Assembly: GCA_018268675.1 (NCBI GenBank)
Contig: JAFDWB010000094.1
Coordinates: 124,001-188,000 of the forward strand
DNA length: 64,000 nucleotides
Source: Actinomycetota bacterium
GTDB lineage: Bacteria; Actinomycetota; Thermoleophilia; Solirubrobacterales; 70-9
Reading direction: 5' to 3'
Positions 1 through 64,000 of this stretch are shown here, one piece after another; position 1 is the stretch's first letter; each line of letters opens with the position of its first letter. The notes beneath the pieces were generated by a model. It saw only the letters and a program-made list of their open reading frames with translations, had not been told where the DNA came from and made no database searches. The translations under genes were made by a program, and so were the position numbers.

Positions 1-186
1 GACGCGAAGGATGCCCGCGGCCTCGAGTGCCTTCGCGTGGTAAGAGACGTTGCCGAGCGGCTCGCCGGTCTCGCGGCTGAAGCGGGTCGGAGAGAGCTGC
101 CCCTGGTCGCGGATCGCCCGAATCAACGCGATCCGCAGTGGGTGGCCGAGAGCCTTGGCGATCTCGGCGGCCTTCCGGTCGTCCAT
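1..186 (-). CDS. ArsR-type winged-helix regulator, partial (N-terminus)
   Basis: The minus strand is open from an ATG at 186 to the window edge, giving 62 N-terminal residues; the C-terminus lies outside. The segment reads MDDRKAAEIAKALGHPLRIA and continues with a helix-turn-helix containing LSPTRFSRETGEPLGNVSYH and a following AKALEAAGIL helix. The LGHPLRIALI motif followed by the recognition helix and SYHAKALE is typical of ArsR/SmtB-like or domain-of-unknown-ligand winged-helix regulators (HTH_20 type). No metal-binding cysteines are seen in this part, so the signal is unknown. It is divergent from the small accessory genes that follow. Family call is firm, function is not. Confidence 0.75.
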   Translation of the reverse strand, partial: MDDRKAAEIAKALGHPLRIALIRAIRDQGQLSPTRFSRETGEPLGNVSYHAKALEAAGILRV

Positions 187-489
187 GCCTCGCGAGAGGC
201 TAGCCGAAGGAGTCTCTGTACGCTTAGGCGATCCTGCGCATCTGGCAGCGAGGCCCCGGGGATCGCCCGCATCCGCACTGGAGATGCCCCACAACGCGTT
301 GTCGCCGCACTTGACAGCCCTCGGCGCCGTCGCTTAGCCTCCGGGCCACATAAGTGGGGGCGACAGTGCGGAAACACCGCCGCCCCCTCAGCCGCCAGAG
401 GAATGAGCTCCAGCGGCCGGGGTGCAGGCTACCGCCCGGTTCCCCGACTTCAAGGCTCATCTCTGGCATCACATCCGGAGGAATGAGCG
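187..489. other. Gene-free stretch between the ArsR-like gene and the first accessory gene
   Basis: No convincing coding sequence is seen in these 303 bases. They hold a sigma70-like promoter at 311-340 and, next to the downstream start, a GGAGGA ribosome binding site near 476. Overlapping reading frames here lack family resemblance and codon bias. Confidence 0.5.
311..340 (+). promoter_or_regulatory. Putative sigma70-type promoter of the accessory operon
   Basis: A perfect -35 hexamer TTGACA at 311-316 is followed after 18 bases by TAGCCT at 335-340, which fits a -10 box. It lies about 150 bases before the first small gene of the accessory segment on the same strand. No transcript evidence; the -10 is only moderately good. 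Confidence 0.4.
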
Positions 490-801
490 ATGGGACAGAA
501 CGACGAGAACCGCCCCGGCTGGGTACGGCTTGCCGCAAGCAAACTGTGGCGTTGGGAGGGTGGCCCCGTGGTCATCGGCCTGGAGGCGGGCCGCGGGTGG
601 ATGCTCGAACTGAGCAGACACGGGCTGAACGGGCGCATGAGCATCCCGGTGGACGGTCCATTCGAGACCTTCCGCGAGGCCCGTGTGAGCGCAGAAGAGC
701 GGCTGCCCGCCTGCCGCGGGGCGGCCATCAAGGGCGACCCGCTGCGGCACCTGCGGCTGCTCGCGGAAGCCGCCGAAGTCGACCGTCTGGCGGTGGCGTG
801 A
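490..801 (+). CDS. Small hypothetical protein, accessory segment
   Basis: A 103-residue protein of unknown function. The start ATG is preceded by GGAGGA eight bases upstream, a good ribosome binding site. It carries WVRLAASKLWRWEGGPVVIG and a conserved-looking RGWMLELSRHGLNGRMSIPV stretch, consistent with a small alpha/beta fold rather than a membrane protein. Its TGA stop overlaps the next ATG by one base (TGATG), so it is probably translationally coupled to the LuxR-type gene. No family recognised. It sits in a short run of orphan genes ending at an integrase, so it is likely mobile-element cargo. Confidence 0.6.
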   Translation: MGQNDENRPGWVRLAASKLWRWEGGPVVIGLEAGRGWMLELSRHGLNGRMSIPVDGPFETFREARVSAEERLPACRGAAIKGDPLRHLRLLAEAAEVDRLAVA

Positions 802-1328
802 TGCATCTGGTCGAAGACGCCGAGCCGATCAACGGCGAGGCCCTCTGTGCGACCGATGTCGACCCGGTCGAGGCCGTCCGCACCCCGCCCGCCCGCTACC
901 TCTCGCAGCGCGAGCTGGAGGTGCTGACCCAGCTCGCCTGTGGTCTGACCTACAAACAGATCGCCGCCGAGATGCACCTCTCCGTCTCGGCGATCCGCAC
1001 GCACCTGCACAACGTCTATTCGAAGCTGGGCGTGGCGGATCGCGCCCAGGCGGTCCTCTACGCCGTCGCCTCCGGGTGGATCTCCGTCGACCTCGACCCC
1101 GACCGGCTGTCGGCCCGGCCCGCGGTCACGATCGCGACGATGCCTGTCACGCGGGTGCTGCCCCGGCTGGGCGCGGCGGAGAAGCTCTGCCTGCTCCGGG
1201 ACCTGCGGCGGGAACGCGACGCGCTGATCGACGAGGTGCTGGCCGAGGGGAAGAGCCTCGGCCACGTCGCGGTCCTCAGCGGCCTCAGCATCTCGCAGCT
1301 CGCTCGCTATTCGCGGCGGGCCGGCTGA
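801..1328 (+). CDS. LuxR-type helix-turn-helix protein
   Basis: A 175-residue protein whose residues about 33-90 form a GerE/LuxR HTH: LSQRELEVLTQLACGLTYKQ, then IAAEMHLSVSAIRTHLHNVY and SKLGVADRAQAVLYA. This domain binds DNA as a transcription factor. No receiver or PAS domain precedes it; only about 30 residues lie before the HTH. The C-terminal part (residues 110-175) contains a second predicted helix-turn-helix-like run, LAEGKSLGHVAVLSGLSISQ, which may help dimerise or bind DNA. The longer upstream open frame is ignored because the ATG at 801 overlaps the preceding stop. The next gene starts in the same TGATG manner, so three genes are coupled. Likely regulator of the element. Confidence 0.75.
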   Translation: MHLVEDAEPINGEALCATDVDPVEAVRTPPARYLSQRELEVLTQLACGLTYKQIAAEMHLSVSAIRTHLHNVYSKLGVADRAQAVLYAVASGWISVDLDPDRLSARPAVTIATMPVTRVLPRLGAAEKLCLLRDLRRERDALIDEVLAEGKSLGHVAVLSGLSISQLARYSRRAG

Positions 1329-1507
1329 TGCCGACGGAGATGCGCCGGCGCAGCCGCCGGGAGGCAGAAGCCGCCCTCAGCCCCGAGGACCGGCGCCTCA
1401 TGGCCGAGGACTGGTTCAAGCGGAAGATCAGGGCGAACCTCTACCCATCCCCCCAGGGCGAGTACAGCATCGCGGTGTTCGGCCGGCGGATCTACGGCGG
1501 CGCCTGA
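1328..1507 (+). CDS. Very small basic hypothetical protein
   Basis: A 59-residue protein starting at an ATG that overlaps the LuxR-type gene's TGA. It begins MPTEMRRRSRREAEAALSPE and ends in FGRRIYGGA. It is rich in Arg and Glu, probably helical, with no recognised domain. Its only support is translational coupling and consistent reading-frame composition. Function unknown; possibly a small DNA-associated accessory factor of the element. Confidence 0.45.
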   Translation: MPTEMRRRSRREAEAALSPEDRRLMAEDWFKRKIRANLYPSPQGEYSIAVFGRRIYGGA

Positions 1508-1529
1508 TGTGGCCCGTCACACGCCTCCA

Positions 1530-1739
1530 TCACCTCGTGGTGCGACGACCTCGGATCAGCAGCACCCCGCCGAGGATCAACCCACCGACCGCCAGGACAG
1601 CGACGGCTGCCGGGATCGACGAGGTGACGAGTGCGACGAGGATCGCGACGACGACGAGGGCGAGGAACGACACCTGGCCGGCCCTGGTGGCGGGGGTCTC
1701 GGTCAGTTTCGGCTGGACGACGGGCTCTTGGTCGGTCAT
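1530..1739 (-). CDS. Small two-segment membrane protein
   Basis: A 69-residue protein beginning MTDQEPVVQPKLTETPATRA. Two hydrophobic runs follow, roughly residues 22-40 (VSFLALVVVAILVALVT) and 43-62 (IPAAVAVLAVGGLILGGVLL), and it ends in the basic tail RGRRTTR. It should span the membrane twice with both ends inside. A start nine bases further out (1748, MGQM) is also possible; neither has a clear ribosome binding site. It is opposite in strand to its neighbours. No family recognised. Confidence 0.5.
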   Translation of the reverse strand: MTDQEPVVQPKLTETPATRAGQVSFLALVVVAILVALVTSSIPAAVAVLAVGGLILGGVLLIRGRRTTR

Positions 1740-1808
1740 CTGTCCCATATCGACTCGGACGGCCGCTGGCTTTAAACAGGAGACTCGATCCGAAGGGGTG
1801 TGTTTCTG

Positions 1809-2075
1809 ATGCCTCGCCCCGCCACCGGCTCGGTCGTCGAGCCCACAATGTGGCCGCTCACCTGGCGCCACTACCTGCGGTGGTTGATCCGGCGACTGAG
1901 AGGAGAGATGCCGATGCCTGAGGCGGCAAAAGAAGCTGTTGCACAGGGCCTCGCCGAGGTCATGGCAAAACGTCACCCCGAGTGCGGGTGGGTACCGGTC
2001 GACCGCGACGGCAGGCCCCGTGGGCGCATCGTCCTTCCTCCTAAGGGCGAGCGCGAAGGAAGGCGATGCAATTGA
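1809..2075 (+). CDS. Hypothetical protein with integrase-like N-terminus
   Basis: An 88-residue frame. Its first residues, MPRPATGSVVEP, closely match the first residues of the integrase at 2272, MPRPAKGQVIEP, in both protein and DNA. The rest is unrelated: a basic tryptophan-rich stretch, then PMPEAAKEAVAQGLAEVMAK and CGWVPVDRDGRPRGRIVLPP. An internal ATG at 908-910 of the 1 kb block (1908) has an AGGAG before it, so the translated product may be only about 55 residues. It overlaps the next gene by ten bases. No function assigned. Confidence 0.45.
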   Translation: MPRPATGSVVEPTMWPLTWRHYLRWLIRRLRGEMPMPEAAKEAVAQGLAEVMAKRHPECGWVPVDRDGRPRGRIVLPPKGEREGRRCN

Positions 2076-2272
2076 CGCTTCCGCCAGAGAATCGAGCCGC
2101 ACTGGAATCGCTATTCAGTTCAATCGCCGCGCGACTCCTTGCCGAAGAACAAGAGGCTGATCCTGGCGCCGCCCAAGGCAGTGGCGCCCCCGAGGGAGAA
2201 GCTGCCTTGATCGCGGGCTTTCGGGTCCTCGATCGTCGCGTGCCGGACAACCGCCCTGGGAGCGTGCGCTGA
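2066..2272 (+). CDS. Small hypothetical protein upstream of integrase
   Basis: A 68-residue acidic-to-neutral protein beginning MQLTLPPENRAALESLFSSI. The first 30 residues look like an amphipathic helix pair; the remainder is low complexity. The start has GAAGG a few bases upstream. Its TGA overlaps the integrase ATG (TGATG), so the two are probably co-translated. Position immediately before an integrase suggests an excisionase-like or regulatory role, but no winged-helix Xis motif is seen, so this is only context. Confidence 0.5.
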   Translation: MQLTLPPENRAALESLFSSIAARLLAEEQEADPGAAQGSGAPEGEAALIAGFRVLDRRVPDNRPGSVR

Positions 2273-3492
2273 TGCCTCGCCCCGCCAAAGGTCAGGTGAT
2301 CGAGCCCAAGGACGGTCGTGCCTGGGCCATCCGGTTCCGCGCCGGAGGGAGGCGGCGCTACGTAACCTTGGGCACGTCCGAGGAGGGCTGGAGCCGGCAG
2401 AAGGCGGAGGCGGAGCTGCGTCACGTCCTCGCCGACGTCGAGCGGGGTGTCTGGCAACCCTACGAGCCTCCGCCGGCCGAGGTGCCGGCGGAGGTGCCGA
2501 CCTTCCACCGCTTCTCGACCGACTGGCTGCGCGCGAGGGAAGGGGAATTGCGCCCGAGGACGGTGCACGACTACGAATGGTGCCTGTCCAACCACCTACT
2601 CCCATACTTCCGGCTTCACCGGCTCGACGAGATCGATGTCGCTGCGGTCGACGCCTACAAGGCATCCAAGGTGAAAGAAGGCCGCATCGCGGGCGCCCAG
2701 ATCAACAAGACCCTGAAGGCGCTCGCCATGATCCTCGACGCGGCCATCGAATATGGGGTCATCGACAAGGCGAACCCGGCCCGCGGTCGGCGTCGACGCG
2801 TAAAAGCTGATCCTCCGGCGCGGACCTGGGTCGAGCCCGAGCAGCTGATCGCCCTGCTCGAGGCGGCGCCGAAGGGCCACCGCATCATCGTGGCAACGCT
2901 CGCCGGCGCCGGGCTCCGGGTGGGGGAGGCCTGTGCGCTGCGCTGGCGTGATCTCGATCTCTCGACCTCTACGCTCACCGTGCGGGCCTCGAAGACCAAC
3001 ACCGGGCGGCGCGAGGTCGATCTTCCCCGCGCGCTCGTCGACGAATTGTGGACCCTGGCCGCCAGCAGCCCCCTGACCGAGCCCGACGATCCTGTCTTCA
3101 TCGGGACTCACAGGACGCCCCAGACGCCCGCAAATGTGAGCAGGCGGCTGAAGACCGCGATCAAGAGGGCGAACCCGAAGCTGGAAGGCCTGGGTATCGC
3201 GCCGATCAGCGAGCGCGTGACGCCGCACTCTCTTCGCCGCACCTACGCAAGCCTTCGCTATGCCTGCGGTGATGACGTCGTCTACGTCGCCGAGCAAGGC
3301 GGCTGGTCGGACCCCTCTTTCCCGATCCGCGTCTACGCTAGGTCGGTGCGACGGCGACAGAAGCTCTCCGGAGACCACCTCGAGGCCTTTGATTCGGCCA
3401 TCCATTGGGCAGCATTGGGCAGCGAGGTCGCATCCCGGTCTCAGGAGAGCCCCGAGGGCGTCGCCGAAAGAGCCCAGGAACCGGCAGCTTAG
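2272..3492 (+). CDS. Tyrosine recombinase / phage-type integrase
   Basis: A 406-residue site-specific recombinase. Residues 75-170 form a SAM-like core-binding domain (FSTDWLRAREGELRPRTVHD, then LLPYFRLHRLDEI). The catalytic domain follows from about 185. Catalytic residues are visible: Arg216 in AGAGLRVGEACALRW, Lys241, His319-x-x-Arg322 in TPHSLRRTY, Trp345 in GGWSD replacing the usual second His, and the nucleophile Tyr355 in IRVYARS. The Trp substitution is common in this superfamily. The N-terminus has an Arm-type MPRPAKGQVIEP...RYVTLG segment. It ends 19 bases before tRNA-Arg and reads toward it, which fits integration at that tRNA. Length and all key residues suggest an active enzyme. 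Confidence 0.93.
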   Translation: MPRPAKGQVIEPKDGRAWAIRFRAGGRRRYVTLGTSEEGWSRQKAEAELRHVLADVERGVWQPYEPPPAEVPAEVPTFHRFSTDWLRAREGELRPRTVHDYEWCLSNHLLPYFRLHRLDEIDVAAVDAYKASKVKEGRIAGAQINKTLKALAMILDAAIEYGVIDKANPARGRRRRVKADPPARTWVEPEQLIALLEAAPKGHRIIVATLAGAGLRVGEACALRWRDLDLSTSTLTVRASKTNTGRREVDLPRALVDELWTLAASSPLTEPDDPVFIGTHRTPQTPANVSRRLKTAIKRANPKLEGLGIAPISERVTPHSLRRTYASLRYACGDDVVYVAEQGGWSDPSFPIRVYARSVRRRQKLSGDHLEAFDSAIHWAALGSEVASRSQESPEGVAERAQEPAA

Positions 3493-3511
3493 AGCCGAAT
3501 GTTGGGATCCT

Positions 3512-3585
3512 GCCCCCGTAGCTCAGCTGGATAGAGCATCGGACTTCTAATCCGACGGTCGCTGGTTCGAATCCAGCCGGGGGCG
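3512..3585 (+). tRNA. tRNA-Arg (anticodon TCT)
   Basis: A 74-base cloverleaf. The acceptor arm GCCCCCG pairs with CGGGGGC at 3578-3584, followed by discriminator G. The D arm contains TAGCTCAGCTGGATAGAGC. The anticodon stem TCGGA/TCCGA encloses loop CTTCTAA, giving anticodon TCT for AGA codons. The T arm contains GGTTCGAATCC. CCA is not encoded. It lies directly after the integrase gene and is the likely attachment gene of the element. Confidence 0.95.
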
Positions 3586-3590
3586 CTCGC

Positions 3591-4358
3591 TCAACCGTGT
3601 TTCCGGGCGCGCCAGACTTCCTCGCAGGGCCAGCGGCGCGCCCAGTCGAGGGCGACGCTCGTGGAACTCGTCCTCGCGTCGGCGGGCGGGCGGACTTCGA
3701 TCAGCTCGACCACCTCGAGGCCGCAGTCGCCGAGCAGGGCGATCATCCTGCCGGGCGGCAGGTGGAATTCGACCGAGTCCTCGCCCGGCCACTCGACCCG
3801 GTGCATGCCGAAGAGCGGGCGCAGGAGCCGGTCGCCCGCCGGGATCGTCTCGTCGTCGGGGCCGCAGAGGATCGTGAAGATCGAGTTGACCAGGAAGACG
3901 AGCTCGCCGCCCGGGCGCAGCAGCCGCGCCGCCTCGGGGATCCAGGCATAGGGGTCGCACCAGATGCTCGCCCCGTACTCGGAGATCGCGATGTCGAAGG
4001 AGCCGTCGGGGTAGGGCACCCGCTCGGCGTCGCCGTGGAGGAGGGGGAACTCGAGCCCGAACTCCTGCTGGAAGCCGCGCGCCGTCCCCAGCTGCCTGGC
4101 GGAGTTGTCGATCCCGACCGGGCGGGCGCCGCGCCGGGCCAGCCAGGCGGAGACGTAGGCGGTGCCGCAGCCGAGCTCGATCGAGTCGCGGCCCTCGATC
4201 GCCGCCGGCAGCAGGCCGACCTCCGACTCCGGTACGGAGAAGATCCCCCAGGCCGGTTCCTCGCGTTCCCAGTCGCGCCTACCCCGGTCGACATATCGGT
4301 CCGCCAGCCTGTCCCAGAAGGCGCGGTTGGTCGCGACGTGCTCGGGGAGCTCGGCCAT
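3591..4358 (-). CDS. SAM-dependent class I methyltransferase
   Basis: A 255-residue Rossmann-fold methyltransferase. Motif I is IELGCGTAYVSAWLARRGAR at about residues 60-79, the acidic end of strand 2 is VGIDNS, motif II lies near HGDAERVPYPDGSFDIAISE, and motif III is RLLRPGGELVFLV. The N-terminal NRAFWDRLADRYVDRGRRDW is common in ubiquinone/menaquinone-biosynthesis-like or thiopurine-type family members (Methyltransf_11/25). The substrate cannot be read from sequence. It is the first ordinary chromosomal gene beyond the tRNA, tail to tail with the element. The start ATG at 4358 matches the family's N-terminus. Confidence 0.88.
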   Translation of the reverse strand: MAELPEHVATNRAFWDRLADRYVDRGRRDWEREEPAWGIFSVPESEVGLLPAAIEGRDSIELGCGTAYVSAWLARRGARPVGIDNSARQLGTARGFQQEFGLEFPLLHGDAERVPYPDGSFDIAISEYGASIWCDPYAWIPEAARLLRPGGELVFLVNSIFTILCGPDDETIPAGDRLLRPLFGMHRVEWPGEDSVEFHLPPGRMIALLGDCGLEVVELIEVRPPADARTSSTSVALDWARRWPCEEVWRARKHG

Positions 4359-4409
4359 GCGACGAGGCTAGCGCCCTGAACGTGTGCGTTCCTGGCCTCC
4401 TCGTCACGG

Positions 4410-5459
4410 CTAGCCGAGCCTGACGCTCACCGCCGCGCCGACGGGCTTCTTGGTCCCCGATTTCGGGCTCTGTTTCACGACCGTCCCGTCTCCCAGGGTC
4501 ACGCCGGGCTCCTTGGTGACCTGCCCGACCTTGCACTTGGCCGCTCGGATGGCTTTCTTGGCGGCCTTCAGATGCTTCCCGAGGAGCTTGGGGACGACGC
4601 ACTTCGCGATGGCCGGGCCCGGAGTCGGGGGTAGCGGGGCCGGCGAGGGGGGCGCCTGGTAAGTGAAGGACTGGGCCGCCGTCGCGGTGCCCGCCCGGGT
4701 GGTCACGCTGACCGGGACGCTGCCGGCCGTCGCGCTTGCGGGCGAGGTCGCGAGCACCGCCGTTTCGGAGACCTGGCCGAACGTCGCCGCGGCGCCGCCG
4801 AATTTGACCGCCGTCGTTCCCTCCAGATCAGTTCCGCTGATGAGGACGCTGGTGCCGCCCGCCGTCGATCCTGAGGTCGTGCCGATCACGAAGATCGTTG
4901 GCGCGGGCTGAACTTCCGCGTTGAAGCCGAGTTCGATGTTGGGCCCCACGGACGGGGTGGCGGTAGCCCCTTCTTCGAGGGTGGGGCTGAAGAAGCCCCA
5001 TTCGTTGCCGGGGACGCTGAGGGTGCCGATCGTGTCGCCGGCGTTGGTGTGGTCGAAGGCGATCAGTTGGCCCGTCTTGATCGGGAGCAGGGTGGTGAAG
5101 TGCTGCAGCCCGGTGCTCAGCGGAGTGGCGCCTGCGCTTTTCCCCGCTCCGGTGAACTGGCCGAGGCCGGTCGGGGCCAGGATGCGGAGGAAGTACGGCC
5201 CTCCTGATGCCCCGATGATGTTCCAACCGACGACCGCGCCGTCGACCGGAGACGTCGGATTGGGCTCGCCCCTCAGATTGAAGAGCGTGTTTCCCGTGCC
5301 GATCGTCGAGGTTGAGAAGGAGCCGATCAAGGGACTGCCGACGGTGACGATCGCCGCGCCCGCGGCGGAGGCGACCAAGAGGGGGATGGCAAAGGCGGCG
5401 ACGATCACCAGCGTCGCGACGTATCTGGCGGAGATGAGCTTGCTGCGCAGGCGCTTCAT
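4410..5459 (-). CDS. Secreted protein with IPT/TIG and PASTA-like domains
   Basis: A 349-residue exported protein. Residues 1-36 are a signal peptide: basic MKRLRSKL, then a long hydrophobic stretch and AGAA. Residues about 190-275 form an IPT/TIG immunoglobulin-like domain (GTTSGSTAGGTSVLISGTDL, ATSPASATAGSVPVSVTT). After a proline-rich linker comes a C-terminal PASTA-type repeat with CVVPKLLGKHLKAAKKAIRA, AAKCKVGQV and VVKQSPKSGTK. Such domains bind glycans or peptidoglycan and occur in surface proteins. The middle part (36-185) is not recognised. It is the first of several minus-strand exported proteins. Domain calls are good, role is unknown. Confidence 0.8.
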   Translation of the reverse strand: MKRLRSKLISARYVATLVIVAAFAIPLLVASAAGAAIVTVGSPLIGSFSTSTIGTGNTLFNLRGEPNPTSPVDGAVVGWNIIGASGGPYFLRILAPTGLGQFTGAGKSAGATPLSTGLQHFTTLLPIKTGQLIAFDHTNAGDTIGTLSVPGNEWGFFSPTLEEGATATPSVGPNIELGFNAEVQPAPTIFVIGTTSGSTAGGTSVLISGTDLEGTTAVKFGGAAATFGQVSETAVLATSPASATAGSVPVSVTTRAGTATAAQSFTYQAPPSPAPLPPTPGPAIAKCVVPKLLGKHLKAAKKAIRAAKCKVGQVTKEPGVTLGDGTVVKQSPKSGTKKPVGAAVSVRLG

Positions 5460-5597
5460 GACGGGATCCTTTGGATATCGAGTTTGACTGGAGGGCCGAA
5501 CGTCGTGACTCTCTCACCGTGGTTTCCTACCGGCAAGGAATAATTGTCCATCGGTGGTTGGGCCGCCACCTACTGCGAGGCCGGCCGCCGCAGCGGC

Positions 5598-6395
5598 TCA
5601 CGGTCGGCGCGGCTCGAAGGACACTTCGTAGCGGGTGGTCAGCGCTACTTTCAGCGGCGGATTTTCCGGCCAGGTCAGGGAGGGGAATTCGCAGAGGAAC
5701 TTGTGGCTGGCGACGACGTCGAAGGGCTTGCCGGCGGTGAAGTCGTCAGAGGCGGCGGCGGGGTGGAGCTCCTGGAGTTGGGTGCCGTCGAGGCCGCTCG
5801 CGTCGCCTTTGGGCGTGCAGGGCGCTTCGGAGTCGACCTGGGCGGCGGGCTCGAAGACGCCCGGGCAGGCGACGTAGGGGACGGGGCTCAAGGTGCCGAG
5901 GACGGTCAGCTCCCCGCCCGACCAGGAGAAGACAGGGTTGAAGTCGAGTTTCTTCGTCCCGCAGCCGCTGTCGTCGGAGATCGTCGGCAACGGCACCGGG
6001 TCGTCGGCGCGCGAGCCGCACGGCATGCCGTAGCTGAGCGAGAAGGTGCCCCGCTTCGACCAGGCTGCCGGGATCGACCAGCCGTCGGTCGAGAACGAGA
6101 AGAACCGGAGCTTGCCGTTCCTCAGGTAGGTCTCCGCCTCCAGCGGCTTCTTCTTCGGCGTCGCGAAGGTGAGGCCGACCCGGCCATGGCCGGTCGCCTC
6201 GGCGCTCGCTTCGCCGTAGTAGCTGACGCAGTGTTCGGGCCGTTCGGCGGCGAAGCTCCAGGTCACGATCTGCTTGCCGGCGATCGACATGTCCCACTCG
6301 GTGCGATGGGTGATCGCGGCCGGGGCCGCCGTCGCGGCGACCAGGAGGGCGGCGAGGGCGAGGGCGAGGGCGAGCGGGGACGAGCGACGGAGCAT
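5598..6395 (-). CDS. Secreted hypothetical protein
   Basis: A 265-residue protein. I start it at the ATG at 6395 because this gives MLRRSSPLALALALAALLVA followed by ATAAPAA, a textbook signal peptide; an upstream in-frame ATG at 6446 would bury it. The mature part contains repeated beta-strand-like segments such as AGKQIVTWSFAAERPEHCVS and RGTFSLSYGMPCGSRADD and eight or so cysteines, suggesting disulfide bonds. No family recognised. It is in a run of minus-strand exported proteins of similar composition. Confidence 0.7.
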   Translation of the reverse strand: MLRRSSPLALALALAALLVAATAAPAAITHRTEWDMSIAGKQIVTWSFAAERPEHCVSYYGEASAEATGHGRVGLTFATPKKKPLEAETYLRNGKLRFFSFSTDGWSIPAAWSKRGTFSLSYGMPCGSRADDPVPLPTISDDSGCGTKKLDFNPVFSWSGGELTVLGTLSPVPYVACPGVFEPAAQVDSEAPCTPKGDASGLDGTQLQELHPAAASDDFTAGKPFDVVASHKFLCEFPSLTWPENPPLKVALTTRYEVSFEPRRP

Positions 6396-6520
6396 CGGGA
6401 CGCGAGCGTGGCACGGGCGCGCGCCGCCCCGCATCGGGCAAACCACGGGTTTTCACCGGCGCTCGCGAACGGCCGCGTCCTGCCTCTCCGCGATCGCGCC
6501 CGGCCGCGCCGATCCTCCGG

Positions 6521-7387
6521 CTAGAGCCCCGGCGGGTGGCGGACGACGAAGCCGGCGGTCGAGGTCGGCTCGAGGTGCCAGCGGGGGCCGGTGCCGTGGG
6601 CGTCGCCGACCGTGTCCCAGCGCAGGCCGGCGATCTCCATGAAGGTGTGTTCGGCGTTGGCGTAGACGGTGATCCACTTGCCGGGGCCGGGTTCGCCCCA
6701 GCCCTCGAGGGCGCCGGAGGTGAGCGGTTCCGGGATCAGGCCGCCGCCGAAGAGGGCGAAGCTGACCGACCCCGAGCAGTCGTACCCGTAGGAGTAGAAG
6801 GAGGCGTGGCCGCCGCCCCAGACGTAGGGCCTGCCGACGATCGTGTTGGCGGCGTTGATGACCTTCTGGACCGCTTCGGGGGCGTCGGGCGGGGCGAGGG
6901 CGATGCCGGAGAGGAGGATCGCGGTCGAGCCCGTGTCACCCTGGCGGGTGTGGGCGAAGAGGCGGCCGCCGCCGGAGTGGGGGACCTTGGTGCCGTTGGT
7001 GCCGGCCGAGGCAGGCGGCATTTCGGACGGGTTCTTGACTTCTTCGGGGGCGGGGGTCGGTTCCGCTTCGGCTGCGGCGGCTTCTTCGCGGGCGAGCTTG
7101 CGCTCGGTGGCCGCGATCCGCTTCTGCACCTCCATCATCGCCAGGCCGTGGCCGATCGCGTCGACGGCCTTTTCGGCGCGGGTGGCGCCGAGCGCGTCGA
7201 TCAGCGCTTCGCCGAAGGCTTCGAGGTTGGCGGAGTGGCTCGCGGACGGGGCGGCGGCAGCGGTCTCGACGCTCGCGGGGGGCCCGAGCATGGCGAGCGC
7301 GGCGATCGCACAGACGACCGCCCCGGCGCCCCGCCGGACCCTCCTTCTGCCTCTGCCGCCGCTCTCGATTCTGTGCTGGGACCGCAT
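6521..7387 (-). CDS. NlpC/P60-like secreted cell-wall peptidase
   Basis: A 288-residue exported protein. The N-terminus has Arg-rich RGRRRVRRGAGAVVCAIAAL followed by a hydrophobic run and AAAAPS, an unusually long signal. A coiled region (MMEVQKRIAATERKLAREEA) is followed by a proline/glutamate-rich linker. The C-terminal 120 residues resemble NlpC/P60: GRPYVWGGGHASFYSYGYDC with the catalytic Cys in YDCSGSVSFAL and a likely catalytic His in ANAEHTFMEIAGLRWDT. These cysteine peptidases cleave peptidoglycan stem peptides. The insertion HASFYSYGYDCSG is typical of a distinct actinobacterial subgroup. Good family support, exact bond cleaved unknown. Confidence 0.78.
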   Translation of the reverse strand: MRSQHRIESGGRGRRRVRRGAGAVVCAIAALAMLGPPASVETAAAAPSASHSANLEAFGEALIDALGATRAEKAVDAIGHGLAMMEVQKRIAATERKLAREEAAAAEAEPTPAPEEVKNPSEMPPASAGTNGTKVPHSGGGRLFAHTRQGDTGSTAILLSGIALAPPDAPEAVQKVINAANTIVGRPYVWGGGHASFYSYGYDCSGSVSFALFGGGLIPEPLTSGALEGWGEPGPGKWITVYANAEHTFMEIAGLRWDTVGDAHGTGPRWHLEPTSTAGFVVRHPPGL

Positions 7388-7475
7388 TGCCTGTTCCAGA
7401 CGGAGAAACCTTAGCCCCCGCCGCAGTCGCGGATGTGAAGCGCCCGTTAGGAAGTGCCGTTAATTTCTCAGGCTC

Positions 7476-7652
7476 TTGAAAGTCCTCCTGATACCGATCG
7501 CGATCCTCGCCTTCCTCATCTTCCTGATCGTCCTCGGGGCGATCGGGCTCGGTATCGCCTTCCTCGTGCTCGCCGCGCTCGGCAAGCTCTGGCGGCTGCT
7601 CGGCGGCGCCGGGCGGCGGGTCAGCAGGGCCGGACGGCGGCAGCGGATCTGA
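7476..7652 (+). CDS. Tiny membrane protein with TTG start
   Basis: A 58-residue frame on the plus strand starting at TTG: hydrophobic KVLLIPIAILAFLIFLIVLG and GAIGLGIAFLVLAALGK form one long or two short membrane segments, followed by the basic tail WRLLGGAGRRVSRAGRRQRI. The composition (hydrophobic then strongly basic) is unlikely by chance, but no strong ribosome binding site precedes the start. Its last 32 bases overlap the 3' end of the opposite gene. No family recognised. Confidence 0.5.
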   Translation: MKVLLIPIAILAFLIFLIVLGAIGLGIAFLVLAALGKLWRLLGGAGRRVSRAGRRQRI

Positions 7653-8646
7653 CGACTTCGAAGGCGCTGCCCGGGATCCGCTTCAGGGCGTCCAGTTCGC
7701 CGTCGTCCCAGCGCCGGTCGCTGGTGCCGGAGATGTACCAGTTGGAGCCGTTGTCGGCGACGATCAGGCCGTATTCCTTCATCGCCACCGCGATCGCGCG
7801 GGCGGCGGTGCCCATGGCGCCGAGCGGGTAGCTCGCCCGCAGGCGCAGGCGCAGGCCCATCGGCGGCGCGGCGGCGCTGCGCGTGTCGCCCGCGCAGTGG
7901 GAGGCGGGATTGATCCAGGCGTCGCGGGTGCTCGCCATCGTTACCCGGATCGCGTGGTCGACGTCGCCCGCGGCCGCTTCTTCGTAGCGGACCAGGCCGG
8001 GGAAGATCGGCAGGCCGGCGGCGTCGGCCGAGGTCCAGCCGGCGGGGCGCAGGGCGGCCGAGCGGAGGTTCCATTCGACGCCCGCGTCGGCGTTCCAGTG
8101 CGGGTGCGGTCCCGATTTGTAGAAGGCGCGGTAGAGCTCGTAGAGCTTGCAGGTCGAGCGGTCGACGACGAGCACGTGGCGGTCGCCTTCGGAGTGGGCG
8201 CCGCCCTCGACCGGCGCGGCCGCGGGGATCGGGAACGGGCCGGGCGAGCTTTCGGTGCCGTAGGCCGTGTAGTGGACCGGGAGGGGCTTGGTGCCCGTGC
8301 CGACGACGGCGTAGGGGAACCCGTAGGCGCGCGGCGAGCCGAAATCGGGGTGGATCGCGGTGCCGCCGTGCGAGTCGATGTAGGCGATGACCTTGGCCGA
8401 GTCGGCGGCCCGCGGCGCCTGCGCGACGTTCTGGTTCCACGCGGCCTCGGTCCCGAGCGCCGGCGCGCGCGGCGAAAGGGACGGCGGCGGGGCGGGGAAG
8501 ACGGGGCACGAGCCGAGGTCGGGATATGGACCGAGCGCGCGCGCCGGGCCAGGGGTGAGGAGCGCGGCCCCGACGAGCGCCGCCACCCCAAGGAGCCCCG
8601 CCACCCAGACCGCACCCGGCCGGTGCGTCCGACTTTGCAGGGTCAT
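7621..8646 (-). CDS. Secreted hypothetical protein
   Basis: A 341-residue exported protein. I choose the ATG at 8646 because it yields MTLQSRTHRPGAVWVAGLLG, then a hydrophobic run ending PARALG, a signal peptide; the upstream ATG at 8733 would pass through a hairpin. Notable segments are AWNQNVAQAPRAADSAKVIA, DSHGGTAIHPDFGSP and RHVLVVDRSTCKLYELYRAF, a pattern found in a widespread but uncharacterised family of secreted actinobacterial proteins. The C-terminus has GLIVADNGSNWYISG and W..GELDALKRIPGSAFEVV. This resembles a periplasmic or extracellular beta-rich fold. Function unknown. Confidence 0.72.
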   Translation of the reverse strand: MTLQSRTHRPGAVWVAGLLGVAALVGAALLTPGPARALGPYPDLGSCPVFPAPPPSLSPRAPALGTEAAWNQNVAQAPRAADSAKVIAYIDSHGGTAIHPDFGSPRAYGFPYAVVGTGTKPLPVHYTAYGTESSPGPFPIPAAAPVEGGAHSEGDRHVLVVDRSTCKLYELYRAFYKSGPHPHWNADAGVEWNLRSAALRPAGWTSADAAGLPIFPGLVRYEEAAAGDVDHAIRVTMASTRDAWINPASHCAGDTRSAAAPPMGLRLRLRASYPLGAMGTAARAIAVAMKEYGLIVADNGSNWYISGTSDRRWDDGELDALKRIPGSAFEVVRSAAAVRPC

Positions 8647-8656
8647 ATCGACCCTC

Positions 8657-8700
8657 AAAGCTCGGAAGCACCGGCTCGCTCCGGCGAGCGTCCGAGCTTT
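8657..8700 (-). repeat. Hairpin in the leader of the secreted-protein gene
   Basis: The arms AAAGCTCGGA (8657-8666) and TCCGAGCTTT (8691-8700) are perfect complements, and an inner GCTCG/CGAGC pair extends the stem. It lies between the stop at 8735 and the start at 8646 of two minus-strand genes, so it could end the upstream transcript, attenuate the downstream one, or be another dispersed palindrome. A T-run follows it on the plus strand, not on the minus strand, so an intrinsic terminator for these genes is doubtful. Confidence 0.55.
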
Positions 8701-8734
8701 TCGGCCACATATGGCGGGAAAGTTCGGAAGCACG

Positions 8735-9070
8735 TCAGGGGCGCGGCTCTTCCGGGGCCGGGAGGCCCTCGCGCACGGTGAGCTTGCCGATCTGGAGGTC
8801 GTCGACGACCAACTCCTCGATTTCCACTTTTTCGAAGGTCGCCTGGCCGACCTTGAGCCTGCGCACCGTCAGGCGGCCGATCGCAAAGCCGCCGACCGCC
8901 GCCGCCCCGACCGCGAGAGCCCCGATCGCCAGCGCACCGACGGCCTCGGCGGCCCGCGCCTCCGTCACTCCGGTGTCGGCGCCGACGGCGACGACACCCC
9001 GAAGCACTGCGCCGATCGCCAGCGCGGATCGCGCCCCCGGCCGGGATGCCACGTGCCTATCGCGCTTCAT
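8735..9070 (-). CDS. Small protein with short hydrophobic repeat run
   Basis: A 111-residue protein. After a basic N-terminus (MKRDRHVASRPGARSALAIG) comes a run of five-residue-like repeats, ALAIGALAVGAAAVGGFAIG, then RLTVRRLKVGQATFEKVEIE and ELVVDDLQIGKLTV. The regular alternation of A/V/L with G suggests a right-handed beta-solenoid or a membrane-associated repeat. This pattern is known from small actinobacterial proteins of unknown role. It is the first gene of the minus-strand run; the gap upstream of it is hairpin-rich. Confidence 0.6.
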   Translation of the reverse strand: MKRDRHVASRPGARSALAIGAVLRGVVAVGADTGVTEARAAEAVGALAIGALAVGAAAVGGFAIGRLTVRRLKVGQATFEKVEIEELVVDDLQIGKLTVREGLPAPEEPRP

Positions 9071-9148
9071 GCGCCAAACGTACCTGGTGTGTGTCAGCTA
9101 TCGCGCCTCATGCGTATCCGGTGACGAAGAGGGCAAAGGCCCCGCAGA

Positions 9149-9191
9149 GCGTTCGTCGTTTGATCGGCATAGACGTCCAAGCGACGAACGC
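9149..9191. repeat. Intergenic palindrome, 10-bp stem
   Basis: GCGTTCGTCG at 9149-9158 is perfectly complementary to CGACGAACGC at 9182-9191, with a 23-base spacer. A perfect 12-base palindrome CGCACCGGTGCG follows directly at 9189-9200. The gap 9071-9417 (347 bases) holds no gene, only this and the two hairpins next to it. Confidence 0.6.
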
Positions 9192-9206
9192 ACCGGTGCG
9201 CCCCCA

Positions 9207-9253
9207 GTGAATTCGCAGAAACCCGCGGATAGCGCGGGGAAGTGCCAACGCAC
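9207..9253. repeat. Dispersed hairpin repeat, family D, copy 1
   Basis: This 47-base unit matches 39 of 47 bases of the unit at 45614-45660. It begins GTGAATTCGCAGAAACCCGC and contains the inner stem CCCGCG/GCGCGGG. In copy 2 the outer arms are perfectly complementary; here they have diverged, and the right part instead takes part in the overlapping hairpin at 9240-9291. Confidence 0.65.
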
Positions 9254-9291
9254 CAGCCCGGGCCGGGCTCGGGCCCGGTGCGTTCGCACTT
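9240..9291. repeat. Long intergenic hairpin overlapping family D copy 1
   Basis: AAGTGCCAACGCACC (9240-9254) pairs with GGTGCGTTCGCACTT (9277-9291) at 14 of 15 positions, and the GC-rich middle CCCGGGCC/GGGCTCGGGC can extend it. It shares its left arm with the family D unit, so the two structures are mutually exclusive. Confidence 0.6.
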
Positions 9292-9417
9292 ATCTACACC
9301 TGTCGTAGCCGACTGCGAACTCACGGGCATGGCGCAGACCAAGGCGCGGCCATCGCCCTCATAACCAGCCGAGGCATGAGGGGGATGGCCGCCCCGCCGG
9401 GCGGCAGCCGGCCCCGC

Positions 9418-10215
9418 CTACGACGACTGCGCCCGCTCGAGGCGCCGCTCGAGCTCGTCCAGTCCGTCGAGGCCCAGATCGGCCTCGGGCCTGGGCTCGT
9501 CGCGCCGTGAGGTGACCGTCCCTTCGATGCCGTCGAGGAGCCACTCGAGGCCCGGCTCGAAGCCGGAGTCGGGCGGCACGCCGAAGGGGTGACTGCGGTT
9601 GCGGTTGCCGGTGATCTTCTTGATCAGGGGTAGTTCGCCCGCCTCGAGGGCCGCGGCGACCTCGGGGTCCGCGTCGCGGAAGGAGTGGAGCGCCTCCTTG
9701 CCCTCGGGGCCGAGCGAGGCGAGCATCCGTTGGCGCGAGCGCTTGCGCATGCAGTAGCCGATCACGTAGTCGTCGATCGACATCAGGATCGCGCGGCCGG
9801 TCGGGGGGTCGACGTCGAGGCGAACCATGATCCCGACCGATTGCTCGACGTGGCGGAGGCGGTTGATCCGGGCGCGTGGGCGGCGGGAGGTGATGTCGAG
9901 GCTCCAGGGGTGGGCTTCGAAGGCGTCCTTGGTCTTGTGGGCGATCGCTCGGAGGGCGGTGCGCCAGTCGGCGGGGATCGGCTCGGGGAGGAGCATCTCG
10001 GCGGCGACCGCGTCGCGCATTAGGTCGATCAGCTCGTCCTTCGACTCGACATGGGTGTAGGGGGTCATGGTGGCGACCCCGAGCTCGTCGGCGAGGCGGC
10101 GCATGGAGACCGCCTCGACGCCCTCCGCGTCGGCGATCCGCACGGCGGCGGCGACGATCTCGGCGCGTCGGCAGGCCTTCTGGCCGTCTCCGTACTCGGC
10201 CGCGGTGGCATCCAT
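9418..10215 (-). CDS. TetR-family transcriptional regulator
   Basis: A 265-residue repressor-type protein. I start it at the ATG at 10215 (MDATAAEYGDGQKACRRAEI). The TetR HTH lies at about residues 18-62: IVAAAVRIADAEGVEAVSMR, RLADELGVATMTPYTHVESK, DELIDLM. The C-terminal ligand domain resembles the TetR_C_1 type (drug-responsive) with W-x-LRAIAH and AILMSIDDYVIGYCMRKRS. It is divergent from an ABC exporter operon with only 98 bases between starts, and two copies of a palindrome lie there, so it very probably represses that operon and itself. The inducer is unknown, likely an exported hydrophobic compound. Confidence 0.9.
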   Translation of the reverse strand: MDATAAEYGDGQKACRRAEIVAAAVRIADAEGVEAVSMRRLADELGVATMTPYTHVESKDELIDLMRDAVAAEMLLPEPIPADWRTALRAIAHKTKDAFEAHPWSLDITSRRPRARINRLRHVEQSVGIMVRLDVDPPTGRAILMSIDDYVIGYCMRKRSRQRMLASLGPEGKEALHSFRDADPEVAAALEAGELPLIKKITGNRNRSHPFGVPPDSGFEPGLEWLLDGIEGTVTSRRDEPRPEADLGLDGLDELERRLERAQSS

Positions 10216-10219
10216 GGTC

Positions 10220-10256
10220 CGTACAGTGTACAGTGGATCGGCCGTACAACGTACAG
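10220..10256. promoter_or_regulatory. Tandem TetR operators
   Basis: CGTACAGTGTACAG (10220-10233) and CGTACAACGTACAG (10243-10256) are two near-identical sites 23 bases apart start to start. Each contains the half-site GTACA in inverted form (TGTAC). They lie between the divergent TetR and ABC transporter genes, directly upstream of the TetR ATG, so binding would block both promoters. The spacing of about two helical turns suits cooperative dimers on one face of the DNA. Confidence 0.72.
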
Positions 10257-10313
10257 GCCGGGCGCCCCCCTGGGGAACAAGGGTCCGGCCACCCACCTTT
10301 CTCCCCACCCCCG

Positions 10314-11300
10314 ATGCCAACTCCCGCGATCTCCGTCAAAGACCTGCACAAATCGTTCGGCGACTTCGAGGCCGTCAAAGGCGTCGACTTCGAGGTCGCG
10401 ACGGGCGAGGTCTTCGGCTTCCTCGGCCCCAACGGCGCCGGCAAGACGACGACGATCAACATGCTCTGTACGCTCACCAGGCCCACCTCCGGCAACGCCG
10501 AGGTCGCGGGCTTCGACGTCGCCACCGCCCGCGACGACGTCCGCCGCCACATCGGCCTCGTCTTCCAGGACCAGACCCTCGACGGCTACCTCAGCGCCGA
10601 GCAGAACCTCCGCCTCCACGCCGAGCTCTACGGGGTCGAGAAGGCGGCGGTCAAGCCGCGCATGGAGCAGGTGCTGAGGATGGTCGGGCTCTGGGAGCGC
10701 CGCGACTCGCAGGTCCTCACCTTCTCCGGCGGCATGCGGCGCCGCCTCGAGATCGCCCGCGGGCTGATGCACTCGCCGCGCGTGCTCTTCCTCGACGAGC
10801 CGACGATCGGCCTCGACCCGCAGACCCGCGCCTCGATCTGGGGCTACATCCGCCAGCTCCAGCGCTCGGAGGAGATCACGATCTTCATGACCACCCACTA
10901 CATGGACGAGGCCGAGTTCTGCGGCCGGATCGTGATCATGGACCACGGCGAAATCGTCGCCCTCGACACCCCGGCGGCGCTGAAGGAAGCCGTCGGCGCC
11001 GACCGGATCCGGATCGAGACCGACGACGACGAGCGGGCGATCGCCGAGCTCGCCGAGCGCTTCGGCCTCGAGGCGACGGTCTCCGAGGGCGCCGTCAGCT
11101 TCGCCGTCGCCGACGGGGAGGAGTTCGTGCCGCGGCTCTTCGCCGAGCTGGACGTGCCGATCCGCTCGGTCAACCTCTCCCGCCCGACCCTCGACGACGT
11201 CTTCATGTCCCACACCGGGACGACGATCCGCGACGCCGAGGAGTCGGCGGCGAAAAACCGCAACCGCGCCGTCATGCAGGCGATGGTGGGACGCCGATGA
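10314..11300 (+). CDS. ABC exporter ATP-binding subunit, DrrA type
   Basis: A 328-residue ATPase that would power export of a drug or lipid. Walker A is GPNGAGKTT at residues 39-47, the Q-loop is in GLVFQDQTLDG, the signature is FSGGMRRRLE, Walker B is VLFLDEPTIGLDP, and the switch His is in FMTTHYMDEAE. The C-terminal 80 residues form the regulatory extension typical of DrrA/CcmA-like subunits (RPTLDDVFMSHTG). I use the ATG at 10314, which starts MPTPAISVKDLHKSFG and fits family length. Its stop overlaps the permease start (ATGA). Probably controlled by the divergent TetR. Confidence 0.93.
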   Translation: MPTPAISVKDLHKSFGDFEAVKGVDFEVATGEVFGFLGPNGAGKTTTINMLCTLTRPTSGNAEVAGFDVATARDDVRRHIGLVFQDQTLDGYLSAEQNLRLHAELYGVEKAAVKPRMEQVLRMVGLWERRDSQVLTFSGGMRRRLEIARGLMHSPRVLFLDEPTIGLDPQTRASIWGYIRQLQRSEEITIFMTTHYMDEAEFCGRIVIMDHGEIVALDTPAALKEAVGADRIRIETDDDERAIAELAERFGLEATVSEGAVSFAVADGEEFVPRLFAELDVPIRSVNLSRPTLDDVFMSHTGTTIRDAEESAAKNRNRAVMQAMVGRR

Positions 11301-12196
11301 GCGACGCGACGATCCCCGCCACCGCCGCCCCGGGCGCGCCCGCGCCGCCGCCCACGGTCGCGGTCCACGTCCCGCCCCGCAGCTGGCGCTCGGAGCTGCG
11401 CGCGATCAAGATCGTCTGGCGCCGCGAGCTGATCCGCTTCCAGAAAGACCGGATGCGGATCGTCACCGCGCTGGTCCAGCCGCTGCTCTTCCTCTTCGTC
11501 CTCGGCTCCGGCCTCCAGCAGCTCTCCGCCGCCAGCACTCACGGGGTCGAACTGAAGACCTTCATCTACCCCGGCGTCCTCTGCATCTCGGTGATGTTCA
11601 CGGCGATGTTCTCCGCTGCCTCGATCGTCTGGGACCGCGAGTTCGGCTTCCTCCGTGAGATGATGGTGGCGCCCGTCCGCCGCAGCTCGATCGTCGTCGG
11701 CAAGGTCTTCGGCGGCGCCACCGTCGCCTCCCTCCAGGGCGTGATCCTGCTGGCCCTCGCCTGGACCGTCCACGTCCCCTACAGCGTCGGCCTCGTACTC
11801 GGCGTCTTCGCCCTCCAACTCCTGCTCGCCTTCAGCATCACCGCCTTCGGGGTGATGGTCGCCGCGCGGATCAAGCAGATGCAGTCCTTCATGGGCGTGA
11901 TGCAGATGATCGTCACGCCGATGTTCTTCATCTCCGGCGCCCTCTTCCCGACCGCGGAGCTACCCGGCTGGCTCGCCTTCCTCAACCGCATCGACCCGAT
12001 CACCTACGCGGTCGCGCCGATGCGCACGCTGATCTTCGCCAACCTCGACATCTCCGCCGAAGCGCACCAGGCGCTGAACCCGCCGATCACCTGGTTCGGT
12101 TGGGACGTGCCGGTCGCCCTGCAGATCTTCACCGTCTTCGCCCTCGGCATGGTGATGCTGGCGATCGCGATCGCCGAGTTCAGCGCCGGCGAGTAG
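11297..12196 (+). CDS. ABC-2 type exporter permease, DrrB type
   Basis: A 299-residue integral membrane subunit. After a 45-residue cytoplasmic Pro/Ala-rich tail and the amphipathic AIKIVWRRELIRFQKDRMRI, six membrane segments follow, for example ALVQPLLFLFVLGSGL, IYPGVLCISVMFTAMFSAAS, GVILLALAWTV and GMVMLAIAIAEFSAG. The conserved DREFGFLREMMVAPVRRSSI motif between segments 2 and 3 is the ABC-2 signature, and FFISGALFPTAELPGWLAFL is the typical segment 5-6 loop. It pairs with the preceding ATPase, with overlapping stop and start codons. Substrate is unknown. Confidence 0.93.
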   Translation: MSDATIPATAAPGAPAPPPTVAVHVPPRSWRSELRAIKIVWRRELIRFQKDRMRIVTALVQPLLFLFVLGSGLQQLSAASTHGVELKTFIYPGVLCISVMFTAMFSAASIVWDREFGFLREMMVAPVRRSSIVVGKVFGGATVASLQGVILLALAWTVHVPYSVGLVLGVFALQLLLAFSITAFGVMVAARIKQMQSFMGVMQMIVTPMFFISGALFPTAELPGWLAFLNRIDPITYAVAPMRTLIFANLDISAEAHQALNPPITWFGWDVPVALQIFTVFALGMVMLAIAIAEFSAGE

Positions 12197-12251
12197 CGGC
12201 CCCGCCGCGATACCCTCGGCTGCGACGCAGTCGACCGAGAGGAGCGGGCAC

Positions 12252-12728
12252 ATGGAGAACAGCGGAACCGGGCAGCGGGACGGGCGGATCGCCTTCGTGC
12301 AGTCGTTGTGGCATCGCGAGATCGTCGACCAGGCCCGCGACTCCTTCCTCGCCGAGGCGGCCGAGCGCGGCGTCCCCGCCGATCAGATCGACCTCTTCGA
12401 GGTGACCGGCGCCTTCGAGATCCCACTCCACGCCAAGCGCCTCGCCGAGAGCGGCCGCTACCGCGCCGTGGTCGCCGCCGGCCTGGTCGTCGACGGCGGC
12501 ATCTACCGCCACGAGTTCGTCGCCGAGGCGGTCATCGACGGCCTCATGCGGGTCCAGCTCGACACCGGCGTGCCGGTCTTCTCCGCCGTCCTCACCCCGC
12601 ACCACTTCCACGAGCACGCCGACCACCAGCGCTTCTTCCACGAGCACTTCCAGGTCAAGGGCCGCGAGGTGGCCAAGGCCTGCACGGAGACGGTCGAGTC
12701 GCTCGACCGCCTGCCGGTCGCCGCATAG
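12252..12728 (+). CDS. ribH: 6,7-dimethyl-8-ribityllumazine synthase
   Basis: A 158-residue enzyme for the penultimate step of riboflavin synthesis, condensing the ribitylamino-pyrimidine with 3,4-dihydroxy-2-butanone 4-phosphate. Seen: RIAFVQSLWHREIVDQARDS, the substrate-loop VTGAFEIPLHAKRLAESGRY, VVAAGLVVDGGIYRHEFVAE and GVPVFSAVLTPHHFHEH. The GGIYRHEFVA form and extra His-rich HHFHEHADHQRFFHEHF loop match type II (RibH2-like decameric) synthases rather than the icosahedral ones. GAGGAG precedes the ATG. It stands alone without other rib genes in the window. Confidence 0.9.
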   Translation: MENSGTGQRDGRIAFVQSLWHREIVDQARDSFLAEAAERGVPADQIDLFEVTGAFEIPLHAKRLAESGRYRAVVAAGLVVDGGIYRHEFVAEAVIDGLMRVQLDTGVPVFSAVLTPHHFHEHADHQRFFHEHFQVKGREVAKACTETVESLDRLPVAA

Positions 12729-12779
12729 CCGCCGGTCACCCCCGCCTCGCCCCGGCCCGCTAGATTGGGGAGCCTCGCG

Positions 12780-12852
12780 GTGGCTGTAGCTCAGCTGGTA
12801 GAGCTCCTGGTTGTGGTCCAGGCGGTCGGGGGTTCGAGTCCCCTCAGCCACC
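12780..12852 (+). tRNA. tRNA-His (anticodon GTG)
   Basis: Acceptor GTGGCTG (12780-12786) pairs with CAGCCAC (12845-12851), followed by C. A G at 12779 can act as the G-1 special to tRNA-His, pairing with C73. The D arm has TAGCTCAGCTGGTAGAGC, the anticodon loop is TTGTGGT with anticodon GTG, and the T arm has GGTTCGAGTCC. CCA is not encoded. Confidence 0.95.
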
Positions 12853-12889
12853 CCTGTTGAGCGGCGGGTCGGTCGCTACGATCGTTGCG

Positions 12890-13813
12890 GTGGCAAGCGT
12901 CTCCGAGCTCATCTCGCTCTACGAAACCACGGAGTCGCTGGACGAGGCAAAGGCGGCACTCGACCGGCTCGCCGCGAGGGAGCAGCCCGTGGACCTCGAG
13001 TTGGGCGAGTGCTACGACGAGGTGGCCGAGCTCGCGGCCGACTCCGAGGACTACGTTCTCGCCGTCGACGCGCAGCGGCTCGCGATCGAGCACGGCTGCC
13101 GGCTCCCGGACCTGGCCCAGGAGATGCTGGGCTGGTACCTGCTGAAGGCCGGTGAGGCCGAGGAGGGGGAGGCGGTGTTCGCCGCCGCGGTCCAGGCGCG
13201 AGGGGACGATCCCAACCTGCACGGCACGATCGGCGCCGCGCGGTCGGACGCCGGCGATCACGAGGGCGCTTTGCGCGCCTTCGACCGGGCGCTCGAGTTG
13301 GCGGAGCGGGCCGAGGCCCTGGGGCCGGCGAGGAGCGCCTACGACCGGTCCACGGTCAGGCGGCTTCGGGCGGAACAGCAGGAATGCCGTCGTGAGCTCG
13401 GTCTTCCGTCCGAAACCGCCGGGCGGTTCGCCGGGATTGCCGGCGCCTCCTTCCCCGAGGCCGCTGCCTACGCGGTCGCCTGGTTCCCGCGCGAGGAGAT
13501 CGACGCGGCGCTGGCCCGGTGGCCCTCGCTCGCCGAGGACCTCGCCGACCCCGATTCCTAGTGCGCGATCATCGAGGCCCGCCTCCGCGAGGTGCAGGCC
13601 GCGACGGGACGGTCGCCGTCCGTCGCCGCGCTGGAGGTCGAGGCGCTCGTCGAGTTTGCGGCGGCGGCGGGGCTCGACCCCGGGACCGGGGAGGCGCGCA
13701 GTCGGCTCGCGGGCGAGCTGGGCGGCCGCGGCGAGGTCGTCGCCTGGCCGCCCGGCAGGAACGAGCAGTGCTGGTGCGGTTCGGGGCGCAAGTACAAGCG
13801 CTGCTGCGGTTGA
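12890..13813 (+). pseudogene. TPR-like SEC-C motif protein interrupted by one TAG
   Basis: Starting at GTG 12890 (MASVSELISLYETTESLDEA) a TPR-like helical protein runs to a TAG at 13559-13561, after LARWPSLAEDLADPDS. In the same frame the sequence continues without a break as CAIIEARLREVQAATGRSPS and ends in the zinc-binding SEC-C motif CWCGSGRKYKRCCG at 13813. Related proteins are continuous through this point, with a residue such as Tyr before the Cys, so TAC to TAG is the simplest lesion. The SEC-C tail is therefore not made with the body unless the stop is read through. No second lesion is visible, so the event is recent or the stop is suppressed. Known SEC-C proteins bind ribosomes, SecA or nucleic acid. 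Confidence 0.78.
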
Positions 13814-13856
13814 GCCGCGACGCCTGCATCGCGCGGGGGCGGAGGCGGTCGGTAGC

Positions 13857-14594
13857 TCAGCCGGTCGGGCCGAAGCGCTCGGTGCGGATGCGGTCGGGGG
13901 CGTAGCCAACCGCGAGGAGCATCTGGGCGATCGACTCGACGAAGGAGTTCGAGCCGCAGACGAAGGCGAGGCCGGAGTCGAAGGCCTCGGCGGCGAGGAG
14001 GCCGGGGAAGATGCGGCCGAGCTGGACGCGGGGGAGGTCGGGGGCCGGCGCTCCCTCCGGTTCGCGGGTCAGGGCGACGATCGCGTCGTCGCCGAGCTCG
14101 TCGGCGTAGATGACTTCGGCCCGGGTGCGGGCCGAGTAGAGGAGGCGCATCGGCAGGTCGGGGGCGGTGCGGCGGCGGTGGCGCAGCATGCACATCAGCG
14201 GCACCACGCCGGAGCCGCCGCCGATCAGGAGGACCGGCTCCTCGCCGCGCCAGACGAAGTAGGAGGCGAAGGGGCCACGGATCTCCACCTGGTCGCCCTC
14301 GACCAGGACGTCGTGGAGGTAGGTCGAGACCTCGCCGCCGTCGAGCCGGTCGACGGTCAGCTCGACCGCCCCTTCGTCGAGCGGCGAGGAGGCGATCGAG
14401 TAGGAGCGCTCGGCCCGGTAGCCGTCCGGCGCGGTGAGCCGCACGTCGTAGTGCTGCCCGGGGAGGTGCGGCACCCACATCGGCGGGCGCAGGCGGAAGG
14501 TCTTGGTGCGCGGCGTCTCGACCCGGATCCGCTCGACCTCGGCGATCTGCCAGCGGCCCGGGGCGCGCTGGGGGGCCTCGCTCAGTCCGACCAA
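13857..14594 (-). CDS. FAD/NAD(P)-binding ferredoxin-reductase-type oxidoreductase
   Basis: A 245-residue flavoprotein passing electrons between NAD(P)H and a partner. The FAD domain shows RAERSYSIASSPLDEG, where RxYSxx(S/N) binds flavin, then HDVLVEGDQVEIRGPF. The NAD domain shows VLLIGGGSGVVPLMCMLRHR and CGSNSFVESIAQMLL. No 2Fe-2S domain is fused. I start it at TTG 14594, which has AGGAG eight bases upstream and overlaps the preceding gene's stop by 11 bases; a GTG at 14612 is the alternative. It is co-transcribed with a sulfite-oxidase-fold enzyme and is its likely redox partner. Confidence 0.85.
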   Translation of the reverse strand: MVGLSEAPQRAPGRWQIAEVERIRVETPRTKTFRLRPPMWVPHLPGQHYDVRLTAPDGYRAERSYSIASSPLDEGAVELTVDRLDGGEVSTYLHDVLVEGDQVEIRGPFASYFVWRGEEPVLLIGGGSGVVPLMCMLRHRRRTAPDLPMRLLYSARTRAEVIYADELGDDAIVALTREPEGAPAPDLPRVQLGRIFPGLLAAEAFDSGLAFVCGSNSFVESIAQMLLAVGYAPDRIRTERFGPTG

Positions 14595-15199
14595 TATCGC
14601 TGCTCCTGCCACGGGTCGCCGCGGTTGTGGTAGCCGTTCGCCTCCCAGAAGCCCGGCTCGTCGTGGTCCATGATCCGCAGCCCGCTGACCCACTTGGCGC
14701 TCTTCCAGAAGTAGAGATGAGGGACGAGGAGGCGGGCCGGGCCGCCGTGCTCGCGGGGCAGCGGGGCGCCCTCGTGCTCGGTGACGACCCAGGCGCGGCC
14801 GCCGGTCAGGTCATCGAGCGCGAGGTTGGTCGTGTAGCCGCCGAAGGAGCGGGCCATCGAGAACTCGCCCTGCGGGCGCGCCGAGTCCAGCAGCACGTCG
14901 ACCGAGACGCCGCGGAAGCTGATGCCAAGCTTCGACCACTTGGTCACGCAGTGGATGTCGCAGGGGACGTCTTCGGCCGGGAGCCGGCCGAATTCCTCCC
15001 AGCTCCACTCGAGCTCGTGGTCGACCATGCCGTCGATGCGGAAGCTCCAGTCGCTCGGCTCGACCCGTGGGGTCGGCCCGGCGGTGAGGACGGGGAAGCC
15101 GCGCTCCAGGTACTGGCCCGGGGGCAGCCGGTCGGCGCCCGGCCCGTGGGGCTTGCCGACGAAGCCGCGCGAGACGAACCCTGGCTCTTCACCCGCCAT
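14582..15199 (-). CDS. Sulfite oxidase-fold molybdopterin oxidoreductase
   Basis: A 205-residue enzyme of the oxidoreductase-molybdopterin family (sulfite oxidase/MsrP fold). The Mo-ligating Cys is visible in DIHCVTKWSKLGISFRGVSV; conserved surroundings are RIDGMVDHELEWSWEEFGRL, TNLALDDLTGG, LVPHLYFWKSAKWVSGL and EPGFWEANGYHNRGDPWQEQ. It lacks a Tat signal and membrane segments, so it should be cytoplasmic, unlike MsrP. The Moco form here carries no second nucleotide. It overlaps mobA at one end and the flavin reductase at the other, so it belongs to the formate dehydrogenase/mobA operon. Substrate is not known. Confidence 0.88.
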   Translation of the reverse strand: MAGEEPGFVSRGFVGKPHGPGADRLPPGQYLERGFPVLTAGPTPRVEPSDWSFRIDGMVDHELEWSWEEFGRLPAEDVPCDIHCVTKWSKLGISFRGVSVDVLLDSARPQGEFSMARSFGGYTTNLALDDLTGGRAWVVTEHEGAPLPREHGGPARLLVPHLYFWKSAKWVSGLRIMDHDEPGFWEANGYHNRGDPWQEQRYWSD

Positions 15200-15791
15200 C
15201 GGGCGAACCTATCGCGTGCTCGGCCGCCTGCAACTCGGCGGCGGTGTTGACATTGAGGAAGGCGCGGGCCGTGTCGCCGAAGGGCGCGAGCTCGGCGTCC
15301 TCGAGGAGGCGCGGGGCGAGGCCGGCGACCGTGGCGCGGAGCGGCTCCTCGCGGGCGAGCGCGGCTTCGAGGCGGGGGAGGAGCGTCGGGGCCCAGCGCG
15401 CCGTCAGCGGCTGCGGCGCGCCGCCGGGGGCGGGGACCACGAGCGGCTCCGGCGCCTCGGCGAGCGCCCGCAAGAGCGCCGGCGGCGCGAACGGGAAGTC
15501 GCAGCCGACGACGACGAGCGGCGCGCCCGCGTGGCGCAGCGCGGCGACGATCCCGGCGAGCGGGTGCGTCGGCTCCGCGGGCTCGACGACGACCTCGGCC
15601 TCGCGCTTGCCGAGCGCCGCGCCGATCCCGCTCCCCGGCTTGGCGACCACGAAGGCATCGATGCCGGCCTCCGCCAGGGCCGCGAGGGGGTACGCGATCA
15701 GCGGCCGGCCCGCCAGCTCGACCGTCGCCTTGGCGCCGCCGAGCCGGCTGCCGCGGCCGCCCGCGAGGACGGCTCCGCGGGCGAGGCTCAG
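15189..15791 (-). CDS. mobA: Molybdenum cofactor guanylyltransferase, apparent CTG start
   Basis: About 200 residues. MobA attaches GMP to Mo-molybdopterin to make the bis-MGD cofactor used by the formate dehydrogenase next door. The nucleotide loop AVLAGGRGSRLGGAKATVEL, then GRPLIAYPLAALAEAG, VVVGCDFPFAPPALLRAL and FLNVNTAAEL are clear. The conserved loop begins only a few codons after the in-frame TGA of fdhA, and no ATG, GTG or TTG occurs between them; CTG at 15791-15789 (LSLARGAVLAGG) is the best start, 12 bases after that stop. A first internal ATG at 15650 would delete the active site. It overlaps the next gene by 11 bases. Confidence 0.85.
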   Translation of the reverse strand: MSLARGAVLAGGRGSRLGGAKATVELAGRPLIAYPLAALAEAGIDAFVVAKPGSGIGAALGKREAEVVVEPAEPTHPLAGIVAALRHAGAPLVVVGCDFPFAPPALLRALAEAPEPLVVPAPGGAPQPLTARWAPTLLPRLEAALAREEPLRATVAGLAPRLLEDAELAPFGDTARAFLNVNTAAELQAAEHAIGSPDGG

Positions 15792-15803
15792 GGCGCGATG
15801 GGG

Positions 15804-17918
15804 TCAGTCGCCATCGGCGAGGACCGGGACGAAGGAGGGCTGCTCGGAGATCGGCCGCACGTCGACCGCGATCACCTTGTACTCGGGGCAGGAGGTGTTG
15901 ACGTCGGCGGACTGGCCGACCAGCAGGTTCGTGCGGGTCTCGGGGAAGTGGAAGGTGGTGAAGACGTGGCCGGGCTCGATCCGGTCGGTCACCTTCGCCT
16001 CGACCTCGATCCGCCCGACCCGGCTGCGCACCGAGACCCGGTCGCCGTCGCCGATCCAGAGGCGCGCCGCGTCCACCGGGTGGACCTCGAGCACGTCGCG
16101 GTCGACCAGCTCCGCGTTGGCGGTGCGGCGGGTCATCGTCCCGGCGTTGTAGTGCTGGAGGATGCGACCGGTGACGAGCACCAGCGGGAACTCGTCGTCA
16201 GGCGCGTCCCCGGGCGCCTTGTAGGGCAACGGGGCGAAGTGGCCACGGCCGCCGGGCCGGTCGAAGGTGGTGTCGTAGAGCGTCGGCGAGTCGGTGCCGT
16301 CCGGGCGCACCGGCCACTGCAGGCCCTGGCTGCCGAGCCGCTCGCGGCTGACGCCGGCGTAGTGGGGGGTCAGCCGGGCGATCTCGTCGAGCGCGTCCCA
16401 GGGCGTCTCCCAGCCCGTCTCGTGGCCGAGCCGGCGCGACACCTCGCCGATGATCTCGAAGTCCGTCCGCGCTTCCCCCGGCGGGTCGATCGCCGGTTCG
16501 ACCGCCTGGAAGCGGCGCTCGGCGTTGATGAAGGTCCCTTCCTTTTCCAGGAACGCGGAGGCGGGGAGGACGACGTCGGCGTATTTGGTGGTCTCGTTCA
16601 GGAAGATCTCCTGGCAGACGAGGAACTCGAGGCTCTCCATCGCGGCGATCACGTGGGCGGTGTCGGGATCGGTCTGGGCGACGTCCTCGCCGAAGATGTA
16701 CATCGCCTTCAGGTCGCCGGCGACCGCGGCGTCGAACATCTGCGGGATCGTCTTCCCCTTGCGGCGCGAGAGCGGCGCGCCCCAGGCGGCTTCGAACGTG
16801 GCCGCCACCTCCTCGTCTTCGACCGAGCGGTAGGCGGTGTAGGTGTCGGGCAGGGCGCCCATGTCGGAGGAGCCCTGGACGTTGTTCTGCCCCCGCAGCG
16901 GCAGCAGCGCCGAGCCCGGCTTGCCGACCTTGCCGGTCATCATCGCCAGGTTGCAGAGCAGCTGCACCACCTCGGAGCCGTACATGTGCTCGGTCACGCC
17001 GAGGCCCCAGAGGAGCGACCCGCTCGCCGCCTCGCCGTAGAGGCGTGCCGCCGCTTCCAGGTCGGCGGCGGGAATGCCGGCGATCTCCTCGACCGCGGCA
17101 GGGTCGTAGCCCTCGAGCAGCTCCTCGACCGCCTCGTAGCCTTCGGTCCGCTCCGCCACGAACGCCTCGTCCACCAGGCCTTCCCGCCGGACCACGTGGC
17201 AGAGCCCTAGCGCGACCGCCGCGTTGGTGCCGGGACGCGGGGCGAGGTGGATCTCGCCGTAGTCGGCCAGCTCGATCCGCCGCGGATCGATCGTGATCAG
17301 CTTGCAGCCCCGCAGCGCCGCCTGCTTGATCCGCGCGCCGACCACCGGGTGCCCCTGGGTCGGGTTGACCCCCATCAGCACCCCCACCTCGGCGTGGTCG
17401 ATGTCGTCGAAGGAGCCGGTGGCGCCGGAGAGCCCGAAGGATCGCCGCAGCGCGAAGGACGTCGGCGAGTGGCAGACCCGCGAGCAGTTGTCGATGTTGT
17501 TGGTGCCGACCGCGGCGCGGATCAGGCGCTGCATCGCGTAGCAGTCCTCGTTGGTGGCGCGCGAGGAGGCGAGGCCCGCGATCGCGTCGGGGCCGTGGGC
17601 GGCCTTGACCCGTTCCAGTTCGGCGACGATGCGCCCGAGCGCCTCCTCCCAGCTCGCCGGCCGCAGCTCGCCGTCCTCGCGGATCAGCGGCGTCCGCAGG
17701 CGGTCCGGGGAGCGGCTGAACCCGTGGGCAAAGCGGCCCTTGAGGCAGGTGTGGCCGTGGTTCGCGGGGCCGTCGAGCGGGCCGATCGAGACGATGCGCC
17801 CGTCGATCGCCCGCGTCTCGAGCCGACAGCCGACGCCGCAGTAGCCGCAGGTCGTCGCCGCGACGCGATCGAATCTCTCCTCCGCCGCCGGTGCCTCGGG
17901 GATGGTCGCGTTTGCCAT
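15804..17918 (-). CDS. fdhA: Formate dehydrogenase catalytic subunit, Mo/4Fe-4S
   Basis: A 704-residue molybdopterin oxidoreductase oxidising formate to CO2. The N-terminal [4Fe-4S] site is CGYCGVGC (Cys24, 27, 31) with Cys58 in HTCLKGRF. The metal ligand is Cys149 in NCSRVCHSPTS, where some enzymes use selenocysteine; the neighbouring His150 is conserved. Other marks are GVNPTQGHPVVGARI, VLPASAFLEKEGTFINAERR and the C-terminal molydopterin-binding domain with VLVTGRILQHYNAGTMTRRT. No Tat signal, so cytoplasmic. The ATG at 17918 has GAGAGGAG upstream. It follows the electron-transfer subunit by two bases and precedes mobA. Confidence 0.93.
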   Translation of the reverse strand: MANATIPEAPAAEERFDRVAATTCGYCGVGCRLETRAIDGRIVSIGPLDGPANHGHTCLKGRFAHGFSRSPDRLRTPLIREDGELRPASWEEALGRIVAELERVKAAHGPDAIAGLASSRATNEDCYAMQRLIRAAVGTNNIDNCSRVCHSPTSFALRRSFGLSGATGSFDDIDHAEVGVLMGVNPTQGHPVVGARIKQAALRGCKLITIDPRRIELADYGEIHLAPRPGTNAAVALGLCHVVRREGLVDEAFVAERTEGYEAVEELLEGYDPAAVEEIAGIPAADLEAAARLYGEAASGSLLWGLGVTEHMYGSEVVQLLCNLAMMTGKVGKPGSALLPLRGQNNVQGSSDMGALPDTYTAYRSVEDEEVAATFEAAWGAPLSRRKGKTIPQMFDAAVAGDLKAMYIFGEDVAQTDPDTAHVIAAMESLEFLVCQEIFLNETTKYADVVLPASAFLEKEGTFINAERRFQAVEPAIDPPGEARTDFEIIGEVSRRLGHETGWETPWDALDEIARLTPHYAGVSRERLGSQGLQWPVRPDGTDSPTLYDTTFDRPGGRGHFAPLPYKAPGDAPDDEFPLVLVTGRILQHYNAGTMTRRTANAELVDRDVLEVHPVDAARLWIGDGDRVSVRSRVGRIEVEAKVTDRIEPGHVFTTFHFPETRTNLLVGQSADVNTSCPEYKVIAVDVRPISEQPSFVPVLADGD

Positions 17919-17920
17919 GC

Positions 17921-18556
17921 TCAGCTCCTCTCCAATTGTGCCACCAGGCTGATCTCGGAGATCGCGTCGGTGGGGCAGGTGTCGGCACAGGCGCCGCAGG
18001 AGACGCAGGTCGAGTCCTCGAAGCCGGCGTCGAGCCCGGCGGCGATGTTGGCGTCGAAGCCGCGCCCGGTCGCGGTCAGCGCGAAGGCGCCCTGGACCTC
18101 GTCGCAGGCCCGCACGCAGCGCCCGCAGGAGATGCAGAGCTCGTGGCGCAGCGCCAGGTAGGGATGGCGGAGGTCGTCCTCGCGGGCGTGGACGGCGCCG
18201 GTCCAGCGCGACCCGGTGACGCCGAGGCGCGCCGCGACCCGGGCGAGCTCGGTGTGGGGGGCGGGGGGCTCGGGGAGCTCGGAGAGGACGAGCTCGACCA
18301 CGGCGCGGGAGACGCGCCGCGCGGTCGCCTCCTCGGTCTCGATCTCCATCCCGTCCCGGCATGGGGTGGTGCAGGCGGGGAGCGGTTTCGGCGAGCCGGC
18401 GACCGCGACCATGCAGACGCGGCACGCCCCGAACGGGGCCTGGCGCTGGTCGAAACAGACGGTCGGCACCCAGTGCCCGGCGGCTTCGGCGGCTTCGAGG
18501 ATGGTCGCGCCGGGCGCCACCTCGACCGCGGTCCCGTCGACGGTGACGCGGCTCAC
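17921..18556 (-). CDS. Formate dehydrogenase iron-sulfur subunit (HoxU/NuoG-N-like)
   Basis: A 211-residue electron carrier. Residues 1-80 form a [2Fe-2S] ferredoxin-like domain with CFDQRQAPFGACRVC and PACTTPC. Residues about 130-200 carry two [4Fe-4S] clusters: CISCGRCVRAC and CVSCGACADTCP. This matches the N-terminal part of NuoG/HoxU or the FeS extension of FdhF in NAD-linked formate dehydrogenases. It would pass electrons from the molybdenum subunit to the flavin subunit. It starts at GTG 18556, overlapping the NuoEF-like stop (GTGA), and ends two bases before fdhA. Confidence 0.9.
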   Translation of the reverse strand: MSRVTVDGTAVEVAPGATILEAAEAAGHWVPTVCFDQRQAPFGACRVCMVAVAGSPKPLPACTTPCRDGMEIETEEATARRVSRAVVELVLSELPEPPAPHTELARVAARLGVTGSRWTGAVHAREDDLRHPYLALRHELCISCGRCVRACDEVQGAFALTATGRGFDANIAAGLDAGFEDSTCVSCGACADTCPTDAISEISLVAQLERS

Positions 18557-20208
18557 GCCAGCCCCAGCTCGTCGGGGAAGTGGGTGAGAAGGCTCCGCAG
18601 CGGCGCCGGGATGCCGCCGCCGTGGGCGCAGAGGCTGCCCAGCTCGAGCGCCTCGAGCAGCTCCTCGAAGCGCTCGCGCCGCACCGGCCCGTCGGCGGCG
18701 AACTCCTCGTAGGCGCGGCGCAGGCCGATCCGGCAGGGGAAGCACTTGCCGCAGCTCTCGTCGGCGCCGAAGCGCAGCAGGTGGCGGGCGACGTCGCGCA
18801 TGTCGGCGGTCTCGTCGAAGGCGAGGATGCTGCCGTGCCCGACCATGCAGCCGACCGCGGCGAGCGGGTCGAAGTCGAAGCGCGTGTCGAGCAGCGAGGC
18901 GGGCAGGATGCCGCCCAGCGGGCCGCCGATCTGCACCGCCTTGATCCGAGCGCCGTCGCGCAGGCCGCCGGCGACGTCCTCGCAGAGCTCCCGCACGGTC
19001 ATCCCGAACGGGACCTCGTAGACGCTCGGGCGGGCGAAGCGCTCGTTGAAGCAGACGAGCTTCGAGCCTGCGGTCTCGGTGTCGGGGCTGACGGCGCGGT
19101 AGGCGTCGGCGCCGCGCTCGGCGACGAAGGGGATGTTGCTGAGCGTCTCGACGTTGTTGACCACGGTCGGCATGCCGTAGACGCCGCGCTCGGCCGGGAA
19201 CGGCGGCCGCGCCGAGACGGTCCCGCGCAGCCCCTCGACGCAGGCCAGAAGCGCCGTCTCCTCGCCGACCACGTAGGAGCCAGCGCCCTCGATGATCGTC
19301 ACGTCGAAATCGAGGTCGGAGCCGAGGATCGCGGTGCCGAGGAGGCCCTCCTCGCGGGCCTGCGCCGCGGCGCGCTCCAGGGCAGGCTTCGAGGCCGGGT
19401 ACTCGGAGCGGCACAGCACAAAGCCGTGGCTCGCCCCGACCGCGAGGCCCGCCAGCGCCATCCCCTCGAGCAGCTTCTCGGGGCTGCGCTCCATCAGGTA
19501 CTTGTCGATGTAGGAGCCGGGGTCGCCCTCGTCCCCGTTGGCGACGACGAACTTCTCCGGCCCGGCCGCCCTGGCGACGAAGGACCACTTGGTCCCGGCG
19601 GGGAAGCCGGCGCCGCCGCGGCCACGCACCTCCGCCGCTTCCACCTCGGAGAGGAGGCGCTCGGGGCCGAGCTCGGCGAGCGCCCGCCGCAGGCCGCGCC
19701 ACTCGCTCGGGCGGGTGAGCACCGGCTCGGCCAGGAGGCTCTGCCACTCGGGCTCCGCCGCGGCGCGACTCTCGCCGGCGAGGACGCGCTCGATCACCCC
19801 GGCGCCCGCGTCGACCTGGTCGCCGACCCGGACCGCGGGCGAGGAGTGGCAGAAGCCGAGGCAGACGGTCTCGGCGAGGGATACGGAGCCGTCGGCGCTG
19901 CGCTCGCCGGGTGCCAGGCCGAGCCCGGCCTCGAGCTCCTCCACCGGCCGCTCGCCGGCGGCGACGAAGCAGGCAGTGCCGGTGCAGACGCGCACGTGAC
20001 GGCGCCCGCGCGGGGCGAGGAGGTCGTCGTAGAAGGTGGAGACGCCGTAGACGGCGGCCTCGGGTAGGCCGGAGACCTCGGCGGCGCGGCGGCGGTCGGC
20101 GTCGGTCAGCTCGCCGTGGTCCTCCATCGCCGCCTTCAGCACGTCAAGTGCGGTGGGGGCGTCGACCGCGTGGTGGCGGCGGATCAGCTCGACGAGGTTC
20201 CTGGACAA
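18553..20208 (-). CDS. NuoE-NuoF fused diaphorase subunit of formate dehydrogenase
   Basis: A 551-residue fusion. Residues 1-150 are NuoE-like, with [2Fe-2S] Cys75, Cys80, Cys116 and Cys120 (VCTGTACF, TVCLGFCHS). Residues 170-551 are NuoF-like, with FMN/NAD motif RGRGGAGFPAGTKWSFV, GDEGDPGSYIDKYLMER, and the [4Fe-4S] site SCGKCFPCRIG plus a later Cys in LGSLCAHGGG. It would reduce NAD+ with electrons from formate. The TTG at 20208 gives the family-typical SRNLVELIRRHHAVDAPTAL. First gene of the operon, divergent from the LysR gene with a palindrome between them. Confidence 0.92.
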   Translation of the reverse strand: MSRNLVELIRRHHAVDAPTALDVLKAAMEDHGELTDADRRRAAEVSGLPEAAVYGVSTFYDDLLAPRGRRHVRVCTGTACFVAAGERPVEELEAGLGLAPGERSADGSVSLAETVCLGFCHSSPAVRVGDQVDAGAGVIERVLAGESRAAAEPEWQSLLAEPVLTRPSEWRGLRRALAELGPERLLSEVEAAEVRGRGGAGFPAGTKWSFVARAAGPEKFVVANGDEGDPGSYIDKYLMERSPEKLLEGMALAGLAVGASHGFVLCRSEYPASKPALERAAAQAREEGLLGTAILGSDLDFDVTIIEGAGSYVVGEETALLACVEGLRGTVSARPPFPAERGVYGMPTVVNNVETLSNIPFVAERGADAYRAVSPDTETAGSKLVCFNERFARPSVYEVPFGMTVRELCEDVAGGLRDGARIKAVQIGGPLGGILPASLLDTRFDFDPLAAVGCMVGHGSILAFDETADMRDVARHLLRFGADESCGKCFPCRIGLRRAYEEFAADGPVRRERFEELLEALELGSLCAHGGGIPAPLRSLLTHFPDELGLA

Positions 20209-20266
20209 TCCACCACGAAAGGTAGGCGAACGGCCGGCCGTCGTCCAATTACGGGGGCTGTATCGG

Positions 20267-20285
20267 CGATAAACAGCGTTTATCG
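20267..20285. promoter_or_regulatory. Putative LysR-type operator
   Basis: CGATAAAC-AGC-GTTTATCG is a perfect inverted repeat with an 8-bp arm and 3-bp centre. It lies between the divergent formate dehydrogenase operon and the LysR gene, ending ten bases before the LysR GTG, so it could mediate autorepression and activation of the operon. It contains the T-N11-A pattern of LysR-family boxes. Binding is inferred only. Confidence 0.65.
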
Positions 20286-20294
20286 TTCGCGGCC

Positions 20295-21206
20295 GTGAAC
20301 GTCCGCCAGCTCGAATACCTCGATGCGCTCGCGCGCGAGCGGAGCTTCCGCCGCGCGGCGGAGGAGTGCAGCGCGACCCAGCCCGCCGTCTCGGTCGCGA
20401 TCGCCAAGCTGGAGAGCGAGCTCGGGGTGGAGCTGGTCCACCGCCACCGGCGCGAGGCGGTGCTGACGGCGCCCGGCGAGGCGCTCGTGCGGCGCGCCCG
20501 CGAGGCGCTCGCGGCGGTGCGCGACCTGACCGCCGAAGCCGGGCGCTTCGCCGGCACGCTCACCGGGCGGCTGCGGCTCGGCGTGATCCCCACCGCGCTG
20601 CCGGCGGTCGCCGAGATCACCAAGGTCCTGCTGGCGGCCCACCCCGGGGTCCACCTCGAGGTGCGCTCGCTGTCCTCGGACGAGATCGTCGGCGAGCTCG
20701 CCTCGTTCCGGATCGACGCCGGGCTCACCTACCTCGACAACGAGCCGCTCGGCGCGGTGACGACGATCCCGGTCTACACCGAGCGTTACGTCTTCCTCAC
20801 CGCCGACCCGGGGCCGGGGGAGCGGGTCCGCTGGGCAGACCTCGACGGCGCCGGCCTCTGCCTGCTCACCCCGGACATGCAGAACCGGCGGATCGTCGAC
20901 GGCGCGCTGGAGCGGAGCGGCGCGACCGTCGCCGCGGTGGTGGAGACGAACTCGATCTCGGCGCTGATCTCCTACGTGCGGGCGGGGTGGCCGAGCATCG
21001 TCTCCGACGCCTGGATCGGCCTCTACGGCGTCCCCGAGGGGATGAGCGCCGTGCCGCTGGCGGGGCCGACGGTGGCGCACTCGGTCGGCCTCGTGACCAG
21101 GCCGACGGAGCTGCCGCAGCCGCTGGTGAAGGCGCTGGTCGACAGCCTCGAACCCGATGTGGGCGACCGCATCGCGGCCGGGCGGCGGGCGCCGTCATCC
21201 TTCTGA
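20295..21206 (+). CDS. LysR-family transcriptional regulator
   Basis: A 303-residue regulator with an N-terminal winged HTH (NVRQLEYLDALARERSFRRA, AEECSATQPAVSVAIAKLES, ELGVELVHRHRREAVLTAPG) and a periplasmic-binding-like effector domain (GRLRLGVIPTALPAVAEITK, EVRSLSSDEIVGELASFRID). It starts with GTG 20295. It is divergent from the formate dehydrogenase operon and followed after one base by moeA, so it may tie formate dehydrogenase expression to Moco synthesis. The effector could be formate or molybdate, but nothing in the sequence settles this. Confidence 0.92.
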   Translation: MNVRQLEYLDALARERSFRRAAEECSATQPAVSVAIAKLESELGVELVHRHRREAVLTAPGEALVRRAREALAAVRDLTAEAGRFAGTLTGRLRLGVIPTALPAVAEITKVLLAAHPGVHLEVRSLSSDEIVGELASFRIDAGLTYLDNEPLGAVTTIPVYTERYVFLTADPGPGERVRWADLDGAGLCLLTPDMQNRRIVDGALERSGATVAAVVETNSISALISYVRAGWPSIVSDAWIGLYGVPEGMSAVPLAGPTVAHSVGLVTRPTELPQPLVKALVDSLEPDVGDRIAAGRRAPSSF

Positions 21207-21207
21207 G

Positions 21208-22431
21208 ATGGGCACGGCGATCGGGATCGAGGCGGCGCGGCGCGAGGTGCTCGCGCGGGTGCGGGCCCTGCCCGCCGAGGAGGTCGGGCTGGAGCAGGCG
21301 CTGGGGCGGCGGCTCGCCGTCGACGCGGTCGCCGACGCGCCCTTCCAGCCGTTCGACAACTCGGCGATGGACGGGTTCGCGGTGCGGGCGGCGGACATCG
21401 CTGAGGCGAGCGGGGAGGCGCCGGTCGCGCTGCGGGTGGTCGACGAGTCGCGGGCCGGGCACCCGGCGGCGGGGGCGGTCGGCGCCGGCGAGGCGATCGC
21501 GATCTCGACCGGCGCGATGCTCCCGGCCGACGCCGACACGGTCGTGCGGGTGGAGGACACGGAGCGCGACGGGGCCGACCGGGTCCTGGTGCGCGCCGCC
21601 GTGGCGCTCGGCGCCAACGTCCGCCGCGCCGGCGAGGACATCGTCGCGGGCGAGACGGTGGTGCGGGCGGGGGCGGAGCTGGGGCCGGCGGAGCTCGGCG
21701 CGCTGGCGACGATCGGGCTCGCGGCGCCGCTCGTCCACCGCCGCCCGCGGGTCGCGGTCGTCACCAGCGGCGACGAGCTGACCCCGCCCGACCGGCCGCT
21801 GGGCCCGGGCGGCATCCGCAACTCGAACTCCCACACCGTCCCGGCGCTGGCGCAATTGGCCGGGGCCGAGGTCGTCTCGGTCGACTGGACGCCGGACGAG
21901 CCCGCCGCGACCCGGGAGGCGCTCGGGCGGGCGCTCGAGGCCGACGTGGCGATCGTCTGCGGTGGCGTCTCGGTCGGCCCGCACGACCACGTCAAGGGGG
22001 CGCTCGCCGACCTCGGCGCCGAGCAGGTCTTCTGGCGGGTGGCACTGCGCCCGGGCGGCCCCACCTGGTTCGGCACCCGCGGCGAGGCGCTCGCCTTCGG
22101 CCTGCCCGGCAACCCGGTCTCGGTGATGGTCACCTTCCTCCTCTTCGTGCGGCCCGCCCTGCTCGCGATGGCGGGCGGGGACCCGGCCGCGCGGCGGGTC
22201 GCGGCCCGGCTCGGCGCCGCCTTCGCGAAGCCTCATGATCGCGCCGAGGCGGTCCGTTGCCGGCTCGAGCTGGACGACCGGGGCTGGATAGCGCGGCCCC
22301 TGCCGCGACAGGGCTCCCACGTGCTCACCTCGATGCTGGCTGCCGACTGCCTGGCCCTGGTTCCCGCCGAGCGCGACGGGCTCGCGGCGGGGGAGGCGGT
22401 CTCGGTCGAGCTCCTCGACCGGGCCACGTGA
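21208..22431 (+). CDS. moeA: Molybdopterin molybdenumtransferase
   Basis: A 407-residue enzyme inserting molybdate into adenylated molybdopterin. Seen: QPFDNSAMDGFAVRAADIAE, AVGAGEAIAISTGAMLPADA, ADTVVRVED, VVTSGDELTPPDRPLGPGGI, and the MPT-binding GGVSVGPHDHVKGALADLGA and GLPGNPVSVMVTFLLFVRPA. The ATG at 21208 is one base after the LysR stop. The C-terminal domain IV ends SHVLTSMLAADCLALVPAER. The last TGA lies inside an inverted repeat arm that recurs 140 bases downstream. Confidence 0.95.
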   Translation: MGTAIGIEAARREVLARVRALPAEEVGLEQALGRRLAVDAVADAPFQPFDNSAMDGFAVRAADIAEASGEAPVALRVVDESRAGHPAAGAVGAGEAIAISTGAMLPADADTVVRVEDTERDGADRVLVRAAVALGANVRRAGEDIVAGETVVRAGAELGPAELGALATIGLAAPLVHRRPRVAVVTSGDELTPPDRPLGPGGIRNSNSHTVPALAQLAGAEVVSVDWTPDEPAATREALGRALEADVAIVCGGVSVGPHDHVKGALADLGAEQVFWRVALRPGGPTWFGTRGEALAFGLPGNPVSVMVTFLLFVRPALLAMAGGDPAARRVAARLGAAFAKPHDRAEAVRCRLELDDRGWIARPLPRQGSHVLTSMLAADCLALVPAERDGLAAGEAVSVELLDRAT

Positions 22432-22590
22432 CTGATTCCCATCCCCCGCCCACCTGGATGACGCTCCCGACACACTTCGCATATCTGCGTCCTCGCCCTT
22501 GCCTTTGCCACCGGCAAAGGCGGCGGTCTGCGTCCTTGATCTGCTCGGTCGGGCGCGCCCCCAGTCGGACGCGGAATAGGAATCAGTCAC
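22428..22590. repeat. 163-bp intergenic segment bounded by 12-bp inverted repeats
   Basis: GTGACTGATTCC at 22428-22439 is perfectly complementary to GGAATCAGTCAC at 22579-22590. The left arm includes the moeA stop. The segment between carries no gene but an internal hairpin (GCCTTTGCC/GGCAAAGGC). The layout resembles a non-autonomous terminal-inverted-repeat element or a long structured leader for the moaD-moaE fusion, whose ATG is 14 bases further on. No target duplication is obvious. Confidence 0.55.
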
Positions 22591-22603
22591 CTAGCATGGG
22601 TCG

Positions 22604-23329
22604 ATGACCGTCACCGTCCGCCTCTTCGCGATCCTGCGCGAGCGCGCCGGGCGCGACTCGGTGGAGATCGAGCTTCCCGAGGGCGCCACCGTCGCCGACG
22701 CCTTGGAGCGCCTCGCCGCCGTCCCCGGTCTCGGCCCGCTGGTCGGCCGCCTGCCCCTGCGGATGGCCGTGAACCGCGAGTACGCCGACGCCGGCGCGAG
22801 CATCGGCCCCGGCGACGAGCTCGCCGCGATCCCGCCGATCTCCGGCGGCGCCCCCGCGGCCGACGACGACGCTTGTCCTCGATACGAAGACAAGCGTCGG
22901 GGGAGGACGCACGTTTCCGTGACGGATGAGGGGCTTTCGGCGGAGCGGCTCTCGCAGTGGGTCGGGGACGCGGGGGCGGGGGCGATCGTCGTCTTCCAGG
23001 GGGTGACGCGCGAGGTCGCCAGCCTCGACTACGAGGCCTACCGGGAGATGGCGGAGGAACGGATGGTCGAGATCCTCGCCGAGTGCGTGGAGCGCCACCA
23101 GCTGCTCGCCGCCGCCGCCGAGCACCGGGTCGGCAACGTGCCACTCGGTGAGCCGGCGGTCGTCGTCGCCGTCTCCGCCGGTCACCGTGGGGAAGCCTTC
23201 GAGGGCGCCCGCGAGGCGATCGACCGGATCAAGGCCGAGGCGCCGATCTGGAAGCGCGAGCTCGACGGCGCGGGCGAGGGCGAGTGGGTCGAGGGCACCG
23301 CCGCCCCGGAAGCGGAAGGCGCCGCGTGA
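22604..23329 (+). CDS. moaX: MoaD-MoaE fused molybdopterin synthase
   Basis: A 241-residue fusion of both molybdopterin synthase subunits, adding the dithiolene sulfurs to cPMP. Residues 1-82 are MoaD (TVRLFAILRERAGRDSVEIE) ending PPISGG at Gly81-Gly82, which must be thiocarboxylated. MoaE begins near residue 108 with LSQWVGDAGAGAIVVFQGVT, then EHRVGNVPLGEPAVVVAVSA and APIWKRE with the catalytic Lys. Since Gly82 is internal, the protein must be cut there, as is known for mycobacterial MoaX. The 20-odd residue linker includes DDACPRYEDKRRG encoded by a perfect palindrome whose second copy is intergenic. Its stop overlaps moaC. Confidence 0.92.
   Translation: MTVTVRLFAILRERAGRDSVEIELPEGATVADALERLAAVPGLGPLVGRLPLRMAVNREYADAGASIGPGDELAAIPPISGGAPAADDDACPRYEDKRRGRTHVSVTDEGLSAERLSQWVGDAGAGAIVVFQGVTREVASLDYEAYREMAEERMVEILAECVERHQLLAAAAEHRVGNVPLGEPAVVVAVSAGHRGEAFEGAREAIDRIKAEAPIWKRELDGAGEGEWVEGTAAPEAEGAA
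22867..22899. repeat. Dispersed palindrome, family F, copy 1 (inside the MoaD-MoaE gene)
   Basis: CGACGCTTGTC (22867-22877) and GACAAGCGTCG (22889-22899) form a perfect 11-bp stem around CTCGATACGAA. On the opposite strand it matches the intergenic copy at 30677-30709, including flanking C-runs. It falls in frame at residues 88-99 of the fusion, in the linker. Confidence 0.8.
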
Positions 23330-23817
23330 GCGACCTCACCCACATCGGCCCCGATGGCCGCGCGCGGATGGTCGACGTCGGGGCGAAGCCCGCCGGCGAG
23401 CGCCGGGCCGTCGCGCGCGCCCGCCTGCGAATGTCCCCGACGACCGCTCGCGCGGTGGAGCGCGGCGAGGGTCCCAAGGGCGAGGTCCTCGGGGTCGCGC
23501 GGATCGCCGGGGTCCAAGGGGCGAAGCAGACCGCGGCGCTGATCCCCCTCTGCCACCCGCTGGCGCTCACCTTCGTCGATGTCACCGCGAACGTCGACGT
23601 CGACGCGGGCCTGGTCGAGCTGCTCGCCGAGGCGCGCACGGTCGGTCAGACCGGGGTCGAGATGGAGGCGATGACCGCCGCCTCGGTCGCCGCGCTGACC
23701 GTCTACGACATGGTCAAGGGGATGGAGCGGGGGGTCGCGATCGAGTCGGTCGTGTTGCTCACCAAGGAGGGCGGGCGGTCGGGCACCTGGCGCCTGGAGG
23801 AGGAGGCCGGTGGCTGA
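23326..23817 (+). CDS. moaC: Cyclic pyranopterin monophosphate synthase
   Basis: A 163-residue enzyme converting the MoaA product to cPMP. Conserved: LTHIGPDGRARMVDVGAKPA, GVARIAGVQGAKQTAALIPL, CHPLALTFVDV, GQTGVEMEAMTAASVAALTV and YDMVKGMERGVAIESVVLLT. The active-site Lys and the DMVK segment are present. It starts at GTG 23326 overlapping the fusion's stop (GTGA), and its end overlaps the next gene by eight bases. Confidence 0.95.
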   Translation: MSDLTHIGPDGRARMVDVGAKPAGERRAVARARLRMSPTTARAVERGEGPKGEVLGVARIAGVQGAKQTAALIPLCHPLALTFVDVTANVDVDAGLVELLAEARTVGQTGVEMEAMTAASVAALTVYDMVKGMERGVAIESVVLLTKEGGRSGTWRLEEEAGG

Positions 23818-24310
23818 GGAGCGGCCGCGGGCGGCGCTCCTCACGGTCTCGAGCTCCAAGGCCCGCGGCGAGGGGGAGGACGAGGGCGGCGCACGGATGG
23901 CGGCGTTGGCGGAGCGCCTCGGGCTCGAGATCGCCGCCCGCGAGGTGGTCGCCGACGAACGGGCGACGATCGAGGCGCGCCTGCTCCATTTCTGCGACGA
24001 GCTCGGCGTCGACCTCGCCCTCACCGGCGGTGGCACCGGCCTCACCTACGACGACGTCACCCCGGAGGCGACCCGCGCGGTGCTCGAGCGCGAGGCGCCC
24101 GGGATCGCGGAGGCGATCCGCCTCGCCTCCCGCGACCACACCCGCCACTGGATGCTCTCGCGCGGCGTCGCCGGCACCCGCGGGCACACGCTGATCGTCA
24201 ATTTGCCGGGGAATCCCGCTGCGGTCGATCAGGCGGGCGAGGTGCTCGCGCCGGTGCTGCCGCATGCCCTCGACCTGCTCGCCGGGCGGCGCCGCGGGCA
24301 CGGCGGCTGA
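23810..24310 (+). CDS. Molybdopterin adenylyltransferase (Mog/MoaB family)
   Basis: A 166-residue protein that adenylates molybdopterin before metal insertion by MoeA. Motifs: ALLTVSSSKARGEGEDEGGA, DLALTGGGTGLTYDDVTPEA (the GGTG/T substrate loop), REAPGIAEAIRLAS and TLIVNLPGNPAAVDQAGEVL. GGTGLTYDDVTPE is the Mog/MoaB hallmark. GTG start at 23810 with GGAGGAGG ahead. It is the adenylation partner for the MoeA in the same operon. Confidence 0.9.
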   Translation: MAEERPRAALLTVSSSKARGEGEDEGGARMAALAERLGLEIAAREVVADERATIEARLLHFCDELGVDLALTGGGTGLTYDDVTPEATRAVLEREAPGIAEAIRLASRDHTRHWMLSRGVAGTRGHTLIVNLPGNPAAVDQAGEVLAPVLPHALDLLAGRRRGHGG

Positions 24311-24313
24311 GGC

Positions 24314-25342
24314 ATGGCCCGGGGGTCGGACGGGATGACCGAGTACGGTCTGGGGGTGCCCCTCGAGGATGCCCACGGACGCTTGATCGGGGACCTGCGG
24401 GTCTCGGTGACCGACCGCTGCAACTTCCGCTGCCACTACTGCATGCCGGTCGAGGGCATGCCGTGGATCCCGCGCGAGGAGATCCTCACCTTCGAGGAGA
24501 TCGAGCGCCTGGTCGCGTTGCTGGTCGGCCTCGGCATCGCCGACGTGCGGCTGACCGGGGGCGAGCCGCTGGTGCGGCGCGAATTTCCGGCGCTGGTCGC
24601 GCGCCTGCGGGGGATCGAGGGCATCCATGACCTCTCGCTGACCACCAACGGCTACCTGCTCGAGGCGCAGGCCGCCGACCTCGTCGCCGCCGGGATCGAC
24701 CGCGTCAACGTCTCGATCGACAGCCTCGCCCGCGCCCGCTTCTTCGAGGTCACCCGCCGCGACGCGCTCGACCGGGTGCTGGCCGGACTCGACGCGATCG
24801 CCGCCTTCCCCGAGGTCAGCCCGGTGAAGGTGAACGCGGTGCCGATGCCGGGCTTCGACCGCGACGACGTGATCCGCTTCTGCGACCTCGCCCGCGAGCG
24901 CGGCTTCCAGGTCCGCTTCATCGAGTTCATGCCGCTCGACGGCGACCGCAACTGGACCGCCGAGCAGGTGCTGACGGGGGCGCAGGTGCGGGCGATGGTC
25001 GAGGAGGTCCACCCGCTCCTCGAGCGCCCGCGCGAGCCACACGCGACGGCGCGGGTCTTCGCCTTCGCCGACGGCCGCGGCGAGATCGGCTTCGTCAACC
25101 CGGTGTCAGAACCGTTCTGCGGCGACTGCAACCGCCTCCGCCTCACCGCCGACGGGCGTCTGCGCACCTGCCTCTTCTCCCAGCACGAGACCGATCTCCG
25201 CGGCCCCCTGCGGGCGGGCGCCGACGACGCCGAGCTGGAGTCGATCGTCCGCGCCGCGGTCTGGCGCAAGGAGCTGAAGCACCGCATCGACGAGCCCGGC
25301 TTCCGGCCGCCGGCCCGCACCATGAGCGCGATCGGCGGCTGA
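24314..25342 (+). CDS. moaA: GTP 3',8-cyclase (radical SAM)
   Basis: A 342-residue radical SAM enzyme making the first Moco precursor from GTP. The SAM cluster is CNFRCHYC (Cys36, 40, 43); the second [4Fe-4S] site is CGDCNRLRLTADGRLRTC; the family C-terminal di-glycine is present (MSAIGG). Other marks: VRLTGGEPLVRREFPALVAR, GIDRVNVSIDSL and QVRFIEFMPL. All catalytic features are intact. It follows Mog/MoaB by three bases. Confidence 0.96.
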   Translation: MARGSDGMTEYGLGVPLEDAHGRLIGDLRVSVTDRCNFRCHYCMPVEGMPWIPREEILTFEEIERLVALLVGLGIADVRLTGGEPLVRREFPALVARLRGIEGIHDLSLTTNGYLLEAQAADLVAAGIDRVNVSIDSLARARFFEVTRRDALDRVLAGLDAIAAFPEVSPVKVNAVPMPGFDRDDVIRFCDLARERGFQVRFIEFMPLDGDRNWTAEQVLTGAQVRAMVEEVHPLLERPREPHATARVFAFADGRGEIGFVNPVSEPFCGDCNRLRLTADGRLRTCLFSQHETDLRGPLRAGADDAELESIVRAAVWRKELKHRIDEPGFRPPARTMSAIGG

Positions 25343-25343
25343 G

Positions 25344-25565
25344 ATGCCCGACATGACGCGCGCCGAGTGGCTCCGCGCCTTCTGCGCCGAGATCGGCGCC
25401 GAGCCGCCGAGCGACGACGAGGCCGACGCCCTCCTCGAACTGGCCGCGATCGCCGCCCACTCCTCCGAGCGCACCGCCGCCCCGCTTGCCTGCTGGGTGG
25501 CGGGACGGACGGGCCGGTCCCCCGCCGAGCTCCGCGAGATCGCCCGCGGCGTCAGCGCGGGGTAA
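25344..25565 (+). CDS. Small DUF6457-like protein of the Moco operon
   Basis: A 73-residue acidic helical protein starting MPDMTRAEWLRAFCAEIGAE and containing DALLELAAIAAHSSERTAAP and LACWVAGRTGRSPAELREIA. This is the pattern of the DUF6457 family, which is often found in or fused to Moco genes such as mobA. It begins one base after the moaA stop (TGAGATG) and ends the operon. Possible chaperone or regulatory helper in Moco synthesis; role unproven. Confidence 0.8.
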   Translation: MPDMTRAEWLRAFCAEIGAEPPSDDEADALLELAAIAAHSSERTAAPLACWVAGRTGRSPAELREIARGVSAG

Positions 25566-25684
25566 GGGTTCGGGCCCCTAGCGCCAGCTGCCGCCCGACG
25601 GCGCGCCCCCCTCATGCTTCGGCGGTTATGAGGGCGACGGGCGCGCCTAGGCGTGCGCCGGGACCAGGGAGCCCCGGCCTTCCC

Positions 25685-25721
25685 GTGTTCCCTACTTGCA
25701 CATAGGCCAAGTAGGGAACAC
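25685..25721. repeat. Dispersed palindrome, family A, copy 1
   Basis: GTGTTCCCTACTTG (25685-25698) pairs perfectly with CAAGTAGGGAACAC (25708-25721) around a 9-base loop. Flanks CCCCGGCCTTCC before and CGCAGGG after are shared with copy 2 at 54052-54090, as is a CCTAGGC-like stretch about 30 bases upstream. It lies in the convergent gap 25566-25900, which holds no gene. Confidence 0.8.
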
Positions 25722-25754
25722 CGCAGGGGCCGACCGACCGGGCCCGGGCCACAC

Positions 25755-25859
25755 CGCGGTCGTCCTTTCCCACCCTCCCCCCGAGCGCGGTCGACCTGAC
25801 CCGCGCCATAGGTGGGAAGGGACGACCGCGCCCCCGCGACCGCGGGTTAGGTCGACCGC
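25755..25859. repeat. Two interleaved long inverted repeats
   Basis: Arm 1L CGCGGTCGTCCTTTCCCACC (25755-25774) pairs with 1R GGTGGGAAGGGACGACCGCG (25811-25830), 19 of 20 bases plus a possible G-U. Arm 2L GCGGTCGACCTGACCCGCG (25787-25805) pairs with 2R CGCGGGTTAGGTCGACCGC (25841-25859), 18 of 19. The order is 1L-2L-1R-2R, so the helices cannot nest: they form a pseudoknot or alternate. 1L and 2L also share GCGGTCG. Located between convergent Moco operon and fdhD. Confidence 0.8.
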
Positions 25860-25900
25860 ACCCTCTCTGTGCGCCGCCGGGGCACCGGCCGGCGTCGGCT

Positions 25901-26653
25901 CTACCCCCGCACGCGCTCCGCGCCTGCGTACACGTTGGTGCTGCCGCGGCGGGTGAAGCCGGCGAGGGTCATGTGGCGGTCGGTGGCGAGGGCGATGGCG
26001 AGGGTGCTGGGGGCGCCGACGCCGACCAGGATCGGGGCGCCGGCGACGGCCGCCTTCTGGACCAGCTCGAAGGAGAGGCGGCCGCTGACGCAGAGGATGC
26101 CGTCGGTGAGGGGGAGGTGGCCGTCGAGGAGGGCCCGTCCCACGACCTTGTCCATCGCGTTGTGGCGGCCGACGTCCTCGCGCGCGATCAGGAGGTTGCC
26201 GCGGGCGTCGAAGAGGCCGGTGGCGTGGACGCCGCCGGTGAGCTCGAAGGTCGGCTGCTGGAGGCGGTCCGGGAGGGCGACGAGAAGGGATCGGTCGACC
26301 ACCGGGCCGGGACCGAGAGGGGCGCTCGCCACCGCGACCTCCTCCAACGCCCCCTTGCCGCACACCCCGCACGAGGAGGTCGTGTAGAAGCGACGCTCGC
26401 CCGGGTCGCGAAGGAGAGGCCCGGCGACTTCGACCGTGTTGGCGGCGAAATCGGCGGTGAGGCCGGCCTCGTGCGGCCCGTCGATCAGGCCCTCGCCGTA
26501 GAGGAAGCCGAGCGCCAGCTCCTCGTCGTGCCCGGGCGTGCGCATCGTGACGCTCAGCGGGCGGCCGTCGACGCGGATCTCGAGCGGCTCCTCGATCGCC
26601 ACCGCGTCGCGCTTGCCGTCCCGCTCGACCTCCTCCCAGGCGCGCATCGTCAT
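25901..26653 (-). CDS. fdhD: Formate dehydrogenase sulfur carrier
   Basis: A 250-residue protein that carries sulfur from a cysteine desulfurase to the Mo-bisMGD cofactor, needed for active formate dehydrogenase. The CxxC-type loop is TTSSCGVCGKGALEEV; others are IEEPLEIRVDGRPLSVTMRT, HDEELALGFLYGEGLI, HATGLFDARGNLLIAREDVG, RHNAMDKVVGRALLDG and SGRLSFELVQKAAVAGAPIL. The ATG at 26653 fits MTMRAWEEVERDGKRDAVAI. It faces the Moco operon tail to tail rather than lying in the fdh operon. Confidence 0.94.
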   Translation of the reverse strand: MTMRAWEEVERDGKRDAVAIEEPLEIRVDGRPLSVTMRTPGHDEELALGFLYGEGLIDGPHEAGLTADFAANTVEVAGPLLRDPGERRFYTTSSCGVCGKGALEEVAVASAPLGPGPVVDRSLLVALPDRLQQPTFELTGGVHATGLFDARGNLLIAREDVGRHNAMDKVVGRALLDGHLPLTDGILCVSGRLSFELVQKAAVAGAPILVGVGAPSTLAIALATDRHMTLAGFTRRGSTNVYAGAERVRG

Positions 26654-26700
26654 CGGACCGAGGTTAGCCGCCGACCGCGATCGGGTTTCGCGGCGGGAAG

Positions 26701-27555
26701 TCAGCCGACGCTGCGGGCGCCGATCAGGTGGGAGCCCCAGTAGCCGCTGTTCAGCGGGTGTTCCATCACGCCCTGGGACGTCGCCGAGATCGCCGTTTCG
26801 GGGCCGAGGGCGATGCCGACGTGCGAGGCGCCCGGCCCGTCGGTGTCGAAGAAGACGAGGTCGCCGGCGGTGATTTCCGTGAGGTTGACCGGTTCGCCGA
26901 ATTCGAACTGGGCGAAGCTCGTGCGCGGCAGCTGAATCCCGGCCTGGGCGAAGGCGTAGACCATCAGCCCGGAGCAGTCGAACGAGGTGGGCCCGGTGGC
27001 GCCCCACTGGTAGGGCGCCCCGATCGCGGCCCGCGCGGCTTCGATCGCCGGCAGGACCGAGGTCGGCGCGGCGGCGGTCGGCGGGGGAGGCGCCTTGGGC
27101 GCGGGCGCCGTCACCGGGATCCGCAGCAGGAGCAGGACGCGAACGTGCGGGCGGCCGTCCGCGGTCAGGTGGTGGGCGCGCTGGAAGCGGCGGATCGCGG
27201 CGCGGGTCTGGGGGCCGAGGACGCCGTCGACGGGAACCCGGAGCTTGCGCTGCAGGCGCATGATCTGGCTGCGGGTGAGCCGCGCGACCGGCCCGCCGCC
27301 GGCTTCTGGAGCGGGGGCCGGGGCGGTTTCGGTGGGCGCCGGTTCGGTCGGCACCGGTTCCGGAGGGGCGCTCGCGCTCGTCGGCGCCGCACCGCCGGGA
27401 GCCGCGGCACCACCGGTCGTCGCCGCGTTCGCGGACGCCGCGCCCGCGAGCGCCATCAACAGCACCGCCGCGGCGATCCGCAGGGTCAGGGACCGCCGAT
27501 AGTCCCGGCCGCTTCGCCGGGCGCTCGGGGTGGGGTTCGTCTGGCCTCGCTCCAT
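26701..27555 (-). CDS. Secreted NlpC/P60 peptidase with peptidoglycan-binding domain
   Basis: A 284-residue exported hydrolase. Signal peptide: basic RDYRRSLTLRIAAAVLLMAL then AGAASANAA. After a Pro/Ala linker, residues about 85-130 form a PG_binding_1 domain (LTRSQIMRLQRKLRVPVDGV, LGPQTRAAIRRFQRAH). The C-terminal NlpC/P60 domain has APYQWGATGPTSFDCSGLMV with the catalytic Cys, then AGDLVFFDTDGPGASHVGIA with the His. It would cut peptidoglycan stem peptides. Start ATG 27555. A ydaO-type c-di-AMP riboswitch lies immediately upstream. Confidence 0.9.
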   Translation of the reverse strand: MERGQTNPTPSARRSGRDYRRSLTLRIAAAVLLMALAGAASANAATTGGAAAPGGAAPTSASAPPEPVPTEPAPTETAPAPAPEAGGGPVARLTRSQIMRLQRKLRVPVDGVLGPQTRAAIRRFQRAHHLTADGRPHVRVLLLLRIPVTAPAPKAPPPPTAAAPTSVLPAIEAARAAIGAPYQWGATGPTSFDCSGLMVYAFAQAGIQLPRTSFAQFEFGEPVNLTEITAGDLVFFDTDGPGASHVGIALGPETAISATSQGVMEHPLNSGYWGSHLIGARSVG

Positions 27556-27559
27556 CGTT

Positions 27560-27700
27560 GAAATGCCTGCGAGGTGAGCTGACGGGCTCGCGCTCAACGT
27601 GCGCTACGTCCGAAGACGATTCGCCCCAGGCCGCCACTTCGGCGACCGGTGGTTCCCCCGCTCCTCGGATCCTCGGGGACCCGACGATTAGGCAGACCGA
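27560..27700 (-). ncRNA. ydaO/yuaA-type c-di-AMP riboswitch
   Basis: Read on the minus strand, the leader contains GGAGCGGGGGAACCAC near 27650, then GGGGCGAATC near 27625 and CCGTCAGCTCACCTCGCAGG near 27575, in the order and wording of the ydaO-yuaA riboswitch. It ends about five bases before the NlpC/P60 start. In actinobacteria this riboswitch controls cell-wall peptidase genes and turns them off when c-di-AMP is high. Boundaries are approximate. Confidence 0.85.
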
Positions 27701-27770
27701 CACTCAAGCACATCGAGGCGACGCCGTCCAGGGCAGATCGATCGGCCGCCCCCACAAGGGGGCCGACCGC

Positions 27771-28331
27771 CTACCCGAGCTGGGCGACCAGGACGGCGGT
27801 GCCGAAGAGGAAGGCGGCGCCCGTGGCGGCGGCCACCGGTGCGGTCGCCGGGCCGCCGTGGACGCCGGTCGTGTGGACGACGGCGTGGCCCTTGCCGCGG
27901 GCGATCAGGTGTCGGTTGACGGGCACGGTCACGGCCGCGGCGATCGCGAGGGCGAAGCTCAGGCTCCCCCAGAACAGCAGGGTGCCGAGGCCCGCGTCCA
28001 TCGCCCCCGGCACGGCGATGACGACGAGGTTGTCGATCAGCTCCATCGTCGCGATGCTCAGCGTGTCGGCGGCGAGCGCGATCGGGATCACCGCACCGAG
28101 CGCGAGGCCCGCGCGGAGCAGCGGCAGGCTCGTCAGGCCGTAGCCGAAGCCGAAGGCGAGGACGGTCACCAGCACGACGGTCGCCAGGTTCGAGAAGCCG
28201 AAGGCGGTGCCGATCGCCATCCCGCCGATCTCGCCGATCGCGCAGCCGGTCAGGCAGTGCAGGGTCGCCGAGATGGCGGTGGCGGTGAGGGCGCGCCCGT
28301 CAGGGGGCGAGTGGTCGTGTGCGGCTTGCAT
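27771..28331 (-). CDS. DUF4396 integral membrane protein
   Basis: A 186-residue membrane protein. Its core ATAISATLHCLTGCAIGEIG followed by GMAIGTAFGFSN and four more hydrophobic segments match the DUF4396 family. His and Cys in LHCLTGC could bind a metal within the membrane. The N-terminus is His-containing (MQAAHDHSPPDG) and a loop has GKGHAVVHTTGVHGG. A CsoR-like palindrome lies 11 bases upstream of its ATG. Copper-linked transport or protection is a fair inference, but no csoR or copA is present in the window. Confidence 0.82.
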   Translation of the reverse strand: MQAAHDHSPPDGRALTATAISATLHCLTGCAIGEIGGMAIGTAFGFSNLATVVLVTVLAFGFGYGLTSLPLLRAGLALGAVIPIALAADTLSIATMELIDNLVVIAVPGAMDAGLGTLLFWGSLSFALAIAAAVTVPVNRHLIARGKGHAVVHTTGVHGGPATAPVAAATGAAFLFGTAVLVAQLG

Positions 28332-28341
28332 CTCCCTGAAG

Positions 28342-28360
28342 TATACCCCATAGGGGTATA
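28342..28360. promoter_or_regulatory. CsoR-like copper operator
   Basis: TATACCCC-ATA-GGGGTATA is a perfect 8-bp inverted repeat of the TACCCC-N-GGGGTA class bound by CsoR/RcnR-family copper or nickel sensors. It lies between the DUF4396 gene and the divergent CoA-transferase gene, so it may control either. Confidence 0.7.
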
Positions 28361-28397
28361 TTGCACGGCGCGCTCGGCATGGTCATATGGTCCTGGG

Positions 28398-29792
28398 ATG
28401 CCCGCTCCTCCCGAGACATCGCTCGCGACCGCGCTGCGGGCGGTCGGGTTGCCCGCCGAGCTCGCGCCGCGGCTGGAGGTCGGCGGCGAGCCGGGGGCGC
28501 CGGCGCGCCTCCCGGTCGAGGACCTCGGCCTCGCCTGCGTCGGCGCCGCCCTCCTCGCCGCGGCGCGCCTGCACGAGGCGCGGACCGGGGAGTGGCTTGC
28601 GCCGAGCCTCGAACGCGGCCCGCTCCGCGCGGCCCTCGTCAGCGAGCGCCTCTTCCGCGTCGAGGGCGAGCCGGCCGGCGGCGGCTTCGCCCCGGCGTCC
28701 CGCTTCTGGCGTGCCGCCGACGGCTGGGTACGCACCCACGCGAACTTCCCCTGGCACCGCGAGGCGCTGCTGCGGGCGCTCGGGGTCGCCGAGGAGAGCG
28801 CGCTCGAGGCGGCGATCGCGGAGCGGCGCGCCGCGGCGGTCGAGGACGCGGTGTTCGAGGCGGGCGGCGTCGCCGCCGCGGTCCGCGCGCCCGCCGACTG
28901 GCGCGCCCACCCGCAGGGCGCCGCCGTGGCCGCCGAGCCGCTGGTCGACCGCGTCGGCCTCGGCGACGCCCCGCCCCGCCGGCGCGACTCCGCTCCGGCG
29001 CCCGCCGCCGGGGTCCGCGTCCTCGATCTGACCCGCGTCATCGCGGGCCCCGTGTGCAGTCGCTACCTCGGCGCGCTCGGCGCCGAGGTCCTGCGCCTGG
29101 ACCCGCCGCACCGACCTGACGGACCGCCCGGATCCCCGGCCGACACGCTGCTCGGCAAGCGGAGCGCGTCGCTCGACCTCCGCACCGCGGCGGGAGCGCG
29201 GCGCCTGGAGGAGCTCCTCGCCGGCGCCGACGTCGTCCTGCTCGGCCACCGGCCGGGCGCGCTCCGTCACTTCGGCCTCGCGCCGGAGGGGCTGGCGGCG
29301 CGGCATCCCGGCCTGGTGGTGATGGAGCTCGACGCCTGGGGACACGCCGGCCCCTGGCGCGAGCGCCGCGGCTTCGACAGCATCGTCCAGGCCGCGAGCG
29401 GCATCGCCGCCATGGAAGCCGGCCCGGACGGCGAGCCGGGCGCGCTGCCCTGCCAGCTCCTCGACCACGGCACCGGCTATCTCGCCGCGGCGGCGGTGCT
29501 CGCGGCGCTCGCCGAGCAACGCGAGCGCGGCGGCAGCTTCCTCAGCCGCCTCTCGCTCGCCCGCGCCGCGGCCTGGCTGCTTGACGCGGGTGCCGGTCCC
29601 GCGGACGATTGCGCGAGCGAGGTCGGGCCGGCCCCGTGGCACGAGGACGGCGCCGCGTTCGTCGCCACCCTCGACGCCGACCCCGCGATCGCCGCCGTCC
29701 CGCCGCCCGGCTCGCTCGCGGGCGCCCCGCTGCGCTGGCGCGGCCACGCCGCCCGCTACCTGGCGGCCGCTCCCGCCTGGAGCCCCTCGTAA
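28398..29792 (+). CDS. CoA-transferase family III (CaiB/BaiF) protein
   Basis: A 464-residue protein. The second half shows the family core: VLDLTRVIAGPVCSRYLGAL, GAEVLRLDPPHRPDGPPGSP, LGKRSASLDLRTAAGARRLE, GADVVLLGHRPGALRHFGLA, and MELDAWGHAGPWRERRGFDS. In place of the usual catalytic Asp context the segment near RGFDSIVQAASGIAAMEAG is preserved. The N-terminal 200 residues form a second, degenerate copy (VEDLGLACVGAALLAAARLH), as in two-domain members of this family. Substrate acid is unknown. Start ATG 28398 gives MPAPPETSLATALRAVGLPA. Confidence 0.82.
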   Translation: MPAPPETSLATALRAVGLPAELAPRLEVGGEPGAPARLPVEDLGLACVGAALLAAARLHEARTGEWLAPSLERGPLRAALVSERLFRVEGEPAGGGFAPASRFWRAADGWVRTHANFPWHREALLRALGVAEESALEAAIAERRAAAVEDAVFEAGGVAAAVRAPADWRAHPQGAAVAAEPLVDRVGLGDAPPRRRDSAPAPAAGVRVLDLTRVIAGPVCSRYLGALGAEVLRLDPPHRPDGPPGSPADTLLGKRSASLDLRTAAGARRLEELLAGADVVLLGHRPGALRHFGLAPEGLAARHPGLVVMELDAWGHAGPWRERRGFDSIVQAASGIAAMEAGPDGEPGALPCQLLDHGTGYLAAAAVLAALAEQRERGGSFLSRLSLARAAAWLLDAGAGPADDCASEVGPAPWHEDGAAFVATLDADPAIAAVPPPGSLAGAPLRWRGHAARYLAAAPAWSPS

Positions 29793-29808
29793 GGCCCGGG
29801 CGGGCCGC

Positions 29809-30648
29809 TCAGTCCTCGCCGAAGCCCGCGGTGAGCGCCTCCACGTAGCGCGCGGCAGAGCGGCGCACGGCGTCGTGGGCGTCGGCCGCGACGACGCGGC
29901 CGAACCAGGCGCCGTAGAGGCGGTCGAACTCGAACGGCTCGAGGGCGGCGACCATCTCCTCGATCTTGGCGGCGGGGAGCGGGATGAGGTTCGGGTAGGA
30001 GCGCATGAAGCTGACCCAGCGGCGGTCGGCGACGACCTGAAGGATGTCGCCGGAGAGGAGGGCGCCGCGCCCGTCGGCCCCGGCGGGCCAGTGGAGGACG
30101 GTGCCGCCGGCGAAGTGGCCGCCGAGGCGCAGCAGCGTCAGGCCGCCGGGGAGGTCGAGGCGCTCCCCGTCCCAGAGCTCGATCGCCGGGTCGGGCCGCA
30201 TCACCCAGCGGCGGTCGGCGGCATGGAGCAGGATCGGCGCCTCGAAGGCGCGGCTCCACTCGACCATCGTCGTGTAGTAGTGCGGGTGGGAGATCGCGAT
30301 CGCCGCGATGCCGCCGCGCCCGCGCACCGCCTCGACCACCTCGGCGTCGAACGGCGCGAGGCAGTCCCACAGCACGTTCGCCGCCGCGGTCTCCACCAGC
30401 AGCGCCCGCTGCCCGATCGCGAACGCGGGCTCCGAGCCGATCCCGGTCAGCCCCGGCTCTTCGGTGCGGATGTCGGCCCGGTGCGCGTCCCGCAGCTCCG
30501 CGAGCGTCGTCCACCGTTGGCCCTCGTGGCCGACGTACTGGCGTTCGTCCGCACAGATCGCGCACTCTGCCGGCGGCGCGGCCGCGGGCGCGTGCTGAGC
30601 CCCGCACGTGACGCAGACATAGGCGACGCCCGCCCCCGATCCCTCCAT
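29809..30648 (-). CDS. Metallo-beta-lactamase-fold protein with N-terminal zinc ribbon
   Basis: A 279-residue protein. Residues 1-35 hold a zinc-ribbon-like pair, VCVTCGAQ and CAICADERQYVG. The MBL part has ALLVETAAANVLWDCLAPFD, AIAISHPHYYTTMVEWSRAF (SHPHYY replaces HxHxDH), RLGGHFAGGTVLHWPA and LLSGDILQVVADRRWVSFMR. The altered first motif with an intact GHFAGG and SGD is known from a distinct MBL subgroup. Start ATG 30648; a longer version would run into the palindrome at 30677. Confidence 0.82.
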   Translation of the reverse strand: MEGSGAGVAYVCVTCGAQHAPAAAPPAECAICADERQYVGHEGQRWTTLAELRDAHRADIRTEEPGLTGIGSEPAFAIGQRALLVETAAANVLWDCLAPFDAEVVEAVRGRGGIAAIAISHPHYYTTMVEWSRAFEAPILLHAADRRWVMRPDPAIELWDGERLDLPGGLTLLRLGGHFAGGTVLHWPAGADGRGALLSGDILQVVADRRWVSFMRSYPNLIPLPAAKIEEMVAALEPFEFDRLYGAWFGRVVAADAHDAVRRSAARYVEALTAGFGED

Positions 30649-30676
30649 CGACCCATCGTCCCAGACCCGCCGCCCC

Positions 30677-30709
30677 CGACGCTTGTCTGCGTATCGAAGA
30701 CAAGCGTCG
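30677..30709. repeat. Dispersed palindrome, family F, copy 2
   Basis: CGACGCTTGTCT (30677-30688) and AGACAAGCGTCG (30698-30709) form a perfect 12-bp stem around GCGTATCGA. It matches copy 1 in the MoaD-MoaE gene on the opposite strand, including the loop GTATCGA and C-rich flank. It lies between the divergent MBL gene and MBL remnant. Confidence 0.8.
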
Positions 30710-30721
30710 TAGGCTCGGACC

Positions 30722-30950
30722 ATGCGGGTGACGATGCTCGACGGGGGGCACTTCACCTCGGCCGCCGGGATCTGGCGGCGCGGGGAGGACATGGAGCGCC
30801 GGGTGCCGCCGCGCGCCACAGGAGGGCGCCGAGTCGATCGGTTTCTTCGAGCTCGAGCAGGAGGCGGCGATCGATCGCCAGTCGACCTCGCCTCGCTCAC
30901 CAGGGTGGTGCTGACCCACCTTCACTCCGCGTGGCGCGCCAACTGGCCGG
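30722..30950 (+). pseudogene. Decayed metallo-beta-lactamase-fold gene remnant
   Basis: The start reads MRVTMLDGGHFTSAAGIWRR, as in MBL-fold hydrolases. Then a different frame carries EGAESIGFFELEQEAAIDRQ, and the first frame resumes with VDLASLTRVVLTHLHS, the start of the HxHxDH motif, which stops at HLHSA without the Asp-His. About 200 residues of a normal protein are missing. At least two frameshifts and a truncation are needed, so it is a pseudogene. The MpaB-type gene begins just after. Confidence 0.72.
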
Positions 30951-30971
30951 CCGGCCGGCATCATCCCCGGC

Positions 30972-31841
30972 GTGCACTACTTTCCGCCCGGGGAGTCGAT
31001 GGCGAGGCGCGTCCACGGCGAGCGCTCGGTGGGGCTGCTCTACGGCCAGCGGGCGCTCCTGATCGGAGCGCTCGAACCGCTCACCTATACCGGCACGATG
31101 CTCAGCACCAAGGCCGGCGACCGTCCCTTCGAGCGCCTCGTGCGGACGGCGAAGGCGCAGGAGACGATCTTCCTCGGCACCAGGGAGGAGGCGGACCGCG
31201 CGCTTGCCCGCGTCCACAACCAGCACCGGCGCGTCGCCGGGACCCTGCCGGAGGCGGCCGGCGCCCACCCCGCGGGCGCGCCCTACTCGGCCTTCGACCC
31301 GGAGCTGATGCTGTGGACGCTGGCGGTGATCGCCGACTCGGGCCGGGCGATGTACGAGGCGATGGTGGGGCCGCTCGCGCCCGCCGAGCGCGAGGCGCTC
31401 TGGCAGGACTACCGCCGCTTCGGCGACCTCTTCGGCATGCCGCTCGCCGCGGCGCCCGCCACCTACCCCGAGTTCGCCGCCTGGTTCGCGGCGCAGCTCG
31501 CCTCGCCCGACCTCCAGGCGACTCCGCACGCGCTCGCCTTCGCCCCGCTGGTCGCCTTCGAGCACCCGGTCCCCCGCGCCGCCCGCCCGAACCTCGCCGC
31601 CCAGAACCTGATCATCAAGGGGACGCTGCCGCCGCGCGTCCGCGCCATCTTCGGCATCCCCTGGGACGCCCGCCGCGAGCGCTCCTTCCGCGCCCTCACC
31701 GCTGCCCACCGCCGCGCCCGCCACCTGATGCCCCACGCGGTCCGCCGCGGCCGCAACGACCACTTCTTCGACGTCGTCGCCACCGGCGAGCGCCTCCGCG
31801 GCGGCACCCCGACGCCCGAGCTGGGCGCCCGGGCCTCCTGA
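30972..31841 (+). CDS. DUF2236 / MpaB-type oxygenase family protein
   Basis: A 289-residue protein of the family containing rubber oxygenase Lcp and MpaB, which bind a b-type haem. It begins at GTG 30972 with HYFPPGESMARRVHGERSVG, then LLYGQRALLIGALEPLTYTG, a run with DRPFERLVRTAKAQETIFLG, VHNQHRRVAGTLPEA and DPELMLWTLAVIADSGRAMY. The HNQHRRV histidine and R are in the expected haem-side region. No signal peptide. Substrate is unknown. Confidence 0.85.
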   Translation: MHYFPPGESMARRVHGERSVGLLYGQRALLIGALEPLTYTGTMLSTKAGDRPFERLVRTAKAQETIFLGTREEADRALARVHNQHRRVAGTLPEAAGAHPAGAPYSAFDPELMLWTLAVIADSGRAMYEAMVGPLAPAEREALWQDYRRFGDLFGMPLAAAPATYPEFAAWFAAQLASPDLQATPHALAFAPLVAFEHPVPRAARPNLAAQNLIIKGTLPPRVRAIFGIPWDARRERSFRALTAAHRRARHLMPHAVRRGRNDHFFDVVATGERLRGGTPTPELGARAS

Positions 31842-31874
31842 CCCGCGGGCCTAGAGGTGGATTCAAGGGACGCG

Positions 31875-31924
31875 GGCCGTCTCGTCCACGACCCTGGCGG
31901 GCTGTGGCCGTGGCCGAGACGGCC
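31875..31924. repeat. Dispersed palindrome, family C, copy 1
   Basis: GGCCGTCTCGTCCACG (31875-31890) pairs with CGTGGCCGAGACGGCC (31909-31924) at 15 of 16 positions around an 18-base spacer. The 50-base unit is nearly identical to 45511-45560. Downstream flank TTCGGGGAGAGGA also matches. The gap 31842-32245 has no gene. Confidence 0.8.
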
Positions 31925-32029
31925 GGGTGTTCGGGGAGAGGACGAAGGGTCGCGGGGGAGTTACGGGAGCGCCACGGGTCCGTCACCGAAGTGGGACCTC
32001 GCCGTCGCCAGGACGACGCCCTCCGTCCA

Positions 32030-32068
32030 GCTGTTCCTTATGCCGGTATACCGGCCATAAGGAACAGC
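32030..32068. repeat. Dispersed palindrome, family B, copy 1
   Basis: GCTGTTCCTTATG (32030-32042) pairs perfectly with CATAAGGAACAGC (32056-32068), and the centre CCGGTATACCGG is itself a palindrome. The unit and about 120 bases around it, including CGCCCTCCGTCCAG before and GTTCCTCCCGTCTTCCTCAG after, match copy 2 at 45693-45745. Confidence 0.82.
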
Positions 32069-32245
32069 GGAAGGGAGTCTGGCCGAGGAGAGGGGAGATC
32101 GTCACAGTTCCTCCCGTCTTCCTCAGACGCCTGGGCGGGGCCTCGATCCCGGCGCTCCTCTCACACGAGACGCCCAGGATGCACCTCGGACGGCCGCCTC
32201 GGCCCGGAGCCTCGGCCGTCTCTCCTCGCAACGGAATCGATTGAC

Positions 32246-33676
32246 CTAACTGTCGAACCCCAGACCGAGCCGGTCGAGCAGACCGAGCCAGAGGCCGCGG
32301 CGGCCGTCGCGGCGGTCGGCGGCGGCGAGGCGGTTGCGGGTCAGCTGGATCACGGCGCTGCGCAGAGGCTCGGGCGGGAAGGGGAGCGGCTTGCGGCGGA
32401 CGTAGCGGCTGCGGGTCGCCTCGGTGTCGCGGCCGTCGAGGAGGTCGAGGGCGACGCGGGCGCCGAAGCGGGTGGAGACGACGCCGAGGCCGGTGTAGCC
32501 GGCGGCGTAGGCGACGCGGCCGCCGAGGGTGGTGCCGAAGAAGACCGAGAAGCGGCTGCAGGTGTCGATCGCGCCGCCCCAGCGATGGGTGAAGCGGATG
32601 CCCTCGAGCTGGGGGAAGGTGACGCGGAAGTTCTGCACCAGGCGGCCGAAGGTCGCGTCGTGGTCGTCGAGCGCCGGCCCGACCGGCCCGCCGCGGCGGT
32701 AGACGGCGTCGAAGCCGCCCCAGAGCATCCGTTCGTCGGCGCTCAGCCGGTAGTAGTGGAACCGGTTGCCGCCGTCGCCGATCCCCTGGCGGCGCTCCCA
32801 GCCGATCGCCCGCCGCTGCGCCGGGGTCAGCGGCTCGGTCATCAGCGCGTAGTCGTAGACGGGGGCGACGTAGCGGCGGATCGCGCGGACCGGGGAGGGG
32901 TAGGCGCTGGTGCCGACCACCACCCGGCGGGCGCGCACGGCCCCGGCGTCGGTGCGGACGAGGACCGCGTCGCCGGCCTCCTCCAGCCCCCGCACCGGGC
33001 TCTCCTCGTGGACGCGCACGCCGGCCCGCCGCGCCGCCTCGCAGAGGCCGAGCGCCAGTTTCGCCGGGTCGAGCACGCCGCCCGCGTCCCTGATCCAGGC
33101 GCCGCCGCGGTAGATCGGCGAGTCCACCTCGGCCCGCATCGCGGCGGCGTCGGGAAAGACCTCGACGTCGTAGCCGAAGCGGCCGTAGAGCGCCGCCGTC
33201 TCGGCGGGCCAGCCGTCCTGGTAGGCGGCGACGCTCGGCGTCAGCTCGCCGGTCAGCTCGAGGTCGCAGTCGATCCCGTGGCGCTCGAGGTCGGCGAGCA
33301 TCCCGGCGAGGTTCTCCCGCCCGAGCCGCTCGAGCAGCTCGATCTCGTCGGCGAAGCGGGCGAGGCCGTTCTCGAGCCCGTGGGTGAGCGAGCCGATCGC
33401 GAAGCCGCCGTTGCGGCCGCTGGCGCCGAAGCCGATCGTCTCCGCCTCCAGCAGCACGACATCGCGGCCGGGGTCGTCGGCCTTCGCCTGGAGCGCCGCC
33501 CAGAGCCCGGTGAAGCCGCCGCCGACGATGCAGAGGTCGGCCTCCTCGGTGCCGCGCAGGGGAGGGGACGGGTCGCGTGCCGGCAGCCCGGCGAGCCAGA
33601 ACGACCGCGGCTCGGCGTCGGCGTAGGCGGCGCGCTCGGCGTCGGTGACCGGGGTGAGGGGCCAGGGCGCGGGCAT
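32246..33676 (-). CDS. FAD-dependent amine oxidase-like (DAO family) protein
   Basis: A 476-residue flavoprotein of the D-amino acid oxidase superfamily. The FAD-binding GxGxxG region is ADLCIVGGGFTGLWAALQAK, then LLEAETIGFGASGRNGGFAI, a pattern typical of gamma-glutamylputrescine and related amine oxidases; the C-terminal FAD motif is THRWGGAIDTCSRFSVFFGT and AYAAGYTGLGVVSTRFGARV. It likely oxidises an amine or N-methyl amino acid. It is divergent from the amidohydrolase operon across 66 bases. Exact substrate unknown. Confidence 0.88.
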   Translation of the reverse strand: MPAPWPLTPVTDAERAAYADAEPRSFWLAGLPARDPSPPLRGTEEADLCIVGGGFTGLWAALQAKADDPGRDVVLLEAETIGFGASGRNGGFAIGSLTHGLENGLARFADEIELLERLGRENLAGMLADLERHGIDCDLELTGELTPSVAAYQDGWPAETAALYGRFGYDVEVFPDAAAMRAEVDSPIYRGGAWIRDAGGVLDPAKLALGLCEAARRAGVRVHEESPVRGLEEAGDAVLVRTDAGAVRARRVVVGTSAYPSPVRAIRRYVAPVYDYALMTEPLTPAQRRAIGWERRQGIGDGGNRFHYYRLSADERMLWGGFDAVYRRGGPVGPALDDHDATFGRLVQNFRVTFPQLEGIRFTHRWGGAIDTCSRFSVFFGTTLGGRVAYAAGYTGLGVVSTRFGARVALDLLDGRDTEATRSRYVRRKPLPFPPEPLRSAVIQLTRNRLAAADRRDGRRGLWLGLLDRLGLGFDS

Positions 33677-33742
33677 TGCTCCTTATATCCGCTGGCGGCG
33701 TTCCGTGACATAAGTCGAGAATCTTGATAGAGTTAGACAAGA

Positions 33743-34687
33743 ATGAAGACCGTCGACGTCCATCAGCATCTGCTCGGGGACCCGTTGGTGGAGGCGCTCG
33801 CACGGCGCACCGCGCCGCCGATGCTGGTCCGGCGCCGCGACGGCTGGACCTTCAGGATCGCCGCCGAGCCCGACAGCGTCCTCACCTTCGCCGCCACCGA
33901 CGCGGACCTGCGGCGCGCCGAGCTGGGGGAGGACGGGATCGAGCTGGCGCTGGTCGCGCTCTCCAGCGCGCTCGGGATCGAGACGCTGCCCGTGGAGGAG
34001 TCGAGCGCGCTGATCGAGGCCCACCACGAGGGGATCGAGGCGCTGCCGGCCGACTTCGGCGGCTGGGGCGCGGTCCCGCTTGCCGAGCCGGAGCCCGACC
34101 CCGCCGGCGTCGACCTCGCCCTCGATCGCGGCTGCGTCGGGATCACGCTGCCCGCGGCGGCGCTCGCCGACCCGGCCGCCGTGGAACGGGTCGGCCCGCT
34201 GCTCGCCCGCCTCGAGGAGCGCGGCGCACCGCTTTTCGTCCACCCGGGGCCGGTCGTCGCGGCCGGCCGTCCCGACGGCGCCGTCGCCCTCCCGCACTGG
34301 TGGCCGGCGCTCACCGACTACGTCGCCCAGATGCAGGCCGCCTGGTTCGCCTTCCTGCACGTCGGCCGCCGCGCCCACCCGCGCCTGCGCGTCCTCTTCG
34401 CGATGCTCGCGGGTGGGGCGCCGCTCCAGCTCGAGCGCTACGCCACCCGCCGCGGCGTCCCGGCGCCCGACCCCGACCAGCTCGTCTTCTACGACATCTC
34501 CTCCTACGGACCGCGGATGACCGGCGCCGTCGCCGAGGTGGTCGGCGCCGGGCAGCTCGTCTACGGCTCCGACCGGCCGGTCGTCGACCCGCGCCGGCCG
34601 CGCCTCGACCCCGGCGCGCGCCTCGCCTTCCTGGCCACGAACCCCGGCCGACTCTTGAACCCGGACCCGAAAGGAGCCCTCGCGTGA
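33743..34687 (+). CDS. Amidohydrolase (amidohydro-related) family protein
   Basis: A 314-residue TIM-barrel hydrolase or decarboxylase. It starts MKTVDVHQHLLGDPLVEALA with the metal motif HQH, has LFVHPGP for a barrel-end His, HWWPALTDYVAQMQAAWFAF, and a C-terminal active-site Asp in LVYGSDRPV. This is the Amidohydro_2 family, which includes decarboxylases and lactone hydrolases. Its stop overlaps the cysteine dioxygenase-like gene (GTGA). First gene of a plus-strand operon. Confidence 0.85.
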   Translation: MKTVDVHQHLLGDPLVEALARRTAPPMLVRRRDGWTFRIAAEPDSVLTFAATDADLRRAELGEDGIELALVALSSALGIETLPVEESSALIEAHHEGIEALPADFGGWGAVPLAEPEPDPAGVDLALDRGCVGITLPAAALADPAAVERVGPLLARLEERGAPLFVHPGPVVAAGRPDGAVALPHWWPALTDYVAQMQAAWFAFLHVGRRAHPRLRVLFAMLAGGAPLQLERYATRRGVPAPDPDQLVFYDISSYGPRMTGAVAEVVGAGQLVYGSDRPVVDPRRPRLDPGARLAFLATNPGRLLNPDPKGALA

Positions 34688-35259
34688 CGCTCAGCCACGA
34701 GGACATCGCACGGCCGCACGGCCGTGATCTGACCGATGGGGAGCTGGTCGCCGTCGCGACCCAGTTCGCCGCGCAGCCGGAGCTCTGGGCCGAACACGTC
34801 TGCCACGATCCGGACCGCCGGACCTACGCGCAGCTCCTTCGCGACCGCCACCTCGACGTCTGGGTGCTCTGCTGGTCGCGCGACCACGACACCGGCTTCC
34901 ACGACCACGACCTCTCGGCGGGCGCGGTGGCGGTCGTCGCCGGGAGCGTGCGCGAGGATCGGCTGGCGCTCGGCCGCCCGGTCGAGGAGCCGCTCAGCCG
35001 GATCGCGAGCGCCGGCACCGCGTTCAGCTTCACCGCCTCCGACATCCACCGCGTGCTGCACGCGGGCGAGGGCCCGGCGGTGACGATCCACGCCTACTCG
35101 CCGCCGCTCGTGCGGATGGGCAGCTACACGGTCGAGCCGAACGGCCGCCTCCTCCGCCACACCGTCAGCTATGAGGACGAGCTCCGGCAGCTCGAGCCCG
35201 CCGAGGTGACCCGGTACGGTTCGGCGCGATGGCAGACGACGGCCGCCGCCCCATCCTGA
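34684..35259 (+). CDS. Cysteine dioxygenase-like cupin
   Basis: A 191-residue cupin of the type I cysteine dioxygenase family. The iron ligands fit HDTGFHDHDLSAGAVAVVAG (two His in HDH) and DIHRVLHAGEGPAVTIHAYS (third His). YAQLLRDRHLDVWVLCWSRD leads into the first cupin motif, and MGSYTVEPNGRL ends the second. These enzymes add O2 to a thiol. It starts at GTG 34684 overlapping the amidohydrolase stop and overlaps the next gene by 31 bases. Thiol substrate unknown. Confidence 0.85.
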   Translation: MTLSHEDIARPHGRDLTDGELVAVATQFAAQPELWAEHVCHDPDRRTYAQLLRDRHLDVWVLCWSRDHDTGFHDHDLSAGAVAVVAGSVREDRLALGRPVEEPLSRIASAGTAFSFTASDIHRVLHAGEGPAVTIHAYSPPLVRMGSYTVEPNGRLLRHTVSYEDELRQLEPAEVTRYGSARWQTTAAAPS

Positions 35260-35687
35260 TCGCCTACGACGGTTCCGAGTGCGCCGGGGCGGCGATCGAC
35301 AAGGTGGCGGAGGAGTTCGCGCCGCGCGATGTGGTGATCCTCGTCGTCTCCGAGGAGCTCGAGAAAGTCCCGTTCCTCGGCGCCGCCGGCGTGCCGGTCG
35401 AGGCGAAGACGATGGAGATGCTGACGGCCGCGGCGCGCAAAGGCGCCCAGGAGACCGCCGAGCGGGGCGCCGAGCGGGCCCGTGCCGGTGGCCTCGAGGC
35501 GACGACCGCGATCTACGAAGGCGGCCCGGTCTGGAGCGCGATCGTCGAGGCCGCCGACGCCGACGACGCGGCGCTGATCGCGCTCGGCTCGCGCGGCCTT
35601 TCCGGTGTCAAGCACGTGCTGCTCGGCAGCGTCTCCGGCGCCGTCGCCCAGCACAGCCGCCGCAGCGTCCTCATCGTCCACAGTTGA
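35229..35687 (+). CDS. Universal stress protein (UspA)
   Basis: A 152-residue single-domain USP. PILIAYDGSECAGAAIDKVA forms the first strand and helix, VIEAADADD-like middle, and the ATP-binding G-2x-G-9x-G(S/T) region is GSRGLSGVKHVLLGSVSGAV followed by AQHSRRSVLIVH. It probably binds ATP. It overlaps the cupin gene's 3' end and is followed by a TTG start overlapping its own stop. Confidence 0.93.
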   Translation: MADDGRRPILIAYDGSECAGAAIDKVAEEFAPRDVVILVVSEELEKVPFLGAAGVPVEAKTMEMLTAAARKGAQETAERGAERARAGGLEATTAIYEGGPVWSAIVEAADADDAALIALGSRGLSGVKHVLLGSVSGAVAQHSRRSVLIVHS

Positions 35688-36724
35688 CGCACCGCAAGCG
35701 GATCGGGTTCCTCAGCTTCGGCCACTGGTCGCGGGCGCCGGGTTCGCGGACGACGAGCGCCGCCGACGCGCTCCGCCAGACGGTCGAGCTGGCGGTCGCC
35801 GCGGAGGAGATCGGGATCGACGGTGCCTTCGTCCGCGTCCACCACTTCCAGCGCCAGCTCGCCTCGCCGTTCCCGCTGCTCGCCGCGATCGGGGTGGCGA
35901 CGCGGCGGATCGAGATCGGCACCGGGGTGATCGACATGCGCTACGAGTCGCCCCTCTACATGGCCGAGGACGCGGGCGCCGCCGACCTGTTGGCGGGCGG
36001 GCGGCTGCAGCTCGGGATCAGCCGCGGCTCGCCGGAGCCGGCGCTGCACGGGGCGCGCGCCTTCGGCCACGTCCCCGCCGAGGGCGAAACCGACGCCGAC
36101 CTGGCCCGCGCCCACACCGAGCTCTTCCGCGCCGCGATCGCCGGCGAGCCCGTCGTCGCGACCGACCCGACGATGGCGGGCGGGATCGGACACCTCGCGA
36201 TCCAGCCGCGCTCCGAGGGTCTGCCCGACCGCATCTGGTGGGGCGCCGGGAGCCGTGAGACCGGCGTCTGGACCGCCCGCCAGGGCATGAACCTGATGAG
36301 CTCCACCCTGCTCACCGAGGACACCGGGGTGCCCTTCGACCAGCTGCAGGCCGAACAGATCACGATGTTCCGCGACGCCTGGCGCGAGGCGGGTTGGGAG
36401 CGCGAGCCCCGCGTCTCGGTCAGCCGCAGCGTGATCCCGATCGCGAGCGACCTCGACCGCGCATATTTCGGCCGCGAGGTCGGCGCCGGCGACACCACCG
36501 GCTATCTCGACGGCGGCATCGCCCGCTTCGGCCGCACCTACACCGGCGAGCCCGACCGGATCGCCGCCGAACTCACCGAGGACGCCGCCGTCGCCCTCGC
36601 CGACACGATCCTGATGACGGTCCCCAACCAGCTCGGCGTCGACTACAACGCCGAGCTCCTGCGCAACATCGCCGCGCACGTCGCCCCGGCGATCGGCTGG
36701 AGCCCGGCCACCGCCGACGTCTGA
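35684..36724 (+). CDS. LLM-class flavin-dependent oxidoreductase
   Basis: A 346-residue luciferase-like monooxygenase family protein. It starts at TTG 35684 (LTHRKRIGFLSFGHWSRAPG). Marks: VELAVAAEEIGIDGAFVRVH, ASPFPLLAAIGVATRRIEIG, GVIDMRYESPLYMAEDAGAA, RLQLGISRGSPEPALHGA. The barrel uses reduced FMN or F420; AFGH-type binding residues cannot be separated by eye. It follows USP by overlapping stop and start. Substrate unknown. Confidence 0.88.
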   Translation: MTHRKRIGFLSFGHWSRAPGSRTTSAADALRQTVELAVAAEEIGIDGAFVRVHHFQRQLASPFPLLAAIGVATRRIEIGTGVIDMRYESPLYMAEDAGAADLLAGGRLQLGISRGSPEPALHGARAFGHVPAEGETDADLARAHTELFRAAIAGEPVVATDPTMAGGIGHLAIQPRSEGLPDRIWWGAGSRETGVWTARQGMNLMSSTLLTEDTGVPFDQLQAEQITMFRDAWREAGWEREPRVSVSRSVIPIASDLDRAYFGREVGAGDTTGYLDGGIARFGRTYTGEPDRIAAELTEDAAVALADTILMTVPNQLGVDYNAELLRNIAAHVAPAIGWSPATADV

Positions 36725-36753
36725 GCGGCCCGTTGTGAAAGCCTGAGCGCTCG

Positions 36754-37932
36754 ATGCCCGCCGAGCGCAACCTGCCGAGCCCCGAGGCCGAGGAGATCGT
36801 CGGCCTGGCCCGCTCGCTGGCCCGCGAGGAGCTGGCGCCGCGCGCGGCCGCCGCGGAGGAGGATGCGGCCTTTCCGCGGGACGTCTTCCGCAGGCTGGGG
36901 GCGCTCGGCTTCCTCGGCATGCCCTACGCCGAGGAGCTCGGCGGTTCGGGGCAGCCCTACGAGGTCTACCTCCAGGCACTGGAGGAGATCGCCGCGGTGT
37001 GGGCGAGCGTCGCGGTCGGCGTCTCGGTCCACGTGATGTCCTGCTGGCCGCTCGCGACCCGGGGGACCGAGGAGCAGCGCGGGCGCTGGCTGGCGGAGAT
37101 GCTGGCGGGGGAGCTGCTCGGCGGCTACTGCCTCTCGGAGGCCGAGGCGGGCTCCGACCCGGCGGCGATGCGCACCCGGGCGGTGCGGGCGGGCGAGGGC
37201 GAGGGCGCCGGCTGGTCGGTCACCGGCTCGAAGGCCTGGGTGACCCACGGCGGCGAGGCCGACTTCTACACGCTCTTCGCCCGCACCTCCGAGGACCGCG
37301 GGGGCGGGATCTCCTGCTTCCTCGTCCCCGGGGACGCGCCGGGGCTCTCGACCCGGCCGCCGGAGCGCAAGATGGGCCTCACCGGCTCGACCACCGCGAC
37401 GCTCGACCACGACTCCGTCCCGCTCGAGGCCGGGCGCCTGATCGGCGGTGAGGGGGAAGGCCTCGCGATCGCGCTCGCGGCGCTCGACTCGGGCCGGCTC
37501 GGCATCGCCGCGGTGGCGACCGGCCTCGCCCAGGGCTCGCTCGACGCCGCGGTCGCCTACGCCAAGGAGCGCCATACGTTCGGCCGCCCGATCATCGACC
37601 ACCAGGGCCTCGGCTTCCTGCTCGCCGACATGGCGGCGGCGGTCGAGGCGGCGCGCGCGGTGACGCTCGAGGCGGCCCGCCGGCGCGATCGCGGGCTGCC
37701 CTTCTCGCGCCAGGCCTCGATCGCCAAGCTGGTGGCCACCGACGCGGCGATGAAGGTGACCACCGACGCGGTCCAGGTCCTCGGCGGCTTCGGCTACACC
37801 AAGGAGTTCCCGGTCGAGCGCCACATGCGCGAGGCCAAGGTGATGCAGATCTTCGAGGGGACCAACCAGATCCAGCGCCTGGTGATCGCCAGGCATCTCG
37901 CCCGCACGGGCCGAGGAGAGGGGCAACGATGA
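36754..37932 (+). CDS. Acyl-CoA dehydrogenase
   Basis: A 392-residue FAD enzyme that makes a 2,3-double bond in an acyl-CoA. Marks: LPSPEAEEIVGLARSLAREE, GFLGMPYAEELGGSGQPYEV, GGYCLSEAEAGSDPAAMRTR (flavin loop), VTGSKAWVTHGGEADFYTLF, VAYAKERHTFGRPIIDHQGL and the C-terminal IFEGTNQIQRLVIARHLART. The EGTNQIQR motif with catalytic Glu is intact. It ends four bases into the SDR start (ATGA), so the two likely act in series on a CoA ester. Confidence 0.94.
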   Translation: MPAERNLPSPEAEEIVGLARSLAREELAPRAAAAEEDAAFPRDVFRRLGALGFLGMPYAEELGGSGQPYEVYLQALEEIAAVWASVAVGVSVHVMSCWPLATRGTEEQRGRWLAEMLAGELLGGYCLSEAEAGSDPAAMRTRAVRAGEGEGAGWSVTGSKAWVTHGGEADFYTLFARTSEDRGGGISCFLVPGDAPGLSTRPPERKMGLTGSTTATLDHDSVPLEAGRLIGGEGEGLAIALAALDSGRLGIAAVATGLAQGSLDAAVAYAKERHTFGRPIIDHQGLGFLLADMAAAVEAARAVTLEAARRRDRGLPFSRQASIAKLVATDAAMKVTTDAVQVLGGFGYTKEFPVERHMREAKVMQIFEGTNQIQRLVIARHLARTGRGEGQR

Positions 37933-38687
37933 GAGTCGATGGTGCGGTGGCGGCGGTGTTCGGTGGGGCCTCGGGGCTCGGCGAGGCGACCGCGCGGCGG
38001 CTCGCGGCGAGCGGGGCGCGGGTGCTGGTCGCCGACCTGGACGAGGGGCGCGCGGCCGCGGTGGCGGCGGAGATCGGCGGCGCACACATCGGCTGCGACG
38101 TCGCCGAGGCGGCCTCGGTCGAGGGCGCGGTCGCCGTCGCGGGGGGGCTCGGCGAGCTGCGGATCGCGGTCGACTGCGCCGGCATCGCCACCCCGACCAA
38201 GCTGATCCGCAAGGGCGTCGCGACGCCGCTCGAGGACTTCGCCAGGGTGATCGCGGTCAACCTGCTCGGCACGATCAACGTGCTCCGCTGCGTCGCTGCC
38301 GCGATGGCCCGCACCGAGCCCGTCGCCGACGGCGAGCGCGGCGTCTGCGTCACCACCGCCTCGATCGCCGCCTACGAGGGCCAGGTCGGCCAGGTCGCCT
38401 ACGCCGCCTCGAAGGCGGGCGTCGCGGGCCTCACCCTGCCGGTCGCCCGCGAGCTCGCCGACCGCGCGATCCGCGTCGTCGCGATCGCCCCCGGCCTCTT
38501 CGACACCCCGCTCCTGGCCGGCCTCCCCGCCGCCGCCCGCGAGGGCCTCGCCGCCTCGGTCCCCTACCCGGCCCGCCTTGGCGACCCGGCCGAGTACGCC
38601 GCCCTGGTGGAGCACATCGTCCTCAACCCGATGCTGAACGGCGAGACGGTCCGCCTCGACGGGGCGCTGCGGATGGGGCCGGGCTGA
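37929..38687 (+). CDS. Short-chain dehydrogenase/reductase
   Basis: A 252-residue NAD-dependent enzyme, most like 3-hydroxyacyl-CoA dehydrogenase type II (HSD17B10-like). The cofactor loop is AVFGGASGLGEATARRLAAS with Asp after strand 2 (VLVADLDEG), indicating NAD. The catalytic Ser-Tyr-Lys lie in GVCVTTASIAAYEGQVGQVA and YAASKAGVAGLTLPVARELA. RVVAIAPGLFDTPLLAGLP closes the pocket. It overlaps the acyl-CoA dehydrogenase by four bases, a beta-oxidation-type pair. Confidence 0.92.
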   Translation: MRVDGAVAAVFGGASGLGEATARRLAASGARVLVADLDEGRAAAVAAEIGGAHIGCDVAEAASVEGAVAVAGGLGELRIAVDCAGIATPTKLIRKGVATPLEDFARVIAVNLLGTINVLRCVAAAMARTEPVADGERGVCVTTASIAAYEGQVGQVAYAASKAGVAGLTLPVARELADRAIRVVAIAPGLFDTPLLAGLPAAAREGLAASVPYPARLGDPAEYAALVEHIVLNPMLNGETVRLDGALRMGPG

Positions 38688-38738
38688 GCGGACGGGTGCC
38701 GCCTGCCGCCCGGCGGCAGCCAGCAGCGCCCCGAACCC

Positions 38739-40403
38739 TCACCGCGGCGCGAAGCTCGCCAGGTCCTGGCCGTAGACCGGGCTGACCACGACCTTGCTCG
38801 CGTCGATGGCGCTGGAGACGAAGGTGGTCAGCGCGAGGGAGCCGAAGGGGGCCCAGGGGGCCTGGCGCATCACCTGGCGGTCGAGGTGGGCGTAGGCGGC
38901 TTCCTGGCGCGGACCGAGGGGTTCGGTGTCGAGCTTGGCGATCTGGCGGTTGATCGCCGGGTCGTCGAAGCGGGAGTAGTTGCTGGTGGCGGTCGGCGTG
39001 ATGCTTTCGCCGGAGAGCTGAGGCTGGAAGTAATCGTTCGGGTGCGGGTAGTCCATGAACCAGTTGGCCCAGCCGGTGTCGAGGTTCGGGGTCGAGGCAT
39101 TGCCGATGATCGTCGTGTAGTTGGCCGCGGGGACGACTTTCAGCGTCGGCTGGAGGCCGAGTTCGCGCAGCACCCCTTCGTAGTATTCGCCCGCCTGCTT
39201 GTTCGGCCCGTAGTCGTCGGTCCAGACCGTCACCTTGCGGGTGCGTGGGTTGGCGGCCGCCATCAGCGCCCGCGCCTTCGCCATGTCGTGCGGGTAGGGC
39301 CGGAAGGGGCGGTGCCCCGGCATCGCCGCCGGCAGCACCTGCTGGGTCGCGTGCAGCTGCCCGCCGTAGATGCGTTCGAGCGCCGCCGGGTCGATCGCGT
39401 AGTTGACCGCGCGGCGCACCCGCACGTCGTCGAACGGCGGCTTGTGCACGTTCATCCAGAAGTAGTAGACGTCGATCTGCGGCGTGGTCAGCAGCTGGCT
39501 GCCGGCGAAGCGTTCGCTCAGTTCGGCGTAGCGGTCGGGCGGCGGCGGCTCCTCCATCCAGTCGATCTTCCCCCGCAGCACTTCGTTCACCGCGGTCTCT
39601 GGGTTGCTGATCACCTGCACGTCGATCGCGTCGTAGTGCCCGGGCGGGATCTGCGGCAGCCGCGGGCCGTTCGCCTTCGCCCACTGCGGGTTGCGGCGGT
39701 ATTCCCAACCGCGGCCCGGCTTCGAGGCGACGATCACGTACGGGCCGGTCGCGGGCGGCGGGCTGCCGGAAAGGTCCTTGTGCGGCGTCCCCGCCGGCAG
39801 CGGCGCGGCGAAGAGCATCGCCAGCTCGTTGGTGAAGGTGCTGCGCGGGTGCACCAGGTGGATGACGATCCGCCCGGTCGCGTCGTCGGCTTCGATCCCG
39901 GCGATGCCGCCGCGCTTGGTCTTCGCGAAGCGTTCGGCGCCGACGATGTCGGTGTAGAACGGCGTCGCGGGCGAGTTCATCGCGATCACCCGTTCGATCG
40001 TCGCGCGGAAGTCGGAGGCGCGGACCGGCGTGCCGTCGGAGTAGCGCAGCCCCTTGCGCAGGAAGAGCGTGTAGGTGTGGCCGCCGTCGCCGATCCGCGG
40101 CAGCGCCCGCGCCAGTCCGGGGATCAGCTTCGCTCCGGCGGCGCCGTCGGCGTGCGCATAGGTGAGCAGCGGAACGTAGGTCTCCCACATCGCCGACCAG
40201 CCTTCGAGCGAGTAGCTCAGCGACGGGTCGAGGTAGTCGGGGAAGGCGGCGTAGGTGACCTCGAGCGTCGACGGCGGCGCGTCCGATTCGCCCGAACCCC
40301 CGCAGCCCGCGACGAGCAGCCCGGCGGCGACCAGCGCGAGGAGCCAGGGCGCGGCGCGACGGGATCGTTTCCCGGACCGCCTCCCGAAGCTCGTCCCGTC
40401 CAC
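38739..40403 (-). CDS. ABC transporter substrate-binding lipoprotein (SBP_bac_5)
   Basis: A 554-residue peptide/nickel-type binding protein. It starts at GTG 40403 with GGAG just before it. The lipobox is LLALVAAGLLVAGC, with lipidated Cys about 35 residues in, so it anchors to the membrane's outer face. Family marks: DYLDPSLSYSLEGWSAMWET, TYTLFLRKGLRYSDGTPVRA, SDFRATIERV and VRRAVNYAIDPAALERIYGG. No permease or ATPase genes adjoin it, so it may serve a distant transporter. Ligand unknown. Confidence 0.9.
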   Translation of the reverse strand: MDGTSFGRRSGKRSRRAAPWLLALVAAGLLVAGCGGSGESDAPPSTLEVTYAAFPDYLDPSLSYSLEGWSAMWETYVPLLTYAHADGAAGAKLIPGLARALPRIGDGGHTYTLFLRKGLRYSDGTPVRASDFRATIERVIAMNSPATPFYTDIVGAERFAKTKRGGIAGIEADDATGRIVIHLVHPRSTFTNELAMLFAAPLPAGTPHKDLSGSPPPATGPYVIVASKPGRGWEYRRNPQWAKANGPRLPQIPPGHYDAIDVQVISNPETAVNEVLRGKIDWMEEPPPPDRYAELSERFAGSQLLTTPQIDVYYFWMNVHKPPFDDVRVRRAVNYAIDPAALERIYGGQLHATQQVLPAAMPGHRPFRPYPHDMAKARALMAAANPRTRKVTVWTDDYGPNKQAGEYYEGVLRELGLQPTLKVVPAANYTTIIGNASTPNLDTGWANWFMDYPHPNDYFQPQLSGESITPTATSNYSRFDDPAINRQIAKLDTEPLGPRQEAAYAHLDRQVMRQAPWAPFGSLALTTFVSSAIDASKVVVSPVYGQDLASFAPR

Positions 40404-40505
40404 GGCTCCATTCTGAAGGTCCGCCCGCGGGAGTTCAAAGAACTTTTTGTATGAGTACGCGGGCAATTCTCGGTCCTCCGGCCCGGGACCGCGCGGCGGC
40501 GGAGG

Positions 40506-41402
40506 TCAGCTCTGCTCGCCGAGGCGGTGGCCGGCGCGCTGCTCGGCGACGCGCAGGAGAGCGGAGTCGTCCTCGTCCCCGTGGCCGGCGGCGCGGAGCT
40601 GGCGCAGCATCTGCTGGACCTCGGCGGTGAGGGGGAGGGGCGCGTCGACTTCGCCGCTCGCGCCGAGGGCGATCTCGAGGTCCTTGTGGTGGAGGTCGAT
40701 CTTGAAGCCGGGGGCGAAGTCGTGGCGAAGGAAGTTCTCGCGGCGGACCTCCATGATCCGGTTCGCGGCCATGCCGCCGCCGACCGCGTCGAGGATCGCG
40801 GCCGGGTCGGCGCCGAGCTTCGAGCCGAGCACCAGCGCCTCGGCGAGCCCGGCGAAAATGACCGCGACCAGGATCTGGTTGCACGCCTTGGCGACCTGCC
40901 CGGCGCCGGCCGCGCCGACGTGGGTGACGCGCGAGCCGAGCACCTCGAAGACCGGTCGCGCCCGCTCGACGTCGGTCGCCTCGCCGCCGACCATGATCGA
41001 GAGGGTGCCGTCGCGGGCGCCGACGTCGCCGCCGGAGACCGGCGCGTCGAGGAAGCCGACGCCCCGGGCGGCCGCCTCGGCGGCGAGCTCGCGGGCGAGC
41101 GCCGGGGAGACGGTGCTCATGTCGATGACGAGGGCGCCCGCGGGCGCCGCCGCGATCGCCCCGTCCGGCCCGCCGAGCACCGCGCGCACGGCGGCGTCGT
41201 CGCTGAGGATCGTGATCACGACGTCGGCCGCGGCGGCCACCGAGGCCGGCCCGTCGGCGGGCCGAGCACCCGCCTCGACCAGCTCCGCGAGCGGCTCCGG
41301 GCTGCGGTTCCAGGCGACGACCTCGAGATCGGCGGCCAGCAGGTTGCGCGCCATCGGTGCGCCCATCACGCCCAGCCCGATGAAGCCGATCTTGGTCGCC
41401 AT
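40506..41402 (-). CDS. Beta-hydroxyacid dehydrogenase (3-hydroxyisobutyrate/GarR type)
   Basis: A 298-residue NAD(P)-dependent enzyme. The cofactor site is KIGFIGLGVMGAPMARNLLA; the substrate loop is FLDAPVSGGDVGARDGTLSI; the catalytic Lys is in GAGQVAKACNQILVAVIFAG. The family includes tartronate semialdehyde reductase and 3-hydroxyisobutyrate dehydrogenase; the exact acid is not decided here. Its C-terminal tail is rich in Arg and Glu. Start ATG 41402. Confidence 0.92.
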   Translation of the reverse strand: MATKIGFIGLGVMGAPMARNLLAADLEVVAWNRSPEPLAELVEAGARPADGPASVAAAADVVITILSDDAAVRAVLGGPDGAIAAAPAGALVIDMSTVSPALARELAAEAAARGVGFLDAPVSGGDVGARDGTLSIMVGGEATDVERARPVFEVLGSRVTHVGAAGAGQVAKACNQILVAVIFAGLAEALVLGSKLGADPAAILDAVGGGMAANRIMEVRRENFLRHDFAPGFKIDLHHKDLEIALGASGEVDAPLPLTAEVQQMLRQLRAAGHGDEDDSALLRVAEQRAGHRLGEQS

Positions 41403-41412
41403 GGGGCGGAGG

Positions 41413-42123
41413 CTAAGGCACCGACGCGCCGCGCGGGACGATCACCAGAAGCTCGCTGTGGGCGAGGACGGTGCCGTCGGGGTCGAGGATCGCGGTCGCG
41501 GCGAATCCCTTGCGGCCGTCGCGCGCGAGCGGCCGGCCGACGACGATGTGCTCGACGCCGGCGCGCGGCGGGGCGACGATCGCGGTCTGCTGGCGGGCGA
41601 GGAAGGCGACGGGGAGATCGGTCCCGTGGAGGGCGAAGTAGCCGGGGCAGTCGAGCGCCGCCCAGACGAACTCGGGGAGCACCCCACCGCCGGCGTCGGC
41701 CGCCCAGGTGGGCGGTGTCCAGGGCGAGGCGACGAGCTCGGTGCCCGCGACCGGACCGGCGCAGACGTGGAAGCCGTCGGCGCGGGCGCGGCCGCAGACG
41801 AAGCAGTGGTCGAAGGTTCCGTCGGGCGGCGTGGTGAAGCGCGCGGTGGCGGCGCGGGCCGTGTCGAGGTCGACGGCGGGCGCGTCCCAGGGAGCGAGCG
41901 GCGGCGCCGGGACGGCCTCGGCGATCAGCTCGTCGGAGGGCGAGTGGGCGCGCGCCGCGCCATCCGCGAACCGCACGGCAAGCGGCTTGCCAAGCGGGAT
42001 CGGGCGCCTCAGCGAGACCGCTGCGGGCCCCTCCAGATGCGCGGCGAGGAGGGCGCAGGAGTAGCCGCCCTGCCCGCTTGCGGGCGGGCCGTTGAAGCGC
42101 CTGGGGACGGTGACGGTGGCCAC
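41413..42123 (-). CDS. Hotdog-fold thioesterase-like protein
   Basis: A 236-residue protein beginning MATVTVPRRFNGPPASGQGG and YSCALLAAHLEGPAAVSLRR. The rest shows SWTPPTWAADAGGGVLPEFV-like spacing, CFVCGRARADGFHVCAGPV and VEHIVVGRPLARDGRKGFAA, with DPDGTVLAHSELLVIV at the end. This fits a double-hotdog thioesterase-type family in actinobacteria; the CxxC in DHCFVCGRA is distinctive. It precedes the dehydrogenase by 10 bases on the same strand. Confidence 0.65.
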   Translation of the reverse strand: MATVTVPRRFNGPPASGQGGYSCALLAAHLEGPAAVSLRRPIPLGKPLAVRFADGAARAHSPSDELIAEAVPAPPLAPWDAPAVDLDTARAATARFTTPPDGTFDHCFVCGRARADGFHVCAGPVAGTELVASPWTPPTWAADAGGGVLPEFVWAALDCPGYFALHGTDLPVAFLARQQTAIVAPPRAGVEHIVVGRPLARDGRKGFAATAILDPDGTVLAHSELLVIVPRGASVP

Positions 42124-42267
42124 TGGGAGCGGTCGATCCTACGGCGTGCGCTCGCCGGGGCGCGGGTGCGACGGCGGGCAGATCACGCCAACTTGGCTCG
42201 GCAAGCCACATTCCGCCGACGGAGCGGGTACGGTGCGACCGCCCCCGGAGACTCCAAGGAGCGAGGT

Positions 42268-42648
42268 ATGCCAAAACAGACCAAATCGACCCGAAAAACC
42301 GCGGCGAAAAAAGCGGCGGCGACCCGGTCGAAAAAACCCGCAAAAGCTGCCGGCAAAGGCGCGAAAAAAACCGCCAAAGCCGGGAGTGCGAAAAAAGCAA
42401 CGAAAGCCGTGAAAAAAGCGACCAAAGCCGCGGCGAAAAAACCGGCTGCGAAAAAAGCCTCGGCGAAAAAAGCGGCGAAAAAACCCGCCAAAGCCGCGGC
42501 GAGAAAAACGACGGCGAAATCGAAAGCCAAACCGAAAGCCAAATCGGCCAAAGCGAAATCGACGAAAGCGAAATCGACTTCGAAAGCCGCCAAACCGAAA
42601 GCCAAAACGGCGAGAGCGAAAGCGGCGAAAAGAAGCACGAAAAAATAG
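42268..42648 (+). CDS. Lysine/alanine-rich histone H1-like protein
   Basis: A 126-residue, extremely basic protein made almost only of Ala, Lys, Ser, Thr and Pro (KKAAATRSKKPAKAAGKGAK, KATKAVKKATKAAAKKPAAK, KAKSAKAKSTKAKSTSKAAK). It resembles histone H1 C-tails and bacterial AlgP/HctB or Lsr2-tail-like proteins and would bind DNA nonspecifically. The lysine codons are overwhelmingly AAA, in a genome that otherwise favours AAG and GC, with runs up to seven A's. GAGG lies before the ATG at 42268. A transferred or selectively biased gene is possible. Confidence 0.85.
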   Translation: MPKQTKSTRKTAAKKAAATRSKKPAKAAGKGAKKTAKAGSAKKATKAVKKATKAAAKKPAAKKASAKKAAKKPAKAAARKTTAKSKAKPKAKSAKAKSTKAKSTSKAAKPKAKTARAKAAKRSTKK

Positions 42649-42911
42649 TCCGGCTGTCCGAGACAGCTTCGCCGGCAGGGGAATCTCGGCGCCGCGGCGG
42701 GGAGCACCGGTCTCACCGACCGCGTCCCGCGCGCAGCGACCGGACGCGTGCGCGAGGACGTGTCACCGGCGGCCTGGCCCTGTATCTCGGCACCGGCCCG
42801 ACCATCGCCCGTTGAAGGGGGCTGCGGTCGTCGGGCCCAGTTGGGCCCCGGGTCCCGGGCCGTCGACGATCGTCGGCGGCCCGGCCCGCGGGCTCCCATT
42901 AGGCTGAGTCG

Positions 42912-43232
42912 GTGGCGACCGCCGACCTCACCGTCATCGGCCTCGGGCGACCCGACCCGAGCGCGGGCGCCTACGTCGCCGCGATCCAGCGCCGCCTCGC
43001 CGAACAGGACCGCGTCCGGTACCGCATGCACGCGATGGGCACCTCCCTGGAAGGCCCGACCGAGGACATCCTCGCCGTCGTCGGGGACCTCCACGCGGTC
43101 CCCTTCGAGCTCGGCCTGCCCCGCGTCTACACCGTGTTGAAGCTGGACGAGCGCCGCGACCGTCCCGACCAGACCCTCGACGACAAGGTCGCATCGGTCG
43201 AGGCCCGCCTCGCCGCCGACCCCGGGCCCTAG
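42912..43232 (+). CDS. MTH1187/YqgV-family thiamine-binding protein
   Basis: A 106-residue protein of the MTH1187-like fold. It starts at GTG 42912 with ATADLTVIGLGRPDPSAGAY, then AIQRRLAEQDRVRYRMHAMG, TSLEGPTEDILAVVGDLHAV and RVYTVLKLDERRDRPDQTLD. The RYRMHAMGTSLEG motif and DERRDR tail match the family, members of which bind thiamine or a hydroxymethylpyrimidine. It converges with the next gene with four bases of overlap. Confidence 0.78.
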   Translation: MATADLTVIGLGRPDPSAGAYVAAIQRRLAEQDRVRYRMHAMGTSLEGPTEDILAVVGDLHAVPFELGLPRVYTVLKLDERRDRPDQTLDDKVASVEARLAADPGP

Positions 43233-43627
43233 AACTTCGTCCCCCGCCTGAGCACCCAGCGCTCGCCGGGTCCGTAGTCCAGCACCAACCCGTCGGGGCT
43301 GATCAGGTGCCAGCTCTCGAGGTCGTCTGGTTCGCCATCCTCCGCCGGGATCGGCACCACGCTCAACTCCGACGCGTCGGAGAACCGGATGGTCAAGACG
43401 CCCGAGCGCACGTCCAGGTTCGCGCCCACCACAACTTTGCCGGCGAAGAGATCGGGGTCCGACGGCGAGTACTCGGCGTGGAACGTCGAGAACCACCACT
43501 CCTCGCCTTCGGCGTCTTCCACTTTGAGCAGGAGGACCTCGGGGTAGCCTGGCCGCGAGGAGACGACCGGGCCGCGGAAGCGAGCCAGGAGGTCCAGAGG
43601 GGAGACTTCAGAAATCACGGTCGGCAT
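43229..43627 (-). CDS. Hypothetical protein
   Basis: A 132-residue protein. I start it at the ATG 43627 (MPTVISEVSPLDLLARFRGP). It contains YPEVLLLKVEDAEGEEWWFS, TFHAEYSPSDPDLFAGKVVV and LTIRFSDASELSVVPIPAED, suggesting a small beta-sandwich. No signal or membrane segment. No family recognised. It sits tail to tail with the MTH1187-like gene. Confidence 0.6.
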   Translation of the reverse strand: MPTVISEVSPLDLLARFRGPVVSSRPGYPEVLLLKVEDAEGEEWWFSTFHAEYSPSDPDLFAGKVVVGANLDVRSGVLTIRFSDASELSVVPIPAEDGEPDDLESWHLISPDGLVLDYGPGERWVLRRGTKF

Positions 43628-43931
43628 CTGTCCTCTTTCCAGTCTCGCAGCCAAATAATCAGATTTCCATAGGCCCGGTGTCGTCTGTCTCCAGACGCTC
43701 TGATGTCCCGGGCGGGAGCCATCCCTGCCTCAAGGGCTCGGGCGTGCGCGTCTCTCCCCCTCAGGTCCTCGGATGAATCCGGGATTTGCGGAAACGTTGC
43801 GGGGTGGGGCCTTGCGCGGGGGCGGGTGGCAGGTAGGTTGGCTCCTGCGACCGGGAGAGACCGGGGCCCCGCGAAAAGCCAGGTGGGGAAACGGTCTCGA
43901 AGGTGACGTAACGAGCTTCTGAGCGCGAAGG
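43628..43931. other. Gene-free stretch
   Basis: About 304 bases between two minus-strand genes without a supported gene. Open frames here lack family matches. A CCCGGGCGGGAG and a GGGAGAGACCGGGGCCCCG-like GC-rich stretch occur but no long perfect inverted repeat was seen. Confidence 0.45.
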
Positions 43932-45308
43932 CTACGCGCGCGGCAGGCGACGAGCGTCCCACCGGTCGCTTTTTCGTGGCCTCGGCCGGCCGGCCGCGGT
44001 GGCTCTAACGAGGGGCGGGCGGAGTGGGCCGACGGTCGCCTCGACCGCGGCGGCGACGCGGAGGAGGAGCGGCTCGGCGCCGGGCCTGCCGATCAGCTGG
44101 AGGCCCACCGGGAGGCCCTCGACGAGCCCGGCGGGGACCGCGACGATCGGGCAGTCGAGCTGGCTGAGCGGCGCGACGCAGGAGAGGAGGGCGGTGCGGA
44201 CCGGGAGGCGGTTGCCGCGGATGGTCACCTCGGCGGCATCGAGCGGCGGCGCGAGCACCGGGGAGGCCGGGGCGATGACCGCGTCGAAGCCGTCCATCGC
44301 GGCGGCGAAGGCGCGGGTGAACAGGCGGCGGTGGCGCTGGGCGCGCAGGTAGAGCTCGCCGGGGAGCCGGTAGCCCGGCTCGATCCGTGCCCGCACCTCG
44401 GGCGCGTAGCGGTCGCGCCGGCGCTCGAACCAGGGGGCGTGGGCGGCGGCCACCTCAGTCGCCTGGACGAGCCGCTGGATCGCCATCGCGCGGCCGAGGT
44501 CGGGGAGGGCGCAGTCGACGATCTCGGCGCCTCGGTCGGCGAGCCCCGACGCCGCCGCGGCGACTGCCGTCGCGACCGGCTCCTCGGCGAGCGCCTGCAC
44601 CGAGCCCGCCAATCCCAGCCGCAGCCCCGCCACCTCGGGCCGCGGCGCGGACGCGACCGGGCGCCCGGCGAGGACGTCGAGCAGCAGCGCCGCCCGCGTG
44701 ACGTCGGCGGCGAGCGGGCCGACCGCGTCGAGGCTCCAGGCCAGCGGCACCACGCCGTCGGCCGGCACGAGGCCGCGCGTGGGGCGGATGCCGACCACCC
44801 CGCAGAGCGCCGCCGGGAGGCGGATCGAACCGCTGGTGTCGGTGCCGATCGCGCCCTCCGCCATCCCCGCCGCGACCGCCGCCGCCGGCCCCGAGCTCGA
44901 GCCGCCGGCCAGCCGCGCCGGGTCCCACGGGTTGCGGCAGTCGCCCTTGTGCGGGTTGCGGCCGTCGATCCCGCAGGCGAACTCGTTGGTGTTGCCCTTG
45001 CCGACGACTACTGCGCCGGCCGCCCGCAGCCGCGCCACCACCGTCGCGTCCTCCTCGGGATGGCGAACCCAGCCGGCCGCCCCCGCCGTGGTCGGCATCC
45101 CGGCGACGTCGACGATGTCCTTGACGCAGATCGGCATCCCGGCGAGTGGCAGCCGCCCGCCCCCGCCGGCCGCCACCCGCGCCTCGACTTCGGCCGCCTC
45201 CGCCCGCGCCCCTTCGCGGTCGAGGTGGAGATAGGCGTTCAGGCTCGGGTTCAGCCGCTCGGCCGCGGCGATCGCCGCCTCGACCCGCTCCTCCACCCGC
45301 CCGCTCAC
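43932..45308 (-). CDS. Amidase signature-family amidase
   Basis: A 458-residue amidase of the GatA-like family. The catalytic triad residues are visible: Lys63 in GMPICVKDIVD, cis-Ser near 138 in AGGSSSGPAAAVA, nucleophile Ser161 in TDTSGSIRLPAALCGVVG. TRGLVPADGVVPLAWSLDAV follows. It starts at GTG 45308 overlapping a 44-codon gene. Substrate unknown; allophanate or amide hydrolysis are typical roles. Confidence 0.93.
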   Translation of the reverse strand: MSGRVEERVEAAIAAAERLNPSLNAYLHLDREGARAEAAEVEARVAAGGGGRLPLAGMPICVKDIVDVAGMPTTAGAAGWVRHPEEDATVVARLRAAGAVVVGKGNTNEFACGIDGRNPHKGDCRNPWDPARLAGGSSSGPAAAVAAGMAEGAIGTDTSGSIRLPAALCGVVGIRPTRGLVPADGVVPLAWSLDAVGPLAADVTRAALLLDVLAGRPVASAPRPEVAGLRLGLAGSVQALAEEPVATAVAAAASGLADRGAEIVDCALPDLGRAMAIQRLVQATEVAAAHAPWFERRRDRYAPEVRARIEPGYRLPGELYLRAQRHRRLFTRAFAAAMDGFDAVIAPASPVLAPPLDAAEVTIRGNRLPVRTALLSCVAPLSQLDCPIVAVPAGLVEGLPVGLQLIGRPGAEPLLLRVAAAVEATVGPLRPPLVRATAAGRPRPRKSDRWDARRLPRA

Positions 45309-45439
45309 TGCCAGTCCTGCGGCCCCAGAACCGGCGGCACCCCGTCGACCTCCTCCTCCGACAGCCCCGCCGCAAGCCCCTCGAGCTCCGCCAGCTCGGC
45401 GGCGACCAGGGTGTCGGGATCGTCGGGCGGGGTCGTCAT
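45305..45439 (-). CDS. Tiny acidic protein coupled to the amidase
   Basis: A 44-residue frame starting MTTPPDDPDTLVAAELAELE and ending in SEEEVDGVPPVLGPQDWQ. Its TGA overlaps the amidase GTG, a typical coupled arrangement. It is strongly acidic and helical, reminiscent of GatC/AtzG-type small partners, but too short to place firmly. No family recognised. Confidence 0.5.
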   Translation of the reverse strand: MTTPPDDPDTLVAAELAELEGLAAGLSEEEVDGVPPVLGPQDWQ

Positions 45440-45510
45440 CTGGGCAAGGCTAGACGGTTGGTTCGGGGTGTCGGGGCCGGGGAAGCTGGCGCCCGATGGC
45501 ACAAGGGACG

Positions 45511-45560
45511 GGCCGTCTCGGCCACGACCCTGGCGGGCTGTGGCCGTGGCCGAGACGGCC
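45511..45560. repeat. Dispersed palindrome, family C, copy 2
   Basis: GGCCGTCTCGGCCACG (45511-45526) pairs perfectly with CGTGGCCGAGACGGCC (45545-45560). The 18-base spacer is identical to that of copy 1 at 31875-31924. Part of a 538-base gap (45440-45977) that holds families C, D and B in order. Confidence 0.82.
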
Positions 45561-45611
45561 GGGTCTCCGGGGAGAGGAAGGATCGGCACGCCGCAGCAGG
45601 GACGCACGCCC

Positions 45612-45662
45612 CGGTGAGTTCGCAGAAACCCGCGCCATGCGCGGGAAAGTGCGAACTCACCG
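45612..45662. repeat. Dispersed hairpin repeat, family D, copy 2
   Basis: CGGTGAGTTCGCA (45612-45624) pairs perfectly with TGCGAACTCACCG (45650-45662), a 13-bp outer stem, with inner CCCGCGC/GCGCGGG at 45629-45645 and a CAT loop. GAAA and AAAG face each other between the stems. It is inserted between the C and B units here, but not in the other C-B module. Confidence 0.82.
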
Positions 45663-45692
45663 TGAGGGGACGGTGCGCGCGAAGGACGCCCT

Positions 45693-45745
45693 CCGTCCAG
45701 CTGTTCCTTATGCCGGTATGTCGGCCATAAGGAACAGCTGGACGG
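45693..45745. repeat. Dispersed palindrome, family B, copy 2
   Basis: CCGTCCAGCTGTTCCTTATG (45693-45712) pairs perfectly with CATAAGGAACAGCTGGACGG (45726-45745), a 20-bp stem around CCGGTATGTCGGC. Downstream it shares GAGATC...GTTCCTCCCGTCTTCC with copy 1. Confidence 0.85.
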
Positions 45746-45977
45746 GGTCGGGCCGAGGAAAGGGGAGATCCGTCACCGTTCCTCCCGTCTTCCTCAGACG
45801 CCCAGGACGCAACACGGACGGCCGCCCCGCCCCCGGACAACGCGCCTTCGTCCCTCCCCCGACCCACCTCGGACGTCCCGCCGGCCCCGAACGCCGCCCC
45901 GCGCCCACATCCCCCGCCAACAGTCGCGGCGCGCTAATCTACTTAAACCTGATCGGAATTAAGGAAGAGGAGTCAAG

Positions 45978-46637
45978 ATGGCATTGAGACTTGGGGACGA
46001 AGCGCCGAACTTCGAGGCGGAGACCACCGAGGGTCACATCAACTTCCACGACTGGCTGGGCGACTCGTGGGGTGTGCTGTTCTCGCACCCGAAGGCGTTC
46101 ACGCCGGTCTGCACCACCGAGCTCGGCTACATGGCCTCGATCGAGCCGGAGTTCGCCAAGCGGAACACCAAGATCATCGGCCTCTCCGTCGACCCGCTCG
46201 AGAGCAACGAGGGCTGGTCGAAGGACATCGAGGAGACGCAGGGCACGGCGCCGAACTACCCGCTGATCTCCGACGCCGACTTTGCCGTCTCGAAGGCCTA
46301 CGGGATGCTCCCCGCCGATGTCGCGGGCGATGCCGCCGAGCGCACCCCGGCCGACAACCAGACGGTCCGCAACGTCTTCGTCATCGGTCCCGACAAGAAA
46401 GTCAAACTGATCCTCGTCTACCCGATGACCACGGGGCGCAACTTCGACGAGGTGCTGCGCGTGATCGACTCCCTGCAGCTGACCGCCAACAGCAAAGTGG
46501 CGACCCCGGCGCAGTGGCAGGCGGGCGACGACGTGTTCATCTCCGGCTCGGTGAAAAACGACGAGGCCAAGGAGTTGTTCGGCGACTGGGAGGAGCCGAA
46601 GCCCTACATCCGCATCGTCCCCGACCCCTCGAAGTAA
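45978..46637 (+). CDS. 1-Cys peroxiredoxin (Prx6 type)
   Basis: A 219-residue thiol peroxidase reducing H2O2 and organic peroxides. The peroxidatic Cys45 is in FSHPKAFTPVCTTELGYMAS; the C-terminal extension with KVATPAQWQAGDDVFIS and PYIRIVPDPSK is that of Prx6-type enzymes. No resolving Cys is present, so it is 1-Cys. AGGAAGAGGAG precedes the ATG. The upstream AT-rich ACTTAAACCTGATCGGAATT is unlike the surrounding GC-rich DNA and may hold its promoter. Confidence 0.94.
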   Translation: MALRLGDEAPNFEAETTEGHINFHDWLGDSWGVLFSHPKAFTPVCTTELGYMASIEPEFAKRNTKIIGLSVDPLESNEGWSKDIEETQGTAPNYPLISDADFAVSKAYGMLPADVAGDAAERTPADNQTVRNVFVIGPDKKVKLILVYPMTTGRNFDEVLRVIDSLQLTANSKVATPAQWQAGDDVFISGSVKNDEAKELFGDWEEPKPYIRIVPDPSK

Positions 46638-46641
46638 GGAC

Positions 46642-47769
46642 CTAGGCAGACGGCGGCGGCGCGATCTTCGTCGTCGCCGCCGCGTCGATGAGGGCGCGGG
46701 CGGCGTCGGGGTCCTCGCCCGCGGCCTGGAGGAGGTCGAAGGCGATCGCCCGCGTCTGGCCGAAGACCATCGTCGGCCAGAGCGAGTTGTGGACGTCGGC
46801 GGCGCCGGCCATCTCGACCGCTCGCGAGGCGCGTTCGCGGACGTCGGCGCGGGCGCCCGCACCCCCGCGGTCGGCCTCGGCGAGCGCCCGGGTCGTCGCC
46901 GCCAGTTCCGCCACCGCTTCGCCGAGGCGAGGGTCGATGCGGGCGGCGCGGCGGATCGCGGTGGTGGCGGCACGGGCGAGGACGCGGGAGTCGCGGACCG
47001 CGTAGTCGATCTGCGGCGCGGCGCCCGCCTGCGGGTCGAGCTCCTCGAGCAGGCTTCGGCGGCGAGGCGAGAAGGCGGCGATCTCACCGGCCTCGGTGAC
47101 CGCGTCGTAGAGGACGTCGACGCCCGCGTCGAGGCGCCGCGCGGCGGCCAGCGCCGCTTCCGCGTCGGCGAGGTCGCCGGTGGCGAGGGCGGCGGCGATC
47201 GCCTCGAGCGTCGCGGCGAGGTCGGCGAGCGCGTCCCGGCGCGCCTCTTGGACCGCGGCGAACGGCTCGTGGAAGGAGAAGAGGAGGCCGAAGGCGATCG
47301 CCACGGCGCCGCCGACGCAGGCGTCGAGGAAGCGGTCGATCTCGGCGCCCTGGCCCGGCAGGGTCATGATCAGGAGCGCCGAGACGGCGGCCTGGTTGAT
47401 CAGGATCTGGCTGCCGTTGAGGAGCAGGGACACCGCCATCACCAGGGCGACGAGCACCGTCACCTGGATCGCGCCGACGCCGATCAGCTTGACCAGCGCC
47501 GCGGCGATCCCGATCCCGATCGCGACGCCGATCGACAGCTCGATCGCGCGGGCGCGCGGCTGTCCCCGGGAGAGGCCCAGCGAGATGACGGCCGCCGCCG
47601 AGGCGAAGAAAGGCTCCGACTGGCCGACCAGCAGCCGCGCCAGCGCCCAGGCGACGCCGGCGGCGACCGCCGATTGCAGGATCGGCAGCCAGGCGCCCGA
47701 GAGATTCTCGAAGCGCACCCGCGCCGCGCCGCGCACGCGTTGCTCGAGGGCCCAGTCCCGGGATGGCAT
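46642..47769 (-). CDS. FUSC-family membrane protein
   Basis: A 375-residue membrane protein of the FUSC/aromatic-acid-exporter family. The N-terminal half has six hydrophobic segments (FFASAAAVISLGLSRGQPRA, RAIELSIGVAIGIGIAAALV, VALVMAVSLLLNGSQILINQ). The C-terminal half is a coiled, Ala/Arg-rich cytoplasmic domain. GxxGxxxG-like IGVAIGIGIAA and the RxRAIELSxG segment are family marks. Probable efflux of an organic anion, not shown. Confidence 0.83.
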   Translation of the reverse strand: MPSRDWALEQRVRGAARVRFENLSGAWLPILQSAVAAGVAWALARLLVGQSEPFFASAAAVISLGLSRGQPRARAIELSIGVAIGIGIAAALVKLIGVGAIQVTVLVALVMAVSLLLNGSQILINQAAVSALLIMTLPGQGAEIDRFLDACVGGAVAIAFGLLFSFHEPFAAVQEARRDALADLAATLEAIAAALATGDLADAEAALAAARRLDAGVDVLYDAVTEAGEIAAFSPRRRSLLEELDPQAGAAPQIDYAVRDSRVLARAATTAIRRAARIDPRLGEAVAELAATTRALAEADRGGAGARADVRERASRAVEMAGAADVHNSLWPTMVFGQTRAIAFDLLQAAGEDPDAARALIDAAATTKIAPPPSA

Positions 47770-47790
47770 CTGCGCCGAGCCTAGCCTGCG

Positions 47791-49041
47791 CTACGGCAGC
47801 GCGGCGCGGCGGCGCAGCAGCTCGTCGCGCTCGACCGCGTTGGCGCTGAGCGCGGCGGCGCGCTCGTAGGCCGCCGCCGCGCCCGCCTCGTCGCCGCGCC
47901 GGCGCAGGAGGTCGGCGTGGGTCGCGTGGAGTGGCGGGTAGCGCTCCAGCTGCGGGTCGTCGAGCAGCGGCTCGAGCAGCACCAGCGCCTCCTCGGGGCC
48001 GACCGCGAAGCCGACCGCGGCGGCGTGGTTCAGCGCGACGACCGGGGAGGGATCGAGCGCCGCCAGCCGCGCGTAGAGGGCCGCGACCTGGGCCCAGTCG
48101 GTCTCCGCCGGATCCGGGGCCTCGACGTGGAGCGCCGTGATCGCCGCCTGCAGCGCGTAGGGACCGGGCGGGCCGAGGCGGATCGCGCGGGCCAGCGCCT
48201 CGTGGCCGCGGGCGAGCTCCTCCTCGTCCCAGCGCCCGCGGTCCTGCTCGCCGAGCGCGACGAAGGCGCCCGCCGCGTCGGTGCGCGCCTCCCCCCGCGC
48301 GTCGTGCAGGAGCATCAGCGCCAAGAGGCCCCAGGCCTCGGCCTCGTCGGGCATCAGCTCGACAAGAAGGCGCGCCAGGCGGATCGCCTCGGCGCAGAGG
48401 TCGGTGCGCAGGAGCTCCTCGCCGGCGGTGCGTGCGTACCCCTCGTTGAAGATCAGGTAGAGCACCCGGAGGACGCCGCGCAGGCGCTCGGGCAGCTCCG
48501 CCGCGGGCGGCACCCGGTAGGGGATCCCGGCGGCGGCGATCTTCGCCTTGGCGCGGACGATCCGCTTGCCCATCGTCGGCTCGGCGACGAGGAAGGCGCG
48601 GGCGATCTCGCCGGTCGTGAGGCCGCCGAGCGCGCGCAGGGTGAGCGCCTCGCGCGCCTCGAGGCCGAGCGCCGGGTGACAGCAGGTGAAGATCAGCCGC
48701 AGGCGGTCGTCCTCGATCTCGGTCGGTTCGTCCATCTCGGGGTCCTCCGCGGCGGTCGCGTCGATGCGCATCAGCTCGGCGAGGCGCTCCGCCCGCCCGC
48801 CGGTGGCGCGGGCGCGGCGCAGGCGGTCGATCGCCTTGCGCCGCGCCGTCACCGTCAGCCAGGCGCCGGGGCGGGCCGGGACGCCGTCGCGGCGCCAGCT
48901 CGCGAGCGCCGCCTCGAAGGCGTCCTGCACCGCGTCTTCGGCCAGGGCGAAGTCGCCGACCTGGCGGATCAGCGCCGCGAGGACGGCGCCGCGCTCCTCG
49001 CGGAAGGCGGCGCCGACGGCGGCGTCAACATCGGCGCTCAC
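47791..49041 (-). CDS. ECF sigma factor with DUF6596 C-terminus (ECF42-type)
   Basis: A 416-residue sigma factor. Sigma70 region 2 is FALAEDAVQDAFEAALASWR with GAWLTVTARRKAIDRLRRAR; region 4 lies at ALTLRALGGLTTGEIARAFL, AEPTMGKRIVRAKAKI. The long C-terminal extension (RGVLRVLYLIFNEGYA, LLVELMPDEAEAWGLLALML) is the SigX/DUF6596 domain, and DGPF/YCII genes accompany this group (ECF42). It starts at GTG 49041 overlapping the YCII stop. Confidence 0.9.
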   Translation of the reverse strand: MSADVDAAVGAAFREERGAVLAALIRQVGDFALAEDAVQDAFEAALASWRRDGVPARPGAWLTVTARRKAIDRLRRARATGGRAERLAELMRIDATAAEDPEMDEPTEIEDDRLRLIFTCCHPALGLEAREALTLRALGGLTTGEIARAFLVAEPTMGKRIVRAKAKIAAAGIPYRVPPAAELPERLRGVLRVLYLIFNEGYARTAGEELLRTDLCAEAIRLARLLVELMPDEAEAWGLLALMLLHDARGEARTDAAGAFVALGEQDRGRWDEEELARGHEALARAIRLGPPGPYALQAAITALHVEAPDPAETDWAQVAALYARLAALDPSPVVALNHAAAVGFAVGPEEALVLLEPLLDDPQLERYPPLHATHADLLRRRGDEAGAAAAYERAAALSANAVERDELLRRRAALP

Positions 49042-49430
49042 GCCTCCGCTGCCGCTCCCTCGGTGCGGTAGCGCAGCATCTCCTCCTCGCTCATCAGGGG
49101 CCGCACCTCGACCGTGCCGAAGCGGGCGATCGGCAGCTTCGCCGCCGCCGCGGTGGCCGCGTCGAGGTCCTCGAGGTCGAGGATGAAGTAGCCGCCGAGG
49201 ATCTCCTTCGTCACCGCGAAGGGGCCGTCGGTCAGCTCGGTCGCGAGATCGCGGACCTGGACCGTGGTCGCGGTCTCCGAGGGCCGCAGCCGCCCGTTGC
49301 CGACCAGGGCGCCGCTCGCCGCGAACTCGTCGATCACCTTTTTCCACTCCGGCAGGTCCGCGTCGCGCCGGGCGATCTCCGCCTCGTCGGTGGGCTCGTC
49401 GGCGTAGAGAAGCAGCATGTAGTTGGGCAT
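49038..49430 (-). CDS. YCII/DGPF-domain protein, partner of the ECF sigma factor
   Basis: A 130-residue protein starting MPNYMLLLYADEPTDEAEIA. It has PEWKKVIDEFAASGALVGNG, RLRPSETATTVQVRD and the DGPFAVTKEILGGYFILDLE motif that names the DGPF/YCII family. It precedes the sigma gene and overlaps it by four bases, the arrangement known for ECF42. Its biochemical role is unsettled; family members are probably stress-linked regulators or cyclases. Confidence 0.92.
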   Translation of the reverse strand: MPNYMLLLYADEPTDEAEIARRDADLPEWKKVIDEFAASGALVGNGRLRPSETATTVQVRDLATELTDGPFAVTKEILGGYFILDLEDLDAATAAAAKLPIARFGTVEVRPLMSEEEMLRYRTEGAAAEA

Positions 49431-49566
49431 CGCCAACCTCCTGTGTCGTCGTTCGCCGCCGCTCGGGGCGGCGCCTTTGAAGATACGACGCCGCAGAGAT
49501 CCGCATTTGGACACCGCCGGGGGCGGATGCGGGCGGTCCGCCTGACTCTCAGCTACCTTCGAACGC

Positions 49567-50832
49567 GTGGGGGGCGCCACCGAACCGCTGAGCTATCGCC
49601 GTCCGGCGCCACCACCGCGGCGCCGCCGGCTCTGGCCGGCCCTGGCGATCGCGGCGGTGGTGCTCGTCGTCCTCGCCGTCGCGGCGTTGGTCCGGGCGGA
49701 GACGAAGACGATGCCTTACCTGGTCGTCCACCGGGTGGCGCCGCGGTCCGTGAAGCTCCCCGGCGGCGCGTTCAGGCCGGCCTGGCCGAGCGAAGGGGCG
49801 GCGGCCGTGGCGGTCGAGGGGCTCGGCAGCCTCGGCTCGACCGGCGGCCAGAATCCGGTGCCGATCGCCAGCGTCGCCAAGGTGATGACCGCCTACCTGA
49901 CCCTGAAGCAGTTTCCGCTGGCGCCCGGCGCCGAAGGCTTCCACGTGCGGATCAGCAAGGCGCAGGTGGCCGAAGAGCGGCAACGGGTGGCGCTCGACCA
50001 GTCGACGATCAAGGTGCGGGCGGGGGAGACGCTCTCCGAGCGCCAGCTGCTCGAAGCGCTGATGCTGCCCTCGGCCAACAACATCGCGGCGCTGCTCGCC
50101 GTCCACGACGCGGGCTCGATCGGCGCCTTCGTCGAACGGATGAATCAGACGGCGGGCGAACTGGGGATGGCGGCGACCACCTACACCGACCCGAGCGGCT
50201 ACGAAGCGAGCACGGTCTCGACCGCCGCCGACCAGATGAAGCTGGCGCGGGTGGCGATGGCGGACCCGACCTTCGCCCAGATCGTGGCCAAGCCCTCGAC
50301 CGTGCTGCCGGTGGTCGGGCGCGTCGTCAACTACAACGAACTGGTCGGCCACGACGGCTACGTCGGGATCAAGACCGGCTCCGACGAAGCGGCGGGCGGC
50401 TGCCTGCTCTTCGCCAAGCGGATGACGGCGGGCGGGAAGACGTTCACCGTGCTGGGGGCGATCTTCGGCCAGCGCGAAGGCGAACTGGTGAGTGCCGCCC
50501 TGGCAGGCGCCGACCGGCTCGCCGGCTCGGTCGCCGCCGGGGTCGAGGAGCGGGTCGCGGTCCCCGCCGGGACCACGGTGATGCGGCTCGAGAACGCCGA
50601 CGGGAACACCGTCCCGGTAAAGACCGCGCGGACGCTGCGCGAGGTCGGCTGGCCCGGGATGCGGACGAGCCTCCACCTCGGCGTCGGCCCCGCCCGGCGC
50701 AGCGCCCGGCAGGGCGAACGGCTGGGGACGCTGATCGTGCGCGGGCCGAGTGGGGTCGCGCGCACGCCGGTCGTGGCGGCGGCGACGCTCGGCGAACCGT
50801 CGCTCGCCTGGCGCCTCCAGCACCTGCCTTAG
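49567..50832 (+). CDS. D-alanyl-D-alanine carboxypeptidase (DacA/PBP5-like)
   Basis: A 421-residue membrane-anchored peptidase trimming peptidoglycan pentapeptides. An N-terminal anchor (RRRLWPALAIAAVVLVVLAV) precedes the catalytic domain. SxxK is in PIASVAKVMTAYL, SxN in LMLPSANNIAALLAVHDAGS, KTG in YVGIKTGSDEAAGG. A C-terminal beta-sandwich follows (VAVPAGTTVMRLENADGNTV). Start GTG 49567, divergent from YCII by 137 bases. Confidence 0.92.
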   Translation: MGGATEPLSYRRPAPPPRRRRLWPALAIAAVVLVVLAVAALVRAETKTMPYLVVHRVAPRSVKLPGGAFRPAWPSEGAAAVAVEGLGSLGSTGGQNPVPIASVAKVMTAYLTLKQFPLAPGAEGFHVRISKAQVAEERQRVALDQSTIKVRAGETLSERQLLEALMLPSANNIAALLAVHDAGSIGAFVERMNQTAGELGMAATTYTDPSGYEASTVSTAADQMKLARVAMADPTFAQIVAKPSTVLPVVGRVVNYNELVGHDGYVGIKTGSDEAAGGCLLFAKRMTAGGKTFTVLGAIFGQREGELVSAALAGADRLAGSVAAGVEERVAVPAGTTVMRLENADGNTVPVKTARTLREVGWPGMRTSLHLGVGPARRSARQGERLGTLIVRGPSGVARTPVVAAATLGEPSLAWRLQHLP

Positions 50833-50838
50833 CAGCCG

Positions 50839-51132
50839 CTACTCCGTCTTCTCGCCTTCCATCGGCGCCGCCGCGGTCGCCACCGGGGTCGGGGCGCCGG
50901 CGCCGGCGACCGGGGCGGCCGTCGCGGCCGGCGGGGCCTCTACCGGGGCGGGGACGCTCTCCACCGGGGTGTCGGTGGAAGCCTTGTCCTTCCCCTCGAT
51001 CGATTCTTTGAACTGCCTGATGCCGGAGCCGAGTGAGCGCCCCGCCTCCGGGAGCTTTTTCGGTCCGAGGACGAGGATGGCGATGATGAGGACCACCAAC
51101 AGGTGCATGGGGCTCTCCAGGCCACTGAACAT
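50839..51132 (-). CDS. tatA: Twin-arginine translocase subunit TatA
   Basis: A 97-residue TatA. The N-terminus MFSGLESPMHLLVVLIIAIL contains the single membrane helix, followed by the hinge VLGPKKLPEAGRSLGSGIRQ and an amphipathic helix FKESIEGKDKAS, then a Pro/Ala-rich tail. GGAGG-like AAGAGGAGG lies before the ATG at 51132 on the minus strand. It pores folded proteins across the membrane with TatC. tatC is not in the window. Confidence 0.92.
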   Translation of the reverse strand: MFSGLESPMHLLVVLIIAILVLGPKKLPEAGRSLGSGIRQFKESIEGKDKASTDTPVESVPAPVEAPPAATAAPVAGAGAPTPVATAAAPMEGEKTE

Positions 51133-51247
51133 GCGCACCTCCTCTTTGGTCGGATTGCGGGGCTGCGGCCGGGGCGGACCGCACTGCAAATCCTACGCCG
51201 CGCGGGCATCGGGGGATAGAGCGGGCAGTGGCCTGAGGGTCGGGGGC

Positions 51248-53014
51248 TCAGTTGCCGTGCGCGGACTTGTTGAGGCCCGCGGTCGGCTTGCTGACGATGA
51301 CCTTCGCGCAGTCCTGCGGTTCGGGGTCGATCTTGTCGACGATCGCCGTCCCTTCCGGGCGGCCCTTTTCACCGCACTGGATGTACCAGTCGCGGACGGA
51401 GTCGGTGGCGACGATGACGTCGTTCCCGCCGCGGCCGAAGAAGCTGTCGACGCCGGGCTGGCCGATCATCACGTTGGCGCGCGAGTCGCCGATCAGCATG
51501 TCGTTGTCGAAGGAGCCCTCGATGTTCTCGTCGGAGCGCGGGAGGCGGACTTTGTCGCAGTGCTTGACCGCGTCGATCCAGGCCCAGCCTTGGGCCAGCG
51601 AGATGTAGAGCGTGCCGGGGTGGGCCTGGGTCTCGGCGAAGGAGGCGTTGTCTTCCCCGGGGCCGCCGTCGAGGACTCCGCCCGCGCAGCCGCCGCCCGC
51701 CGCCAGCAGGTCGCCGCCGCCTTCGCCGTAGAGGTAGGTCGGCCCGGGCAGGCCGCCGATCAGCCCGTCGGAGCCTTCGCCGCCGTAGAGGTGATCGGAG
51801 CCGGGGCCTGACTGGAGCAGGTCTTCCTCGGGGCCGCCGTGGACCGTGTCGTTGCCGTCGCCGCCGTTGACGCGGACGAAGTCGACCGCTTCGAGGCTGC
51901 TCTTGACTTCGAAGCTGTCGTTGCCGGGCCCGAGATCGGCCATCAGCCAGCGCGCCGGGCCGAAGGTCGGGCAGGTGACCTGCTTCGGTTCGCCGGGCGT
52001 GGGCGCGCAGTCGGAGCCTGCGGCGAGGCGCGCCGCGCCGCTCACCGTGAAGTACCCGGTTGCCCGCGGCGCTTCGCTCCCCTTCGGTTCGGCGGGCGTG
52101 GCTTCGCCGGGAGCGCCCGCGGTCCCCGCTTCGATTTCCGTGTAGGAGACGGTGAGGTGGTCGGGGCCGGCGCCGCCGACGATCTGCAGCCCGCCGCCGC
52201 CTTCCGGGCTGGGGTCGAGGGTGACGTAGGCGGAGCCGCGCGGCGCCGGTTCCCTGCCGCAGGAGATGCGGACCGCACCGCCCTCGCACTTGTCGTCGCC
52301 CTGGCCGCCGTTCAGCGTGTCGCGCCCGCCGCCGCCGCGGATCGTGTCGTTGCCGGGCCCGCCGACGATCAGGTTGGGGTGCTTGTCGCCGATCAGGGTG
52401 TCGTGGAAGGCGGAGCCTTCGATCGACTCGAAGCGGAAGAGGCGGTCGTGGCCGTCGCCGAGCGCCTTGTGCCGGGGCAGCGAGACCCAGACACCGCTGC
52501 CCTTGCGGCCCGCCACCGCGGTCGAGAAGGAGGCGATGTCACCCTTGCCGGGGCCGCCGTCCATGCGGTCGTAGCCGTAGTCGCCGCGGACGAGGTCTTC
52601 GTTGCCGGGGCCGCCGTTGACGGTGTCGATGCCGAGCCCGCCGCTCACTTCGTCGCGGTTGCCGGGGCCGCCGCTGACGTGGTCGTCGCCGAGGTCGCCG
52701 AAGACGCGGTCGGTCCCCTGGCCGCCTTCGATCCAGTCGTTGCCGCGGCCGCCGTGGATCAGATCGTTCCCCGGGCCGCCGCAGATGACGTCGTTGCCGA
52801 GCCCGCCGTAGACGGTGTCGTCGCCCGGCCCGGCCCAGATCACGTCGGCCTTGTCGGTGCCGTGGATGACGTCGTTGCCGCCGGTGCCGACGATCGTCGC
52901 CTTCCTCCCGTCGCACATCGGCGTGGCGCCGGTTTCGGCGGCGGCGGGGGTGACGGCGAGGAAGGCGCCGATCGCGCAGGCGAGCAGGACGATGGGGACG
53001 AGACGGCGCGACAC
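51248..53014 (-). CDS. RTX-repeat (hemolysin-type calcium-binding) exported protein
   Basis: A 588-residue protein. Starts at GTG 53014 with SRRLVPIVLLACAIGAFLAV, a signal peptide ending TPAAAE. Residues about 40-155 and 175-215 carry tandem GGxGxDxU nonapeptides such as GGNDVIHGTDKADVIWAGPG and GDDTVYGGLGNDVICGGPGN; another set lies near 340-420 and 500-530. These bind Ca2+ and form beta-rolls. No lipase or protease catalytic domain was recognised between them. RTX repeats are usually exported; here a Sec signal rather than a type I system is used. Highly repetitive, so assembly errors are possible. Confidence 0.87.
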   Translation of the reverse strand: MSRRLVPIVLLACAIGAFLAVTPAAAETGATPMCDGRKATIVGTGGNDVIHGTDKADVIWAGPGDDTVYGGLGNDVICGGPGNDLIHGGRGNDWIEGGQGTDRVFGDLGDDHVSGGPGNRDEVSGGLGIDTVNGGPGNEDLVRGDYGYDRMDGGPGKGDIASFSTAVAGRKGSGVWVSLPRHKALGDGHDRLFRFESIEGSAFHDTLIGDKHPNLIVGGPGNDTIRGGGGRDTLNGGQGDDKCEGGAVRISCGREPAPRGSAYVTLDPSPEGGGGLQIVGGAGPDHLTVSYTEIEAGTAGAPGEATPAEPKGSEAPRATGYFTVSGAARLAAGSDCAPTPGEPKQVTCPTFGPARWLMADLGPGNDSFEVKSSLEAVDFVRVNGGDGNDTVHGGPEEDLLQSGPGSDHLYGGEGSDGLIGGLPGPTYLYGEGGGDLLAAGGGCAGGVLDGGPGEDNASFAETQAHPGTLYISLAQGWAWIDAVKHCDKVRLPRSDENIEGSFDNDMLIGDSRANVMIGQPGVDSFFGRGGNDVIVATDSVRDWYIQCGEKGRPEGTAIVDKIDPEPQDCAKVIVSKPTAGLNKSAHGN

Positions 53015-53089
53015 CGTGGGAATTCTGCCGCCTCGGGCGGCGTCGCGCCGCCCGGGCCGGGTCGGGATCCGATGATCTAGCGTGGCCGG

Positions 53090-53980
53090 ATGGCGACTCG
53101 GTCCGAAGCCGACGAGAGCATCCGCGGCAATCCCGCGGTGGCCGTGGGCCTGGTGGCGACGGCGATCGTCTCGGTCCAGTGTGGGTCGGCGCTGGCGACC
53201 ACCCTCTTCGACCGGGTCGGGCCCGCGGGGGCCGTCTTCCTGCGCTCGACCTTCGCGGCGCTGATCCTGTTGGCGATCGCGCACCGCGACGTCGCCCGGC
53301 TGCGGCGGTCCGACCTGCGCGACGTCGCCCTCTTCGGCGTCAACCTGGCGGCGATGAATTTCAGCTTCTACCAGTCGATCGACCGCCTGCCGCTCGGCGT
53401 CGCCGTCACGCTCGAGTTCTGCGGGCCGCTGGCGGTCGCCGTGTTCGGCTCGCGGCGGCGGCGCGACCTGCTCTGGGCGGCGCTCGCGGCGGTCGGCATC
53501 GTGCTCCTCTCGGGCGACTTCGGCGGCGGCGCGATCGACCCCCTCGGGGCGCTCCTGGCCCTCACGGCGGGCGCCTGCTGGGGTCTCTACATCCTGATGA
53601 GCGCCCGCGTCGGCGGCCGCTCGGAGGGTCTCGGCGGCCTCGCGGTGGCGATGTCGATCTCGGCCTGCCTCCTCGCCCCGGCGGGCCTCGCCGCGGGCGC
53701 CGGGAAGATGGCCTCGGCCGAAGTCCTCGCCCGTGGCCTCGGCGTCGGCGTCCTCAGCTCCGCCATCCCCTACGCCTTCGAGATCGAGGCCCTCCGCCGC
53801 CTCCCGAACGCCGTCTTCGGCGTGATGATGAGCCTCGAGCCGGGCGTCGCCGCCCTGATCGGCTTCCTCGCCCTCGGCCAGGGCCTCTCCTGGGTCGAAG
53901 CGATGGCGATCGCCCTGGTGGTCGCCGCAAGCGCCGGGGCGCTGCACTCGGCGGCGACGCCGGCGCCGCGGGACGGGTAG
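53090..53980 (+). CDS. EamA/RhtA-family exporter
   Basis: A 296-residue ten-helix transporter of the drug/metabolite superfamily. Each half carries an EamA repeat: AVAVGLVATAIVSVQCGSAL through LRSTFAALILLAIAHRD, then SFYQSIDRLPLGVAVTLEFC and GVVMSLEPGVAALIGFLALG-like VFGVMMSLEPGVAALIGFLA. The pair LPLGVAVTLEFCGPLAVAV and MSLEPGVAALIGFLALGQ match RhtA threonine/homoserine exporters. Substrate unknown. Confidence 0.9.
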   Translation: MATRSEADESIRGNPAVAVGLVATAIVSVQCGSALATTLFDRVGPAGAVFLRSTFAALILLAIAHRDVARLRRSDLRDVALFGVNLAAMNFSFYQSIDRLPLGVAVTLEFCGPLAVAVFGSRRRRDLLWAALAAVGIVLLSGDFGGGAIDPLGALLALTAGACWGLYILMSARVGGRSEGLGGLAVAMSISACLLAPAGLAAGAGKMASAEVLARGLGVGVLSSAIPYAFEIEALRRLPNAVFGVMMSLEPGVAALIGFLALGQGLSWVEAMAIALVVAASAGALHSAATPAPRDG

Positions 53981-54051
53981 CGGGGAAAGCTGGCGCCCGG
54001 GCCGCCTGCCGCCCCTAGGCCTGCGCCAGATCGTGGGACCCCCGGCCTTCC

Positions 54052-54090
54052 GGTGTTCCTTACTTGCATATATGGCAAGTAAGGAACACC
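54052..54090. repeat. Dispersed palindrome, family A, copy 2
   Basis: GGTGTTCCTTACTTGC (54052-54067) pairs perfectly with GCAAGTAAGGAACACC (54075-54090) around ATATATG. It shares CCCCGGCCTTCC and CGCAGGG flanks with copy 1 at 25685-25721. It differs by paired changes in the stem (CCCTAC/GTAGGG versus CCTTAC/GTAAGG), evidence for selection on pairing or gene conversion. Confidence 0.85.
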
Positions 54091-54167
54091 GCAGGGATCG
54101 GGGGACGCCGGGCGCGCCCGGGCGCCGCGAGGTGCCGGCCGCCCGGCCCTTCGGGTACAACCGTTCT

Positions 54168-54932
54168 GTGGCGGGACGGGGCAAGGCGAAAGGGAAGGGG
54201 GTGCGGGTGGTCGTGCGGGGGCGGGTGCAGGGCATCGGCTTCCGCGAAGCGACGGTGCGGCGGGCGGCGGCGCTCGGGGTGTTCGGGTGGGTGCGGAACG
54301 GGGACGACGGCACGCTGCTCGTCCATGCCGAGGGGGCGGAGGAGGCGGTCGATGCGTTGGTGGAGTGGCTCGGGGAGGGGCCGCGCGGGGCGGCGGTCGC
54401 GGAGGTCGAGGTGGAGAAGGGGAAGGTCGAAGGCCATGAGCAGTTCGCGATCCGCGGGATCGCCGCCGGGGTCTTCGTCGTCCAGGAGCACCAGGCGACG
54501 GCGCATCACTGGGACCTGCGGCTCGAGGTCGACGGGGTGATGCGCTCCTGGGCGGTGCCGAAAGGGCCCTCGATGGACCCGGCGCAGAAACGACTCGCGG
54601 TGCAGGTCGAGGACCACGAGAAGTCCCACAACGATTTCGAAGGGCGCGCGGGGGAGGGCGGCGTGATCGTCTGGGACCGCGGCACCTACGAGCAGGGCGG
54701 CCGGGTGGCCTGGCCGGAGGCGCTCGAGCGCGGGCACGCGGTCTTCGTCCTCCACGGCGAGAAGCTCGAGGGCGGCTTCGCCCTGCAGCGCACGCGACCG
54801 GGGGAGAAGCCGCAGTGGCTCCTGATCAAGCGCAAGGACGACGCCGCGCGCCCGGGCTCCGACGTGGTCGCCGAGGCCCCTCGATCGGTGGTGAGCGGCC
54901 GGACGCTCGCCGACGTCGTCGCCGGCGACTGA
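54168..54932 (+). CDS. Acylphosphatase fused to LigD-type 3'-phosphoesterase domain
   Basis: A 254-residue fusion. Residues 12-100 are acylphosphatase: RVVVRGRVQGIGFREATVRR with the catalytic Arg, GWVRNGDDGTLLVHAEG with the Asn. Residues 105-230 are the phosphoesterase domain of LigD: FVVQEHQATAHHWDLRLEVD, GVMRSWAVPKGPSMDP, VEDHEKSHNDFEG and WLLIKRKDD. The His-Asp set (EH, HH.D) for metal and 3'-end processing is kept. No ligase or polymerase domain is attached. Start GTG 54168; an earlier frame would cross the palindrome at 54052. The fusion is unusual. Confidence 0.88.
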   Translation: MAGRGKAKGKGVRVVVRGRVQGIGFREATVRRAAALGVFGWVRNGDDGTLLVHAEGAEEAVDALVEWLGEGPRGAAVAEVEVEKGKVEGHEQFAIRGIAAGVFVVQEHQATAHHWDLRLEVDGVMRSWAVPKGPSMDPAQKRLAVQVEDHEKSHNDFEGRAGEGGVIVWDRGTYEQGGRVAWPEALERGHAVFVLHGEKLEGGFALQRTRPGEKPQWLLIKRKDDAARPGSDVVAEAPRSVVSGRTLADVVAGD

Positions 54933-54988
54933 GCCCCGGCGCAGCTTTCCTTGCAGATCCCCTTTTCCGCCGCGGGTGATGGCACACT

Positions 54989-55002
54989 CGAACATATGTT
55001 CG
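54989..55002. promoter_or_regulatory. SOS box (LexA-type), overlapping a start codon
   Basis: CGAAC-ATAT-GTTCG is a perfect 14-base palindrome matching the LexA consensus of actinobacteria and Bacillus (CGAAC-N4-GTTCG). It overlaps the ATG of the following small gene, whose ATG is its central bases 54996-54998. TTGCAG near 54953 could be a -35. Confidence 0.78.
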
Positions 55003-55334
55003 TAGAAACGCATGACATAGACGCGATTGGGCTCCGCGACGGGGTCGCGGAGGTGGAGACGAGCGAGCGGCGGCCGCTGCTGCGGGTGGTTCATGACGCC
55101 GACCGGGAGCGCGAGGCGCAGGCGATCATCCTGCGGCTCGTCCTCACAGAACGGCCCGCGGAACTGCGGACCTGCGCGGTGATGGCGCGGATCGGCGATC
55201 CCGAGATGGCCGGTCGGGCGATCACGGCACTGGTCGAGGCCGGGCTGCTGCTGAAGGTCGACGAGTACGTCCTCGCGACGACCGCCGCGGTCGACCTCCA
55301 CGCGCTCGGCAACACCGCCCCGCAGGCCGCCTGA
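54996..55334 (+). CDS. Small winged-helix-like protein under an SOS box
   Basis: A 112-residue protein beginning MFVETHDIDAIGLRDGVAEV. It contains HDADREREAQAIILRLVLTE, RPAELRTCAVMARIGDPEMA and GRAITALVEAGLLLKVDEYV, which look like helices 1-3 and wing of a winged HTH similar to those in small transcriptional regulators. The ATG lies within a LexA-type box, so the transcript would be leaderless or the true start is slightly different. Next to a LigD-phosphoesterase gene, a DNA-damage link is likely. Confidence 0.72.
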   Translation: MFVETHDIDAIGLRDGVAEVETSERRPLLRVVHDADREREAQAIILRLVLTERPAELRTCAVMARIGDPEMAGRAITALVEAGLLLKVDEYVLATTAAVDLHALGNTAPQAA

Positions 55335-55367
55335 GTCGCCGCGACGCCCGCCGCCTAAGCTCCATCC

Positions 55368-56300
55368 ATGGCGGTGGAGCTGCCACAGCGGGTGGCGATG
55401 CGCGAGGTCGGGCCGCGGGACGGGTTCCAGAACGAGCCGGAGACGATCGCGACCGCGGACAAGATCCGCCTCCTCGACATGCTCTCGGCGACCGGGGTGG
55501 GGCGGATCGAGGTGACCTCCTTCGTGCGCGCCGACGTGATCCCGCAGCTCGCCGACGGCGCCGAGGTGCTCGAAGGGATCGAGCGGCGGCCCGGCGTCTC
55601 CTTCTCCGTCCTGATCCCCAACGAGCGCGGGCTGGAGCGGGCGCTGCCGCTGCGCGAGCGCTTCGACGAGATCAGCGTCTTCCTCTCCGCCTCGGAGTCC
55701 CACAACCGCGCCAACGTGAACCGCTCGGTCGCCGACTCGCTCGCAGGCCTCGAGCCGACCCTCGCCGCCGCGGGCGCCGCCGGTCTGCGCCGCGAGGGCG
55801 TCATCTCGACCTCCTTCGGCTGCCCCTACGAGGGCGCGGTGCCGGCCGAGCGCGTCTTCGCGATCGCCGAGCGGCTGATCGCCGCAGGCTGCGAGGAGAT
55901 CGCCTTCGGCGACACCACCGGGATGGCCAACCCGCGCCAGGTCCGCGAGTTTTTCGCCGCCGCCCGCGAGCGCCTCGCCGGGGTCGAGCTCACCGCCCAC
56001 TTCCACAACACCCGCGGGCAGGGCCTCGCCAACGTGCTCGCCGCGCTGGAGGAGGGGATCGCGTCCTTCGAGGCCAGCTTCGGCGAGCTCGGCGGCTGTC
56101 CGGTCCCGCCCGGCTCGACCGGCAACGTCTCCAGCGAGGACGTCGTCTCGATGCTCCACGAGATGGGGATCGAGACCGGCATCGACCTGCCCGCGCTGAT
56201 CGCCGCCTCGCGCGCCGCGCAGGAGGTGCTCGGCCGCCCGCTCGGCGCCCACGTGCTGCGCGCCGGGCCGGTTGACTGGCGAGTCGGCCAGTCCCAATAA
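55368..56300 (+). CDS. mvaB: Hydroxymethylglutaryl-CoA lyase
   Basis: A 310-residue TIM-barrel lyase splitting HMG-CoA to acetoacetate and acetyl-CoA, the last step of leucine breakdown. Marks: REVGPRDGFQNEPETIATAD with the metal Asp, RREGVISTSFGCPYEGAVPA, IAFGDTTGMANPRQVREFFA, LTAHFHNTRGQGLANVLAAL with the metal His pair and GELGGCPVPPGSTGNVSSED with the catalytic Cys of the G-loop. It is followed by a carboxylase beta subunit at nine bases. Confidence 0.93.
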   Translation: MAVELPQRVAMREVGPRDGFQNEPETIATADKIRLLDMLSATGVGRIEVTSFVRADVIPQLADGAEVLEGIERRPGVSFSVLIPNERGLERALPLRERFDEISVFLSASESHNRANVNRSVADSLAGLEPTLAAAGAAGLRREGVISTSFGCPYEGAVPAERVFAIAERLIAAGCEEIAFGDTTGMANPRQVREFFAAARERLAGVELTAHFHNTRGQGLANVLAALEEGIASFEASFGELGGCPVPPGSTGNVSSEDVVSMLHEMGIETGIDLPALIAASRAAQEVLGRPLGAHVLRAGPVDWRVGQSQ

Positions 56301-56309
56301 GCTCCCTCC

Positions 56310-57830
56310 ATGACCGAGTTCGGAGAGGCGGTCGCCGCCGCGCTGGCGGGCGGCCCGGAGCGCCACCGCGAGAAGACCGCGGCGCAGGGCAAGCTGCCGG
56401 TGCGCGAGCGCGTCGCCCGCCTCGTCGACCCCGGCTCCTTCGCCGAGGAGGGCCTGCTCGCCAATTGGGAGCAGGACGGGCTCGGCGCCGACGGCGTGCT
56501 CACCGGGTTGGCCCGGATCGACTCGCGCCCGGTCGCGCTGATGGCCAACGACCCGACCGTGAAGGCGGGCTCCTGGGGGCCGAAGACGGTGGAGAAGATC
56601 CTCCGCGTCCAGGAGCGGGCGCTGAAGCTGCAGGTCCCGATCGTCTACGTGGTCGATTCGGCGGGCGCGCGGATCACCGAGCAGGTGCAGATGTTCCCGG
56701 GGCGGCGCGGCGCCGGGCGCATCTTCCACAACGAGGTGCGCCTCTCCGGCCAGGTGCCGCAGGTCTGCCTCCTGCTCGGCCCGAGCGCCGCGGGCGGCGC
56801 CTACATCCCGGCCTTCTGCGACGTCGTGATCATGCGCGACGGCAACGCCTCGATGTACCTGGGGTCGCCGCGGATGGCCGAGATGGTGATCGGCGAGAAG
56901 GTGACGCTCGAGGAGATGGGCGGGGCGCGGATGCACACCGGAGTCTCCGGCTGCGGCCACTTCCTGGTGAAGTCCGACGAGGAGGCGATCGACCTCGCCC
57001 GCCGCTACCTGTCCTATATGCCCGGCAACTGGCGCGAGGAGCCGCCGCCCGAGCCGCCCGCCGCGCCCGCGTCGGACGCCGCGATCGACGCGATCGTTCC
57101 CGCCGACGAGAACGTCCCCTTCGACATGCGCGAGGTGCTCGACGTCCTCCTCGACGCCCATTCCTTCCTCGAGGTCCACAAGCGCTGGGCGAAAGAGCTG
57201 ATCGTCGGATACGGGCGGCTCGACGGCCGCGCGGTCGGGGTCGTCGCCAACCAGCCGCGCCAGAAAGGTGGCGTCCTCTTCGTCGACTCCGCCGACAAGG
57301 CGGCCCGCTTCATCCAGACGTGCAACGCCTTCAACGTGCCGCTGTTGTTCCTCGCCGACGTGCCCGGGTTCATGATCGGGACCGCGGTCGAGCGCCAGGG
57401 GATCATCCGTCACGGCGCCAAGATGATCAGCGCGGTGAGCGAAGCGACGGTGCCGAAAATCTCGGTGATCGTCCGCAAGGCCTACGGGGCGGGGCTCTAC
57501 GCGATGGCGGGACCCGCCTTCGAGCCCGACTGCTGCATCGCCCTGCCGGGCGCCTCGATCGCGGTGATGGGACCGGAGGCCGCCGTCAACGCCGTCTTCT
57601 TCAACCAGATCCAGGCGATCGAGGATGAGGCGGAGCGGGCCGCCTTCGTCGCCGCCCGGCGCGAGGAGTACGCCGCCGACATCGACCTCCTGCACCTGGC
57701 CTCGGAGCTGGTCCTCGACGCGATCGTCGAGCCGCGGGACCTGCGCGCCGAGCTGATCCGCCGCTTCGCCCTCGTCGCCACCGGGCGGCGCGAGTTCGCG
57801 GCGCGCCGCAATCCCGTCACGCCCGCCTGA
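56310..57830 (+). CDS. Acyl-CoA carboxylase, carboxyltransferase (beta) subunit
   Basis: A 506-residue carboxyltransferase. Marks: RERVARLVDPGSFAEEGLLA, GGAYIPAFCDVVIMRDGNAS, YLGSPRMAEMVIGEKVTLEE and MGGARMHTGVSGCGHFLVKS for CoA-side binding; PLLFLADVPGFMIGTAVERQ and GIIRHGAKMISAVSEATVPK for the biotin side. It fits propionyl- or methylcrotonyl-CoA carboxylase beta chains. With HMG-CoA lyase next to it, methylcrotonyl-CoA carboxylase is favoured. The biotin subunit is not here. Confidence 0.92.
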   Translation: MTEFGEAVAAALAGGPERHREKTAAQGKLPVRERVARLVDPGSFAEEGLLANWEQDGLGADGVLTGLARIDSRPVALMANDPTVKAGSWGPKTVEKILRVQERALKLQVPIVYVVDSAGARITEQVQMFPGRRGAGRIFHNEVRLSGQVPQVCLLLGPSAAGGAYIPAFCDVVIMRDGNASMYLGSPRMAEMVIGEKVTLEEMGGARMHTGVSGCGHFLVKSDEEAIDLARRYLSYMPGNWREEPPPEPPAAPASDAAIDAIVPADENVPFDMREVLDVLLDAHSFLEVHKRWAKELIVGYGRLDGRAVGVVANQPRQKGGVLFVDSADKAARFIQTCNAFNVPLLFLADVPGFMIGTAVERQGIIRHGAKMISAVSEATVPKISVIVRKAYGAGLYAMAGPAFEPDCCIALPGASIAVMGPEAAVNAVFFNQIQAIEDEAERAAFVAARREEYAADIDLLHLASELVLDAIVEPRDLRAELIRRFALVATGRREFAARRNPVTPA

Positions 57831-57899
57831 GCGCGGCGCGGGGCGCCCGTCGAGGCCCGCGTTCAGGGCGCCTTGAGGCGGCGCCGCTACCGTTTCCGG

Positions 57900-58574
57900 A
57901 TGTCCCGCAAGGTCAAAACGCCGCTGCTTGCTGCGCTCGCCTGCGCCGTGGCGATCGCCCCGCTGGCCGCCGTCGCCTACGCGGTGGGCCCGTTCCAGCA
58001 CCTCGACCTGCGCGTCTTCTTCCACCTGCGCCGCGAAGAAGGCCCGATCAACGGGCTCGCCTCGGTGCTGGTCAACCTCGGCGACCTGACCTCGCTGCTG
58101 ATCGGGCTCGCGGCCGTGTGCGCGCTCGGCCTGCGCTGGGGACGGCGGCGCGAGATGGTGGCCGCGCTGGTCGTCGTCGCGGGCGCCAACCTGACCACCC
58201 AGCTGCTCAAGGTGACGCTCGAACACGCCCGCCACCAGGCCTTCGAACACGGCATCGAACTCCCCTGGGCGAACTCCTTCCCCAGCGGCCACACGACGGC
58301 GGCCGCCTCGATCGCGATCGCGCTCCTCCTGGTCGCCCCCGCCGCGCACCGGCTCGCCGCCGCCGTGGTGGGCGCGGCGTTGACCGCGGCGGTCGGGTTC
58401 TCGGTGGTGATCCTCGGCTGGCACTACCCGAGCGACGTGCTCGGCGGCCTGCTCGTAGTCGGCGCCTGGGGCTTCGCCGCCCTCGCCTGGCTGCGCCGGC
58501 AGTCCGATTCCGACCGCGCCCCACGCACCCGTGAGCACCGCCGCCGGCCCGACCTGGCCGTCTCCGCCGATTAG
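57900..58574 (+). CDS. PAP2-family membrane phosphatase
   Basis: A 224-residue six-helix phosphatase. I use the ATG 57900 (MSRKVKTPLLAALACAVAIA) rather than an upstream TTG. The PAP2 motifs are LLKVTLEHARH (KxxxxxxRP region, altered), SFPSGHTTAAASIAIALLLV (PSGH) and VILGWHYPSDVLGGLLVVGA (SRxxxxxHxxxD type). It would dephosphorylate a lipid or undecaprenyl-type phosphate on the outer face. Confidence 0.86.
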   Translation: MSRKVKTPLLAALACAVAIAPLAAVAYAVGPFQHLDLRVFFHLRREEGPINGLASVLVNLGDLTSLLIGLAAVCALGLRWGRRREMVAALVVVAGANLTTQLLKVTLEHARHQAFEHGIELPWANSFPSGHTTAAASIAIALLLVAPAAHRLAAAVVGAALTAAVGFSVVILGWHYPSDVLGGLLVVGAWGFAALAWLRRQSDSDRAPRTREHRRRPDLAVSAD

Positions 58575-58603
58575 ACCGCTCTACAGTTCCCTCGCGTGCC
58601 CGC

Positions 58604-58687
58604 GCCGGAGTGGCGGAATTGGCATACGCGATCGACTCAAAATCGATTGCCCTTACGGGCTTGAGGGTTCGAGTCCCTCCTCCGGCA
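58604..58687 (+). tRNA. tRNA-Leu (anticodon CAA)
   Basis: An 84-base class II tRNA with acceptor GCCGGAG/CTCCGGC, then A. The D arm has TGGCGGAATTGGCATACGC; the anticodon loop CTCAAAA gives CAA. A long variable arm (TGCCCTTACGGGCT) is typical of tRNA-Leu. T arm GGTTCGAGTCC. CCA not encoded. Confidence 0.95.
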
Positions 58688-58708
58688 TCGCCGCCCCTCC
58701 GGGCAGGG

Positions 58709-59233
58709 TCAGGCGGGCTGCGGTGCGGCGCCGCCTGAGCCCGCGCCGTAGTCCTCGCCGTTGCCGATCGGGCGCTCCTCCTCGATGTTCCAGCCCTGGT
58801 TGAAGCCGTAGAGGGCGACGACGATCACCGCCAGCTGGACGACCATCAGCGCCAGCACCAGGATCCCGACCAGCGAGGAGGAGAAGAGCGCCTGGCTGAA
58901 CCCCGCCTTGTCGCGGGCGAACCAGCTGTTGGCGCCGACGGCGCAGAAGATCGCCAGGATCATCGACAGCGCCGCCGCCAGCGGCAGGATCCCGCGGCGC
59001 CAGCGCGCCACCAGGATGGCGAAGAAGAAATACAGCAGCGCGTAGATCGCACAGACGATCCCCATCCCGTTGCCGCCCTCGAGCACGCTCCAGCCCCCGA
59101 TCGTGATCAGCCCCGCCAACCCCGCGGTCAGCAGCAACAGCAGCACGATCAGCCACTTGGTGGTCACCGACCCAGGCTTCTCCCGATTCGGCCGCCACAA
59201 CTCGTAGCCCGGTCTCACCTCCCCTACAGGCAC
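58709..59233 (-). CDS. Four-helix hypothetical membrane protein
   Basis: A 174-residue membrane protein. After a basic N-terminus (LWRPNREKPGSVTTKW) four hydrophobic segments follow: LIVLLLLLTAGLAGLITIGG, GIVCAIYALLYFFFAILVAR, LAAALSMILAIFCAVGANSW and LVGILVLALMVVQLAVIVVA. A cytoplasmic acidic tail EEERPIGNGEDYGAG ends it. No family recognised; it lies between two tRNA-Leu genes. Confidence 0.7.
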   Translation of the reverse strand: MPVGEVRPGYELWRPNREKPGSVTTKWLIVLLLLLTAGLAGLITIGGWSVLEGGNGMGIVCAIYALLYFFFAILVARWRRGILPLAAALSMILAIFCAVGANSWFARDKAGFSQALFSSSLVGILVLALMVVQLAVIVVALYGFNQGWNIEEERPIGNGEDYGAGSGGAAPQPA

Positions 59234-59299
59234 GCCACGATCATAGAATCTGTCCTCGACGCGGCATTGACCGCGGGTTAAGCCCGTCTAGGGCACCGC

Positions 59300-59384
59300 G
59301 CGGGCGTGGCGGAATTGGAATACGCGCCAGGTTTAGGTCCTGGTGGGCCTTCGGCCCGTGGGGGTTCAAGTCCCTCCGCCCGCA
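59300..59384 (+). tRNA. tRNA-Leu (anticodon TAG)
   Basis: An 85-base class II tRNA. Acceptor GCGGGCG/CGCCCGC, then A. D arm TGGCGGAATTGGAATACGC; anticodon loop TTTAGGT gives TAG. The long variable arm is TGGGCCTTCGGCCC. T arm GGTTCAAGTCC. CCA not encoded. hicAB lies directly downstream. Confidence 0.95.
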
Positions 59385-59438
59385 TCTTCCGCGGCCCCCG
59401 CGTCGGAGCGGGGAGTTCCTCGGCTAGCGTAACCGGCG

Positions 59439-59639
59439 GTGCCCGAGACGCAGAGACAGTGGATCAAGAAGCTCCAGGTGGCTGGCTGGGTCCTGGAGCG
59501 CGGTGGCAAGCACCAGGTCAAGATGACGAAACCGGGCTGTCGGCCGATCACGCTACCTGAGAACAAGCGAAGGGCTTATTCGAGAGGATTCGAGGCACAG
59601 CTCAGGCGCGAGATGAAGGTAGCCGAGAAGGGCGACTGA
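59439..59639 (+). CDS. hicA: HicA-family toxin
   Basis: A 66-residue HicA-like mRNA interferase. It starts at GTG 59439 and reads PETQRQWIKKLQVAGWVLER then GGKHQVKMTKPGCRPITLPE; the conserved Gly-x-x-His with catalytic His is in GGKHQVKM. HicA double-stranded-RNA-binding-like proteins cut translated mRNA. It is one base before its antitoxin gene. The pair sits right after tRNA-Leu, a usual integration hotspot. Confidence 0.82.
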   Translation: MPETQRQWIKKLQVAGWVLERGGKHQVKMTKPGCRPITLPENKRRAYSRGFEAQLRREMKVAEKGD

Positions 59640-59640
59640 G

Positions 59641-59943
59641 GTGGATCGTAGCCCCATAGATGCGGGCGAAGACGCGTCTGGTGGGCTACCCTTGCCTTGG
59701 ATGTCCGACCGTCATCTGCACTTCAAGATTCGCCAGGAGGAGGGTTCCTTCTGGGCCACTGTTGACGAGTATCCAGGTGTGCTCGCCACCGGGGACGATT
59801 TGGAGGAGCTGCGGGCGAGCCTCGAGGAGGGTATCCAGATGATGAAGGCAGCGCCCGGTGAAGCGCTTCCCCAGATCCGCCTCTCTCCGTTGAAGCTCGA
59901 GTCGAGCGAGACGCCGGCGAGCGCCGAGCTTCTTCCGGCCTGA
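59641..59943 (+). CDS. hicB: HicB-family antitoxin
   Basis: A 100-residue HicB-like antitoxin. The core HFKIRQEEGSFWATVDEYPG, VLATGDDLEELRASLEEGIQ matches the partial RNase-H fold of HicB with the YPG motif. No DNA-binding domain is attached at the C-terminus (SSETPASAELLPA), so repression may need another protein. Starts at GTG 59641, or at ATG 59701 (MSDRHLHFKIRQE), which better matches HicB length. Confidence 0.8.
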   Translation: MDRSPIDAGEDASGGLPLPWMSDRHLHFKIRQEEGSFWATVDEYPGVLATGDDLEELRASLEEGIQMMKAAPGEALPQIRLSPLKLESSETPASAELLPA

Positions 59944-59959
59944 CCCGGCTTGTGATCGG

Positions 59960-60838
59960 CTAGGCCGCGAGCCGCTCCAGGTCGAGCGCGGCCAGGCGGG
60001 CCGGGTCGGCGAGGAAGTCGACACCGGCGATCCGGCCTTCGCGGACGCGGACGGCGCCTACCGAGAGGGGTTTGCCGGCGAAAAAGGTGACGATGCCGAC
60101 CGCGCCGTTGACGCGGGCGAGGTGGGCCTCGGCGCCGGTGGTGGCGAAGGCGCGGGCCTGGCGGAGGACGGCGTCGGCGCCGCGGACCTCGGTGAGCTCG
60201 CGGTCGGGGCCGAAGTCGGCGCGGAAGACGACGTCGGGGTGGAGGACGTGGAGGAGGCGGTCGAAGTCGCCTTCGCGGGAGGCGGCGACGAAGGCCTCGA
60301 CCACCTCGCGCTGGGCGTCGAGGTCGGGGTCCGGGGACGGGTCGGCGGCGCGCAGGCGGCGGCGCCCGCGGCTGGCGAGCTGCCTCGCGGCGGCGGGGGT
60401 GCGGTCGAGGATCGGGGCGATCTCCTCGAAGGAGACGCCGAACATGTCGTGGAGGACGAAAGCCAGGCGCTCCGCCGGGTTGAGGGTTTCCAGCACGATC
60501 AGCATCGCGATGCCGATCGAGTCGGCGAGCAGCGCCTCGTGCTCGGGGTCGGTGCCGTCGATCGGGTCGACGATCGGGTCCGGCACCCGTAGGTCGAGGG
60601 GCTGCTCGCGGCGGGTGTCGCGGGCGCGCAGCATGTTCAGACAGATGCGCGCGACGACGGTGGTGAGCCAGCCGCCGAGGTTCTCGATCGCCTCGGCGTC
60701 GCTGCGGTCGAGGCGCAGCCAGGCCTCCTGGACCGCGTCGTCGGCCTCCCCGGTCGAGCCGAGCATCCGGTAGGCGACCGCCCGCAGGCGCGGCCGTTGC
60801 TGCTCGAACGCGGCGACGATCGGGTTGCCTTCGGTCAT
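59960..60838 (-). CDS. ECF41-like sigma factor with SnoaL domain
   Basis: A 292-residue sigma factor. Region 2 is AYRMLGSTGEADDAVQEAWL with WLTTVVARICLNMLR; region 4 is FVLHDMFGVSFEEIAPILDR with ASRGRRRL. The C-terminal 110 residues are a SnoaL/NTF2-like domain (LLHVLHPDVVFRADFGPDRE, IAGVDFLADPARLAALDLER), a feature of ECF41 that inhibits and activates the sigma. I use the ATG 60838, with AAAGGGGG upstream. No carboxymuconolactone gene typical of ECF41 is adjacent. Confidence 0.9.
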   Translation of the reverse strand: MTEGNPIVAAFEQQRPRLRAVAYRMLGSTGEADDAVQEAWLRLDRSDAEAIENLGGWLTTVVARICLNMLRARDTRREQPLDLRVPDPIVDPIDGTDPEHEALLADSIGIAMLIVLETLNPAERLAFVLHDMFGVSFEEIAPILDRTPAAARQLASRGRRRLRAADPSPDPDLDAQREVVEAFVAASREGDFDRLLHVLHPDVVFRADFGPDRELTEVRGADAVLRQARAFATTGAEAHLARVNGAVGIVTFFAGKPLSVGAVRVREGRIAGVDFLADPARLAALDLERLAA

Positions 60839-60957
60839 CGTTTTGCCCCCTTTCGCTGGTGTCATTGGAACAGACCCGCGGCGCGTCGGCGATGTGACAG
60901 GACGCTCGGGCGGCGGTAGCGTCTGAGCGGCTCGGACGGGGAGACCGGCGCGTCGTC

Positions 60958-63138
60958 ATGAGCGCACCGAGTCACAGCTTCGGCACCTATCTCGTGGGCA
61001 GCGGTTGGCTCCTCGGCATCCTGGCCGCGGCCGGGCTCGGCGGGCACTGGCTGCGGCGGCTGCTCGTCCCCGCCTACGAGGGCGCCCTCGCCCGCCTCGC
61101 CGCGCTCGTCCTCGCGCCGGCCCTGCTGGTGCTCTCGCTCGAGCTGGTCGGCAGCTTCGGCGGCCTGCGGCCGGAGTGGATGCTCGTCGGTTGCGCGGTA
61201 CCCGCGGCGGTCGCGACGGGGCTCGGGCTGCGGTTCGCGCCGCGCGCCTCGGCGCGGGGGACGGAGGCGCCCCCGCCCCGACAGCGGGCGCCGCGGGTCG
61301 AACCCTGGGCGCTCGCGGTGGCCCTCGTGGTCGCCGCGGTGGCGGTCGCCCAGTGGAGCATGCCGAGCCTCCTGAACCTCGACCGCGGCATGTTCGGCGG
61401 CGACACGACCTGGTACCACCTGCCTTTCGCGATCCACTTCGCCCAGTCCGGCTCGACCTGGGGCCTCCTCTACACCGACCCGCTGAAGCTGACCGCCTGG
61501 TTCTACCCGGCGAGCTCGGAGCTCCTCGGCGCGGTCGGCATCGTGCTCTTCCACGACGACTGGCTCTACCCGCTGCTGAACCTCGGCTGGCTGTGCCTCG
61601 GGCTGCTGGCCGGCTGGTGCCTGGGACGGCCGCGCGGCGTCGGCCCGGCCTGTACGGTCGCCGCCGCGATCGCGCTCGACTCTGGCGTCCTGATCCTCAC
61701 CCAGGCGGGCGAAGCGCGCAACGACGAGATGGGGATCGCCCTGCTCCTCGCCACCGCCGCCCTCCTCTACAACGGCTACCGCGACGGTGGGTGGGGAGCG
61801 CTGGCGTTGGCCGGGGTGGCCGGCGGGCTCGCCGCCTCGGTGAAGCTGACGATGCTGGCGCCGGTCGGGGCGATGGCGGCGGTGGCGCTGGTCGCGATCG
61901 CGGCGCGGCGCCGGCGCGGCGGGCCGCTCGGCGCGCTCGCGCTGCTTTCGGCGGGCGCGCTCGCCGGCGGCTACTGGTACCTGCGCAACCTCGCCCACGC
62001 CGGCAACCCGGTGCCGGAGGTCCACGGGATCGGCCCGCTCGAACTCCCCTATCCGCATCAGATGGACCTCTACCCGCGGCCGCCGCGGAGCGTCGCCGAC
62101 TACCTGGGCGACGCGCACGTGCTCGGCGCCTGGTTCGTCCCCGGCCTGCACGAGGCGCTCGGCCCGCTCTGGCCGGGCGTGCTGGCGCTGGCGCTGGCGG
62201 GCGCGGTCTGGGCGGTGGTCGGCAGCCGCGAGCCGATCCTCGCCGCGATCGGCGCCGCCGCGATCCTCACCGCGGTCGTCTACCTCTTCACCCCGCTGAC
62301 CGCCGCCGGCCCGCCCGGCGAACCGGCCGGCTTCTTCACCAACACGCGCTACCTGCTGCCGGGGGTGGCGCTGGGCCTGGTGCTGCTGCCGCTCGCCGGG
62401 CCGCTCCGCCGCAACCGCGTGACCCGGGGCGCGACGCTCGCCGGCCTCGCCGCGGTCTTCGCGGTCGGCGCGGTGACCGGACCCGGCTGGGAGGCGCGCT
62501 TCCTCTGGGGTGCGGCCCTCTGCGTCGTCGCGCTCGTCCTCGCTCCGGCGCTCGCCGCGATCTTCCGGCGCGCGCCCGGGCTCGCGTCCCGGCCCCGCCT
62601 GCGCGGCGCGCTCCTCGCCGCCCTCGCCCTGGCCCTCCTCCTGCCCGCGCTGGCGCTCGGCCACGGCGCCGAGAACCGCTACCTCCGCCGCCACTACTCG
62701 CTGGCGACCCTGCGGGTGGGGGAGCCCGGCCTGCCGGTGCGGACCTTCGCCTGGGCGCACGACCAACGCGACCGCCGGATCGGCATCGCCGGCGCCGGTG
62801 AGCTCTTCTTCGACCAGGCGATCCTCGCGGGCGACGAAGACTCGAACATCGTCCGCTACGTCGGCCGGCCGCTCCCGCACGGCGGCTACCGGGTGGCGCC
62901 CTCGTGCGCGGACTTCCGCCGCCTCGTCGACCGCGGCCGCTTCGATTTCCTCGTCATCACCGAGTTCGGCGACAACGCCCCAGGCCGCCGCCGCTACCCG
63001 TTGCGCGAGTGGGTCGAAGGCGACCCGGCCCTGGAACTGATCCGGACCGAGAAGGCGTTCCCGCAGACCGCCTACACCTACCGGGTGCGCGGCCGGCTCG
63101 ACCCGGGCGGCTGCCCGGGTCGAGGCCGATCCGCCTGA
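60958..63138 (+). CDS. Large multi-helix membrane protein, GT-C glycosyltransferase-like
   Basis: A 726-residue membrane protein with about 13-15 hydrophobic segments. The luminal loop GGDTTWYHLPFAIHFAQSG and DPLKLTAWFYPASSELLGAV resemble GT-C dolichyl-phosphate mannosyltransferase proteins, where an acidic pair (DD in HDDWLYP or GDTTWYH) acts. Its C-terminal 200 residues are extracytoplasmic (HDQRDRRIGIAGAGELFFDQ, GRFDFLVITEFGDNAPGRRR). Probably wall or glycolipid glycosylation; substrate unknown. Confidence 0.72.
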   Translation: MSAPSHSFGTYLVGSGWLLGILAAAGLGGHWLRRLLVPAYEGALARLAALVLAPALLVLSLELVGSFGGLRPEWMLVGCAVPAAVATGLGLRFAPRASARGTEAPPPRQRAPRVEPWALAVALVVAAVAVAQWSMPSLLNLDRGMFGGDTTWYHLPFAIHFAQSGSTWGLLYTDPLKLTAWFYPASSELLGAVGIVLFHDDWLYPLLNLGWLCLGLLAGWCLGRPRGVGPACTVAAAIALDSGVLILTQAGEARNDEMGIALLLATAALLYNGYRDGGWGALALAGVAGGLAASVKLTMLAPVGAMAAVALVAIAARRRRGGPLGALALLSAGALAGGYWYLRNLAHAGNPVPEVHGIGPLELPYPHQMDLYPRPPRSVADYLGDAHVLGAWFVPGLHEALGPLWPGVLALALAGAVWAVVGSREPILAAIGAAAILTAVVYLFTPLTAAGPPGEPAGFFTNTRYLLPGVALGLVLLPLAGPLRRNRVTRGATLAGLAAVFAVGAVTGPGWEARFLWGAALCVVALVLAPALAAIFRRAPGLASRPRLRGALLAALALALLLPALALGHGAENRYLRRHYSLATLRVGEPGLPVRTFAWAHDQRDRRIGIAGAGELFFDQAILAGDEDSNIVRYVGRPLPHGGYRVAPSCADFRRLVDRGRFDFLVITEFGDNAPGRRRYPLREWVEGDPALELIRTEKAFPQTAYTYRVRGRLDPGGCPGRGRSA

Positions 63139-63140
63139 CC

Positions 63141-64000
63141 TCAGGAGGCGACGATGCCCTCGCCGCCGACGGCGCCGGGCACGGTCACCTGGCCGAGCGG
63201 CTGGAGGGCGCCGCCCGCTTCGGCCTTGAACTCGTCGACGACGCCTTCGGCGCCCGCCTGGACGTAGAGGAACCCCGCCGCCGCGGCCGCGTCGACGGTG
63301 CCCGGCGAGGTCGCCGTGTTGCCGAGCGGGGTCAGCGAGGCGCCGCTCGCGGCGAACGCCGAGACGCTGCCCGAGCCCGCGTTCGAGAGGTAGAACGTCG
63401 CGCCGACGTGGGCGATCCAGCAGGTCGCGGCCTGGCCGGTCGGGGCGGTGGCGAGCTGCGTGAGCGAGCCGTCGCCACCGATCGCGAACGAGGCGAGCGA
63501 GTTGGTCCCCGCCTCGGCGACGAGCAGGTTCCCGGCGGCGTCGAAGTCGACCGCGAACGGGACCGCTCCCGGCAGGCTGGTGACGACCGGGGTCTGGGCG
63601 GGCGCGCCGTTGCCGGGGACGGGGAAGACGTCGATCGCGCTGGTGTTGCCCTTGGTGGTGACGATCAGCGCCGAGCCGTCCGGGGTGAAGGCGACCTGGC
63701 CTGGGGTGTGGGTGAATTCCGGCTTCGCGTTCGGGTCGAGGCCGAGCGGCCGGTTCCATCCCGGCACCAGGTGCGGTCTGCCGCCGGCGAGCCGGAAGCC
63801 CTGGATCGAGCCGCCGCCGCGCGCGTTCAGGACGTAGAGGGAGTTGCCGTGGACGGTGAGGCTGACCGGGAATTCACCGCCCGAGGGGACGATCGCTTCC
63901 TGGCGCAGGCGCGCGCCTTCGACGGCGAACTCGGTGATCGTGTCGCTGCCCGCGTTGACGGCGAAGAGGAGGCCCGCTTCGGAGTCGAGGGCGAGCCCAC
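63141..64000 (-). CDS. Beta-propeller (lactonase/YncE-like) protein, partial
   Basis: The minus-strand frame enters from the window edge and ends at TGA 63141, so at least 285 residues are seen and the N-terminus is missing. Repeats such as HTPGQVAFTPDGSALIVTTK, AVPFAVDFDAAGNLLVAEAG, GRPHLVPGWNR and GEFPVSLTVHGNSLYVLNAR are blades of a seven-bladed propeller like 6-phosphogluconolactonase or YncE. No export signal can be judged. Function unknown. Confidence 0.8.
   Translation of the reverse strand, partial: GLALDSEAGLLFAVNAGSDTITEFAVEGARLRQEAIVPSGGEFPVSLTVHGNSLYVLNARGGGSIQGFRLAGGRPHLVPGWNRPLGLDPNAKPEFTHTPGQVAFTPDGSALIVTTKGNTSAIDVFPVPGNGAPAQTPVVTSLPGAVPFAVDFDAAGNLLVAEAGTNSLASFAIGGDGSLTQLATAPTGQAATCWIAHVGATFYLSNAGSGSVSAFAASGASLTPLGNTATSPGTVDAAAAAGFLYVQAGAEGVVDEFKAEAGGALQPLGQVTVPGAVGGEGIVAS

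What the first reader, a model, noticed from the sequence alone, without database searches (positions are those of the whole stretch)
22850..22910. Palindromic element in frame in the linker of the MoaD-MoaE fusion
Gly81-Gly82 of the MoaD part is followed by a linker encoded by a perfect 11-bp palindrome (22867-22899). Its second copy (30677-30709) is intergenic and on the other strand. The predicted linker peptide DDACPRYEDKRRG has a close copy in the upstream frame before the MBL gene (DACLRYADKRRGR). This looks like an inserted mobile palindrome that became protein, like RPEs, at a spot that must be proteolysed for MoaD to work. It might even have created the fusion by joining moaD and moaE.
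Basis: partly seen in the sequence, partly recalled or inferred. Interest (0 to 1): 0.82.

Follow-up and report, generated by a model that had tools for sequence, protein, structure and literature searches.

The report
Mobile DNA palindromes translated inside enzymes
A short dispersed DNA palindrome, present about 50 times in this uncultured actinobacterium, has landed in frame in MoaD-MoaE and at least eight other proteins, and related species carry different palindromes at some of the same protein sites, so these enzymes keep gaining and changing small inserts made of mobile DNA.

Summary
The 33-bp palindrome at 22867-22899 is one of about 50 copies in this genome (51 pattern hits). Three hits occur in one congener, one in another, and none in the other 229 genomes of the order. 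Nine copies lie in frame inside genes: MoaD-MoaE, homoserine kinase, ThiO, dihydrolipoamide acyltransferase, DNA methylase, wax ester synthase and others. Most of the rest sit just downstream of stop codons, as REPs do. In MoaD-MoaE and homoserine kinase the net insert is 45 nt, and relatives show the empty site.

The palindrome did not create the fusion: MoaD-MoaE is fused across the family, almost always without a palindrome. It sits five to six residues after Gly82, in a predicted disordered linker.

The most surprising result is that orthologous protein sites hold different palindromes in different species (MoaD-MoaE: 3 species; ThiO: 3; isoleucyl-tRNA synthetase: 3-4). Several families with covarying stems exist, restricted to one genus. 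No RAYT-type transposase was found in seven genomes.

Best filing: an RPE/REP-like intragenic mobile palindrome, as a new untagged variant in an actinobacterial lineage. The mover and the reason for site re-use are unknown. Expression and proteolysis are untested.

The parts
22604..23329 (+). moaX-type gene, MoaD-MoaE fusion (241 aa); ThiS domain residues 5-82, MoaE domain residues 106-212
   Evidence: orthologues
22859..22903 (+). net 45-nt (15-codon) insertion relative to orthologue G042 (linker APA|RTH); exact ends ambiguous by a few nt
   Evidence: protein and DNA alignment; palindrome core 33 nt plus about 6 nt of C-rich/G-rich edge on each side
22867..22899 (+). palindrome copy 1, encodes residues 88-99 (DDACPRYEDKRR) of the linker
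   Evidence: linker residues 80-98 have pLDDT < 50 in the model
22844..22849 (+). codons of Gly81-Gly82, predicted processing site by analogy with M. tuberculosis MoaX
   Evidence: PMC4326299; inference for this organism
30677..30709 (-). palindrome copy 2, intergenic between divergent genes (MBL-like gene starting at 30648 and a gene starting at 30999)
32023..32077 (.). member of a second palindrome family (CTGTTCCTTATG...CATAAGGAACAG)
45691..45745 (.). member of the same second palindrome family
25685..25721 (.). intergenic member of a third palindrome family (GTGTTCCYTACTTG...CAAGTARGGAACAC)
   Evidence: further members
54051..54091 (.). intergenic member of the same third palindrome family

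Best explanation
The element is a roughly 45-bp mobile palindrome: a conserved 33-bp core CGACGCTTGTY-NCN-ATA-CGNN-RACAAGCGTCG with softer C-rich/G-rich edges. It has been copied to about 50 places in this genome. It belongs to a set of palindrome families limited to one genus of Solirubrobacterales and behaves like REPs/RPEs. It inserts its own length without a detectable target duplication. Copies survive mainly just downstream of stop codons, and inside genes only where a stop-free insert is tolerated (interdomain linkers and loops); the unit is open in all six frames. In MoaD-MoaE it landed after the Gly-Gly processing site, so after cleavage it would form part of a floppy N-terminal tail of MoaE, probably nearly neutral. 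Over time, resident palindromes at tolerant sites decay, change arm by arm with compensation, or are exchanged for members of the family now expanding in that species. Shown: copy number, distribution, in-frame positions, empty sites, different palindromes at the same sites, stem covariation. Inferred: that copying is transposition-like, neutrality, exchange. Unknown: the enzyme.
For: Copies: 52 relaxed and 51 strict pattern hits in this genome; 3 in G037, 1 in G032, none in the other 229 genomes of the order. Boundaries are sharp at the 33-bp core, with unrelated flanks. Nine of 50 copies are in frame in genes though 86% of the DNA is coding, a strong deficit, p about 3e-27. Peptides DAC.R[YI]EDKRR (4) and TLV.DTKTSV (5) occur in MoaD-MoaE, ThrB, ThiO, E2, C5-methylase, WS/DGAT, AddB-like and two other proteins. 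Eighteen of 29 measurable intergenic copies lie within 30 nt of a gene 3' end against 18% expected; no target duplication was found. Empty sites: ThrB is 14-15 aa shorter in all six relatives; MoaX is 15 aa shorter in G042. Different palindromes at one site: MoaX in G000/G037/G038, ThiO in G000/G037/G042, IleRS in G000/G037/G038 and a weaker one in G041. The second family covaries: 97.9% of cells paired, 30 double-changed cells against 9.5 in shuffles. The linker is disordered in the AlphaFold model.
Against: No insertion event was seen within a species; gain is inferred from relatives. Absence in sister genomes could partly be precise loss: the MoaX pattern on the tree (G037 with, its sister G039 without) needs either three gains or one gain plus losses. 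Gene calls for the 50 copies come from a home-made coding model. No expression or protein data exist. No mobilising enzyme was identified. The genomes are draft metagenome assemblies. The 45-bp length rests on two sites.
Confidence: 0.85

Rival explanations
1. Ancient insertions inherited vertically, with palindromes that diverge in place because quasi-palindrome correction during replication changes both arms at once; little or no recent movement.
For: IleRS in G000 and G037 carries palindromes that differ only by compensated inner-stem changes. The E2 linker copy is shared by G000 and G037, and it is G037's only exact-arm hit. G037 and G038 MoaX palindromes share the core CCTTGGT..CCC-AGA-GGG.GAC. 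An unbiased comparison finds about three of eight G000/G037 sites shared.
Against: The G000 copies at MoaX, ThiO and ThrB are near-identical to a family of about 50 that is nearly absent elsewhere, which divergence in place cannot give. The ThrB site is empty in all six relatives. About half of the unbiased sites are present in one species only.
Confidence: 0.15
2. The palindromes are functional RNA hairpins (bidirectional terminators or mRNA 3'-end stabilisers) kept by selection, and in-gene copies are by-products.
For: Strong enrichment just downstream of stop codons, mostly between convergent or co-directional genes; a stable predicted hairpin; stem covariation.
Against: Nine copies lie inside genes of conserved enzymes and are read through. 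The families are confined to one genus and swing from 3 to 81 copies between its species. The same 3'-end bias is typical of REPs that are considered mobile (PMC3733652). It does not exclude a side benefit.
Confidence: 0.1
3. The insert is an adaptive linker that tunes cleavage or flexibility of the MoaD-MoaE fusion.
For: Three species carry an insert in this linker, each a different one; the linker is next to the processing site known from M. tuberculosis MoaX (PMC4326299).
Against: The encoded peptides differ between species. The same peptide occurs in unrelated enzymes. Close relatives do without it, as do about 75 of 78 further linkers scanned.
Confidence: 0.05
4. The palindrome created the gene fusion by joining moaD and moaE.
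For: Only its position between the two domains.
Against: The fusion is found in most genera of the family and in other families without a palindrome.
Confidence: 0.01

Closest known systems
Rickettsia palindromic elements (RPE), especially RPE-4/-6/-7
   Same: Dispersed palindromes found in frame inside conserved genes without breaking them. The encoded stretch is solvent-exposed or in linkers. Different RPE groups are reported at or near the same loci of orthologues (PMC3767692).
   Different: No sequence relation is claimed (not tested by search). GC-rich, 33-55 bp against 100-150 bp for RPEs in general. Actinobacterial host. Mostly intergenic here, with 3'-end bias.
Repetitive extragenic palindromes (GTAG and CGTC super-families, PMC3733652)
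   Same: Short palindromes, tens of copies, expansion in single species, placed within about 20-30 nt of gene 3' ends, some inside ORFs, stem variants.
   Different: No unpaired GTAG/CGTC tag at one end (the CGTC here is part of the paired stem), longer stems, no head-to-head dimers noticed, no RAYT in seven genomes. The cited survey's text does not mention Actinobacteria.
REPIN/RAYT system
   Same: Non-autonomous palindromes amplified within one lineage.
   Different: The Y1 transposase domain (PF01797) is absent in G000 and six congeners while the control genomes ring.
Bacterial MITEs
   Same: Small non-autonomous repeats that can enter coding sequence.
   Different: No separate terminal inverted repeats around an internal sequence, and no target site duplication detected.
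MoaX of Mycobacterium tuberculosis
   Same: MoaD-MoaE fusion with Gly81-Gly82 at the junction, cleaved after Gly82 (PMC4326299).
   Different: No palindrome insert was noted in the passages read; cleavage was not tested here.

Membership tests
RPE-like intragenic palindromic element | Palindrome present in multiple dispersed copies | tested here: met
   51-52 hits in own genome, 0 for the backwards control
RPE-like intragenic palindromic element | In-frame insertion in conserved protein-coding genes with open reading preserved | tested here: met
   9 in-gene copies in open ORFs, 8 of them in proteins with Pfam domains
RPE-like intragenic palindromic element | Orthologues of relatives without the insert | tested here: met
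   ThrB 268-269 aa against 283 in all six relatives; MoaX G042, G039, G032, G040 short
RPE-like intragenic palindromic element | Sequence homology to RPE-1 to RPE-8 | not tested
   RPE sequences were not fetched; GC content and host differ, so homology is not claimed
RPE-like intragenic palindromic element | Insert is translated in vivo | not testable with these tools
   needs proteomics
GTAG/CGTC-tagged REP super-families | Unpaired GTAG or CGTC motif at one end | tested here: not met
   Termini CGACG...CGTCG are paired; flanks beyond show only C-rich/G-rich bias
GTAG/CGTC-tagged REP super-families | CGTC type: stem 8-9 bp, loop 4-5 bp | tested here: not met
   11 bp perfect or 15 bp with one mismatch, loop 3; definition
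GTAG/CGTC-tagged REP super-families | Predominantly intergenic, next to gene 3' ends | tested here: met
   18 of 29 within 30 nt of a 3' end against 18% background
REPIN/RAYT | RAYT (Y1_Tnp) transposase in the genome | tested here: not met
   0 of 7 genomes, control genomes positive; the genomes are 78-97% complete
MITE | Target site duplication | tested here: not met
   No offset/length combination clearly above permuted flanks; a short or decayed duplication cannot be excluded
Intrinsic terminator | Hairpin followed by a T run | tested here: not met
   Right flank is G-rich in the 50 copies

The most novel reading that the evidence does not exclude
Resident palindromes are preferred landing or exchange sites for other palindromes. 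A hairpin-directed, RAYT-independent process would swap one palindrome for another in place, so that the same enzyme linker is rewritten again and again, in frame, by whichever palindrome family is expanding in that species.
Probability: 0.3. Interest if true: 0.8.

Novelty: new variant of a known kind. Interest (0 to 1): 0.62.

Why it matters
In-frame mobile palindromes are best known from Rickettsia and some REP-bearing bacteria. Here they appear in an uncultured actinobacterial genus with large GC-rich genomes, with several families present at once. Because about a dozen sister genomes are available, gain, decay, compensated change and apparent exchange of palindromes can be followed at single codons of conserved enzymes such as IleRS, homoserine kinase and MoaD-MoaE. 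This makes an old question testable: how tiny palindromes without an obvious transposase spread, and whether they are a real source of new protein sequence.

Tried and rejected
Fusion created by the palindrome: rejected. RAYT/Y1 transposase as mover: not found in seven genomes. Target site duplication: none convincing. A gene flanked by two copies (L131, copies 872 nt apart) as a possible mobile unit: the enclosed gene reads as an oxidoreductase-type protein, not a transposase (by eye). Phage carriage: no exact match of either family in 2.9 million viral contigs. L160:1139 and window:9157 hits in the census were chance matches and were dropped. No paper on palindromic repeats of Thermoleophilia was found in the held library; most subscription papers are not held, and the original RPE papers were not read.

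Full report
OBSERVATION. The window holds CGACGCTTGTC-CTCGATACGAA-GACAAGCGTCG at 22867-22899 inside ORF 22604-23329, and a second copy at 30677-30709. No match is expected by chance. The ORF has a ThiS/MoaD domain at residues 5-82 and a MoaE domain at 106-212. The palindrome encodes residues 88-99. Copy 2 is intergenic between divergent genes by my gene caller.

COPIES. The whole genome (4.2 Mb, 95 contigs) has 52 relaxed and 51 strict hits, with none for the backwards control. In 231 other genomes of the order only G037 (3) and G032 (1), both of the same genus, have any. Named relatives place the genus in Solirubrobacterales. Fifty copies aligned with flanks show a fixed 33-bp core, a central ATA, semi-variable inner stem and only C-rich/G-rich bias outside. 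One perfect 43-bp version exists, CTCCCC...GGGGAG.

WHERE THEY SIT. I trained a codon-based gene caller on the window and classified 50 copies. Nine are inside genes in frame, a few at gene edges, and the rest intergenic, although 86% of this DNA is coding (binomial p about 3e-27). Intergenic copies hug gene 3' ends: 18 of 29 measurable copies lie within 30 nt, against 18% of background positions; 12 are between convergent, 17 between co-directional and 4 between divergent genes. The in-gene copies give DAC.R[YI]EDKRR or TLV.DTKTSV. The third phase was not seen, although all six frames are open. Hosts: MoaD-MoaE, homoserine kinase ThrB, ThiO-like FAD oxidoreductase, E2 acyltransferase, C5-cytosine methylase, wax ester synthase/DGAT, an AddB/PD-(D/E)XK protein, a glycosyltransferase and a membrane protein without a Pfam hit. 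In MoaD-MoaE, E2, WS/DGAT and ThrB the insert lies between Pfam domains.

EMPTY SITES. MoaD-MoaE is fused in most genera of the family (34 of 50 genomes matched the query, a few of these only partly) and in many other genomes. The linker is normally short. In G042 (84% identical) it reads A-P-A-R-T-H, and here 15 residues stand between APA and RTH, a net gain of 45 nt. ThrB has 283 residues here and 268 in five relatives, again 45 nt, and 269 in the sixth. Forty-five fits a full unit (33-bp core plus about 6 nt of soft edge on each side) and keeps the frame; this length rests on two sites.

THE SAME SITES HOLD DIFFERENT PALINDROMES. MoaX: G038 carries CCATGTCCTTGGTAACCC-AGA-GGGTGACAAAGGACATGG and G037 CAACCCGTACACCTTGGTGGCCC-AGA-GGGCGACCAAGGTGTACGGGTTG at the same place, while G039, G042, G032 and G040 have none. 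Among 78 named genomes scanned, only the two records matching G037 and G038 show a long palindrome there; one distant record has a 10-bp GC-rich hairpin. ThiO: G000 has the local family, G037 CGTCTGCACTAACTCGTC-CCAGC-GACGAGTTAGTGCAGACG, G042 an imperfect palindrome (only suggestive by score, 15 of 200 shuffles as good), and G032 what looks like remains. IleRS: G000 and G037 carry a second family with compensated inner-stem differences, G038 another palindrome, G041 a weaker one. E2: G037's only exact-arm copy of the local family sits at the same linker as in G000; G038 and G039 lack it. On a tree of four proteins G037 and G039 are sisters with full support while other nodes are weaker, so MoaX needs three gains or one gain with several losses. 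Since the G000 palindromes are near-identical to about 50 others in that genome, they cannot be the old resident sequence diverged in place.

A GENUS-WIDE SET OF FAMILIES. A scan of 400 kb of G000, 240 kb of G037 and 160 kb of G038 found 24, 27 and 12 strong hairpins against none in codon-shuffled controls; some may be ordinary terminators. One family (CTGTTCCTTATG...CATAAGGAACAG) has 35, 81, 72, 10, 5 and 3 copies in six genomes of the genus and none elsewhere in the family. Its inner stem covaries: 97.9% of cells paired, 30 double-changed cells against 9.5 in shuffles. In eight comparable G000/G037 sites, about three are shared (one of these decayed on one side), one more looks collapsed in G037, and four are present on one side only.

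MECHANISM. The best account is a small non-autonomous palindrome spreading by an unknown route. No Y1 transposase was found in seven genomes, no target duplication and no copy in viral contigs. Survival is filtered by harm: 3' of genes, or stop-free in linkers. In MoaD-MoaE the insert follows Gly81-Gly82; in M. tuberculosis the fusion is cut between Gly82 and Ser83, and mutation of Gly81, not of Gly82, abolished cutting (PMC4326299). If the same holds here, the insert becomes part of a MoaE N-terminal tail. The AlphaFold model gives pLDDT below 50 for residues 80-98. A function of the insert is therefore not expected, but was not tested.

PRECEDENT. Intragenic REPs and RPEs are known (PMC3733652, PMC3767692). 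Those papers already report different REPs at about the same site of recB in two Xanthomonas species, and different RPE groups near one another in orthologues, and leave open hot spots against divergence. The present case is a new, untagged lineage without a detected RAYT and with an unusually rich comparative record, so I file it as a new variant of a known kind.

Noticed in passing
L224:5842-5887 and L209:15772-15821: Isoleucyl-tRNA synthetase of G000 and G037 carries a 45-49 bp perfect palindrome in frame at the same site, differing by compensated inner-stem changes; G038 carries a different one.
   Followed up: yes
L202:16012-16063 (G037) and L229:14409-14458 (G000): Another family (GTTGATGGGCCGAAAACTC...) is in frame in a DnaE-type polymerase and in an aminodeoxychorismate/anthranilate-synthase-type protein (named by eye), giving similar peptides VDGPKT..FSARQ.
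   Followed up: partly
L142:3001 and L142:3567: The ThiO-type gene carries two copies of the same palindrome, one internal and one at the C-terminus; G038 also has palindromes at its ThiO C-terminus.
   Followed up: partly
L224:9629-9672 versus L209 about 11960-12005: An in-gene palindrome in a FAD/Fe-S oxidase of G000 appears in G037 as outer arms only, as if the centre had been deleted.
   Followed up: partly
L170 and L173: Apparently orthologous loci of G038 and G042 carry related palindromes whose loop is AGA in one and TCT in the other, as if inverted in place.
   Followed up: no
window 32006-32100 and 45676-45770: Two copies of the second palindrome family share a longer 95-nt block (87% identical), longer than the palindrome itself.
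   Followed up: no
window 51248-53014: Gene with many tandem GC-rich repeats; by eye it resembles a calcium-binding glycine-rich repeat protein.
   Followed up: no
window 15804-25342: Formate dehydrogenase-like and molybdenum cofactor genes (MoeA, MoaX, MoaC, MoaB, MoaA-like) are clustered around the fusion; named by eye only.
   Followed up: no

What the first reader, a model, noticed from the sequence alone, without database searches (positions are those of the whole stretch)
25755..25859. Two long interleaved inverted repeats: pseudoknot or two-state element
Arms in order 1L-2L-1R-2R with 19/20 and 18/19 pairing cannot be nested. Their sequences also share GCGGTCG, so cross-pairing is possible. 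In DNA this could be a cruciform/recombinase substrate; in RNA a pseudoknot or switch between two terminators. It lies between converging moaA operon and fdhD, two units that act together in Moco enzyme formation.
Basis: seen in the sequence. Interest (0 to 1): 0.76.

Follow-up and report, generated by a model that had tools for sequence, protein, structure and literature searches.

The report
Self-nested copy of a dispersed palindrome
The odd "interleaved" hairpin arms between moaA and fdhD are one copy of a small palindromic repeat, nested inside an inverted copy of itself, that is scattered through this actinobacterium and its close relatives at the 3' ends of genes; it is a real and little-described repeat family, not a riboswitch-like pseudoknot.

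Summary
The arms are real: 25755-25774/25811-25830 and 25787-25805/25841-25859, order 1L-2L-1R-2R, absent from shuffles. All four arms are the same half-site. 2L-CCATA-1R (25785-25831) is a 47-nt imperfect palindrome that also occurs alone. 1L+2R is a second, inverted copy whose centre is replaced by the first. This inversion makes the crossed pairs look best; a nested fold scores almost the same. The unit is dispersed in this genome and in four congeners (about 45 places in one), half as singles, half as arrays. Here it sits in a mosaic repeat with parts at 40 or more other places. In the 85,000-genome collection scanned, exact degenerate matches were confined to three MAGs that correspond to congeners. 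Copies avoid divergent gaps (0 of 51) and favour gene 3' ends. Other species carry 47-nt palindromes with different but compensated stems, some at the same tmk-holB junction. No Y1 (RAYT-type) transposase, no U-tract and no unpaired GTAG/CGTC tag was found. The two full copies in this genome show no compensatory change for the crossed pairs. Verdict: REP-like dispersed palindrome family with a self-nested architecture. Dispersal and nesting are shown; a bidirectional 3'-end hairpin role is inferred; the mobiliser is unknown.

The parts
25755..25774 (-). arm 1L: half of the outer, inverted copy of the unit
   Evidence: its sequence plus 2R equals the reverse complement of the inner unit with the centre missing
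25785..25831 (+). inner 47-nt palindromic unit (arms 2L 25787-25805 and 1R 25811-25830, centre CCATA)
   Evidence: covariance-model hit 65.8 bits in own genome (the model was built from units including this one); alignment A1
25787..25805 (+). arm 2L
25811..25830 (+). arm 1R
25841..25859 (-). arm 2R: other half of the outer, inverted copy
25566..25900 (.). whole intergenic mosaic repeat containing the element; parts recur at 40 or more places in the genome
25600..25647 (.). neighbouring palindrome module H5 (GGCGCGCCCCCCTCAT...ATGAGGG..GGGCGCGCC), dispersed
25685..25721 (.). neighbouring palindrome module H1 (GTGTTCCCTACTTG-CACATAGGC-CAAGTAGGGAACAC), dispersed
24314..25342 (+). moaA (Radical_SAM + Mob_synth_C)
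25344..25565 (+). small DUF6457 gene, last gene of the rightward unit
25901..26653 (-). fdhD (FdhD-NarQ), convergent
   Evidence: orthologues with their own 3' palindromes

Best explanation
It is one copy of a small dispersed palindromic repeat (REP-like, non-coding) found in one genus of Solirubrobacterales. The unit is a 47-nt imperfect palindrome, consensus GCGCGGTCGTCCTAACC-GGCGCTATAGGTG-GGTTAGGACGACCGCGC. At this locus a unit sits in the centre of an inverted copy of itself, which gives the order 1L-2L-1R-2R. Shown: dispersal, single and array forms, presence/absence between orthologous sites, location at gene 3' ends, and compensated stems between species. Inferred: the units spread as non-autonomous mobile DNA by an unidentified, non-Y1 activity and persist where a hairpin is harmless or useful, at 3' ends. 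Between convergent genes the near-symmetric hairpin could protect, process or terminate both transcripts (that functional step: about 40%).
For: Own-genome search: one further full copy, a near-full copy and about a dozen partial copies. Congeners: 87 model matches counting both strands in G006 (about 45 places), 20 G003, 19 G008, 26 G007, 15 G000. Pattern scan of about 85,000 genomes: 25 stretches, all in three MAGs matching G006, G008 and G003. 31 of 66 units single, 35 scored as arrays; listed outer half-units end just before the CTATA centre. Unit contexts: 26 convergent, 25 tandem, 0 divergent, against background gaps over 100 nt of 24/60/36 (P about 1e-8 to 7e-7; convergent enrichment p = 9e-5). 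Insertion polymorphism: in-frame element in the kinase-propeller linker of G006 and G003, absent in the G007 and G008 orthologues; tmk-holB junction empty in G003, G002, G009 and occupied in eight others. Stem compensation in 20 diverse 47-mers: 59 double-change cells against 16.6 shuffled, 0/500.
Against: No mobilising enzyme identified; no clear target-site duplication. Most divergent 47-mers in A2 came from a structure-aware model or palindrome scan, so their pairing is partly selected for. Among the closest 32 copies covariation is weak (11/500). No strand asymmetry of wobble pairs (35 T.G vs 23 A.C, 18 from one column) and no orientation preference (17 vs 9), so an RNA function on one strand is not indicated. 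No U-tract terminator. Gene calls come from a simple codon model of my own, and background gaps are from G000 only while copies come from five genomes.
Confidence: 0.82

Rival explanations
1. A structured RNA (pseudoknot or two-state switch between 1L:1R and 2L:2R) that coordinates expression of the moa unit and fdhD.
For: Two crossed helices of 19-20 bp; competing folds within 4-5 kcal/mol on either strand; folding energy z -4.2 (+) and -2.8 (-) against shuffles.
Against: Same module at many unrelated loci; crossed layout not seen in the arrays read from congeners; arm differences between the two full G000 copies are not compensatory; no Rfam match near threshold; the fdhD 3' regions of G006, G007 and G005 show other palindromes instead.
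Confidence: 0.04
2. Primarily a bidirectional transcription terminator or 3'-end stabilising hairpin under selection, whose repeated sequence is secondary (hairpins copied between sites because they work).
For: 0 of 51 units in divergent gaps; 20 of 54 scored units within 30 nt of a gene end; orthologous fdhD and tmk-holB sites carry different palindromes in different species; compensated stems.
Against: No U-tract; copies inside coding genes and in the tmk-holB junction, where one supplies the apparent start codon of holB; the same 3' bias is reported for REP elements (PMC3733652) and can come from purifying selection against promoter insertions.
Confidence: 0.3
3. DNA-level recognition site (recombinase, nucleoid or uptake signal) with two half-sites at fixed spacing.
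For: Nearly invariant length (47 in almost all units read) and strongly conserved GGTCG/CGACC half-sites across species; no strand asymmetry.
Against: The half-site alone is not over-represented in 346 kb of the genome (32 vs 36 expected), so it is not an uptake-sequence type signal; several unrelated arm families coexist in one genome.
Confidence: 0.12
4. REP/RAYT system member mobilised by a Y1 (IS200/IS605-type) transposase.
For: Short extragenic palindromes with a REP-like distribution (PMC3733652).
Against: No PF01797 match in any of 12 genus genomes, while controls ring; no unpaired GTAG or CGTC tag at the unit ends.
Confidence: 0.05

Closest known systems
REP / BIME elements (GTAG- and CGTC-tagged superfamilies, PMC3733652)
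   Same: Short dispersed extragenic palindromes, several families per genome, between convergent or tandem genes, some inside genes; CGTC REPs likewise lack a known transposase.
   Different: 17-bp stems plus 13-nt centre (47 nt) instead of the 8-9 bp CGTC stems, no unpaired GTAG/CGTC tag, no Y1 transposase in the genus, nested LL..RR arrays rather than head-to-head or tail-to-tail dimers.
Rickettsia palindromic elements (RPE)
   Same: Palindromic repeats that can also sit in frame inside protein genes.
   Different: Mainly extragenic here; 47-nt unit with different sequence and self-nesting. Comparison partly from general knowledge.
BOX / ERIC / NEMIS-type mosaic or MITE repeats
   Same: Composite intergenic repeats built of palindromic modules (here H5-H1-H2-H3-tail).
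   Different: No clear terminal inverted repeats with target duplication were found. Comparison from general knowledge.
Intrinsic bidirectional transcription terminators
   Same: Symmetric stable hairpins at convergent 3' ends, compensated stems between species.
   Different: No U-tract on either strand; many copies of the same sequence per genome; some copies inside an operon junction or coding sequence.

Membership tests
REP (GTAG/CGTC tagged) | short dispersed extragenic palindrome at gene 3' ends | tested here: met
REP (GTAG/CGTC tagged) | unpaired GTAG or CGTC tetranucleotide at one end | tested here: not met
   alignment A1 of 32 units: CGTC occurs only inside the paired stem, no conserved unpaired end tag
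REP (GTAG/CGTC tagged) | associated RAYT (Y1_Tnp) gene | tested here: not met
   PF01797 absent from 12 of 12 genus genomes, controls positive; this feature defines GTAG REPs, CGTC REPs lack it
BIME | alternating adjacent REPs (head-to-head or tail-to-tail dimers) | tested here: not met
   arms are ordered LL..RR (nested), not LRLR
MITE | terminal inverted repeats with target-site duplication | tested here: inconclusive
   presence/absence sites found; ATGA-like repeat flanks the tmk-holB insert in some species but may simply be the gene's own stop and start
Intrinsic terminator | hairpin followed by U-tract | tested here: not met
   0 terminator-like sites in 24000-28000
Intrinsic terminator | transcript 3' ends at the hairpin | not testable with these tools
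   needs Term-seq or RNA-seq
Known structured RNA (Rfam) | match at gathering threshold | tested here: not met
   three weak microRNA hits far below gathering score, all on the H1 hairpin
DNA uptake sequence | short signal over-represented also within genes | tested here: not met
   GCGGTCGWCC 32 observed vs 36 expected in 346 kb
Pseudoknot / switch RNA | compensatory changes supporting both crossed helices | tested here: not met
   window vs C93:103480 copy: none of the arm differences is compensatory; G006/G003 arrays read have the other layout; only two full copies could be compared

The most novel reading that the evidence does not exclude
A lineage-wide class of 47-nt palindromes whose length stays fixed while the stem sequence turns over with full compensation, even at the same orthologous junction (tmk-holB: identical stop-to-centre distance of 27 nt with four different stems in four species), implying a protein or RNA system that reads structure and spacing and re-targets the same sites, with no known transposase.
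Probability: 0.22. Interest if true: 0.68.

Novelty: new variant of a known kind. Interest (0 to 1): 0.42.

Why it matters
Dispersed palindromes are usually explained by RAYT transposases in Proteobacteria. Here is a copy-rich example in an actinobacterial lineage without Y1 transposases, with strict unit length, self-nesting half-unit arrays and different palindromes occupying the same gene junction in related species. That makes the open question of how untagged, transposase-less REP-like repeats spread and why they settle at gene ends testable by comparing close relatives.

Tried and rejected
Pseudoknot/switch RNA (no conservation of layout, non-compensatory differences, nested fold nearly as stable). 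Canonical terminator (no U-tract). Rfam families (none). REP/RAYT (no Y1_Tnp, no unpaired tag). DNA uptake signal (half-site not enriched). One-strand RNA function (no wobble or orientation asymmetry). Simple slippage of half-units alone: listed outer half-units in different arrays stop at the same place just before the centre, and in G000 the outer copy is inverted, so slippage does not explain everything; but unequal counts such as 4 and 2 with identical linkers show that it also happens. C16:44355, which has 1L and 2R but no inner unit, keeps remnants of the linkers, so I read it as a deletion and not as an empty pre-insertion site. The automatic array counts include some weak single-mismatch arms, so the L/R numbers are approximate. 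My first energy for the nested fold used a wrong register; corrected.

Full report
WHAT IS THERE. The two inverted repeats exist exactly as described: 25755-25774/25811-25830 and 25787-25805/25841-25859, both 95% complementary. Arms this long and this good do not occur in shuffles of the window. The gap lies between the converging moaA unit and fdhD; a small DUF6457 gene (25344-25565) is the last gene on the left.

WHY THEY ARE INTERLEAVED. All four arms are versions of one half-site, GCGGTCGWCC plus 9-10 inner bases. The inner pair, 2L-CCATA-1R (25785-25831), is a complete 47-nt imperfect palindrome. The outer pair, 1L and 2R, is the reverse complement of that unit with its centre replaced by linkers and the inner unit. 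Because outer and inner copies point in opposite directions, and each unit is slightly asymmetric (ACCCGCG on one side, CCCACC on the other), the best matches are the crossed ones. A nested fold (2L:1R inside 1L:2R) is nearly as stable: -62.2 kcal/mol, against -66.0 for 1L:1R and -61.2 for 2L:2R.

IT IS A DISPERSED REPEAT. In the window's own genome (G000; 4.2 Mb, 95 contigs) there is one other full copy, C93:103480-103598, 88% identical, one near-full copy at C89:57491, and about a dozen partial copies. The whole gap 25566-25900 is one copy of a mosaic of palindromic modules whose parts recur at 40 or more other places, mostly at 80-93% identity. Congeners carry the 47-nt unit too: 87 model matches counting both strands in G006 (about 45 places), 26 in G007, 20 in G003, 19 in G008, 15 in G000. 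The window's own genome may be left out of that scan.

FORMS. Of 66 units scored, 31 are single palindromes and 35 were scored as arrays with extra left or right half-units, up to four on one side (counts approximate). In G006 and G003 the outer half-units I read run the same way as the inner unit; in G000 (window, C93:103480) the outer copy is inverted. Listed outer half-units stop just before the central CTATA. Insertion of one unit into the centre of another, plus later slippage, fits best but is inferred.

PLACE. Unique unit places in non-coding gaps: 26 convergent, 25 tandem, 0 divergent, against 24/60/36 background gaps over 100 nt in the G000 sample. Twenty of 54 scored units lie within 30 nt of a gene end; the median distance is about 60 nt. 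An unbiased palindrome scan of about 450 kb of G000 shows many other families of 41-50 nt palindromes (65 hits in C87 against 10 in a shuffle; part of the real hits lie inside genes and may be chance), with the same avoidance of divergent gaps (3 of 45 divergent gaps over 60 nt against 13 of 25 convergent; p = 3e-5).

MOBILITY AND CONSERVATION. An element sits in frame in the linker of a kinase-propeller gene in G006 and G003 but not in G007 and G008. The tmk-holB junction is empty in G003, G002 and G009; it holds the 47-nt unit in G000 and G007, an array in G006, and palindromes with other stems in G010, G001, G004, G005 and G011 (in G008 the locus I read could not be judged). In four of these the distance from the tmk stop to the palindrome centre is the same 27 nt. 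The G004 stem belongs to its own dispersed family in G004 and G010, so independent insertion at a favoured site is as good an explanation as descent. For single junctions the palindrome score is only near or slightly above the best of 300 shuffles. In a set of 20 diverse 47-mers, 12 of 17 pairs show changes on both sides: 59 cells against 16.6 expected, 0 of 500 shuffles. Most of that set was found with a structure-aware model or a palindrome scan, so pairing is partly selected for. Among the 32 closest copies covariation is weak.

HOW IT MOST LIKELY WORKS. Shown: a dispersed, insertion-polymorphic, palindromic repeat at gene 3' ends. Inferred: spread by an unidentified activity, since no Y1 transposase was found in 12 genus genomes, and tolerance or use as a symmetric 3'-end hairpin between convergent genes. 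No strand or orientation preference was detected, which fits a DNA-level or two-way role better than a one-strand RNA element. No U-tract terminator was found.

RELATION TO KNOWN THINGS. The closest kind is REP elements (PMC3733652): same distribution, some inside genes, CGTC REPs also lacking a transposase. It differs in stem length, lack of an unpaired GTAG or CGTC tag, absence of Y1_Tnp, and nested rather than head-to-head arrays. I therefore call it REP-like and not a REP. A literature search for palindromic repeats in this class of bacteria found nothing relevant in the held library; subscription papers were not searchable.

Noticed in passing
L011:2492-2538 (G000:C92:90191-90237) and L077:2494-2540 (G007): The unit lies at the tmk-holB junction; a G-to-T difference in its right arm (AAAGGACG to AAATGACG) gives an ATG in frame with holB, the apparent start codon there.
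   Followed up: partly
L203-L214, tmk-holB junction of 12 genus members: Eight species have a palindrome directly after the tmk stop, with several unrelated stems; in four the centre is exactly 27 nt from the stop codon.
   Followed up: partly
L215 (G006) and L222 (G003): The array element sits in frame in the linker of a protein kinase-like protein fused to a beta-propeller; G007 and G008 orthologues lack it.
   Followed up: partly
window 9169, 9368, 31899, 32048, 45535, 45718, 54070 (palindrome centres) and many places in G000:C87: A dozen or more further families of 41-50 nt near-perfect intergenic palindromes, e.g. CGGCCATCCCCCTCAT, CAGCTGTTCCTTTTGCCG, GTTGATGGGCCGAAAA.
   Followed up: partly
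L028, L070, L073 and window 31899, 45535: Palindromes with a similar loop (around CCACAGCCTGCCTGGG) but different stems.
   Followed up: no
window about 22800, 29900 and 31000: ORF translations there share PPTLVxVSxTSVV / RYxDKRRGR-like stretches, suggesting another dispersed hairpin family (GACGCTTGTC...GACAAGCGTC).
   Followed up: no
G010, G004, G011, G005 (L229-L240): A second dispersed palindrome family, GCGGTTGNCACTTGT-GCCCTGTGGGC-GACAAGTGGCAACCGC, often a few nt after stop codons.
   Followed up: partly
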